From the NCBI GenBank assembly GCA_026388075.1, contig JAPLKN010000146.1:1-38949 (forward strand): DNA of 38,949 nt. Direction: 5' to 3'. This DNA is from Elusimicrobiota bacterium. GTDB lineage: Bacteria > Elusimicrobiota > Endomicrobiia > Endomicrobiales > JAPLKN01. Below are positions 1 through 38,949 of the stretch, in pieces. The notes under the pieces were generated by a model, which worked only from the letters and a program-made list of their open reading frames with translations, ran no database searches and was not told where the DNA came from. Every line of letters begins with the position of its first letter. Within the stretch, counting starts at the first letter, position 1. A program made the position numbers and the translations under genes.

Positions 1-248
1 TTAAGTAAATTATAAGCATTTTCCTCTAAATAATTTAAATCTTTACTTAAAATTAAATGATATTTTGTTTCTTCTAAAGAAGTCTCAGCTATATTAAGAA
101 AATGCAAATACTCTTTTCTACTGTTTCTTTTGAATCCTTCTACAATATTTGATGGGATGGAACCTGCTGATCTTCTAAGTTGAGATACCAAACCGAATTT
201 TTCATCTTCAGGAAATATCTTAGTCTTTTTGTATATAGACAACACCAA
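1..248 (-). pseudogene. Four-helix-bundle (23S rRNA intervening-sequence) protein, truncated
   Basis: The reverse strand encodes a peptide containing FGLVSQLRRSAGSIPSNIVEG and then NSRKEYLHFLNIAETSLEET, the hallmark core of the four-helix-bundle / S23 family (TIGR02436 type), often encoded in rRNA intervening sequences or dispersed near mobile DNA. The frame runs off the window at position 1. Family members usually carry about 20 more residues before the IYKKTKIFP segment. Here an in-frame TAA lies just upstream (about 252-254), leaving only TTG (246-248) or GTG (243-245) as starts. The N-terminal helix therefore seems to be lost, and I call it a remnant. The family's function is unknown. The frame and motif are seen directly; the pseudogene status is inferred. 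Confidence 0.6.
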
Positions 249-288
249 ATTTTATTTGTCATTAAAATGTACCTGCCTAATATTTTTA

Positions 289-313
289 CTTACCTCTTAT
301 CACTTAACACTTA
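289..313 (-). repeat. Heptanucleotide tandem array (TAAGNGN) at the suhB stop codon
   Basis: Read on the minus strand, TAAG recurs every seven bases four times (units TAAGTGT, TAAGTGA, TAAGAGG, then TAAG). The first TAA is the stop codon of the inositol-monophosphatase-like gene. Since seven is not a multiple of three, successive units place TAA in all three frames. Related arrays lie at 11311-11349 and 18282-18389. Confidence 0.7.
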
Positions 314-1096
314 CCCCTGTTTTATTGAAACATATTTTAACATTTTCTTATGAACTAAACCATTAGTAGCAAGTATATGACGTTTCTTCTCAAAACATTT
401 TTCACCGTTGTAGTCTGTTACTTTTCCTCCCGCTTCTTCAACTATTAGAGCTCCTGCCGCAGAATCCCAGGGATTAAGGCCTTCTTCCCAAAACGCCTCA
501 AATCGGCCGCATGCCACGTAAGCCAAATCCATCGCGGCAGAACCTAGTCTTCTTATTCCTTGAGTTTCTCCAAGAATATTTCCCAGATTTTTAATAACCC
601 TTTTGAGCCTTGATCTATCGTAAGGAAAACCGGTTACTACCAATGAGCGTGCTAAATTATTTACGCAAGAAACACTAATTTTTTTCCCGTTCAAATATGC
701 CCCTTTATTTTTTTCGGCAATAAATGTCTCTTTAAGCACCGGGCAATGAATTACTCCCGAAATTATTTTATTTTTATATTTATAGGCTATTGAAACACAG
801 AAAAGAGGTATTTTATGTATAAAATTAACAGTGCCGTCAAGGGGATCTATTACCCAGCAGTTTTCCATATCGCAGGATAAGTTATTATCTTCTTCAGCCA
901 GAAAACTGTGATTAGGGAAATCCCTTTTTACATTTTCTATTATTACTTTCTGTGACAGCTTATCAGCAATAGTTACGGGGTCAAACTTACCTTTAAAATT
1001 TACTGTTAACGGCTTATTATAGTATTTGAGCAGAATTTTCCCGCCGGCTATAGCCGCTTTAACTGCAGTTTGGGTGTATTTATTAAATTTCGGCAT
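311..1096 (-). CDS. suhB: Inositol monophosphatase family protein (SuhB-like)
   Basis: Predicted Mg-dependent, Li-sensitive-type phosphomonoesterase of the inositol monophosphatase superfamily, cytoplasmic; the substrate could be inositol-1-phosphate, fructose-1,6-bisphosphate or another sugar phosphate. Numbered from an upstream ATG at 1117, the metal-binding motifs are EED near 75-77, IDPLDGT (90-96) and WDSAAG (217-222) followed by EEAGG. Length is about 260 residues, normal for the family. I place the start at the second Met (1096, MPKFNKY). The upstream ATG at 1117 and the residues MSVPIKK are encoded by the terminal inverted repeat of the adjacent transposase element, so that extension looks acquired. 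The stop codon is the first unit of a heptamer array. Family assignment is secure; the exact substrate and the symbol are inferred. Confidence 0.85.
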   Translation of the reverse strand: MPKFNKYTQTAVKAAIAGGKILLKYYNKPLTVNFKGKFDPVTIADKLSQKVIIENVKRDFPNHSFLAEEDNNLSCDMENCWVIDPLDGTVNFIHKIPLFCVSIAYKYKNKIISGVIHCPVLKETFIAEKNKGAYLNGKKISVSCVNNLARSLVVTGFPYDRSRLKRVIKNLGNILGETQGIRRLGSAAMDLAYVACGRFEAFWEEGLNPWDSAAGALIVEEAGGKVTDYNGEKCFEKKRHILATNGLVHKKMLKYVSIKQG

Positions 1097-1117
1097 TTTT
1101 TTAATAGGGACAGACAC

Positions 1118-1798
1118 CTATTTTTCAATTCTCTTTTTGGGCCTGCCTTTTGGCTTTAGCTTCAGAAATCTCTTAAGTTTCCCCTCAAGTTCAAATATAA
1201 AATTATTACTGCCTAGAGGCCTTCCCTTTCTTGTTTGCTCCCTTATTTGTTTTATTTCATTAGAATCATCAGACAGCTCTATAAATTTTCCCCAATTTTT
1301 TTGTTTTTCTTCAATATAATCAAAGAGTCTGTTTACCCCTAATTCATCGTGTTTATCTATTCCTGAGTGCGTTTTTGCGCTGGACCAGTTCCACATATTC
1401 GGATTTTTAGCCATCTTTGCGCGCACCGGATTCCTTTCGATATAGCGGGCGCATGCCAGGGTGTGTCGTTCATCCATTACAGATGAGAAAAATCGCCCTT
1501 GAAACAAATGTCCTTGTGTACACATTTTCTTGTTATAATACTGGGAATACTTCATATGAGCATATTTAAAGACATTGCCCATTGAATCTTCTTTTTCAGG
1601 AATTACGATAAAGTGAACGTGATTTGGCATAAGGCAATATGCCAATATAACCAAACCATAACTCTTACTTTCGTTTTTTAAATGAGACAGATATTTTTTT
1701 CGGTCAATATCACTAGAAAATATCCTTTGTCTGTAGTTTCCTCTTTGGGTAATATGATGGGGGTATCCTGCGGCTACAACTCTTGCGATTCTTGGCAT
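1118..1798 (-). CDS. REP-associated tyrosine transposase (Y1 HUH, IS200-like)
   Basis: Single-strand DNA transposase of the TnpA_REP/RAYT family, which nicks REP-type palindromes through a phosphotyrosine intermediate. The N-terminus holds PHHITQRGN (13-21), the metal-binding HUH motif is NHVHFIV (59-65, H60 and H62), and the probable catalytic Tyr is Y119 in CARYIERNPVRA. Length (226 aa) is normal and the frame is intact, so the gene could be active. A consensus promoter (TTGACA, 17 nt, TATAAT) ends six bases before the ATG. There is no Shine-Dalgarno sequence, which suggests a leaderless mRNA. Palindromes at 9775-9840 and 23171-23254 with similar GGGAC ends may be its non-autonomous relatives; that link is inferred. 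Confidence 0.9.
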   Translation of the reverse strand: MPRIARVVAAGYPHHITQRGNYRQRIFSSDIDRKKYLSHLKNESKSYGLVILAYCLMPNHVHFIVIPEKEDSMGNVFKYAHMKYSQYYNKKMCTQGHLFQGRFFSSVMDERHTLACARYIERNPVRAKMAKNPNMWNWSSAKTHSGIDKHDELGVNRLFDYIEEKQKNWGKFIELSDDSNEIKQIREQTRKGRPLGSNNFIFELEGKLKRFLKLKPKGRPKKRIEK

Positions 1799-1804
1799 GA
1801 GTAA

Positions 1805-1833
1805 ATTATATCTCTTCTTATGATTGATGTCAA
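1805..1833 (-). promoter_or_regulatory. Sigma-70-type promoter of the transposase gene
   Basis: TTGACA (1828-1833), a 17-base spacer and TATAAT (1805-1810) match the consensus perfectly. The predicted transcription start falls on or next to the ATG at 1798. Confidence 0.7.
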
Positions 1834-1861
1834 CGAAAATAGGTGTCTGTCCCTATTTAAT

Positions 1862-1937
1862 CGGGGACGACGAGATTTGAACTCGCGATCTCTGCCTTGA
1901 CAGGGCAGCGTGTTAAACCAGGCTACACCACGTCCCC
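1862..1937 (-). tRNA. tRNA-Asp (GTC)
   Basis: Reverse-strand cloverleaf with acceptor arms GGGGACG and CGTCCCC, discriminator G73, anticodon stem CTGCC/GGCAG around the loop CTGTCAA (anticodon GTC), and T arm GCGAG-TTCAAAT-CTCGT. It is 76 nt long and CCA is not encoded. The transposase element ends two bases from its 3' end. Confidence 0.93.
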
Positions 1938-1948
1938 ATTAACTACAG

Positions 1949-2046
1949 TAATTAGTGATTAGCGCTTAGTAATTAGTTAACGGCAAAAAAACAACTGATG
2001 CAAACTTTAAATACAATAATTGGTGATTAGTACTTAGTAATTAGTT
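1949..2046. repeat. Paired heptamer-periodic repeats downstream of tRNA-Asp
   Basis: Two 30-bp direct copies (1949-1978 and 2017-2046) differ at only a few positions. Each consists of 7-nt units of the form AGNNNTT (AGTAATT, AGTGATT, AGCGCTT, AGTAATT). With the palindrome at 2128-2222 they account for most of the 340-bp gene-free stretch 1938-2277; no gene is visible there. Confidence 0.6.
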
Positions 2047-2127
2047 GAAGGCTTAAAACATTTAATAAAACAAAACTGAGCGAATATATTATCACAAAAC
2101 CTGTTATATTGTCAAATGACTTGAAAA

Positions 2128-2222
2128 GTCATCCCCAAGGATCGTAATTGGGGATCCATTAAAACAAAAACTGGATTCCTCCGCACAAGGCGGACAGGCG
2201 ATCACGGCATTCGGGAATGACA
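2128..2222. repeat. REP-like palindromic repeat
   Basis: The segment begins GTCATCCCC and ends GGGAATGAC, with internal half-sites (TTGGGGATCC, CTGGATTCC) and a CCGC...GCGG hairpin. Similar GTCAT...ATGAC segments occur at 6728-6803 and 6854-6971. Confidence 0.55.
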
Positions 2223-2277
2223 GACTTAGTAAGGTTTGCGCACTTACAATTAAAAACCAGAACTCAAAACTTTTATT

Positions 2278-3210
2278 TTATGGGAAACGGAGTGTAATTC
2301 CTAGACGGTGGGAACCGCTTGATTGTTCCACTTCCAGAGGAAGAGAAAAAGCGTAATCTATTTCAAGCCTGCTGTTATCTTTTATTAAAAGCTCGTGCCC
2401 TAATCCGAAACAAAATTCCTGCGGGTTAATTCCGGAACGAACGGAAAGATTTCCGTTAAAAATCCACGTTTCAATTCCGAAACGATAGTCAAAGTTTTTA
2501 TCGCGGCTGACGAAATCTAAAGCCAAAGTGCATGTCGGAAGAGTTAGATAAGGCATTCTTTCTCTAAAAAATGCGACACCAAAAGCTGTTTCCATAGGTA
2601 CTATATCAGAAGTTTTAAGCCCTACATCCGGAGAAGTCAAATTTCTTAACGCAAGACCAAAGAATAGTCCCGTGTCAGGAAATAAGGTCAGAAAACCCAA
2701 ATCCATAGTCGGCGCGCCTTTAGAATTTCCCCCGCTAAAAACCGGGTCGTTGGCAGTTCTTTCATCAGTTGTATATTCATGTTTTAAGTATTTCAGGTTT
2801 GCTCCGCATGCGATATCAAAAGTTTCTACTTTAAATAAATCGCTTAAAAATCTGCCGTATGAAATAGCTATTGTGTCTTCCCTGTAAAGATTTTGGGAGT
2901 ATAGCGATGCCCAAGAAAAACCGAAATTTCCGACATTATCGTTTACGCGGTGGATATAACTCAAGAAATTCTGCCCGATATCCACCCCCTCAAGACCTGT
3001 AAAAAGTTTTGAAGATGTAAATGAAAGCTCGTGATTTTCAGGCTGGGCAATGCCTGCCGGGTTAAATATATTTGCGTTTGAATCATTTGCCACAGCAGTA
3101 AACGCCCCGCCCATACCCTGCGGCCGGACTCCCCAGCCGGAGTCGTTGAATGCCCCAAAGAGCGAATTCGTAATTATTAGAATTGATAATATTGTGCAAA
3201 TCCTTTTCAC
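2278..3210 (-). CDS. PorV/PorQ-like outer-membrane beta-barrel protein
   Basis: Exported barrel protein of 310 aa. Residues 1-19 form a signal peptide (ICTILSILIITNSLFG). The mature N-terminus carries RPQGMGGAFTAVANDSNAN and NPAGIAQ, the motif shared by the PorV/PorQ and FadL-like families. Amphipathic strands follow, ending in GITLRFP with a penultimate-region Phe typical of outer-membrane proteins. The start is GTG, placed by GAGG five bases upstream. It is the last gene of the cluster, after a protein with a FlgD-like C-terminal sorting-type domain. In type IX secretion PorV handles such C-terminal domains, so a functional pairing is possible, but no other secretion components are visible. 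Confidence 0.7.
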   Translation of the reverse strand: MKRICTILSILIITNSLFGAFNDSGWGVRPQGMGGAFTAVANDSNANIFNPAGIAQPENHELSFTSSKLFTGLEGVDIGQNFLSYIHRVNDNVGNFGFSWASLYSQNLYREDTIAISYGRFLSDLFKVETFDIACGANLKYLKHEYTTDERTANDPVFSGGNSKGAPTMDLGFLTLFPDTGLFFGLALRNLTSPDVGLKTSDIVPMETAFGVAFFRERMPYLTLPTCTLALDFVSRDKNFDYRFGIETWIFNGNLSVRSGINPQEFCFGLGHELLIKDNSRLEIDYAFSLPLEVEQSSGSHRLGITLRFP

Positions 3211-3225
3211 TTTTTCCTCATTCGC

Positions 3226-3311
3226 AGTTCATAGTTATTAGTTCGTAGTTATTAGATAAATGCCAAATCATTTAAAGTCTTTTCTACGAACTATGAACTA
3301 ATTACTCATTA
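3226..3311. repeat. Two opposed heptamer arrays forming an imperfect hairpin
   Basis: Units AGTTCAT, AGTTATT, AGTTCGT, AGTTATT run from 3226 to 3253, and units CTACGAA, CTATGAA, CTAATTA, CTCATTA from 3284 to 3311. The two halves are largely complementary. They fill the gap between the 471-aa gene (TGA at 3317-3319) and the PorV-like gene. Confidence 0.6.
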
Positions 3312-3316
3312 CTGTC

Positions 3317-4732
3317 TCATTTAGCTACTGCAATAACTCCGCTTATTGTTTTGCCGTTAGCTTTAATCTGATATACATAGACTCCGCTTTCAACAAAACT
3401 GCCGGAGTCATCTTTTCCGTCCCAAATATTTGTGTCGCTTATTTTACGGACCTTTCTGCCTCTAACATCAAAAATATTCACACTATCGTCGCCCGAAAGC
3501 CCTCCAAAGGTCGCGATATCATTTATGCCGTCCTGATTAGGCGTAATTATTTTTTCTTTCGGCCGATAATCGTCATCAGAAAGCGACGGAGCAGAAAATA
3601 TTCCGTAAAGGCTGAAATGCGTGATATATGCGGTAACAATGTTAGTTTGAATATTAACGGTCCCGCCTACAACCCGCCAATCAAAACCATCCCACCACAT
3701 TATCTTTAAATTGTTTTTCTGGGCATCGGTCCAGTTTACATTCGGGTAATAAATATTTAATGTTACGTTCTTATCAAACCTCAAGCCTTCCGGCGTAAAT
3801 TTGAAAGCGGAGAGAGGTTTTATGTTTTCCCTGTACGGAACAGAAGTATCCGTCGGAGAAAGTTCTTCAATGGTAATATTTGTTAAAGCTGATAAGGCTC
3901 CTTGTGGAACAACTAAAGAAGTATTACCCTTTGTTTGATCGCCGTTATAAAGTGTTATTGTTCCGCCTGTTGAAGCAATCCCCTGGGTTATACTTGAACT
4001 TATAGGAACCGTATAAATCGAGGTTTGTATTGTATCACTGCTAGTGCTTACGGTTTTAAGATAATAATAAAATATATTTGCGTCGCTTCTAGCTGAAGTC
4101 GCGAATTGGAAATTATATAGTTTAAAACTATTCGGGATAGTTATCGTACTGACAGTGGGCGTAGAATAACTGTCTGTCCAATGACTCATAGTAACATACC
4201 ATAAACCGACCGAGTCGCTTACAGTTCCGGTGGCAACGACAACCCTGTTGACAGGCGAAATCCTCTGGATTTGACTGTGTATGATCTTGGGGCCCGCAAT
4301 GGGAACCGTGTAATAACCTCCTCCGGAAGGAGAATACGCATTGGTCGTTGATGCAACCGCATAAATCCGGTAATAGAAATTAACTGAACTTAATGATATG
4401 TTAACCGGGCAAGTAGAACTAAAAACGTAAGTGCTCGTGCTTCCTCCAACAGATATCGTATTTGATGAAACGCTCGTCCCGTCCTGGTAATAAAAAATAT
4501 AAATATTATCAATATTAACATTGGCAGAAGTGACTGTTCCGTTAATCACCGCGTAATTTGTTGTGACGCTTGTTAAAGGAACGTGGCTGATTGATATCGC
4601 CGGTATAGTCGGAGAGGAAAGTGTTACCGAACAGGTTATAGTAGAAGACGAGATTGATCCGGAATATGAGGCAAAGGCAACCCCGCAAGAAAAAATAACT
4701 ATTGAAAAAAATGATATAAGAAACTTATTCAT
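3317..4732 (-). CDS. Secreted mosaic protein with ZU5-like segment and FlgD-like C-terminal domain
   Basis: 471 aa with signal peptide (1-21, cleavage after AFA). The mature start ASYSGSISSSTITCSVT nearly repeats that of the 242-aa protein at 7005-7733. Residues about 45-240 look like Fn3/Ig-type beta-strands. Residues about 255-375 contain GGTITLY and LVVPQGALSALTNITIEE, resembling ZU5-type domains. The C-terminus has TPNQDGINDIATF and VNIFDVRGRKVRKIS...WDGKDDSGSFVESGVYVYQI, a FlgD-like/gliding-motility-type C-terminal domain used for surface sorting in type IX-like systems. Its ATG overlaps the upstream gene's stop by eight bases, so translation is probably coupled. Likely a cell-surface structural protein; its partner is unknown. 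Confidence 0.6.
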   Translation of the reverse strand: MNKFLISFFSIVIFSCGVAFASYSGSISSSTITCSVTLSSPTIPAISISHVPLTSVTTNYAVINGTVTSANVNIDNIYIFYYQDGTSVSSNTISVGGSTSTYVFSSTCPVNISLSSVNFYYRIYAVASTTNAYSPSGGGYYTVPIAGPKIIHSQIQRISPVNRVVVATGTVSDSVGLWYVTMSHWTDSYSTPTVSTITIPNSFKLYNFQFATSARSDANIFYYYLKTVSTSSDTIQTSIYTVPISSSITQGIASTGGTITLYNGDQTKGNTSLVVPQGALSALTNITIEELSPTDTSVPYRENIKPLSAFKFTPEGLRFDKNVTLNIYYPNVNWTDAQKNNLKIMWWDGFDWRVVGGTVNIQTNIVTAYITHFSLYGIFSAPSLSDDDYRPKEKIITPNQDGINDIATFGGLSGDDSVNIFDVRGRKVRKISDTNIWDGKDDSGSFVESGVYVYQIKANGKTISGVIAVAK

Positions 4733-5927
4733 AAAAGAGCTCTATTGTTAACTTGCTTGTTCTGTAAGTTGCAGGAGTAGTAGTATTTAGAAATTTTGCT
4801 CCCAAATATATGTAGTTCGGGTTATAAGACCCTCCTCCAGCACCCCACATATCCTCCGCATGATGCATTCCTCTAAAGTCTTCCCACGCAATAACATAGT
4901 CTTCCCCGTCTTGGAAGCTAGCTGTACCTTGGTCTTTCATCCAGAGGAAACATTTGTATCCTCCAGTCTGCCCTCCGAAACTGTCGCTATAAAGCTTATT
5001 ATCTGTCCCTTCATACATATTGTATGTATTTGTTGTAACATCAACTATACGCCAGCACATAGGCAAAGCCACTGTAGTGCTAGACAAGTCAATCAGACCG
5101 GCAGGGTCACCAGCGCCGGAGTATTGCGGTGTTGCATCTACAGCTAAGTTATCTGTATAAATCTGAATCGCCCAGCCTGTAGCATAATTTTGAAGATCAA
5201 GTTCTATATATTGATCGGCAGCCTTCCAATGATTCGTTGCGCCTAAATCAACATTGCTCCAGGTAATCTGGTTTGTAGTAAAATTGTCAGATATATTTTT
5301 CAAATTTACTCCGACTGTGCCTGGCCGAGAACTTATCCAGACAAAGTTATCATAACAAACTGTGCCTGTAGTATCGGCTCTGGTAAAATGAAACCCTAAG
5401 GGTACTTTTATAGCCGAAAAATTTATGTTAGGCCAGATAGTCGTTGATAAATCAACAGTCATAAATGTCCAAGTGCTGTGCATTGTGTCAATACTTTTGG
5501 TTGCCGAGTTTCCCGTCCATTCTATTTTAAGCGTAACCGTAGTATCATTTATCAGCCAAAAACAAATTTTTCCGTCTTTATAAACACTCATATCTGTAGG
5601 TATCTTAGTAGGGAACTGTCGCGGATCATAACCAAACTGAACCCAAAGACCATTTTGTCCAGTATTACTGACTATTTTAGTATAACTGCTACCCTCTTTA
5701 GGAAAATCGGTCTCTTGAGTTACCGTAGGCATAGTGGCTCCCCATGTGGCCAAATACCCCCCATCAGGATCGGAAGCGGTATAAGTTGTGTTTTCTACAT
5801 CGTAAAGGATACCCGGGAAAGTCTCAGAATAAATTCCATAAACTTTATTTCCTATACTTCCCGCCCAAGAAGTATTCGCCAAAACAACAATTGATAAAAG
5901 CAATAAAATAAAACTAATCTTTCTCAT
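4725..5927 (-). CDS. Secreted two-domain protein: jelly-roll CBM-like plus subunit-like domain
   Basis: 400 aa, signal peptide 1-22 (LLLLSIVVLANTSWA). Residues about 30-200 form a carbohydrate-binding-like jelly roll with GLWVQFGY, IPTDMSVY, LKIEWTGN and a final VCYDNFVW strand. The same blocks occur in the lipoprotein at 9847-10770. Residues about 210-400 are homologous to the whole mature region of the 242-aa protein at 7005-7733 (shared IQIYTDNLA, STTVALPMCWRI, DGEDYVI, YRTSKLTIE). The start overlaps the preceding stop as ATGA, so the PapD-like gene, this gene and the 471-aa gene form one tightly coupled operon. The role is inferred as a surface subunit that binds glycan. Confidence 0.55.
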   Translation of the reverse strand: MRKISFILLLLSIVVLANTSWAGSIGNKVYGIYSETFPGILYDVENTTYTASDPDGGYLATWGATMPTVTQETDFPKEGSSYTKIVSNTGQNGLWVQFGYDPRQFPTKIPTDMSVYKDGKICFWLINDTTVTLKIEWTGNSATKSIDTMHSTWTFMTVDLSTTIWPNINFSAIKVPLGFHFTRADTTGTVCYDNFVWISSRPGTVGVNLKNISDNFTTNQITWSNVDLGATNHWKAADQYIELDLQNYATGWAIQIYTDNLAVDATPQYSGAGDPAGLIDLSSTTVALPMCWRIVDVTTNTYNMYEGTDNKLYSDSFGGQTGGYKCFLWMKDQGTASFQDGEDYVIAWEDFRGMHHAEDMWGAGGGSYNPNYIYLGAKFLNTTTPATYRTSKLTIELFYE

Positions 5928-6697
5928 TTAACGGTTATTTCTCCGGTTTTTTTTATTTTAACATTTTTCTCTACAATTTTTTCCTGGCCTGCGCAGGACA
6001 TATGAACAATAAATCCGTAGTTTCCCGCGCCTATCTCTGAACTTGAGTTTGCCAATACCGTCCGGCTTGAACCGGGATAAATAGGCCTGCTTTCCATAAA
6101 ATTAAAATTTAAAACTTTTCTTTTGCCGGACATAACTTCAATAAAACCCGCAGGGCGAAGATGAATGTTTCCTGTATTTTTTACATCGCAGGAAACCTGA
6201 AGTTTTCTGCCATTTAAACTAATTTTAAGATTTTCTATATCCCAGTCTTTTTTCTCCGTGCCCAAAACCGTAACAAAAACCGGCACGCTTATAACTAAAG
6301 AAATACCCTGATTTACTCCCGAAGAAGTTAAAAAAGAAATCATACCTACCATTGACCCTTGCGCGCTTGATGAAACTTCAACCTTATAGTTTAAGTCTCT
6401 GTTTTCCCCGGGATTTAAATGAAAAGTTTTGCTTGATACGCTGAGCCACTTTGTTACATTTATGCCTTTGTCTTTATTTTCAGGAAGAATAAACCAGTCT
6501 TTTGTTGTTATCTCAATATCTACAGGGGTAACATAATCATTCCTAACGTTATATGTGGCATTGGCGGACTCGCCGTTTTTCAAACTTACTTCCGCTCTTG
6601 ACGGAGTTATCGTAAGCCCGGCATAAAGAGGATAAGCTGCCCAAAAGATTATACCTAGCACTAAAATTTTCTTGAGTATCATTTTTGGGTTTACCAT
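5924..6697 (-). CDS. PapD-like/Ig-fold periplasmic chaperone-like protein
   Basis: 257 aa, signal peptide at 1-26 (ILVLGIIFWAAYPLYAG). The mature part starts LTITPSRAEVSLKNGESANATYNVRN, the opening strand pattern of pilus-chaperone-like and DUF916-like Ig folds. LNPGENRDLNYKV and a second Ig-like half with VSCDVKNTGNIHLRPAG follow. Only this chaperone-like component is present; no usher gene is visible. It lies between two paralogous putative subunits and overlaps the next start as ATGA. That fits a periplasmic chaperone or anchor for these surface proteins, but the function is inferred from fold and neighbours. Confidence 0.5.
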   Translation of the reverse strand: MVNPKMILKKILVLGIIFWAAYPLYAGLTITPSRAEVSLKNGESANATYNVRNDYVTPVDIEITTKDWFILPENKDKGINVTKWLSVSSKTFHLNPGENRDLNYKVEVSSSAQGSMVGMISFLTSSGVNQGISLVISVPVFVTVLGTEKKDWDIENLKISLNGRKLQVSCDVKNTGNIHLRPAGFIEVMSGKRKVLNFNFMESRPIYPGSSRTVLANSSSEIGAGNYGFIVHMSCAGQEKIVEKNVKIKKTGEITVK

Positions 6698-6727
6698 TTT
6701 TAAAACGCTACTAAAAAACCTATTCTC

Positions 6728-6971
6728 GTCACCCTATCCGCCGTGGCGGATCAGGGTCTAATCATTATGAAAAGACGAGATCCCGAAACTAGTCCGGGAT
6801 GACATTACAAAGAGTAAAAGACTATGTCTCAAAACCCACAACCCTTACAAGTTGTCATGCTGAACTTGCCTGCCCGCCTTGGGAGGGGTTCAGCATCTTA
6901 ACTACGAGATCCCAAACCCCCGCATGGTTTCTTTGAAACCAAGTCAGCGGGGCAAGTAAATTCGGGATGAC
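6728..6971. repeat. Two REP-like palindromic units
   Basis: The 306-bp gene-free gap 6698-7004 holds two palindromic units. The first, 6728-6803, starts GTCACCC and ends CCGGGATGAC, with a CCGCCGTGGCGG hairpin. The second, 6854-6971, starts GTCATGCTGAAC, contains the inverted half GGGTTCAGCATC, and ends TTCGGGATGAC. No promoter or gene is evident. Confidence 0.55.
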
Positions 6972-7004
6972 ACTTCTAGAAACACCTTTTTCAGAAATAT
7001 CATT

Positions 7005-7733
7005 TTATTCAATAAATGCTTCAATTATAAGTTTAGAAGTTTTGTATGTCCTGGGTAATGTAGCATTTGTAAAATCTGCCCCAATATAAATATTGTCCGG
7101 TGAAGAAACGGGGTGCCAAGCACCTTCGGAATCCTGTATGCCTCCAGCATAATCTTTTACAATAACATAATCTTCGCCGTTCGTAAATGCATTTGTGCCC
7201 GTCGTCCCTTTATCTTTCATAACCAAAAAGCACCAAAAAGAAGATCCCAATTCTGTGCTGTAAAGATGTCCTCCTGAATAGGCAATCGTTAATGTGGTCG
7301 TAGAAGTATCGGTTATACGCCAACACATGGGCAAAGCTACAGTAGTACTTGAGGTATCCACTAAGCCCGCGGGGTCGCTGGTGCTCACTGCTTTCACGAA
7401 TTTAGGTGAGGCATCAGCCGCTAAGTTGTCGGTATATATTTGAATCGCTCCTAATGCAGCCGTAATAGTTGATGTCAAAATTATATATGAATCTGCCCTA
7501 CGCCAGACTGTAGAACCAATATTGATATTTGAAGTATTCCACCAAATCTGCGTTGTGGTGCCTCCTGCTAAATTCATTAACTGTAAGCTGATAGAAACTG
7601 TTCCGGTATCTATGAATGTGGCGCTAGCGGTAATGGTAGTACTGCTGATGCTTCCGGAAAAAGAAGCAAAGGATGCTTTAGAAAAAACAAAAATGACCGC
7701 TAACACAAGAAAAAAGAAAATCTTCTTTTTCAC
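7005..7733 (-). CDS. Putative secreted surface subunit, paralogous to the 400-aa protein
   Basis: 242 aa, GTG start, signal peptide 1-23 (FFFLVLAVIFVFSKASFA). The mature N-terminus SFSGSISSTTITASAT matches that of the 471-aa protein. Residues about 50-242 match the C-terminal half of the 400-aa protein (AIQIYTDNLA, STTVALPMCWRIT, GEDYVI, TSKLIIEAF). It is beta-rich and without recognised catalytic residues. It is first in a cluster that continues with a PapD-like Ig-fold protein, so a polymerising or surface-displayed subunit is plausible. A promoter lies about 190 bases upstream (7926-7954), which leaves a long leader. A GGGGGG run precedes the GTG instead of a normal ribosome-binding site. 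I do not recognise the family. Confidence 0.5.
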   Translation of the reverse strand: MKKKIFFFLVLAVIFVFSKASFASFSGSISSTTITASATFIDTGTVSISLQLMNLAGGTTTQIWWNTSNINIGSTVWRRADSYIILTSTITAALGAIQIYTDNLAADASPKFVKAVSTSDPAGLVDTSSTTVALPMCWRITDTSTTTLTIAYSGGHLYSTELGSSFWCFLVMKDKGTTGTNAFTNGEDYVIVKDYAGGIQDSEGAWHPVSSPDNIYIGADFTNATLPRTYKTSKLIIEAFIE

Positions 7734-7865
7734 AGACTGCCCCCCAATAAAAAAGATTTTATGTTAAGAATTGTTGCATTTTTGAGATAAAAATTAGCAG
7801 GATTTTGATAAGTATGATTTGAATGATAATAAGGAAAAAAGACTAGTGGGTTTTTGTAAATAAAA

Positions 7866-7916
7866 GTTAGTTTTTTTAGCATTTCTCCCCCTGATTGCTA
7901 TTTATATAAAGCTAAC
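7866..7916 (-). promoter_or_regulatory. Leader segment with mutually exclusive pairings
   Basis: In the presumed 5' leader of the 242-aa gene, AGTTAGC (minus strand, ending at 7911) can pair either with GCTAA (7876-7880) or with CTAACT (ending about 7865), which is followed by TTTTATT. The two pairings exclude each other, and the second resembles a weak terminator. Only complementarity is seen; regulation is speculative. The rest of the gap 7734-8126 holds the promoter and two small hairpins (7995-8010 and 8033-8048). Confidence 0.25.
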
Positions 7917-7925
7917 TACGGAAAA

Positions 7926-7954
7926 AGTATATAAAATCCAGCAGTATTTGTAAA
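7926..7954 (-). promoter_or_regulatory. Putative promoter of the 7.7-kb surface cluster
   Basis: TTTACA (7949-7954), a 17-base spacer and TATACT (7926-7931) on the minus strand. The predicted start is near 7919, about 185 bases before the GTG of the 242-aa gene. Confidence 0.45.
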
Positions 7955-8126
7955 GGGGTGTCAAGAAAAAATTACGGTATTATACTGAAACTCTGCCGAC
8001 AGGAGTCGGCGGGTTCATCTTCACATTCATCTCCCGAAAGAAGTCGGGGGTTTTCTGCGAATCTGAATAAAGGTTGGATTTGTTTAAAAGGTATGGAAAA
8101 ACAGTATAAATTCGCTATATTCTCTT

Positions 8127-9680
8127 TTAGTTTGATACAATAGTTAAACTACTGCTTACGGCAGATATTTTGGAAGGCGGCTCAGGCAAGGAACTTGCTT
8201 TTGGCTTGGAAAACAAAGCATAAGAAACATTGTCTTTATCAAAAACCATCGGATTAAAACCTGTTAATGCAAAATATCTCCATCCGGTAGATGAGGCGGA
8301 TGCAACCCACTGCCCGTCATTACCCCGGGGTATTTCCCATTCATTTGCAAATGATAATACAATCTCTTGCTCTTTAGGATTTTTTGATGTGTATGGCAAA
8401 GCGTTATCCGCAAAATTGACAAGGATTGATACCCTTTCAAGCTCTCCGGAAAATCTTATGGCTGCACTTCTATATTTTTCTTCTTCGTTTTTTAGCCCCA
8501 TTTTTTTTGCGTACTGCGACATTACCTGAAATGCAACCGTTTGGAAAGCGGTCCCTTCCATCCAAATCATCCGGAAATTATTTTTTCTTCCTTCAACATC
8601 CGTAAAATCGTACCCTTCCACTCTTACCCCGTTTATGTAATCGGCAACTCTAAAAGTTCTTTCAGCAAAATCCATAAGCTTAAAAGGATCTATTCCCATT
8701 TTAACGAGGTCTTCCGGAGTAATCCCCGTGATCGCCCACGATACCGTATCCAGCGCCGCTACTTTGTCGGGGCCTTTTTCATTATAACCCATATACAAAT
8801 ATTTTTTTTCGTTGTCATAAACTACTTCCTTAAACCATCTTGTTAAACCATTCAGCTCTTCATCAATATCTTTTAAGCCGAAATTTCTTTTTTCAAATAT
8901 TTTTTTTGCTTTAACATTGCCTGAATTATAAATTTCCTTGAGCATTTTAAGAACCGCGTAATAGTCAATATTGTTTTCTGTTGAATACACTTGAGACCAA
9001 TCCGGCCCCCAGCCGAAACCCATGCTTACGCCGCCGCGTTTTCCGTCAGAATATTGATGATGATTCAAGGACATAGCCCATTTAATCATATCAATTATAA
9101 AATCCAGATATTTGAGGTCGCCCGTTAGCGCCGTATACTGCAAAGCGGCTATGGCCACCCACATATTGGGGCCCAGATGAACTCTTGAGTCTATTCCAAC
9201 AGCTAAAGAATTATCATAAGGTTTATCCGTGGCATATGAATTATAAAGCCCTATTGCTCCGTTTTTTTGATTATAAAAATCCATAGCGTAGATATCCAAG
9301 ATATCAGCAGTTTTTTTTGATTGCCCGGCTATTAGATAACAAAGAGCAGAAACAGCGCAGTCATATGTAAAAGACTGCGCGTCCAAAACTCCCCCTCTTC
9401 CGAAAGTAAAAGCCTGGGTAAATAAATCGTAGGCATAACGGCTTGAACCGCGAAAACTTTCTACAAGGCCGTTAATACTGGATTTTTGCCGGTCAAAAAA
9501 ATGAAGGGTTTGAACTTCAACTTTATAGAAATTTTCCTGAAGAGTCGGCGGGACAAATAAATTTCTATGCTCTTTGCTTATATAGTCTCCGGGGAAAACC
9601 TGCGCCTCGGAAAAAACAGAGAGCACAAAAATAAGACATAAATATAACCTTAAATTGATAATTTTTATTATTTTTTTCAA
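8127..9680 (-). CDS. Secreted alpha/alpha-barrel glycosidase-like protein
   Basis: 517 aa with N-terminal signal sequence (LYLCLIFVLSVFSEA, about 1-26). The mature part is rich in paired helices with aromatic and Gly-rich turns (FTYDCAVSALCYLIAG, GPNMWVAIAALQYTALTG, YYAVLKMLKEI, MIWMEGTAFQTVAFQVM, GWRYFALTGFNPM), the pattern of six-hairpin (alpha/alpha)6 glycosidases and lyases acting on polysaccharides. I cannot assign a GH family or name catalytic residues; acidic candidates include the DFTDVEG and WMEGTA region. The start is TTG with a GGA-rich ribosome site just upstream. It has its own promoter (9723-9751). The C-terminal tail after FSKP is Ser/Pro-rich. Neighbouring CBM-like proteins support a glycan role. 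Confidence 0.55.
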   Translation of the reverse strand: MKKIIKIINLRLYLCLIFVLSVFSEAQVFPGDYISKEHRNLFVPPTLQENFYKVEVQTLHFFDRQKSSINGLVESFRGSSRYAYDLFTQAFTFGRGGVLDAQSFTYDCAVSALCYLIAGQSKKTADILDIYAMDFYNQKNGAIGLYNSYATDKPYDNSLAVGIDSRVHLGPNMWVAIAALQYTALTGDLKYLDFIIDMIKWAMSLNHHQYSDGKRGGVSMGFGWGPDWSQVYSTENNIDYYAVLKMLKEIYNSGNVKAKKIFEKRNFGLKDIDEELNGLTRWFKEVVYDNEKKYLYMGYNEKGPDKVAALDTVSWAITGITPEDLVKMGIDPFKLMDFAERTFRVADYINGVRVEGYDFTDVEGRKNNFRMIWMEGTAFQTVAFQVMSQYAKKMGLKNEEEKYRSAAIRFSGELERVSILVNFADNALPYTSKNPKEQEIVLSFANEWEIPRGNDGQWVASASSTGWRYFALTGFNPMVFDKDNVSYALFSKPKASSLPEPPSKISAVSSSLTIVSN

Positions 9681-9722
9681 TTTTTTTCCAATACTTAAAT
9701 TAGGTTGGAATTTCTTTTTAAA

Positions 9723-9751
9723 AGGATAGTCTAATAACTACAATTTGTCAA
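9723..9751 (-). promoter_or_regulatory. Promoter of the alpha/alpha-barrel gene
   Basis: TTGACA (9746-9751), a 17-base spacer and TATCCT (9723-9728) on the minus strand, about 43 bases upstream of the TTG start. Confidence 0.6.
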
Positions 9752-9774
9752 GGTTTTTTTTATAATAAAATTCA

Positions 9775-9840
9775 GGGACACAATACTTAATTATTTTTGT
9801 TGATACATCAAGCAATTATACCAATTAAGTACCGTGTCCC
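9775..9840. repeat. 66-bp inverted-repeat element (REPIN-like)
   Basis: The ends GGGACACAATACTTAATT (9775-9792) and AATTAAGTACCGTGTCCC (9823-9840) are complementary at 16 of 18 positions and enclose 30 bp. The GGGAC terminus resembles the ends of the transposase element at 1101-1860 and of the element at 23171-23254. Confidence 0.6.
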
Positions 9841-9846
9841 CGTATT

Positions 9847-10770
9847 TCAGTATTCCCAGCGAATATTGTCTATATAAAAAGAAAAATTTGTATCCGAAGA
9901 GCTAATTGCAAAAGGATGAATTATCTTTGAAAAATTTACGAGCGTACCGTTTGTCATTGATCTAATTGCAACTGAAACTGTATGCCAGTTGCCGTCAATA
10001 GGTACATAATTGCCTACTCGATCAAATATCAGGTTCCCCCGCCAGGCTATTTCAAAACGCAGATCTTTCGTAGTTTTGACATCAAAAACAATCCTAGAAC
10101 CAGAATAACTGGACATATCGGTAGGCACTTCAGTTCCAAGACCTCCGGGATAGCCGAATTGAAACCATATCCCTCCGGGGTTATCTCCAATATCGACTTT
10201 AAGGCCTTTTGCTCCTTCAGTATGGTCATCGCCTAAAGCCCCCGAAGCTGAAGTTATTATTGTATTCGTGTCCACTTGAGGATATGACCATGCGAAAAGC
10301 CCTCCGCCAAAAACAGTGGGCGGGTTTAGGGTGTCAAACAAAAACTGGCTGGAATTTGAAGCCATCGGAATTTCCCTGAAAATGTCAAACTCCGCAGAAA
10401 CGTTTCTATCGGTAACCACATCGCTTACGGTTATTTGCCCGCTTGCGCGGACACTGCCGTACTGGGTATAAACTTTTGTTGTGCCCAAAGCAGTTCCCGA
10501 ATAAAATGTAACGGTTTTTCCTGTGGTCGGACTTAAAGTTCCCAAGCTAGGATTATCCATTGTCCAGGCAGGAGTGATATCAATATCAGTTGAACCGGTC
10601 GCATCCTGCGGAATAGCTCTTAAAGTGGTTTGGGTCTGTTTTCCAACTATTATCTGAGGAGGTTCCAGAGCAATAACTAAAGTATCAGCAGCAAGCCTGT
10701 CTTTTTTTGAAGTACAGGATGCAAAAACTCCTGAAAATATCAGCAAAGGAATAATTAAATATTTTTTCAT
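9847..10770 (-). CDS. Lipoprotein with Ig-like and carbohydrate-binding-like domains
   Basis: 307 aa. The lipobox VFASC puts the lipidated cysteine at residue 19. Residues about 30-115 form an Ig-like (Big_2-type) domain (TLRAIPQDATGSTDIDITPAWTM, split here by eye from the following VTFYSGTALG strand). Residues about 130-307 form a jelly-roll domain with GIWFQFGY, VPTDMSSY, RFEIAWRGN and the terminal FYIDNIRWEY, shared with the N-terminal domain of the 400-aa protein at 4725-5927. Such domains (CBM11-like fold) usually bind beta-glucans. It starts 12 bases after the DUF5683-like gene, so it is operonic. An outer-membrane glycan-binding lipoprotein is the best reading; the ligand is unknown. 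Confidence 0.6.
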   Translation of the reverse strand: MKKYLIIPLLIFSGVFASCTSKKDRLAADTLVIALEPPQIIVGKQTQTTLRAIPQDATGSTDIDITPAWTMDNPSLGTLSPTTGKTVTFYSGTALGTTKVYTQYGSVRASGQITVSDVVTDRNVSAEFDIFREIPMASNSSQFLFDTLNPPTVFGGGLFAWSYPQVDTNTIITSASGALGDDHTEGAKGLKVDIGDNPGGIWFQFGYPGGLGTEVPTDMSSYSGSRIVFDVKTTKDLRFEIAWRGNLIFDRVGNYVPIDGNWHTVSVAIRSMTNGTLVNFSKIIHPFAISSSDTNFSFYIDNIRWEY

Positions 10771-10782
10771 TTTATTTTCAAG

Positions 10783-11283
10783 TTAAAAAGTTTTAGTGAA
10801 AGATAATTCGATCTTTCTGCCGCCGCAGGCTAATTTTACGCCGTCTTTCCTGCAAAATTTCCAATTTTTTTCGTTTTGAGCATATTCTTCGCCGGAAGAA
10901 ATAAAATACGTATCAACTATGCCGTATAGCCAAAAAAGCGTAAGCGAAAGAACCGCAATATTAAATTTGTTTGATTTGTTTTGATAATCCGAATACGAGT
11001 CATCGTCAATTAGACTTATTTTACGATATTTTTCATAGGCTTTGTCAGACTCTGACAAATAGTAATAGGCCAATGAAGCGGAAAGAAATGCACCTGCTGA
11101 AATAATATAGCCCTTTGTATTGCTCCCTTTATAAAATTGTCCCCATCCGGGAAGAAGAATGGATCTAACCAGAGCATTTTTCTGCGTTCTCTTTGTAAAA
11201 TCCAAAATTATTGTCTTTGCCGAAACAAAACTCGGCATAAGGCAAAGTGCCACAAACAATGTAACAATCTTTTTTATTTTCAT
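10783..11283 (-). CDS. DUF5683-like membrane protein
   Basis: About 166 aa. A signal or first hydrophobic segment (IVTLFVALCLMPSFVSA) precedes ALVRSILLPGWGQFYKGSNTKG, the diagnostic turn of DUF5683-type proteins. Two further hydrophobic helices follow (YIISAGAFLSASLAYYYL and FNIAVLSLTLFWLYGIVDTYF). The function of the domain is unknown; it is frequently found with envelope genes. The frame extends upstream to a TTG at 11301, but the ATG at 11283 gives a normal signal peptide and is preferred. It lies inside the operon, 12 bases before the next lipoprotein gene and 63 bases after the previous one, with a heptamer array in that gap. Confidence 0.65.
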   Translation of the reverse strand: MKIKKIVTLFVALCLMPSFVSAKTIILDFTKRTQKNALVRSILLPGWGQFYKGSNTKGYIISAGAFLSASLAYYYLSESDKAYEKYRKISLIDDDSYSDYQNKSNKFNIAVLSLTLFWLYGIVDTYFISSGEEYAQNEKNWKFCRKDGVKLACGGRKIELSFTKTF

Positions 11284-11310
11284 TTTTCTTTTTCTACTCA
11301 ACCTTTTTTA

Positions 11311-11349
11311 CTTACCCCTTACCACTTAACACTTACCCCTTATCACTTA
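11311..11349 (-). repeat. Heptanucleotide tandem array (TAAGNGN) at a stop codon
   Basis: On the minus strand TAAG recurs six times at exact 7-nt spacing (TAAGTGA, TAAGGGG, TAAGTGT and so on). The first TAA (11347-11349) is the stop codon of the 217-aa lipoprotein gene. The same arrangement exists at 289-313. Confidence 0.75.
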
Positions 11350-12000
11350 TTTCAAAAACTGTATATCGTCCAGATAAACCGTTCCGCCGTTGCCTTTTGT
11401 TGAGCCAAAATATTGAAAAGATAAAATTACATAATATTTTATTCCGGCCGCTAGTGAACCCGAAACAGGGAATTCTACCGTATGCCAATCATGGTCTGCC
11501 AGACTGCTTGTATAAATATTAGTTGTTGTTGAATTTGCTTCAAACTTCATCTGAAAAGCGACACTTGCGTTTAAACTGCCGCGAATCTTAAAAGAAAGTT
11601 TTGTGTATCCGCCGGGCGTCATATCCTTTGTTGAAGGAGAATCCTGATTATTGGAATCTTTTACGGCAAGCCCTATGCCAACCCATTGGAAAGTTCTTAC
11701 ATTGCCGCTGTTATAATCCGTTACTTCGCTCCCGTCCCATGAAAATTTAAGGCATTTTGATCCGTCTGCAGGCCTTTCGTAACAGCTGAAATCAAGAGTC
11801 TGGCCTTCCTGTGAAGTAAAAAAAACCACATCACCGCCGGTCCTAAGTTCCTGATCGTAAATAACATAAGGCCCGCTCCACGACGCTGCGGTAACGATAG
11901 TCGTAGGATTTAGAATTTTATCAGCAGGATTTTTATCGCACGCTGAAAAAATTGCTAAACACGGTATTAAAAAATAATATAAAAAATGTTTTTTACCCAT
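11347..12000 (-). CDS. Lipoprotein with carbohydrate-binding-like domain
   Basis: 217 aa. The lipobox IFSAC places the lipidated cysteine at residue 21. The rest is one jelly-roll domain: a bulge strand with CLKFSWDG, a central WVGIGLAV, GGYTKLSFKIRG, HDWHTVEFPVSG and the closing VYLDDIQFLK. This layout matches CBM11-like domains and the tail of the next-upstream coiled-coil protein. It has no other domain, so it probably displays glycan binding at the outer membrane. It starts 18 bases after the 475-aa gene, with AAGG as a weak ribosome site. Its stop codon begins a heptamer array. Confidence 0.6.
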   Translation of the reverse strand: MGKKHFLYYFLIPCLAIFSACDKNPADKILNPTTIVTAASWSGPYVIYDQELRTGGDVVFFTSQEGQTLDFSCYERPADGSKCLKFSWDGSEVTDYNSGNVRTFQWVGIGLAVKDSNNQDSPSTKDMTPGGYTKLSFKIRGSLNASVAFQMKFEANSTTTNIYTSSLADHDWHTVEFPVSGSLAAGIKYYVILSFQYFGSTKGNGGTVYLDDIQFLK

Positions 12001-12018
12001 TAAAAACCTTGTAAAAGC

Positions 12019-13446
12019 TTATTCAAAAATTAGATCGTCAAGGTATATATTAAATCCTTCGGGATTATCATCTTTTGAAGCCGAAAAGCAAAACCCACCG
12101 ATAACATTTGTAAGATCTCTTCCCTGAAGATCAATAGTATAATTCTGCCATTTTTTGGAAAGTTCAATAGGACCTATTGACGAATTATCTGAATCGGGAA
12201 ACTCCCCGCTTATTCCGCCAACCTTAAACTCGGAAATAACTTCCCCGCCTTTTTCGCCGCAAGCCCAGAATGATAGTTTTTTTGCGCCTGCTAAATTATA
12301 CCCTCCCTTCTTGTCTCCCCAGTTGTTCGGAGGATACTGCCAATAAATTCCTACCCAGCCCGCATTCTGAGACATTTTAGGAACATAAGTGATTTTTATT
12401 GCGGTGGTCCCGCTATGAACTTTTGAGTTATTTGCAGGATTAAATTTTAAATCTCCAAAGTCTCCCATCCATCCTGTCGGATAGTAGTGGTTTCCTTTCA
12501 TGCCGTTGTCAGAATAAATAATAAAAGGAACAAAACTTCCTTTTCCTGGTTTTGTCGCAGTTCCTGCTCTGGATGCTTCCTGCGCTTTTATAAGCGCGGC
12601 GGCTGTTGCCGCTTCGGCTGTCCGCGCTTCTTCTTCCGCGCGAAGTCTCGCTTTATCTTCTTCTTTCGCCCTTTGCTTGTCTTCTACTTGCGACATTGCT
12701 TGAGCTTTTGCTTCAGCTTTTTTCAAAGCTTCGGCTTTTGCCCTTGCTTCTTCTTCGGCTTTTGCTAATGCTTTAGATGCTTCAGCCGTTTCTTTTGTCA
12801 TAGGTTTGCCTGATGTAGATTCAACGGGAGTTTCTTCTTTAACCCTTGTTCTTGACCTGGGACCTCTTTTTGACCGTTCTTCTGCGGCCTTTGCAGATAA
12901 TAGGGCTTCCGATTCCGCTCTTGACTGAGCTTCTGCCGCCGTTTTTGCCTCGGCTTCAGCCCTTGCTTTTGCTTCAGCATCAGCTTTTGCCTTAGCTTCA
13001 GCGTCCTGCTTAAGTTTCATTTCCGCTTCAAGTTTTGCCCTTGCCTCGGTTTCAGCTTTGGCTTTTAATTCCATCTCAAGCTTTGCTCTATCTTCAGCCT
13101 CTTTTTTTGCTTTATCTTCGGCTTCTTTTTTAGCTCTGGTTTCGGCTTCAGCTTTTGCTTTAACCTGGGATTTTTTCTTGGCTTCGGCTCCTGCCTTTGC
13201 CTTTGCCTCAGCTTCTATTGCCGCTTTTCCGAGTTTGCTTTTTATTTTTGTTTCTCCTCCGGAAGTTTCCTCTGCTTTCGGCTGCTCGGCTGCAGCCGGC
13301 TGAGCTGTCGGCGTTGTTGAGGTTACGGCTGTGCTCGTATCCTCGCCTGAAGGCCTAACCCTTCTCGCTCTCGGAGCCGCAAAAGCAAAATCAACCAAAC
13401 TGAGAGTAAAAATTACCGAAAGAAAAATGCTGAAAAACTTTTTCAT
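12019..13446 (-). CDS. Exported Ala/Lys/Glu-rich coiled-coil protein with CBM-like C-terminus
   Basis: 475 aa. Signal peptide 1-23 (FSIFLSVIFTLSLVDFAFA). Residues about 40-290 are a low-complexity A/K/E helix resembling TolA's stalk (repeated AKAEAEAKA-type units), long enough to bridge the periplasm or project from the cell. Residues about 300-475 form a jelly roll with GWVGIYWQYPPNNWG, KKLSFWACG, WQNYTIDLQG and FNIYLDDLIFE, homologous to the 217-aa lipoprotein. The ribosome site AAGGAG lies eight bases before the ATG. It follows the barrel gene by 30 bases, so the stalk may work with that barrel. Unlike TolA it starts with a cleavable-looking signal. The role is inferred. Confidence 0.6.
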   Translation of the reverse strand: MKKFFSIFLSVIFTLSLVDFAFAAPRARRVRPSGEDTSTAVTSTTPTAQPAAAEQPKAEETSGGETKIKSKLGKAAIEAEAKAKAGAEAKKKSQVKAKAEAETRAKKEAEDKAKKEAEDRAKLEMELKAKAETEARAKLEAEMKLKQDAEAKAKADAEAKARAEAEAKTAAEAQSRAESEALLSAKAAEERSKRGPRSRTRVKEETPVESTSGKPMTKETAEASKALAKAEEEARAKAEALKKAEAKAQAMSQVEDKQRAKEEDKARLRAEEEARTAEAATAAALIKAQEASRAGTATKPGKGSFVPFIIYSDNGMKGNHYYPTGWMGDFGDLKFNPANNSKVHSGTTAIKITYVPKMSQNAGWVGIYWQYPPNNWGDKKGGYNLAGAKKLSFWACGEKGGEVISEFKVGGISGEFPDSDNSSIGPIELSKKWQNYTIDLQGRDLTNVIGGFCFSASKDDNPEGFNIYLDDLIFE

Positions 13447-13476
13447 TTTGATTTCTCCTTTTTGAATTATTCTGTG

Positions 13477-15780
13477 TTAATATTTTATCGTTTTAACATC
13501 CCGAGCCAAATATACATCAATAGGCTCAGTAGATGATGAATTGCCTAATCCGTCAACTGCTTCAAGCTCAAACACATAGGTGTCTTGCCTGGCATTAAGA
13601 TTATTGTCGTCCCTGCCGTCCCATTCAATAAGTGAAGAAGGCTGTCCTTCGCCTGAAAAAGTTTTTACCAGTATTCCGCTGGAATTTTTTATTATGATTT
13701 TCCATTCATAGATATCCTGGACCGACATCGCCAAAGGACGAATTCCCAAAACTTCGCCGTTAGACGGTGAAAAAGTAGAATTTGTTAGTGATAATGAAAC
13801 CTGCGGAGGAGTAGTGCTAAGATTGGGTCTTATGCCGTATATATGTTCAGATCTGGCGGATTTTTCTTTGAAGTCAGCTTTTATGGGGCCGAACTTTAAT
13901 ACAAAATAACAATGGACCTCGTCATAATCGCCCAATTCGGGAGCGACGTATTTCCGATCGTTTTGTTTTGCTCCGGTATATCCAAGCCCGGCGCTTATAT
14001 ATTCGCCAAAACTGCGGTTTATATCAATTTTGTATAAATTGTCAAATGTTTCGCCGAATTGTCTTAGCCAAAGTTCCGGGCCCCAATAGTTATGGTCATA
14101 TTCAACTTTTACTGAGTAGGGAGTTTTCTTTAAGGTTAGACTAGAAATAAAATAATTTGTTATGGGCTTACTCGTTGCAGTATTATATGCGGAACTGTTA
14201 GTTGCCAAAGAATCACCAGTGCTAAGTTTTAAGTCCGCTCTAATTTTTTTACTTTTAAAATTGAACCTGTTTAAAAGAGTGAATTCGCTTAGATATCCGT
14301 CGGTAGGCCAGGCGCCGGTAAGTCCCGCGGCATCCCATTTTATATTATTTAATTCATCTTTATAGATTAGGCGGTCAGTAGAGGTAGGATATCTTGTTAA
14401 AGTGCATACTGCGGCAAAAGAATACATGGAATTTTCGTTAGGATTTAGGTTATATTCATCAATACTATCGGGATCATTTCTATAAAACCAAGTGTCTAAG
14501 GTAGGGTCATATGTAAAAACCGCCGATAAAATACTTGCTTCCCTGTTGTCGCCGGTCCCGGGATCTCCCCAGCCAACCCAAAACGGGCTCTCAGGGCCTC
14601 TCGGCTGAAGCACCGGCGATCCAAGAATTCCGTTTACATTCTCATACACAAGAGGGACAGGCCCTAACAGAGGCTTTCTGTATGTGTAATCAAAACCTAA
14701 AGTCATTTGCTTATGCAGTTTTCGGTTTATATGAGTCTTTATTTCCTGCTTGTTTCCCGCGACAAGGCCTAGAAAAGAATATTGAATAGACAACATATCA
14801 AAGGCAACATTTTTCTTCAGATCCAATTTTGTGCTATAGCCAAACGCATCAACTGTTTTTGTTTTGCGTATTGCCTTATCATAGTTTGAACCGCCTATAC
14901 CGGTACCGGGAGCGGCATCTTCAGCGCACACATAATCCCTGTTTACCCTGAAAGGCTGATATAATATTCCTAATTCAACATTATTTTCTGAAATACTGAA
15001 CTTTGAACTAACTTCAACGGATCTCATTCTTTCGTCAGGATCTCCGTAAGGAATAATATGATCCCTATAAATCAGGTGAAGTTTTTGTTTAAGTCCTCTG
15101 GGAATATTAAACGAATAATTTAAGTACACTCCGTTTTTGTAATCCCATATTACCTCAGGCCCATAAATCAGCTGAAAACTGCCGTATTTTCTTGTTGCTA
15201 CGTTCAATTTCCATTCATCTGGAATCGGATAGCCTGCAAGGCGAAGGTATCTTTCCGTTTCATACTGCTCGGGAAATAGAGAAAATAAATCCCCGCTGTA
15301 TTTCCAGGTCTCGTGCCCAACTCCTCTCAAGTACTGCAATCCGGTTTTACTAGAAAAATTGTATTTTACATCCGCCTTGTCCCAGGAATAGCTTTTCCCG
15401 TCAGCGTAAAGCCTGTGATCAATGTTTATCGGCTGCCAGAACCTGTCAGCGTAATTATTTATAAATCTAAATCCAAAATCCGCGTAAAAATTTTTACGCG
15501 GTTTCAAAGACACATCAAGCAGAAGAGTTTGGCCCGAAACAGTTTTCCATTCATTCGCTGTTGAGTTTGAAGATGTATAAGTATAATTATAATTGACACT
15601 TTTATAGCCATCCCTGACAAATGACCATCCGTCACCAAGTTTATGGCTGTAAAAATCAAAGGTTAATTCAGGTTTTATTACAACTGATCCGACGGCAAGT
15701 TTTTCGTCGCAGAAAACTAAGACTGCAGTAAAAAACAGCAGAAAAATTGCAAGGAAAGTTATTTTGTTTTTGTTTCCCAT
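13477..15780 (-). CDS. Large outer-membrane beta-barrel protein with FlgD-like tail
   Basis: 767 aa. Signal peptide (about 1-24, FLAIFLLFFTAVLVFC). Residues about 30-680 consist of alternating-pattern strands rich in aromatic residues (FYADFGFRFINNYADRFW, GVYLNYSFNIP, VELGILYQPF, YSVKVEYDHNYWG, ISAGLGYTGAKQND), consistent with a large barrel. The final 80 residues (YEWKIIIKNSSGILVKTF, IEWDGRDDNNLNARQDTYVF) form a FlgD-like Ig domain. It opens a five-gene operon ending at 9847. The promoter TTGACG-17-TAAAAT ends nine bases before the ATG with no Shine-Dalgarno sequence, so the mRNA may be almost leaderless. It could be a glycan transporter or an adhesion barrel; the substrate cannot be read from the sequence. 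Confidence 0.6.
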   Translation of the reverse strand: MGNKNKITFLAIFLLFFTAVLVFCDEKLAVGSVVIKPELTFDFYSHKLGDGWSFVRDGYKSVNYNYTYTSSNSTANEWKTVSGQTLLLDVSLKPRKNFYADFGFRFINNYADRFWQPINIDHRLYADGKSYSWDKADVKYNFSSKTGLQYLRGVGHETWKYSGDLFSLFPEQYETERYLRLAGYPIPDEWKLNVATRKYGSFQLIYGPEVIWDYKNGVYLNYSFNIPRGLKQKLHLIYRDHIIPYGDPDERMRSVEVSSKFSISENNVELGILYQPFRVNRDYVCAEDAAPGTGIGGSNYDKAIRKTKTVDAFGYSTKLDLKKNVAFDMLSIQYSFLGLVAGNKQEIKTHINRKLHKQMTLGFDYTYRKPLLGPVPLVYENVNGILGSPVLQPRGPESPFWVGWGDPGTGDNREASILSAVFTYDPTLDTWFYRNDPDSIDEYNLNPNENSMYSFAAVCTLTRYPTSTDRLIYKDELNNIKWDAAGLTGAWPTDGYLSEFTLLNRFNFKSKKIRADLKLSTGDSLATNSSAYNTATSKPITNYFISSLTLKKTPYSVKVEYDHNYWGPELWLRQFGETFDNLYKIDINRSFGEYISAGLGYTGAKQNDRKYVAPELGDYDEVHCYFVLKFGPIKADFKEKSARSEHIYGIRPNLSTTPPQVSLSLTNSTFSPSNGEVLGIRPLAMSVQDIYEWKIIIKNSSGILVKTFSGEGQPSSLIEWDGRDDNNLNARQDTYVFELEAVDGLGNSSSTEPIDVYLARDVKTIKY

Positions 15781-15789
15781 TAGTGTCTA

Positions 15790-15818
15790 ATTTTACCTAA
15801 TATTTCTTAATTCGTCAA
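15790..15818 (-). promoter_or_regulatory. Promoter of the five-gene barrel/lipoprotein operon
   Basis: TTGACG (15813-15818), a 17-base spacer and TAAAAT (15790-15795) on the minus strand. The predicted start lies within a few bases of the ATG at 15780. Confidence 0.6.
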
Positions 15819-15846
15819 GTATTACCAATCACTTTTTAAAGATGTT

Positions 15847-15975
15847 CCCCTCTTTGAAAAAGAGGGGTGAGGGGAGATTTAATAACATCAAATCCCTCTC
15901 AATCTCCCTTTTTCAAAGTGAGAAGTTAGTTGGTTACCCCGCATCAAGATGCAGGGAATTGTCAAGTTAAATTTA
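15847..15975. repeat. REP-like hairpin plus dispersed repeat (copy 1)
   Basis: A 9-bp stem hairpin CCCCTCTTT-GAA-AAAGAGGGG (15847-15867) is followed by CCCCGCA (15937) with a GCATC-AA-GATGC hairpin, then GAATTGTCAAGTTAAATTT (15957-15975). The last motif and its CCCCGCA lead recur at 18172-18205, so the repeat flanks the glycosidase gene and tRNA-Val. Confidence 0.5.
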
Positions 15976-16004
15976 CCGCACTTTAGTGTTTTAATTGTAT
16001 TAAA

Positions 16005-17918
16005 TTATCTGTATTTTTTCCACAATTTTTGATATTCAAAATATGCAGGCCTAATCTGCCTTAAAAACGGGCTTTGTGAGCCATCGCCCTGTGTTGTAAG
16101 GCCCAAGAATTCTTCATAGCTCCAGCCGTCCAAAAACGGCGCTCCGAACTGCCCTATTTTATCCTGAATATAAGGGGAAAATTCCGGCGGGGGCCCGGCT
16201 TTCCACCATTCATCTGCCCATTCAAAAACAATGCCTCCCAAAGCATTTCCTTCTCCGCTACCTGCAAAATTATTCTCAAGATCAATCCAGTTACTGCGGT
16301 GATATTTTGCCTGGGCTGCCTCCGCGCGCACCTGATCCCACAATTTATGGGATGAGGAACATCCGTATTCGGTTATCAATACCGGCCTGTCAAAAGCATT
16401 TTTTACATCCCAAAAAAGATTTCCGAATCCCTGATCGCCCCTGTAAGCATTGCATCCGAATACATCTAATTCGGGAGCCTTTGCAGCGCAGATATCCAGA
16501 TAGAGCAAATCTCCGTTACAAACCGAGACCGGCCTTTGCTGAGGATCTAAAGTTTTGATCAATCTTACCGCTTCGTTTAAGAATTGATAATAGGCTTCCG
16601 GCTGAATCTTTGCCCTGCATCCCGAACCGGCGCTTTTACCGGGGATGCCCGGAGCGCCGTAGTTATTTTCATTGCCCAGAACCCACATTAAAATATAAGG
16701 TTTATCCTTGTACTCCTCAACCATCTGCCTGACGCTGTTAAGCATATTCTGGCGATGTTCCGTATTGGTATAGTCAGTCCCGTAATACCATTCCGCGCCC
16801 GAACCGGCGCAATACATGCCAAGAAAATCTCCCATAAGATACATAAATCCGTACTTTTTATACCCTTCCATCAGAAGATCGTCATTGAAGCCTCCGTGAT
16901 GGTACAGCCTTATAGTATTTACTCCCAAATCTTTCATAAGTTTGAAATCGCCTACAGCCTTTTCGTCTTTATCCTGTTTATTGTTTCTATTTCTGTCAAC
17001 AAAAGCTTCATAAGGACCGTCAATAATCCCGTTTTTATTATAATCCGCCCACATCCAGTCTCTTGACGGGTTCAATGTTCCGTTATCCGGGCTCAAGCCC
17101 ACTTTATTGGGAGAATATGCCACACCGCGTATATAATAAGGTTTGCTATTAACAAATAACTGCCAGTGTTTATTTGAAAATTTCGCCAGTTTTACATCTC
17201 CCTTTCCAATAAGCTTTACTATTTCAAGCTTGTCAAATTCTATTTTTTTCTCTTCCTGAGGAGCTCCTATTGCGATTTTGCCGGGATTAATAAGGAATAT
17301 GTCGTTTCCTCTTCTTGTATCAAAACTGTTTAGAGCCTTTATATATGCTCCTTCCAGATGTACTCCCAGATCGGGATTTTCTCTCATCAAAAATTTTATT
17401 CTGTCAACTGCGACCGGCCCGATATACCACATTGTTCCCCAGTAAGTCATACCGGTTGACTTTGGGAAATGAACAATAATAGCGTAATATGCTTTTATGG
17501 CGTGCCTTAAATTGCCCGAACGCTCCAATGCAAGAGCCGTATAATACAATTTTACACCCGGATCATCCTGAACAGTTGCCCATTTATAGAAGTTATATTG
17601 ATAACTGTCAGTATTTACAAAATTCCACTGGCTTCCTTCAAGTTTTCCTTCTTTTTTTGCTTTTTTAAATACCGGGTCCCGCAAAATACTTACAACATTT
17701 GGAAATATGCCTTCGCCGACTGCTACTTTCAATCCGGCAGGATCACTCATTTTATATTGATATTTTTCTGTCCCGGCTCCGATAAAAGTTCCGTATTTTG
17801 AGTAGTCTACGATATCTTCCGTTCCTTTGTCGTAAAGTTCAAATGCTGCGGCAAAAATATTAGAAAAAGACCCACACAGAAAACAAAAAACTACGAACGA
17901 CAAATAACGAAAAAACAT
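16005..17918 (-). CDS. Secreted clan GH-A glycosidase with EF-hand-like loops
   Basis: 637 aa. The start is ATG at 17918, five bases after GGAGG; an in-frame TTG at 17930 would place that ribosome site inside the gene. Signal peptide about 1-23 (YLSFVVFCFLCGSFSNIFA). A helical N-terminal region (about 80-200) includes a TPR-like ALALERSGNLRHAIKAYYAI. Then WQLFVNSKPYYIRGVAYSP opens a TIM barrel related to GH2/GH72-like enzymes: LGVNTIRLYHH, the acid/base Glu in MWVLGNENNYG (near residue 414) and the nucleophile Glu in PVLITEYGCSS (near 515). An insert near 290-320 has two calcium-loop motifs, DYNKNGIID and DRNRNNKQDKDE. Probably a retaining beta-glycosidase or transglycosylase acting on extracellular glycan; the substrate is unknown. 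A TATAAT lies 30 bases upstream, without a clear -35. Confidence 0.7.
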   Translation of the reverse strand: MFFRYLSFVVFCFLCGSFSNIFAAAFELYDKGTEDIVDYSKYGTFIGAGTEKYQYKMSDPAGLKVAVGEGIFPNVVSILRDPVFKKAKKEGKLEGSQWNFVNTDSYQYNFYKWATVQDDPGVKLYYTALALERSGNLRHAIKAYYAIIVHFPKSTGMTYWGTMWYIGPVAVDRIKFLMRENPDLGVHLEGAYIKALNSFDTRRGNDIFLINPGKIAIGAPQEEKKIEFDKLEIVKLIGKGDVKLAKFSNKHWQLFVNSKPYYIRGVAYSPNKVGLSPDNGTLNPSRDWMWADYNKNGIIDGPYEAFVDRNRNNKQDKDEKAVGDFKLMKDLGVNTIRLYHHGGFNDDLLMEGYKKYGFMYLMGDFLGMYCAGSGAEWYYGTDYTNTEHRQNMLNSVRQMVEEYKDKPYILMWVLGNENNYGAPGIPGKSAGSGCRAKIQPEAYYQFLNEAVRLIKTLDPQQRPVSVCNGDLLYLDICAAKAPELDVFGCNAYRGDQGFGNLFWDVKNAFDRPVLITEYGCSSSHKLWDQVRAEAAQAKYHRSNWIDLENNFAGSGEGNALGGIVFEWADEWWKAGPPPEFSPYIQDKIGQFGAPFLDGWSYEEFLGLTTQGDGSQSPFLRQIRPAYFEYQKLWKKYR

Positions 17919-17980
17919 CGTATCCTCCAATTTTTTTATTTCATTAATTATACGGCTGGAAATTTTAAGAGAATTCTATA

Positions 17981-18052
17981 TAGGCGAGACTGGGCTTGAA
18001 CCAGCGACCCCTTCCTTGTAAGGGAAGTGCTCTTCCACTGAGCTACTCGCCT
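17981..18052 (-). tRNA. tRNA-Val (TAC)
   Basis: Reverse-strand cloverleaf: acceptor AGGCGAG/CTCGCCT, discriminator A, D arm GCTC-AGTGGAA-GAGC, anticodon stem CTTCC/GGAAG around CTTACAA (anticodon TAC), T arm with TTCAAGC. It is 72 nt long and CCA is not encoded. It lies 62 bases upstream of the glycosidase start on the same strand. Confidence 0.9.
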
Positions 18053-18140
18053 AAAAAAACAGAATAAAACAGGTTAAGGTTTAGATTAAGAAAGACAATT
18101 AACGAACCTCCGCCAGGTCCGCCCCCAAATCCCCCTTATT

Positions 18141-18206
18141 CCCCCTTTTCAAAGGGGGATATTATTAACAACCCCGCAAGCAGAGAGAATTGTCAAGTTA
18201 AATTTT
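18141..18206. repeat. REP-like hairpin plus dispersed repeat (copy 2)
   Basis: CCCCCTTTTCAAAGGGGG (18141-18158) forms a compact hairpin, followed by CCCCGCA (18172) and GAATTGTCAAGTTAAATTT ending at 18205. Same order as the copy at 15847-15975. Confidence 0.55.
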
Positions 18207-18281
18207 CTTTATTACTTAAAAAAAGAACAAGCGATTTTATCAAATTAGCTGATTTTATGTCAAACTTTCTGACTATAGTTA

Positions 18282-18389
18282 TAAGTGGTAAGCGGTAAGG
18301 TGTAAGCTAAAGCCTTCTTTTGCTTCAAACTTAATCCTTATCCCTTACCACTTACCCCTTATCTCTTATCACTTAACACTTACCCCTTA
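18282..18389. repeat. Opposed heptanucleotide arrays (TAAGNGN)
   Basis: The plus strand carries about four units (TAAGTGG, TAAGCGG, TAAGGTG) at 18282-18306. The minus strand carries eight units plus a final TAAG at exact 7-nt spacing between 18330 and 18389. The two arms can pair into a long hairpin. These, the terminator at 18413-18454 and the dispersed repeat explain most of the 483-bp gap 18053-18535. Confidence 0.75.
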
Positions 18390-18412
18390 CTACTGTCTCT
18401 CATATAAACTAA

Positions 18413-18454
18413 AAGAACCCTTATCTGAACTTTGCAGAATAGAAAAGGGCTCTT
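18413..18454 (-). terminator. Terminator-like hairpin after the small basic protein gene
   Basis: On the minus strand AAGAGCCCTT (18445-18454) pairs with AAGGGTTCTT (18413-18422), ten pairs with one G-U, followed by TTAGTTTAT. It lies about 80 bases past the stop of the 80-aa gene. Confidence 0.5.
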
Positions 18455-18535
18455 TAGAAATTCTTTTGATTCATATAGCCTGAGGTTCAAACCCTGAATG
18501 TTTAAGGTCCCTCAATGACCAATGACAATCAAATA

Positions 18536-18778
18536 TTATTTTTTCTTTTTCTTTTTGCCGCGGCGAACCATCTTTGCGCGGGAAACATCACCTGATTTGT
18601 CCAAGAAATAGAGATATCCATCCTGTTTCTTTACTCCCACTTTCTTAACTTTCTCGGTTTTCCCACCTTTTTTTCCGCCACGAGCCATTTTTGCTCTTGA
18701 CACATCACCTTGTTTGTCGATGAAATAAAGGTAACCGTCTTGTCTTTTTACTCCTGCTTTCGCAACTTTTTCTGCCAT
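18536..18778 (-). CDS. Small basic protein made of two copies of a GYLYF-DK-GDVSRAKM repeat
   Basis: 80 aa, very Lys-rich. Residues 3-37 and 42-76 are near-identical repeats with the core QDGYLYFIDKQGDVSRAKM / QDGYLYFLDKSGDVSRAKM, each ending in RGGKK or RRGKK; the C-terminus is poly-Lys. I recall similar small proteins from uncultured phyla but know no function. The charge suggests nucleic-acid binding, and the strand-turn-strand repeat may be a tiny beta unit. Expression signals are unusually good: TTGACG-17-TAGAAT promoter, AAGGAGGTGAA ribosome site nine bases from the ATG, and a hairpin terminator. It therefore looks like a highly expressed single-gene unit. Hypothetical, but certainly a gene. 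Confidence 0.8.
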   Translation of the reverse strand: MAEKVAKAGVKRQDGYLYFIDKQGDVSRAKMARGGKKGGKTEKVKKVGVKKQDGYLYFLDKSGDVSRAKMVRRGKKKKKK

Positions 18779-18835
18779 CTTTATTCACCTCCTTTTTTTT
18801 TAATTTTGAGCAAATAAATTACACTCTCGGCCAAT

Positions 18836-18864
18836 ATTCTACAGTTTATATTCTGTTTCGTCAA
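18836..18864 (-). promoter_or_regulatory. Promoter of the small basic protein gene
   Basis: TTGACG (18859-18864), a 17-base spacer and TAGAAT (18836-18841) on the minus strand, with the start about 50 bases before the ATG at 18778. Confidence 0.65.
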
Positions 18865-18894
18865 GCCCTCAACGATAATTTAATAAACAAGCTA

Positions 18895-19149
18895 TCATTT
18901 CTCGTATATATTTTTATTTTCGCCGAATAACGGCATTACAGATTCTTCTTTAACAGTAATTATTTTTTCTTTGAGCCAGGCATCAATAACTTCTTTTGAA
19001 AATCTGTATTGCCTGCCTATGCGGGATGCGGGAATTTTTTTGTTTCTTATTAGGTTATAAATTTTTGATTTGCCTATTCCTAGGTATTCGGAGAGTTCTT
19101 TGATGTCCATTACTTCTTTAACTTCATTTTGCTGGATTCGATTTTCCAT
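18895..19149 (-). CDS. Excisionase/MerR-type helix-turn-helix DNA-binding protein
   Basis: 84 aa. Residues 14-62 (MDIKELSEYLGIGKSKIYNLIRNKKIPASRIGRQYRFSKEVIDAWL, written in two motifs) form the HTH_17 fold: helix-turn-helix ELSEYLGIGKSKIYNLI, then the wing RIGRQYRFS. Proteins of this excisionase family act as recombination directionality factors or small regulators. No integrase or phage gene is nearby, so a regulatory role is as likely as excision. Start: ATG at 19149, 35 bases after a predicted transcription start. Whether it controls the adjacent small-protein or typA genes is unknown. The C-terminal 20 residues are unremarkable. Confidence 0.75.
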   Translation of the reverse strand: MENRIQQNEVKEVMDIKELSEYLGIGKSKIYNLIRNKKIPASRIGRQYRFSKEVIDAWLKEKIITVKEESVMPLFGENKNIYEK

Positions 19150-19190
19150 ATTTTACCAAATTATGCTAAGTTTTTCTATATTGCGTTAAA

Positions 19191-19219
19191 ATTTTACATT
19201 ATCTTCCACCTTTTGTCAA
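19191..19219 (-). promoter_or_regulatory. Promoter of the HTH gene
   Basis: TTGACA (19214-19219), a 17-base spacer and TAAAAT (19191-19196) on the minus strand, located between the typA stop and the HTH start. Confidence 0.65.
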
Positions 19220-19238
19220 GTACTAGCGCATATTTTTT

Positions 19239-21065
19239 TTATAATGAAGCGTTGTTCTCACTTTTTTTAGCGCGTTTTCTAACCAATTCGTTAAGTTCCG
19301 CTTTTCGTATGCGTATTGATTTGGGAGTAACTTCCACAAGCTCGTCATCATTAATGTATGCAATGCATTTTTCAAGGGACATATTTTCTGCAGGTGTAAG
19401 AATAATATTGTCATCGGACCCGGCAGCCCGCATATTGGTAAGTTTTTTGCCTTTGCAGGGATTTACAACTAAATCGTTTTCCCGGGAATGCTCGCCGATA
19501 ATCTGGCCTCCGTAAACATTTTCACCGGGCCCCAAAAAAAGTTTTCCCCGATCCTGCAAATTGAACAATGCGTACCCTGCGGTCGTTCCCTTTTCCATTG
19601 CAATAAGCACCCCGTTAATCCTATTTATAATATCTCCGGCATATTCATCGTATTCCAGAAAAATATAATTCATTAATCCCGTGCCGCGGGTATCGGTCAT
19701 AAAATCCGATTTAAAACCCAAAAGGCCTCGGGTTGGAATTTTAAATCTTAGCCGGACCATATTGCCGTCCTGATGCATATCCATCATCCGCCCTTTTCGG
19801 CCGTTTACATTTGCGATAACGTTGCCCAGATATTTTTCTTCAATATCTAATATCAGTTCCTCATAAGGTTCAGTAATTACGCCGTCTTTTTCATGAAAAA
19901 TTGCATGCGGCCGTGTGACCTGAAATTCATATCCTTCGCGCCGCATTTTTTCAATCAATATTGAAAGATGAAGTTCTCCCCGGCCGGAAACCTTATAACC
20001 TACTGCGTCAGGCAAGTCCTCAACCAAAAGCGCGATATCGGACAAAGTTTCGCGAAACAGGCGTTCCCGAAGATGGCGGGATGTTACATAGGTTCCTTCT
20101 TTTCCTGAAAAAGGAGAATCATTCGGTATGAAATTCATAGTAATCGTAGGAGGGTCCATTCCCATTGGAGGAAGAGGTATCGGGTTTAAAGGGTCGGTCA
20201 GAGTTTCGCCGACAGTAATTTCATCCATTCCCGCAACCGCAACTATTTCTCCTGTGCCTGCGATATCAGTTTCTTTCATTTGGTTTCCATAATAACGGTA
20301 TACTTTGGTGATGCGGGCAGGAACTATTTTTCCGCCGCGTTCCACAACCACAACATCTTTATTGATATTGAGTTTTCCTGAAGTAATTTTTCCGGTGGCA
20401 AGCCGCCCCAGAAAAGGAGAATACCCGATTGAACTGACAAGCATCTGCAGAGGCCCCTCGGGGTCGCCTTTTGGAGCCGGAATGCAATTTATAATTTTTT
20501 CGTAAAGCGGCTCCATGGATTTTCCCTGTTCGCGGTAATTGTTCATCGCATAGCCGTCGCGAGCCGAAGCATAAACTAGAGGAAAATCAAGAAGATGTTC
20601 CGGCGCGTGAAGCTTAATAAAAAGTTCAAGAACCTGGTCAACTGTCCACTCGCACCGCGCCGTTGGCTTATCTACCTTATTTATTACAACTATAACAGGG
20701 AGGTTTAACGCAAGGGCTTTTTTCAATACAAAATAGGTCTGCGGCATGGGCCCTTCAGCGGCATCAACCAGCAGCAAAACCCCGTCAGCCATTTTTAATA
20801 CTCGTTCAACCTGCCCGCCGAAATCCGCGTGCCCTGGCGTATCAATGATATTTACAAAATAGTCTTTATAGGTAAAAAGACCGTTCTTTGAAGATATTGT
20901 TATTCCGCGCTCGCGCTCAAGGTCCATGGAATCCATCAGCCGTTCTTCCAGCATTTGGTTATCGCGGAACATTCCGCATTGTTTGAACAGCTGGTCCACA
21001 AGCGTAGTTTTTCCGTGGTCAACATGGGCAATGATAGCGATGTTTCGTATTTTATTCTGTTCCAT
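19239..21065 (-). CDS. typA: Translational GTPase TypA/BipA
   Basis: 608 aa, full length for TypA/BipA, a ribosome-associated GTPase of the EF-G/LepA superfamily involved in 50S assembly and stress adaptation. G1 is AHVDHGKTT (13-21), switch I RERGITI (51-57), G3 DTPGH (75-79), G4 NKVDK (129-133), followed by EF-Tu domain 2, an EF-G-like domain V and the TypA-specific C-terminal domain ([55 protein letters not shown]). The C-terminus ends in a basic tail. All key residues are intact. The leader upstream of the ATG consists of consecutive hairpins (21072-21287) and lacks a strong ribosome site. Nearby genes do not suggest an operon. Confidence 0.97.
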
Positions 21066-21071
21066 AGTTTT

Positions 21072-21287
21072 AACCTAGATTTTTCATAGAAAAATCTGCA
21101 CGAAGTGCCGCACCATTCAAAAACATTGAAAAATGAAGCGTTTCAAGGAAACAACAGTTGAAAATAATGCAAACATTTTCGTTGAGCACCTTTCTAATGG
21201 TGCGGGGTTAACCCAGCTCGTTGAAAACGGGCTGTCCCTTCGGGACAAATTTTGCAATCTGTCGCAAAATTTGGGTTTAAAAAAGGT
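21072..21287. repeat. Chain of hairpins in the typA upstream region
   Basis: At least five inverted repeats occur in 216 bp: AGATTTTTC-ATA-GAAAAATCT (21077-21097), GCAC-GAA-GTGC, CCGCACCATT (21108-21117) with AATGGTGCGG (21196-21205), CAGCTCGTT-GAA-AACGGGCTG, GTCCC-TTC-GGGAC and AAATTTTGC with GCAAAATTT. It may be a structured typA leader RNA or a miniature mobile element. Between 21290 and 21466 I see nothing further. Confidence 0.5.
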
Positions 21288-21466
21288 TAAGCTCAAGCTT
21301 TGGTTTAGATGAATAAACCGCTTTGCAAATGCGAAATTATTAATCTTTATCTGGTATTTTTTGGGTTGGAAGGAAAGTTATCTTCTCTTTATGAAATTCA
21401 GCCAAAACCAGAGGAAACCGCTTGAGGCTTTTAAATATTATAGCAAATTTCTAAAACTTTTGCTTT

Positions 21467-21717
21467 ACCCCGTTAGAAACAGTTAAACAAACTTTAATTT
21501 CCAAAACTGTGAAAAGCTATATTCATTGTCTTATTATATTCCTTATTTCTTCTTAATGTTACGCTGTTTCTAACGGGGTAAACCCATCAGAAACAGTTAA
21601 ACAAACTTTAATTTCAACAGTTAAACAAACTTTAATTTCCAAAACTGTGAAAAGCTAAATTCGTTGTCTTATTATATTCCTTATTTCTTCTTAATGTTAC
21701 GCTGTTTCTAACGGGGT
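21467..21717. repeat. Tandemly duplicated 100-bp element with 16-bp inverted ends
   Basis: Copy 1 (21467-21579) is bounded by ACCCCGTTAGAAACAG and its exact complement CTGTTTCTAACGGGGT. A 100-bp core (21480-21579) recurs at 21618-21717 with two mismatches and the same right end. Between them lies a third, partial start (21591-21615), so a 24-25-bp unit is also in tandem. Non-coding and MITE-like. Confidence 0.7.
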
Positions 21718-21745
21718 TTACTTTTTCCAGTTATAAACGTATAAT
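21717..21745 (+). promoter_or_regulatory. Promoter of the DEAD-box helicase gene
   Basis: TTTACT (21717-21722), a 17-base spacer and TATAAT (21740-21745). The ATG at 21753 lies seven bases after the -10, where transcription should start. Confidence 0.5.
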
Positions 21746-21752
21746 GTGTCCC

Positions 21753-23048
21753 ATGAATAATAACTTGCCTAATAATTTTTACGGTCTCGGGATAGCTCCC
21801 GGCCTGCTAGACAAAATAAGCAAGCTTGGATTTACCACGCCCACTCCCATTCAATACAAAGCAATACCCATAGCTATAGAAGGGAAAGATGTAATAGGCA
21901 TCGCGCAGACCGGCACCGGAAAAACAATAGCCTTTGCCATACCCATGATACAGCAGTTAGCCCAGAAAAAAGGGCGCGGATTGGTACTGGTTCCTACGCG
22001 CGAGCTTGCCATACAGGTGAATGATGCCATAAGAAAACTTGCTCCGGCATTTGCTATTGAAACCGTTGTCTTGATTGGCGGAGAATCTATGATGATGCAG
22101 GTTCTTGCTTTAAGAAAAAATCCGCGCATAATAGTTGCAACGCCAGGGCGTTTGCTGGATCATGTAGGCCAGCAAAGAATTCGGCTTGACGATGTAAACA
22201 TTCTTGTGCTTGACGAGGCAGACCGCATGCTGGATATGGGCTTTGCGCCGCAGATTGAAAGGATTCTTCGCGTTGTGCCCAAGAACAGGCAGACAATGCT
22301 TTTTTCAGCGACCATGCCGACCGAAATTCTCAGTATGGTTTCATCCCATATGAAACTCCCTGTGCGAACCGAAATAGCCCCGTCAGGAACAGCCGCGGAA
22401 GGAGTATCGCAAGAGATATTTGTAGTTAATTCTGCGTTAAAAGAGAAACTGCTTTTGGAATTGTTAAAAAAATATTCCGGCCCTATTTTACTTTTCAACA
22501 GAACAAAACGCGGAGCTTCCAAAAAAAGCAGGATGCTCAGAGAAAAAGACCACAGGGCGGCTGAAATTCATTCGGACCGGTCCCTTGCCCAAAGAAAAGA
22601 AGCGCTTGCAGGTTTCAAATCGGGGAAATATAGAATTCTTGTGGCAACTGACATTGCCGCAAGAGGAATTGATGTTAAGGGAATAGAGCTTGTTATTAAT
22701 TATGACCTTCCGGATGATCCGGGAAATTATGTTCACCGCATAGGCCGTACCGGCAGAGCCGGCCAGGTCGGGCACGCTATTTCGCTAGCCACGCCGGACC
22801 AGGGAAGGGACGTGCGCTCTATTGAAAAATTATTGAGAAAAACTATCCCTCTTGCCGAACACCCCGCACTCCCCAAAGAAACTTTTTCATTTTCGTCCGG
22901 GCCTTCTTTTTCAAGAAACCGCCCGCATTCGTTCGGCAAACCAAAAGGTTCTGCCTCCGGCTGGAATTCCCGCAGACGAAACCCTCCTTTTCACAAAAAA
23001 TTCCAAAAACATCATTCTTCAAACCCGTTTATTAAACAAGGGAAATGA
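21753..23048 (+). CDS. DEAD-box ATP-dependent RNA helicase (RhlE/DeaD type)
   Basis: About 431 aa, the only plus-strand gene. With numbering from the upstream ATG at 21744: Q motif FTTPTPIQ (30-37), motif I AQTGTGKT (54-61), Ia PTRELA (84-89), TPGR (133-136), DEAD (157-160), SAT (188-190), then the second RecA domain with ILVATDIAARGIDV and HRIGRTGRAG. The C-terminal 70 residues are basic, Ser/Pro/Arg-rich and likely bind RNA non-specifically. An ATG at 21744 overlaps the TATAAT, so the ATG at 21753 (MNNNLPNNFYGLG) is preferred; the mRNA would then be leaderless. All catalytic motifs are intact. A terminator follows directly. Role: RNA unwinding in ribosome assembly or decay. Confidence 0.93.
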   Translation: MNNNLPNNFYGLGIAPGLLDKISKLGFTTPTPIQYKAIPIAIEGKDVIGIAQTGTGKTIAFAIPMIQQLAQKKGRGLVLVPTRELAIQVNDAIRKLAPAFAIETVVLIGGESMMMQVLALRKNPRIIVATPGRLLDHVGQQRIRLDDVNILVLDEADRMLDMGFAPQIERILRVVPKNRQTMLFSATMPTEILSMVSSHMKLPVRTEIAPSGTAAEGVSQEIFVVNSALKEKLLLELLKKYSGPILLFNRTKRGASKKSRMLREKDHRAAEIHSDRSLAQRKEALAGFKSGKYRILVATDIAARGIDVKGIELVINYDLPDDPGNYVHRIGRTGRAGQVGHAISLATPDQGRDVRSIEKLLRKTIPLAEHPALPKETFSFSSGPSFSRNRPHSFGKPKGSASGWNSRRRNPPFHKKFQKHHSSNPFIKQGK

Positions 23049-23050
23049 GA

Positions 23051-23080
23051 AAAGCCGCCCAATAAAGAGCGGCTTTAATT
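23051..23080 (+). terminator. Rho-independent terminator of the helicase gene
   Basis: AAAGCCGC (23051-23058) pairs with GCGGCTTT (23069-23076), eight pairs with a 10-base loop, followed by AATTTTAAATT. It begins two bases after the stop codon. Confidence 0.75.
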
Positions 23081-23102
23081 TTAAATTCTATTAAAACTAG
23101 TT

Positions 23103-23165
23103 TTATTTTTTTGCAGATCTTAAATAAGCTTTCAATATTTTCTGTTCGTTAACCGGCTTGTCATA
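23103..23165 (-). pseudogene. C-terminal remnant of a response-regulator receiver domain
   Basis: The minus strand reads YDKPVNEQKILKAYLRSAKK and a TAA stop. DKPVNEQKIL is the usual K-P motif and last helix of CheY-like receiver domains (the conserved Lys-Pro near the end). Nothing upstream continues the domain; an inverted-repeat element begins five bases away. It appears to be a 20-codon relic cut off by the element or by a deletion. Short, so the identification is tentative. Confidence 0.4.
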
Positions 23166-23170
23166 GGTTG

Positions 23171-23254
23171 GGGGACGTAGTTAGATAATACGATATTCAG
23201 TTAAAATTTAAAACTATAACATAAATCAATATCTAAATATCTAACTACGTCCCC
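23171..23254. repeat. 84-bp inverted-repeat element (REPIN-like)
   Basis: The perfect 17-bp inverted ends are GGGGACGTAGTTAGATA (23171-23187) and its complement (23238-23254). The interior also has imperfect symmetry (TTAGATAATACGATATT versus AATATCTAAATATCTAA). It lies eight bases past the stop of the giant gene and could end its transcription. The GGGAC end resembles those at 1101-1860 and 9775-9840. Confidence 0.65.
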
Positions 23255-23262
23255 TAAATTGA

Positions 23263-26200
23263 TTATGCCGCAGACAATAACGCATCCATATTCTTTTTCA
23301 AATTCTTCAAGGCTTCATGTTCAAGTTTTTCGCTGATTGATTTAAATTCACGTTGAGCATAGATATCAAACAAATACAACAAATTGGTTATAGCCATTGC
23401 GGGATTTTGTTCCATCTCCATACTAGAAACAAGTTCCGCAAGAATATTTATAGCTTCATTTGATTTGGCTTCCACTTCCGGCGCAAAAGGCTCCTTATTT
23501 GATTTTATCATTGCATTTCTTTCTTCTACTGCCTTCTTTGCCGCCGACCATAAGTTCTGCTGATATTTTGTGAGCCGTTTTGGCTCATACTCATTATATT
23601 TTCCTTTCAAAATCTCAAACGCGTCTTGTATATTGTATACCACTTCAGTTGCAGTTGCATTGTCTTTGAACATTATCAGGTTAGCTTTAACCATAGCATT
23701 TGCGTAAATATGTTCAACATTTTTTTCAAACCTGTTGCCTGTCTGATTTTTAATCATCATTCTTTCTAGAAAACCCTGCAGGAATCCTTTAGCTTCAATT
23801 TCTCTTAGTTCCTCAATTTTAGAAGCTTCTAAACCGTCTAATTTCTCGCTGTTTATTTCTTTATTCAATTCTTTCCCTAGAAAGGACAAAAACCCAGTTT
23901 TTTCTTTTGCAAGTATTTTAAAGGCTTTGGCCGGATCTATCGCTGGCAGTTTGTCCAGGCTCAAAGCACTATTTCTGCCTTTTTCAAACCTGTATTCCGG
24001 ATCAGTTTTCCTTTTTTCGGTTATCATTTCGACAAAATTCCCGAGAAGGTCTAGAAAGCTATTAATTACTTTGTCTGAATCTCTGGCGTTTTTAAAAATC
24101 TGTGAGATTAATTCCGAAGGAAGACCTACAATTTTAGCGTTCATAATTTTTTCTTTCCAATCTCTATCAAAATTTTCAAAAGTCTGGTCTTTTTTCGCGA
24201 TAATCAATCCGCCGTTATTATCTGTTACGTATATTTCAATCCATGAATCTTTTATTTCATCCTTATCTATTTTCCCCATATCTTCACTGCTTAATGTATA
24301 TTTTACTACTTTTAAAATGTTGTTTTCATAGTAAAATTTGTTATCAAAAAATCCCTTATCTTTTCCGGCGTTTATAACCGCTACTAACATATCGCTTCTT
24401 TTATTGCGTATTATCTCTCTTAGTTTAGGTAAAACGTTATTTTCTTTTAGCAAAGCCAGTTTAAGCTGGGAAAGATTTGAAATATCTAAACGTATTCCAT
24501 CCAGGTTAGCATTCCTGTCAAGACAAGGTTTTATTTTTTTCATGAATTTATCAAAAAATGCTTGATCAAAAGCTTTATTATCGTCCACTTTATAATCTAT
24601 CATCACTTTTAGTCCTTTTTCATGAGCTCTTTGAACAGCTATCTTTAGGCTATCCATTGCCTTTGGCTCTGTTAATAGGTAGTCCTGTACCGCGGCATTC
24701 ACAGAAAATACGATAGTATCGACGTGTCTTTTTGTAATTTCATTTAAAAGATTATCCGTAATCTTTTCGTCAATTTTTTCTTTTATTTCTATAGTCTCGG
24801 ACAGTATCGGAAGCGCCTTAACAAACGGTTTTTGTTTTCTTTTAATAACATCATTTATCTGCCACATAAAATCATAAATACTTTCATCTTTGTCAGTAAT
24901 TATTACGTCAAAACCGGCATTTTGTTTGCTGCTTACAAAAACAGTGTTGCGGAATAAAGAATCTTTTGCAAAATCCGGATCGAGCGGCATGTCACTTTCT
25001 ATTGCGACAAACTTGCTTTTGTCGTCATCGCTTTTGCTGATTTCAGAAATCCATTTGAAAACATTTTCCGGATGAAATTCAAATTTAGAATTCCTTTGCC
25101 TAATCATGTTAACTTCTTCGTTATCATAGTAATAAACCGTAACGCCTTTTTGTCCTAATAAATCTTTTGTATATATGTTGAATAATTTATTGCCAATATT
25201 AAACTTATAATGCGTTCTAATAGTTTCATTAATAAAATCTTCTTTTTTCATGCCTTCAGGAATTGGCATAACCACATCAACCTTGCCTCCGATGTTAGCA
25301 ATGTCAATTGCATGCCTTATTTCCGGAGAAGAAACAAAATTCTGTTCGTTATATTGATTGCTGCACGCTATACCTATAAATCTGTTCCTGATTGTAGGAA
25401 TCTTTTTGCTGATATCATCAGGAAAAAGATTCAGATTCCTTTTTACGAACTCCGGTATCCAAGCGCCGTTTAATCCTTTAGGCGCAAGAAATCCCTGATT
25501 TATAACACTGTCTAAAACAGTTTTGAAAATAGCCATTACTACCAAAAGATTTTCAGGTATCGCCCATTCCACATTAGGCTGGTCCCTAAACTGAGAAGAC
25601 GGAACAGCAGTGGTTTGGGGGCCGAAAAACACTTTCCACAAAATTGGCAATTTATCTAACTGAGGCACAAATATTACGACATTTTTTTCTCCTTTCGGCG
25701 CTCTTTCAGGCTTCAATATGTTTAAGCCCACTGTCATCCCGTATTTCACCTTTTTGTTTTTAAACGATTCTAGCGTTTCATCGTGAAGCTTAATTACGCG
25801 TGTTTTTGAATCTAAATTGCTGGCGTCTCCAGGCTCATCAAACGCAAAATGGCCGGTTTGTCCCAACCCGCCGATTATATAATCAAAACTGATACCTTTT
25901 ATCTTTTCTTCAAACCTATCACATTCGGAAACACCGTTTTCTATTGTTCTCGCGTCAGCATTTAAAAAGTTGATTTGAGTCTCATCTATTTTTATTCCGG
26001 CTTCACGAAGAGGCCTGTATACGTTATCTTGCATATATGTCCAGTAGCTATCGGGATCATTTTTACCGCCGTCTAAATTAAGTTCTTCATCCAAATTATA
26101 AAATTGAACATTAGACATATCCAGCTTGTTCATTATCACCAATCTAACAAATTCTTTATAAAACTTAATTACGCTGTTTCCTGTGGCAAAAATTATATAA

Positions 26201-29200
26201 GTTGGACGTTTTGAATCGTTATTTTTCTTAATTATATTAACCAATCTTTCTGCCTGGCTTATATATATAAGATCCATGTCTTTCTCTGATACAATATTTA
26301 TTTTATTTTTTGCTAATTCTTTCTTTAACAATGATACTTTGCTTTCCTCTATTACTTTTTTAGATTTATCTTTTAAAGTCCCTGACATTAAATCAACTTT
26401 ACCCCATACGTGAAACGTATTCTGCAGCCAATGGCCAAAAATTGAACCGAGAGATTCTATTGGTTCATAGATTTTTTTTACGAGTATTACTAGAAAAATA
26501 AAATCAAAAATAAGATAAAGGCTTAAGAAATCTGGGACTAGTATTAAATTTAAAATAAATGGTAAAGCTATAGAACTAAAAATATATATTAGTATAATAA
26601 CCATTGGAAATCTTTCGGCAAAGTCTCTCACTCTTTTTACTGCTTTTTCATATTGTTGAGTTAATTCTGCCTTATATTCAGAACGTTGTTTCACATCCTC
26701 TTTGCTATATTTCGCGTCAACTAGATCATTAATTATATTTTCATGCGCTTTTATTTTTTCATTCAAAGAAACCGAATTCTGGAAAAGCTTTCTTTCCCGC
26801 CAGTAAGCGCGTTTCTTGGCTAGCTCATAAATTAGCTTTTTTGCTTCAGCTGGATTCTGTATTACCCATTCTTCGCCATATTTTTGAATAATTTTTTGTC
26901 TTGCTTTTTCCAAACTGTCAGCTGTAACGTGAGCTGTTTGTCCATTTGAAGCTTTTATCTCAACCGGCTTTTCAGTCAAAGGAAATTCTGCTAATCCCAG
27001 CCAAAATCTTACATTGTGCCAAAAATGCATTTCCATAGTATCTCTGAGATAGTAAAATAATTTTGACAAGCCTGACAAACCTTCTTTTGCTAACGACCGA
27101 ATACTTAAAACAGTTGATAATACATATCCGCTGAAATCTTTCGGATGTTTATCAATTACTTTTTGAATGTTTCCATATGCAATAGCAAATTTCTCTTTCT
27201 TGCGGGCAACTTCTAAAGTTGCATAAAGCGCAAAATATGCTAAAGCATTTTCTTCCGAATTGATTTTCTCCTCAAATATTTTTCTTTCTTCATCACTAAG
27301 TTTAATACTGTTTAGATAAGTGTTTTTAAATTCCTCCAAACGCCTTCTAAATAGGTCTTCGTTCTCTTCTGATAATTGCTTCGCCATTGCGATTTTGTAT
27401 TGATTCCAAATAATATCTTTTTCCGAATCAGACTCCCCTTCCATTCCCCTTGCTTCGAAAAAAGAATTCTTAAATTTCTCCTGATCCCTGACAGCTTTTT
27501 CTACCCGACTTTTTGACAACTCATTTACTTGATTAAACAGCTTTTTGCCGGTTTCCCTTGCCTTGGCACCTTTTCGCCCGGTAAAGTCTTTTGCTGCCTG
27601 TTCAACCGAGGCTAGGGAGGTTGCTAGATAATCGCTTGCCGAAGTTGAGTATACATTTTTTTTCATTGCCCTTTTCTGGATTATTGTGTTTAAAATATCG
27701 TCAAAAGTCAGTTTTTTCTTGGACAAATTTATTTCATTCTTAATCTCAGAAATTAAATTCTTGAAATTCTTTGTAAGACTAACTATTCTAGACATATTGG
27801 TCTTTTGCCTTTCAAGCAGGCCGCTGAAAACTATTTTTTTTGCGATATCATCATTAATCTCGGCTGCATAATTAGGAAATTTCCGGATTAATTCATTTTT
27901 TATAAAATCATTAACATCATTATTTGAAAATGATTCATTAACAAAAGAAAGTCCGCTTATATTATCAATATCTTTTTTAAATGCATCTTGAATTACCTTA
28001 TCAAGAGAATCATTAAAAACTGCCGCATCGCATTCATTCATAAATAATTCTTTCTTATTCTTTTTTTGATACAAAAAATATAACATGTATGAGTTAAAAG
28101 CATATTTCATCCTATTGAAATATTTACTCGTTATGCGAAAACGCTGTTCTTTATCTATAGGATTATCACCGTGATATAAAACTAAAGTTTCCGCAAATTG
28201 TTCTCTCATGCTTTTAATAAATTCATCAAAGACTGCCTGGGATTTTTTATCAAGAATATTAATATTTGATTTGGCAAAAGAAACTAAGTCTTTTTGCATA
28301 TTGTCCAGATTTTTCCGTATTCTTTTCATGTTATCTTCTGCTTCATTTTTCACTTCTTGTCTAGTTAAGTTTGTTACGGTGAAAATCATGTTAATAATAT
28401 CCGTATGAGGGCGATAACCGAATTCTTTCTCAAACATATTATTGATCATTTCAATATAGTCGCACATTTGGTCAAATGACGCGGAATAAATATAAATATT
28501 TTCCAAAATGGTTTCGAATAAAGGTCGATTATAATCTCGTTTCTGAGAAGGGTAGTGATAAACTATTTTAAAGCCATTGTAGTATTTCACTAAATTGATA
28601 AATCTGAGCTCCATTTCCGCAAGAGCTGGAATAAACTGCCCGGATACACTTTTGTCAATCCAATCAAAATCTTTAAATTTATTCAATTTTTCAAATAAAA
28701 TTCTGAATTTGCTTATGTAATCTTGATTAAATTGTTCTTTTGTTAAGAAAATACAATCTTTCTCAGCGTCAACATCTATAACAATTCCAGCTAAACGAAA
28801 CTTTTTCAAAAGATAAATAAAATTACGGCCACTTTCTCTAACAGGATAAATAAAAACGGATCCATCACTAGGACGATGAATATAAACAAAATTGTTATAA
28901 AAAGCGTCTTGGTTATAATATTGATTTTTATCAAGATATTGTGGATACCATGAATACAAAATATTAAAAACATCATCACTAAAATTATGCAACTTAATTG
29001 ATGTATCTAACGCTTGTTTTATCGTATTAATTTCTGAATCTTCATTATTCATGAAAGAAGTTAAAAGCCCATCCGATAATCCGAGCCAGTATCCGATATT
29101 GTTCGAATAATGACCAACCATAGTAGATATTAAATAATCATAAAATCCTTTTTTTCTTTTACGATTATTGAGAATCTTTATATATTTTTTCAAAAAGCCT

Positions 29201-32200
29201 TGTCCGATATTAAAAAAGAAATAAAATTTACTAGATGCATTTTTTGCTGTTGTGCGAATATTTTTAACCGCATCTGTTACATATTCCTGGAAAATTCCCG
29301 GGTGTTTCGCAGCCAATTTCTTAAGCCCTGAAGATTCACGCCCAAAAGCAAGCGCAAATTTCTCATTCTTTACAGCAGTATCAAGAGTTGCGTAAAGCGC
29401 AAAATACGCTAAACCGTTTTTATTATCCGCATTCAATAATTCTTGAAATATCCCCTTTTTCTTATGACTTAATTTAAAATTAGTAAGATAAGTTAAATCA
29501 TAAGTTTTTTTAAATTCTTCCAGGCGCTTATAAAATATTTCTTTACCTCCTTTCTTCCATTCAGGCGACTGCGTTAATTGATTGAATAATTTTTTTCCCG
29601 TCTCCCAGGCTTTCATGCATCTCCACCCGGTAAAGTCTTTTGCCGCTTTTTCAACCGAAGCTATTGAAGTGGCTAAATTTGAATCTTGTTTGAGCTTAGC
29701 AGATATTTCATTATTTAATTGATCTTTTTGGTCTTGAGGTAATTCTGCGTTGTTTATAAATGCAATAATTGCAGCTTCAAGTCCATTTTGAAAATTCATT
29801 ATAATTTTTAATTTATTTTGATTATTATCAGTTTGATTCGCACTAACTTTCAGCCGTTCTTTAATTTTGAAATAAATTTCTATAATTATTGACAAATAAT
29901 TATCGATAGTAGTATCTTTTTTTGCAAATTCAAAGTCTTTTTGAAAGCCATAATTAAGAAATTTAGCAAATTCTCCTATCGTTAGTTTTTCGGAATGCTC
30001 AGCAGATATTGCATCTAATATTTCAATTAAAGAATCCGCAATTACTTCTTTATTAACTCCAGTAATAATCGCTTCTTTCTTTCTTGTTTTCACTTTAGAC
30101 TTTACATGATCTATAAAAGTAGAAAACAGTGCCATTGAAACATTATTTGAAGCAGCCATATAATCATTATAATTTTTGAGCAAAGTTGCCCTCACTTTTC
30201 CTTCCATTAACTCTTGCCTTTCCTCATCTGTTATTTTCAGACTTTCCATACTAACTGCAAAATCTAAATGATTTTTGCTTACTAAACTACTAAATTTTTC
30301 TAGACTCATAATATCTTTTCGAATTAATATTTTTACTAATTTAAAAATCGCTTCTTTAAAGCCCCATGTTGAACTTACCCATATATTTTTATTAAGATTT
30401 TCCAATTCTTTATTATTATTAATTGAACTATAGATTGTAAGAAGATTGTCTATGTAATTTTCATATTTAGCAGTAAGTTCTTCCTGAATATTCATATTTT
30501 CAATTTGTGTATCCTTAACAAAAAAGTCAAAGAAAATTATTTCAAAAGCATTCTTATCATAAAATAAAACATAATTTTCGCCAGTTTCTTTTTCTTGAGC
30601 ATTTTCTAAGTTTGAAATATTTTTTATTACTTCTGTTAATATATTTATCATCAGTTTAGTTTCAGTATTAATTATTAAAAATCCATTTCTCGTATCCACG
30701 CCATTAATACTCAAGGAATTACTGATAATATTATAAAGTGATTCTGAAGAATTACTCTCTTCCGGCAGAGTCAAAACCGCTAATCCCCAAAAAGGATATA
30801 TATCGGATTCAATATTTTTCTTTATCCAGTTCCACCCAAGTACTTCCTTGTTTTCGCCTTTCTCGTTTATCGCCAAAGTCTTGCCGACAATAACTTTTTT
30901 GTTCCATTCACTGTGTTCAATCTGTAATTTTTGTTCTTCTGTTAAATTTTCCTTATTCTTTGCTGCTTTTAAATGCAAATCACCAACCGCTGTTTTTATG
31001 GCTTTAAGCTGAAGGGCGTTGACTAAATCTATAAAAGGTTTAATCTGGCCCTTAAAAGTATTCAAAACAACGTCCATAAATTCATTATGGTGTAATTGCA
31101 CAAACTTTTCCTTATTCTTAAGCATCTTAGTTTCATAAGAAGTAAAAGGGGCATAATATCTAGCGGTGAAGATTGCCGCCAGTTCCTGTTCTGCCCTTGC
31201 CGGATTAATTTTTTCGTCCGTCAAATCAAGCCCGTTTTGCTTTGCAAAGTTTTTAGCAAGTTCAGCTGCACAATCAGATTTTATTAAGATATATTTGCTA
31301 TCCAAAAGAATACCTTTATTTACCCCGTCTTTTTTCAATATTTCAAAAAATGCCCTCAAATACTCTATCGGAAGAGTAATTGTCTTTTTATCTCGGAAAC
31401 AATCTAAAACAACTTTAAGAGAGGATTTCAAAACTGGCAAGGTATTTCCCTTCCCCAAATTACCATATAACCCTCTTATTTTCTTATCAATAATAGTTCT
31501 TTCAATATCTTCAACCATCTGCGCGGCTTTTTCAGGATTGAAATTGTTATATTTTGCATTTTCTATTAAAGATTCTATTGCGCCACTAACCAATTTTTTA
31601 TTTTTGCGCTTTTCTGCTAGATTGATAATATCTTTTTCAAGTATCGTGAGCATATCAGGCATTTTTTCCAAATCAATTTTCGCGAATTTGACGTTTGTGT
31701 AATCAAGCCCATTAATCAGATCTCTAATAAATTCTTTCATTTGTTCAGGCTTTTTGATTTTCTTGAATATTTCCGAAAGAAATCGGTCAAGCATTTCTGG
31801 TTTCCCGTCTATATGTCCGCTGATTATCCCGAACAAAACTGCTATGCTGTATCCATCAGATAATCCTTTATTTTTGCATTCATTCCATATCTCAGAAAGA
31901 CTGTTAACATCAAGCGGTTTTTGTTCGCCAAAAATATTCTCCCAATACTTATCAAATACTCCTTGAATAATATCATTTTTAATATCTTGCTGGCTTCTTT
32001 GCAAGGACAAAACAGCTAATCCTGAAAAAGGAGGTAAATTATTTTCAATGCTTTTACGAATTTGGTCCCAATTTTTGACTAGAATCTTTTTATTCCACTC
32101 ATGATGCTTTTTCTGCAAGCTTATAATTGAAACTTTTTCTTTATCTTCTTGTTTTGTACCAAGGACGAATTTTAAACCTTCTTCAAAGACAGAAACAGCT

Positions 32201-35200
32201 TTTGTGGCTACATCCATTAAAGACTTATATAATTCTAACTGTCCACCACAAGCCTTATTAACAATATCAAGCACATCAATAATATGCTCGCTTTTAACCG
32301 CTTTCTCTCCTTTCAAGAATAATTGAGTCTCATCTGCAGAAAACGGCGCAACATATATTGCTGCAAAAATTGCGACAAATTCTATTTTTCTTTTTTCAGC
32401 ATCTACTTTTTTATCCATTAATTCAAGATTGTATTTTTTTGCAAAGTTTGCAGCTAAGAAGACAGCATCTTCAGCTTTTATAATAATGTTTCCTTCTTCA
32501 GCGCCAAGCTTATTTTGGATTTCTTCGCTAATCTCTTCTTCTTTTAGGATTTCAATAAAAGCTTTCGCATAATCCCCCGTGAAGATTATTTCGCTGCCTT
32601 CTTCCCCGTTAATGCATTTAAGTGCCAAATCAAAAGAAGAATTTCGTACCAAAATTCCCTCACCGAATTCTAATTGCTCAATTAAGCATCTAATTATTTC
32701 GTTTTTTTCATATTTTTGCTGCTTTTTTACCTCTTCGGATGAATTACTATTTTCTATTTTCTTACTCAAAAATTTGTCCAAGCCCAAGCAACCCAGACAA
32801 ACATCCTCAGTCATTTGCATTTGCTGAAAAATCGGAATATTTATTTGAAATAATTGTACGGCAAATTCTAATTTTCGATTTAGACTATTTAAACCAACAT
32901 TTGAACTTATGATTTTTTCAAAAATATCAGTGATAAAATCAAAATCGCCCAATTTAATGTCAGCTTTATAGGCAGTATCAGATAATAATAAGTTAAAAAA
33001 TAATTTGTAAACAGGATTATTAATAAGGATTTTTTCAAATTCAGAATTTTTCTCCGCAAATCTTGAGGATATTTCAAATATTTTTTGCAGCGCATCTTCC
33101 GGTTCTAAAAGATTTTTTCGAAAAGTTCGATAACTTTCGTGCATAAGATTTGCCACTTCCAGTGGAAGAGCTTCCTTATTTAAACTTCCGGAAACCACCA
33201 TCTTTAATAAGGAATTTATCCTATTTTTAAAATTATCTTCAATCTCATCACTTCTGCCCGTTTGCATAAGAAGAGCTTTGTTTACATTCCGTAAACCATC
33301 AAGGTTAACTGCTTTATGAAAGAATTTTTCAATATCGCTCATTAAAGATCTAGCTATCCAATCCGCTTCTTCCACTAATCCTTTATTATTTTGGAGCCCT
33401 AAAGATTGAAGTACTGCTTTAATAATATTTGCAATTGAATCTGCGTTTTTTGTATTTGTTTCGTTAATCCAATCTCTCTTTTTCCCTACCTCTTCTCGCA
33501 GTTCAGGCAAATGACTCCTTAGCCAACCTCCGTCATTAATATTTTCCATATCGGGAGCCCAATCAAGTGCAACCCAAGCAAATATTACCGCAAATTCATC
33601 TTCTAACATTTTCTTTTTGATTTCTTCCGCTGGAATTACCTCTATCAGCCGATCGTCCCGATATTTATCTAGAAATTTTTCTTTATCCCATAATTCCAAT
33701 AATTTTTCCTTAGATATATCTTCTTGTTTTTTTCCGACTATTTTCCATAAGATTTCCCGAACTTTATTTCCATAGATTTTGTCATCATAAAACAATTCCA
33801 GAATGTTTCTGTTAGATAATTTCTTGTATTTTTCTTCGATTATTTTCCGCAGATTTTCTCTGATTTGAATCATAAAAGTATCGTCATTATACAGATCAAG
33901 AAATTCTTTTTTATTCTTGACCGTTTCCGGTTTAATATTTTCTTGTTCTTTGCTAAAAAGCCATTTACGAATATCTTCTCGTTGATCCCCAGAATATGTT
34001 TTACAAAATGTTTCGGCACGGGCAATAATGCTATCGCGGGTAACAAGCATGGAATCGCCTAAATCCCAAGCTTTCATTTTTTGCTTCTCTATTTCTATGC
34101 TTGAAAACAATTCTTCTATTAACGGCACTGAATCTATTTTTAGGCTTAAAACATTCACTGCTTTTAGAAGCAATTTAGTAATGCGGGGCAAAACACTCTC
34201 AGCAATATCTCCTGCAGTTTTAAAAAGTGAAGGAGAATTCTCTAGATTATCTGAAATGGCCTTAAGGCTATTTAAAAGAAGTTCGGATATTTCCCCAATG
34301 ATTCTACCGCTACTATTACTAATCCATCTCGTTACTTTATTAACTTTAGCCTGCACATTAGCCGGAAATTTTGAAATATATGTATTAAAATTAGTGATGT
34401 CTTCTTCCTGCGCTGCCTGCCGGAAAACTTCAGAAACAACTAAATACATAAATTGTCTAATCGAAATTTCAAAATTTACCCCCGTTTCCTTTTGGTTTAC
34501 AGTTTCAATAATTTTTATTTCGTCTTGAACAATTTGATTGTAAAATAAATCCGGCACATCTTTTATTTCCATAACATTATCCAAAGAAACCCCACAGTCT
34601 TTTGCTTTTTCTTTAGCATATTTTTCATAACGTTCCATTTTTTTCTTGAGCGGATCAGCTTTTAAATCGGCTTTTAAACCCGCGATAACTGCTTTCATTC
34701 TTGCAGGCGTAATAAGTAACGGTATGTTTTGCAGTAGGGTTACTGATTTTATCTGATTCATTATTCCCCAGACTGTTTCCCTATCATTTATAATCTGGGT
34801 CCAGTATATCGCTTCTTTGAAAAGCGGAAAATCATAGGCCATGTCTTTTTCTTTTAAAACCAGATACTCGTTTAGACTTTCAGCAACATAAGCCAGGTTC
34901 AGCTTTTTGGACTTAGCAATGCTTTCCCTTCCCTGCCTTGCTCTTATTGCCTGGGGAATATATCCATGCAGCATTCCGCTGATTTGTTCCCACTGTATCC
35001 CTATACCATCTTCGCGCTTATCTATAAACTCTTTAGGCAAAAGCTTATCAAAATTTAGCGTAATCTTTGTCATATCATTTTCCGTAAGTTTTTCTAGTCT
35101 ATTTTTTAATGCATCAAGTTCTTTAGCATTTCCTGTTGTTATATCTTCTACTTGTTTCCAAGTTATTAACGTATCACCATCTACTTTTATCCCTTCGCTG

Positions 35201-38200
35201 ATAGCATAAAGCAAAGCTGCGTTATTTATAACATTAACAAAACACGAAAAAATACTTCCGTCACGGTCAGGCATGAAGCCCCTGCTGTTTTCTTCTTTTG
35301 AAATATTCGTGTCGTTTACATTATTCACCCCGCCAAGCTTTAAAAATACACCGCCTTTTTTACCGATCTTTCTCCACTCCCCTACCGCAACATGTGCCAA
35401 GTTTTCTTTAGACATTCGCCCGATAATTTCAAGGATTTGAAGCGAATCTTGCTGAGCAAACGGATTATCCGCAGAACGCGTTACATCAAATATAACGCCC
35501 TGCTTCAGAGCCTCAGTAATAATATCCAGACTCCAACCCCTAACATTACCGTGCCCTAAAGGTACTTCAGCTTTTGACCCGAAGAAATTAATGAATCCCG
35601 TTTCTTTATTTACTCTGCCGGGAAGAAGGGCAAAACCGCTGTTTTTAAGAATTGGCTGAAGATTTATTGGCTTTCCGTTTCTTTGAATATTTTCCCATAT
35701 ATCAGTCATCATTTCATCAAAAGTGAACGGGCTTAAGACTATAGCAAGTTTTCCATTCTTTATTTTTCCAACATGTTCTAATAAAAATGCAAGACCCGTG
35801 CTAGATTTTTCTTTTTTGTCGTAATAAACAGCCAAGGACCTCGGCTTATGCCTGCTCTTAATTTCAAAATCGTTAAGCCACCCCTTTTCATTGGCTAGTT
35901 CAGTGCTGTTCTCCCACTTTGTAACTGTTCCGCCTGCCACCGCGAATGTCCTTATAGCGCCTCTATCCTGAAATTCTTTTCCTATAGGCCTGTAAAGTTC
36001 GCCCGGACGAATATCTCCATCAACAACTTGCTTCAAAATATCAAGAGGAATATTTAAAGAAATTAACCGCATCGCAAATTCGGACGGCATTGAATCATCG
36101 CTTATCTGCAGTTTATCTTTTATATACTTTATTTGACCGCCCCACCCTTTTGCGCTCATATCAAGGGCTTTAGCGCGTTTTGCTGCCCAGTTTTCTTTAA
36201 AAGTAAAAACGGTTAATGCTTGAATAATATCTTTTTTGAATTCACTAAATTCGGAAAAAGACTTATCTGAGTCTCTATTGTCAACATCGTATTCTTTAAG
36301 CTCTTTTGCCAACTCATACAAATACTGATCTTTTGATATTAGTTTATTTTCTAACTTCACCCAATAGTTAAGCCTTTCAATCGGATCATTTGCTTTAGCT
36401 TTTTCATACAGTCTTGTAAGTATTTTAGGTGTTAATTTGCCGATTCCGGATGACGGCAGAGCAATTTGGCCGTCGTCCCCAAGCTTGAGCTGGAAACTCT
36501 CTAGAAGTATTTTCAACCGACCGGTACTAAGATAAGGCGGCCAGATTTCATCATCGTAAGGGCCTGAATCTTCATTACTAAATGTCTCTACTTCAGCGTT
36601 GCTTTTTGAATTGAATATTACATGGGACAATTTTTTTGGAGCAAATTTCTCCATGGAACTTCCTTTAGAAATAAGCCAAATTACTTTCTGCTGCTGTCTT
36701 TGTTCCATTAGCTCGCCTAGCCTTGTCCATAACTTCCCAAGCCTTTCTTTTAATTTTATAGCCCTTTGTTCTTGAGCCGGATTAGAATATTCTTTTAAAA
36801 ATGGGTGAGGAAGGCCAACAACATGATGAATCCCTTCAAAAAGACGCAGCATAAGCGAATAACTTTGGTCCTCCGTAACTAACACAGCTACCCCTCTAAG
36901 TTTTTTGTATAGCTCTTCAAGTCTAGTAAGGAAAGCCTCAATTTCATTTAGTACTTCATCCGTATCCTTTTTCCAGTCTGAAAATGTTTTAGAAATGTTT
37001 TCTCGCCTTTCTTGCAAAGGTTTTATTACGTTATCTAAACTTTTAATTATTTCGTCAGAAAAATTATTCTCAGCATATTCTTTGTATTTCGGGTGATTGG
37101 ATGCAAATTCAGAAAAAGTCAGGAACGCTGTTCCGGGATGTTTGATATCATTTTCATATTTTGCTAGCGCGTAATCAGCAACTATTTCTAAAAGCATTTC
37201 TTGAGCTTCAGCCGGAGCTCTTTTTATCCCGAATATAAAAACTGATTCGGCAATTTCAATTTTTAACTGATTTGGCGCGTCATCACGAACCCTTACAAGA
37301 TATCCTTCCAAAAGATCGCCAGGAACTACAGAAACTATAAATTTTCCATTGAATCTTTGTAAGCCAAGAGAAGAAAGTTTTTCAACACTTAGCTTATTCA
37401 AATAGTCTTCAATACTTGTGTTAAATTTATCAAATAATTGTACTTTAATAAGAACAGCAATCGTTCTTGCAATATCCGGATTAAATCCTTTTGGTATCAA
37501 ATATTTAAGGGTAAATATCTGGCTCAAAGCATCTAAAACGCCAAGGAATGAGCCTTGTTTTAAAAAAGGTTCTAAATCTTTAGCGTCTATGACCGGATTG
37601 CCTTTTACTTTTGGGTATTTAGAGAATTTTTCATGTATTGTGTTAAAGGCATCAAGAAGGTTTTTTCTATTGGCTTTTTCGGTTAAATATTCCAATATCA
37701 GGCCTACAAGCTCTTTGCGTTCCGGTTGCTTCAGCGTATTTTCAGCTAAATCAAAAAGCCCTTTTATGGATTCCGCAAACACTTCCGAATCCTGTGGATT
37801 TTCAATTAGAGGTTTAATATAGATTTCTTTTATTCTTTTTGTTGTCGCATCTGCGGTTTCTCCCACTTTGCCTTCGGTTTTAAAAAGTTCCAAGATATCC
37901 AAAGCGGAATAAATCTTTTCAACAAGCTCGTCGCCTTTTAACGGCTCTGCCTCTTTAAGAATAGCTCTTACGCTAATTTCAAGACTCTTCACCGCAGTTT
38001 TTGTGCCTGCCACGCTATCTGGATCGGCAGAAGTTTTACTAGTACCTGATTTTTTAATTACATCATTTTTTGAAGGGATGATGGCATCTTTGTTAAGGGC
38101 TGGGGATTTGTCTTGAACTAAATTCTCTCCAATGTTTTCGTCCTCTTGTTTCCTTATGAAAGATATTATTTCATTTATTTGCTCTATTTCTGAAACAGGT

Positions 38201-38943
38201 CTTTCAAATGAAAGCAAATATTTTTCTACTCTTTCCAAGTAATCAGTAATATCTAGTTTAACGTCTTTTATCCACTTGCTAGTCACTCTATAAAACTGCC
38301 ATGCATATTCTTTCTTGAATTCTAAAAACTGCCATGCGTCTTCTTTCTTGAATTCTATATCTGTATTAGCTTTAATAATACCATCAAATATTTCATAACA
38401 TCCTAAATATTTTTGATTATATATGCGCGGATATTTATAATATTCTGCTACAATAACTTTTTCAAAAAATATTTTGTAAACTGAACCTGTGAAGAGATTT
38501 GTCAAATTTGGATTGTTCTTTTTGGTTACATAATTAAAAGTAATTTCTAATATTCTTTTAGGCGATTCGGCTCCTACAAGGCTTGAATACATAACATTTA
38601 CTATATTTTCCGCAATAATTTCATCGCCTTTAAGCTCTCCGGATTCTATTTTTTTCATTAATGCATCCATTTCAGTTTCAAACTCTTCTTCTGGAGTAGG
38701 CACCACAGTAGTAAGCACTGTTCCTTCTTTGGTTCTTCTTGTCTTCTTTTTCTGCAGACCTCCGATATTAATTATTCCATGCATAATCATTTCACAATGA
38801 TTTTTAATATATTCCGGAATCGAATTTATCTCCTCTTCGAACTCTTTACTCATTGTTTTCGTCAATCCGGGCACAAGAAATTTAAGTTTTTTAAGAGCGT
38901 CTTCTTTATTTGGATCTTTTTTGTACGGAACCAAATTTACCAT
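23263..38943 (-). CDS. Giant multidomain protein (at least 5226 aa), partial at window edge
   Basis: A single uninterrupted frame, visibly more AT-rich than typA or the helicase. The first Met in view is at 38943, but the frame stays open (GAAGAA) to 38949, so the true start may lie outside; numbering is from 38943. There is no signal peptide; the protein is mostly helical and Lys/Ile/Glu-rich. Regions: about 985-1290 resemble UDP-sugar pyrophosphorylases (VAGGTVTKW near 998, PLGHGNVRG near 1125, DNPFAQQDSLQIL); about 4114-4155 is a hydrophobic membrane segment; about 4220-4490 is NagB-like (NLDEE with D4285, GLGQTGHFAFDEP with T4363, H4365 and E4370, YGMTVGLNIL); about 4700-4900 may be an amylase-like TIM barrel (AHEKGLKVMIDY, LDGIRLDIS near 4814). 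Internal duplications: 88-195/1902-2015, 2095-2312/2500-2727, 3090-3300/3773-3990. Overall function unknown; the recognisable pieces concern sugar phosphates and nucleotide sugars. Confidence 0.85.
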   Translation of the reverse strand: MVNLVPYKKDPNKEDALKKLKFLVPGLTKTMSKEFEEEINSIPEYIKNHCEMIMHGIINIGGLQKKKTRRTKEGTVLTTVVPTPEEEFETEMDALMKKIESGELKGDEIIAENIVNVMYSSLVGAESPKRILEITFNYVTKKNNPNLTNLFTGSVYKIFFEKVIVAEYYKYPRIYNQKYLGCYEIFDGIIKANTDIEFKKEDAWQFLEFKKEYAWQFYRVTSKWIKDVKLDITDYLERVEKYLLSFERPVSEIEQINEIISFIRKQEDENIGENLVQDKSPALNKDAIIPSKNDVIKKSGTSKTSADPDSVAGTKTAVKSLEISVRAILKEAEPLKGDELVEKIYSALDILELFKTEGKVGETADATTKRIKEIYIKPLIENPQDSEVFAESIKGLFDLAENTLKQPERKELVGLILEYLTEKANRKNLLDAFNTIHEKFSKYPKVKGNPVIDAKDLEPFLKQGSFLGVLDALSQIFTLKYLIPKGFNPDIARTIAVLIKVQLFDKFNTSIEDYLNKLSVEKLSSLGLQRFNGKFIVSVVPGDLLEGYLVRVRDDAPNQLKIEIAESVFIFGIKRAPAEAQEMLLEIVADYALAKYENDIKHPGTAFLTFSEFASNHPKYKEYAENNFSDEIIKSLDNVIKPLQERRENISKTFSDWKKDTDEVLNEIEAFLTRLEELYKKLRGVAVLVTEDQSYSLMLRLFEGIHHVVGLPHPFLKEYSNPAQEQRAIKLKERLGKLWTRLGELMEQRQQQKVIWLISKGSSMEKFAPKKLSHVIFNSKSNAEVETFSNEDSGPYDDEIWPPYLSTGRLKILLESFQLKLGDDGQIALPSSGIGKLTPKILTRLYEKAKANDPIERLNYWVKLENKLISKDQYLYELAKELKEYDVDNRDSDKSFSEFSEFKKDIIQALTVFTFKENWAAKRAKALDMSAKGWGGQIKYIKDKLQISDDSMPSEFAMRLISLNIPLDILKQVVDGDIRPGELYRPIGKEFQDRGAIRTFAVAGGTVTKWENSTELANEKGWLNDFEIKSRHKPRSLAVYYDKKEKSSTGLAFLLEHVGKIKNGKLAIVLSPFTFDEMMTDIWENIQRNGKPINLQPILKNSGFALLPGRVNKETGFINFFGSKAEVPLGHGNVRGWSLDIITEALKQGVIFDVTRSADNPFAQQDSLQILEIIGRMSKENLAHVAVGEWRKIGKKGGVFLKLGGVNNVNDTNISKEENSRGFMPDRDGSIFSCFVNVINNAALLYAISEGIKVDGDTLITWKQVEDITTGNAKELDALKNRLEKLTENDMTKITLNFDKLLPKEFIDKREDGIGIQWEQISGMLHGYIPQAIRARQGRESIAKSKKLNLAYVAESLNEYLVLKEKDMAYDFPLFKEAIYWTQIINDRETVWGIMNQIKSVTLLQNIPLLITPARMKAVIAGLKADLKADPLKKKMERYEKYAKEKAKDCGVSLDNVMEIKDVPDLFYNQIVQDEIKIIETVNQKETGVNFEISIRQFMYLVVSEVFRQAAQEEDITNFNTYISKFPANVQAKVNKVTRWISNSSGRIIGEISELLLNSLKAISDNLENSPSLFKTAGDIAESVLPRITKLLLKAVNVLSLKIDSVPLIEELFSSIEIEKQKMKAWDLGDSMLVTRDSIIARAETFCKTYSGDQREDIRKWLFSKEQENIKPETVKNKKEFLDLYNDDTFMIQIRENLRKIIEEKYKKLSNRNILELFYDDKIYGNKVREILWKIVGKKQEDISKEKLLELWDKEKFLDKYRDDRLIEVIPAEEIKKKMLEDEFAVIFAWVALDWAPDMENINDGGWLRSHLPELREEVGKKRDWINETNTKNADSIANIIKAVLQSLGLQNNKGLVEEADWIARSLMSDIEKFFHKAVNLDGLRNVNKALLMQTGRSDEIEDNFKNRINSLLKMVVSGSLNKEALPLEVANLMHESYRTFRKNLLEPEDALQKIFEISSRFAEKNSEFEKILINNPVYKLFFNLLLSDTAYKADIKLGDFDFITDIFEKIISSNVGLNSLNRKLEFAVQLFQINIPIFQQMQMTEDVCLGCLGLDKFLSKKIENSNSSEEVKKQQKYEKNEIIRCLIEQLEFGEGILVRNSSFDLALKCINGEEGSEIIFTGDYAKAFIEILKEEEISEEIQNKLGAEEGNIIIKAEDAVFLAANFAKKYNLELMDKKVDAEKRKIEFVAIFAAIYVAPFSADETQLFLKGEKAVKSEHIIDVLDIVNKACGGQLELYKSLMDVATKAVSVFEEGLKFVLGTKQEDKEKVSIISLQKKHHEWNKKILVKNWDQIRKSIENNLPPFSGLAVLSLQRSQQDIKNDIIQGVFDKYWENIFGEQKPLDVNSLSEIWNECKNKGLSDGYSIAVLFGIISGHIDGKPEMLDRFLSEIFKKIKKPEQMKEFIRDLINGLDYTNVKFAKIDLEKMPDMLTILEKDIINLAEKRKNKKLVSGAIESLIENAKYNNFNPEKAAQMVEDIERTIIDKKIRGLYGNLGKGNTLPVLKSSLKVVLDCFRDKKTITLPIEYLRAFFEILKKDGVNKGILLDSKYILIKSDCAAELAKNFAKQNGLDLTDEKINPARAEQELAAIFTARYYAPFTSYETKMLKNKEKFVQLHHNEFMDVVLNTFKGQIKPFIDLVNALQLKAIKTAVGDLHLKAAKNKENLTEEQKLQIEHSEWNKKVIVGKTLAINEKGENKEVLGWNWIKKNIESDIYPFWGLAVLTLPEESNSSESLYNIISNSLSINGVDTRNGFLIINTETKLMINILTEVIKNISNLENAQEKETGENYVLFYDKNAFEIIFFDFFVKDTQIENMNIQEELTAKYENYIDNLLTIYSSINNNKELENLNKNIWVSSTWGFKEAIFKLVKILIRKDIMSLEKFSSLVSKNHLDFAVSMESLKITDEERQELMEGKVRATLLKNYNDYMAASNNVSMALFSTFIDHVKSKVKTRKKEAIITGVNKEVIADSLIEILDAISAEHSEKLTIGEFAKFLNYGFQKDFEFAKKDTTIDNYLSIIIEIYFKIKERLKVSANQTDNNQNKLKIIMNFQNGLEAAIIAFINNAELPQDQKDQLNNEISAKLKQDSNLATSIASVEKAAKDFTGWRCMKAWETGKKLFNQLTQSPEWKKGGKEIFYKRLEEFKKTYDLTYLTNFKLSHKKKGIFQELLNADNKNGLAYFALYATLDTAVKNEKFALAFGRESSGLKKLAAKHPGIFQEYVTDAVKNIRTTAKNASSKFYFFFNIGQGFLKKYIKILNNRKRKKGFYDYLISTMVGHYSNNIGYWLGLSDGLLTSFMNNEDSEINTIKQALDTSIKLHNFSDDVFNILYSWYPQYLDKNQYYNQDAFYNNFVYIHRPSDGSVFIYPVRESGRNFIYLLKKFRLAGIVIDVDAEKDCIFLTKEQFNQDYISKFRILFEKLNKFKDFDWIDKSVSGQFIPALAEMELRFINLVKYYNGFKIVYHYPSQKRDYNRPLFETILENIYIYSASFDQMCDYIEMINNMFEKEFGYRPHTDIINMIFTVTNLTRQEVKNEAEDNMKRIRKNLDNMQKDLVSFAKSNINILDKKSQAVFDEFIKSMREQFAETLVLYHGDNPIDKEQRFRITSKYFNRMKYAFNSYMLYFLYQKKNKKELFMNECDAAVFNDSLDKVIQDAFKKDIDNISGLSFVNESFSNNDVNDFIKNELIRKFPNYAAEINDDIAKKIVFSGLLERQKTNMSRIVSLTKNFKNLISEIKNEINLSKKKLTFDDILNTIIQKRAMKKNVYSTSASDYLATSLASVEQAAKDFTGRKGAKARETGKKLFNQVNELSKSRVEKAVRDQEKFKNSFFEARGMEGESDSEKDIIWNQYKIAMAKQLSEENEDLFRRRLEEFKNTYLNSIKLSDEERKIFEEKINSEENALAYFALYATLEVARKKEKFAIAYGNIQKVIDKHPKDFSGYVLSTVLSIRSLAKEGLSGLSKLFYYLRDTMEMHFWHNVRFWLGLAEFPLTEKPVEIKASNGQTAHVTADSLEKARQKIIQKYGEEWVIQNPAEAKKLIYELAKKRAYWRERKLFQNSVSLNEKIKAHENIINDLVDAKYSKEDVKQRSEYKAELTQQYEKAVKRVRDFAERFPMVIILIYIFSSIALPFILNLILVPDFLSLYLIFDFIFLVILVKKIYEPIESLGSIFGHWLQNTFHVWGKVDLMSGTLKDKSKKVIEESKVSLLKKELAKNKINIVSEKDMDLIYISQAERLVNIIKKNNDSKRPTYIIFATGNSVIKFYKEFVRLVIMNKLDMSNVQFYNLDEELNLDGGKNDPDSYWTYMQDNVYRPLREAGIKIDETQINFLNADARTIENGVSECDRFEEKIKGISFDYIIGGLGQTGHFAFDEPGDASNLDSKTRVIKLHDETLESFKNKKVKYGMTVGLNILKPERAPKGEKNVVIFVPQLDKLPILWKVFFGPQTTAVPSSQFRDQPNVEWAIPENLLVVMAIFKTVLDSVINQGFLAPKGLNGAWIPEFVKRNLNLFPDDISKKIPTIRNRFIGIACSNQYNEQNFVSSPEIRHAIDIANIGGKVDVVMPIPEGMKKEDFINETIRTHYKFNIGNKLFNIYTKDLLGQKGVTVYYYDNEEVNMIRQRNSKFEFHPENVFKWISEISKSDDDKSKFVAIESDMPLDPDFAKDSLFRNTVFVSSKQNAGFDVIITDKDESIYDFMWQINDVIKRKQKPFVKALPILSETIEIKEKIDEKITDNLLNEITKRHVDTIVFSVNAAVQDYLLTEPKAMDSLKIAVQRAHEKGLKVMIDYKVDDNKAFDQAFFDKFMKKIKPCLDRNANLDGIRLDISNLSQLKLALLKENNVLPKLREIIRNKRSDMLVAVINAGKDKGFFDNKFYYENNILKVVKYTLSSEDMGKIDKDEIKDSWIEIYVTDNNGGLIIAKKDQTFENFDRDWKEKIMNAKIVGLPSELISQIFKNARDSDKVINSFLDLLGNFVEMITEKRKTDPEYRFEKGRNSALSLDKLPAIDPAKAFKILAKEKTGFLSFLGKELNKEINSEKLDGLEASKIEELREIEAKGFLQGFLERMMIKNQTGNRFEKNVEHIYANAMVKANLIMFKDNATATEVVYNIQDAFEILKGKYNEYEPKRLTKYQQNLWSAAKKAVEERNAMIKSNKEPFAPEVEAKSNEAINILAELVSSMEMEQNPAMAITNLLYLFDIYAQREFKSISEKLEHEALKNLKKNMDALLSAA
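38291..38356. repeat. 33-bp in-frame tandem duplication in the giant gene
   Basis: Two adjacent 33-bp copies (38291-38323 and 38324-38356) differ at a few bases and encode KKEDAWQFLEF followed by KKEYAWQFYRV, at about residues 199-220. Recent slippage is likely. Confidence 0.75.
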
Positions 38944-38949
38944 TTCTTC

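Follow-up and report, generated by a model that had tools for sequence, protein, structure and literature searches.

A giant open reading frame in an Elusimicrobiota genome belongs to a family of very large proteins with modules derived from sugar-phosphate enzymes

Huge proteins of more than 5000 aa are enriched in several bacterial phyla, Elusimicrobiota among them, and those of Elusimicrobiota lack COG assignments (PMC11573180). Giant ORFs also occur in the Omnitrophota (Velamenicoccus archaeovorus, for example, has one of 39,678 aa) and have been proposed to be adhesins or polysaccharide-degrading surface coats (PMC10066038). The DNA analyzed here (the window) is an entire contig of 38,949 nucleotides from an Elusimicrobiota bacterium (C146 of the genome that we call G000). 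It carries a giant frame of 5,228 codons on the minus strand (23263-38949), the 3′ portion of a gene whose 5′ end lies beyond the contig edge. Elsewhere on the contig, a series of genes on the minus strand (3317-17930) codes for predicted secreted proteins, most without a Pfam match, including a GH2-like protein (16005-17930) and a protein with weak similarity to FlgD-Ig (13477-15780). An IS200-like Y1 transposase is found at 1118-1798 on the minus strand (Pfam 2.8e-14).

The giant frame terminates with a stop codon at 23263-23265, and at its other end it runs without a stop into the contig edge (38949). The ATG at 38943 encodes its first Met and need not be the start. Residues are numbered here as frame residues 1-5228, with residue 1 at the contig-edge end (38949). 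The initial annotation described an uninterrupted 15.7-kb ORF of more than 5200 codons, open at the edge, and this is exact, with a coding signal throughout. When the sequence was simulated 200 times with a first-order Markov model, the longest stop-free run was 203 codons, and the other two forward frames contain 458 and 614 stops. G+C content by codon position is 0.39-0.47, 0.26-0.30, and 0.27-0.34, and these values are steady along the whole frame. The lack of stops, the steady codon-position G+C, and the open contig edge together indicate a coding, 5′-truncated frame. Thus, 23263-38949 is one strongly coding frame of a real, very large bacterial protein. Two segments of the frame are conserved in independent assemblies. 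That the frame is an assembly chimera or a frameshift artefact is hardly credible. It does run to a contig end, and the 2.14-Mb, 95%-complete assembly is fragmented into 167 contigs, but zero stops with a consistent codon-position signal, and the recurrence of such frames across many independent assemblies, argue strongly against such an origin.

The frame ends in a conserved C-terminal module of 756 residues (residues 4473-5228; 23266-25533, minus), the last of which are LLSAA. The closest copy is in C79 ORF1 of the same genome (33% identity), and the last part of the module aligns also with the giants G324:C22 and G295:C31. The profile built for the module (A5) recovers giants that were left out of its building. 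Of the 84 genomes of the order, 23 contain the module, for the most part in giant frames; its position at the very end of the window frame and the single long frame itself are both features of the family described below. Within the module is a barrel-like part (residues about 4740-4910; 24220-24732, minus) with weak similarity to MupG and GH13. It contains the motifs VMIDY and LDGIRLD, which resemble GH13 regions I and II. The best PDB match to this part had an E-value of 0.0008, followed mostly by amylase-type enzymes at 0.06 and worse, and we did not see the region III Glu (general acid) of GH13 in it. As the similarity is weak, with region I/II-like motifs only and the catalytic acid missing, we do not assign this part to the amylases (GH13). 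The AlphaFold model of the C-terminal region, calculated for two sequences, has a pLDDT of 38, too low to be of use.

A second conserved module (residues 647-1366; 34852-37011, minus) is common to the window and the giants of Ca. Endomicrobium neocapritermitis (G295), which belongs to the same order as the window's genome, and Elusimicrobia RA.bin118 (G168), with 35-44% identity. Its core (residues 963-1366) carries the nucleotidyltransferase-like motifs VAGGT, LGHGNVR, and SADNP. A scan of genome contigs with the core gave matches in Elusimicrobiota only, and scans of IMG/VR recovered no relative of the core or of the C-terminal module. The AlphaFold model of residues 640-1370 (three sequences) has a mean pLDDT of 42, likewise too low to be of use. 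Compared with UDP-sugar pyrophosphorylase (PF01704; PDB 9uml, 3oh0), the window's module has a similar order of motifs, but no significant similarity. The core has no Pfam match and no PDB match, and profile-profile comparison with genuine USP modules resulted in E-values of 0.2-0.7. We thus do not assign the window's own module to this family. A genuine UDPGP module is found in the giant G293:C21, where it matches solved UDP-sugar pyrophosphorylases (E-value 5.8e-41), and, by homology, in a sister giant of the window's genome (C107). All PF01704 matches in the 84 genomes of the order fall in frames of 1,138-11,689 aa; the domain was therefore not found as an ordinary-sized gene in the order.

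The window also contains a module derived from glucosamine-6-phosphate deaminase, NagB (residues 4206-4466; 25552-26334, minus). Glucosamine_iso is the only Pfam domain below an E-value of 0.001 in the frame (PF01182, score 21.9 versus a cut-off of 27). The NCBIfam nagB model (TIGR00502) matches at 1e-26, but with a score of 93.8 versus the curated cut-off of 236.9. The NagB-like family PRK02122 (NF002557) matches at 6.8e-20, and glucosamine-6-phosphate deaminases in the PDB match at about 1e-18. We take D72, D141, H143, E148, and K208 (E. coli numbering) to be the active-site residues of NagB. In the alignment, the window's module retains four of these five (at the positions of D72, H143, E148, and K208), and the D141 position is Thr as against Asn or Asp in ordinary NagBs of the phylum. 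Judged from these matches, the resemblance to NagB is real in the window. The module is like NagB and PRK02122 in its profile matches and most of its active-site residues, but differs in its scores below the curated cut-offs, its Thr, and its place in a giant frame beside a membrane hairpin. The hairpin, probably of two membrane helices as judged by hydropathy (residues 4118-4157; 26479-26598, minus), is located just ahead of the NagB module, and no other part of the frame is strongly hydrophobic. With the window NagB as query, no ordinary-size NagB was found in the window's genome; the same query detects ordinary NagB in many other genomes of the phylum. Two other giants, G325:C21 and G168:C90 (6,504 and 7,856 codons, 5′ open), also contain NagB modules, together with internal repeats, of which two are 88% identical to each other (G325, residues 1231-1401 and 2719-2888).

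Three sugar-enzyme resemblances had been proposed for the frame by the initial annotation. The NagB resemblance is significant, the one to UDP-sugar pyrophosphorylase lacks significance, and the one to an amylase barrel is weak; the broader view of a single giant protein with modules derived from nucleotide- and amino-sugar enzymes is supported. Its estimate that more than 3500 residues match nothing was right, as Pfam and NCBIfam give only NagB as significant. Neither database identified NRPS/PKS domains (adenylation, condensation, ketosynthase, or carrier) in the frame. Residues 1-646 (37012-38949, minus) are helix-rich and have no recognized relatives, and within them residues 22-223 are weakly repeated at 1843-2037. 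Two stronger repeats are present. The copies of the first (residues 2086-2365, 31855-32694; residues 2491-2785, 30595-31479; both minus) are 32% identical (E-value about 1e-26), and those of the second (residues 3092-3300, 29050-29676; residues 3775-3995, 26965-27627; both minus) are 36% identical (E-value about 1e-34). A relationship of these repeats to those of C79 ORF1 was suggestive by eye, but it was not significant (E-values 0.08-0.09) and we did not retain it. We found no convincing relative of residues 1367-4230 (about 2,860 residues) in the giants examined. Residues 2350-2480, a helical, K/E-rich sequence, match a 317-aa ORF on C124 (E-value 5e-6).

Relatives of the window frame share an architecture consisting of a conserved N-terminal head and a variable, enzyme-derived middle, with the conserved C-terminal module in the window's subfamily. 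The head was first found on C79 ORF2, G295:C31, and others. It is present in at least 69 of the 341 genomes of the phylum, mostly in several copies each, with the best few candidates per genome scored. The initial annotation had suggested a search of other genomes for the same architecture, and the giant family does recur in many independent assemblies. The set compared holds no other genome of the taxonomic family to which the window's genome belongs. Searches of the window's genome gave 13 head matches on 12 contigs, in frames of up to 11,262 aa, and the giants with a head or C-terminal module counted in this way amount to ~58,000 codons, about 8% of the assembly. Head, phosphoglucose isomerase (PGI) module, and C-terminal module occur together in one uninterrupted frame in G293, G312, G314, and G316. 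By eye and hydropathy, the heads begin with a basic, hydrophobic leader, several with AxA-like ends. Beyond its leader, no other membrane segment is predicted in the 3,727 aa of the G293 giant. Pfam matches to the head are weak, i.e., ChaN/Tiki in one member (1.4e-4) and the EndoS barrel in one member (7e-5).

The IMG/VR scan with the head resulted in one relative. This sequence (IMGVR_UViG_3300045144_000334) is filed as viral and encodes a giant-family head with 26% identity, but is probably cellular DNA. Two contigs of the window's genome are also of note. The whole 33.8-kb contig C149 is one 11,262-aa open frame (2-33787, plus) that includes part of a head, a domain related to SNF2 (4e-14), and SecA-like domains (3e-6), and for which numerous membrane helices are predicted. 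On C126 (2455-12578, minus), the head is split over frames of 434 and 2,978 aa, which may reflect a frameshift or the breakage of a giant gene. The giant G295:C31 (4720-16209) contains, by eye, a HELTH metalloprotease-like motif at about residue 800, between the head and the module of the 963-1366 type.

The window frame encodes roughly the last two thirds of a giant protein. A likely 5′ piece is found on C79, which carries the 3′ end of one giant (ORF1) and then the start of another (ORF2, 11042-17401), a 2,120-codon frame with a leader, a head, and a URO-D module. In a tree of the heads, those of C79 ORF2 and C109 are sisters and group with the heads of relatives that have the C-terminal module (support 100/99). 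Because the head on C79 lies downstream of ORF1, the two cannot be parts of one gene, and the simplest pairing is therefore the C109 head with C79 ORF1 and C79 ORF2 with the window. By elimination in this fragmented assembly, C79 ORF2 is thus likely to be the 5′ piece of the window gene, which would then span at least about 7,200 codons. We did not find an overlap among the eight contig ends compared, and the last 150 bases of C146 have no second match anywhere in the assembly. The initial annotation also read the protein as cytoplasmic or inner-membrane-anchored, with no signal peptide. This does not follow, because the frame is the 3′ part of a larger gene with its start outside the window; full-length relatives and C79 ORF2 begin with a signal-like segment (by eye and hydropathy).

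Enzyme-derived modules in the giants of relatives include GlpX FBPase (G168:C226), PGM (G295), PIG-L with NagB (G170), PGK (G291, 3e-72), PGI (G293, 8e-166), and PGM and UDPGP (G293). ADH_N and adenosine deaminase are also found, as are, in the window's genome, URO-D (C79 ORF2) and the SNF2 and SecA-like domains of C149. Like methylcobamide-type methyltransferases, the URO-D module (residues 1521-1782 of C79 ORF2) carries an H-x-C motif and, further on, a second Cys motif. In the PGM module of G293, TASHN, DPDADR, GAEES, and RLSGTEP are all preserved, and by eye the active-site loops are kept in both G293 and G295.

The PGI modules of the giants share 45-52% identity with the order's stand-alone PGI (PF00342), but lie inside frames of up to 5,862 aa and mostly lack the catalytic Glu, which we take to be E357. 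In eight giants from three genera (G307, G308, G310, G311, G312, G314, G316, and G318), this Glu is replaced by Thr: the motif is GTAGTD, as against GE(P/A)GTN in the stand-alone PGIs of the order, and the Glu is kept in 7/7 stand-alone copies aligned. The eight altered modules keep the equivalents of R272, H388, and K518 and the SIS motif. They form one supported clade in the tree; the loss therefore probably happened once and was then maintained. With dN/dS values of 0.13-0.18 for three pairs within the clade, the Glu-less modules are under strong purifying selection. This agrees with the suggestion of the initial annotation that degenerate enzyme folds serve as sensors or scaffolds. The PGI modules of G292, G293, and G302 keep the Glu, and those of G295, G297, and G323 are more degraded. 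Given these PGI states and the intact PGM loops, the family mixes intact, altered, and decayed enzyme modules. We did not detect a PGI module in the window, and the pseudoenzyme argument therefore reaches the window only through family membership.

A stand-alone pgi lies directly upstream, on the same strand, of a head-bearing frame in 17 genomes (G291, G292, G293, G295, G296, G297, G298, G301, G302, G307, G308, G312, G314, G315, G316, G319, and G323), some of these frames being cut by contig ends. A local source for duplication is therefore at hand, which is what would be expected if the giants had grown by neutral accretion, i.e., if stop-codon loss and tandem duplication had repeatedly joined neighboring genes onto a secreted head, leaving the middles as decaying ballast between a head and a tail that alone matter. 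The window's unique middle and the strong variation of middles between close relatives (25% identity, G291 versus G292) are also in keeping with such a history. However, the giant-borne PGI modules are strongly constrained, and in independent genomes the giant frames are free of stops for thousands of codons. Functionless accretion is less likely because of that constraint, and we consider it quite improbable.

Our preferred reading, which we hold tentatively, is that the window encodes part of an exported or envelope-anchored scaffold of captured sugar-phosphate enzymes, some of them pseudoenzymes. The N-terminal head with its signal-like hydrophobic segment would lead the giant into export. 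The middle would be assembled from duplicated cytosolic enzymes of sugar-phosphate and nucleotide-sugar metabolism together with helical filler, and the C-terminal module, fixed in the subfamily, would add a barrel-like part and a helical tail. The protein would be exported, or anchored in the envelope by the head and membrane hairpins. Its enzyme-derived modules would mainly form a chain of sugar-phosphate-binding or structural units, some of which have lost catalysis and others of which may have kept it. Within the window, the barrel without the GH13 acid and the NagB module with Thr at the D141 position are consistent with a scaffold. The complete-looking PGM, URO-D, and some PGI sites, and the four active-site residues kept in the window NagB, point the other way.

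Those intact sites are what would be expected of the main rival, an active multi-enzyme megaprotein in which FBPase, PGI, PGM, UDP-sugar pyrophosphorylase, and NagB channel fructose phosphates, amino-sugar phosphates, and UDP-sugars on the inner membrane face, held there by the N-terminal segment and the hairpins. The set of modules spells a coherent pathway, PF01704 occurs only in large frames of the order, and no other NagB was found in the window's genome; the hairpin at residues 4118-4157 could hold NagB on the cytosolic side. Nevertheless, the catalytic base of PGI is lost in eight giants, and most of the genomes with these also have an intact stand-alone pgi. The leader of the G293 giant, with no other membrane segment, would put its PGI, PGM, and USP modules outside, and the UDPGP-like module of the window is not recognizably UDPGP. 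We therefore regard the active megaprotein as unlikely. Several intact enzyme modules in one leader-bearing chain could also suggest a secreted polyprotein from which individual enzymes or effectors are cleaved once it has been exported or released, and the metalloprotease-like motif seen by eye in the Endomicrobium relative would suit this. We did not identify cleavage sites or a dedicated protease, and several modules are catalytically altered, so that a polyprotein is very unlikely.

If the giants are exported scaffolds, as we prefer, the roughly dozen of them counted in the window's genome may repeatedly capture enzymes of central metabolism and turn them into non-catalytic, sugar-phosphate-binding chains on the envelope, which could recognize or bind the surfaces of hosts or partners, or released metabolites. 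The window would encode one of these chains. This fuller proposal is possible, and we consider it more doubtful than the scaffold itself. It offers a testable idea, that captured enzymes become conserved pseudoenzymes in an exported chain, and the small, expressible PGI, PGM, USP, and NagB modules are concrete targets for assays of activity and ligand binding. Duplication of nearby metabolic genes, as the upstream pgi in 17 genomes illustrates, is a plausible origin of such giants.

The giants of Elusimicrobiota and Omnitrophota have been recorded but are functionally blank, and the family described here provides an anatomy of fixed head, fixed tail, and variable middle. In the literature searched (without preprints and most subscription journals), we found no account of such a head/tail family or of sugar enzymes captured by giant proteins. 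Huge proteins in Elusimicrobiota were already reported; the head/tail composition with captured enzymes is apparently undescribed, and we do not assert priority. The Omnitrophota giants (PMC10066038) can be likened to the window frame by their description, being giant, frequent in their phylum, and equipped with membrane helices and few annotated domains. The huge proteins reported from Elusimicrobiota (PMC11573180) are of the same phylum and the same size class as the window frame, from which they differ in that the head/tail architecture and the captured sugar enzymes are described here.
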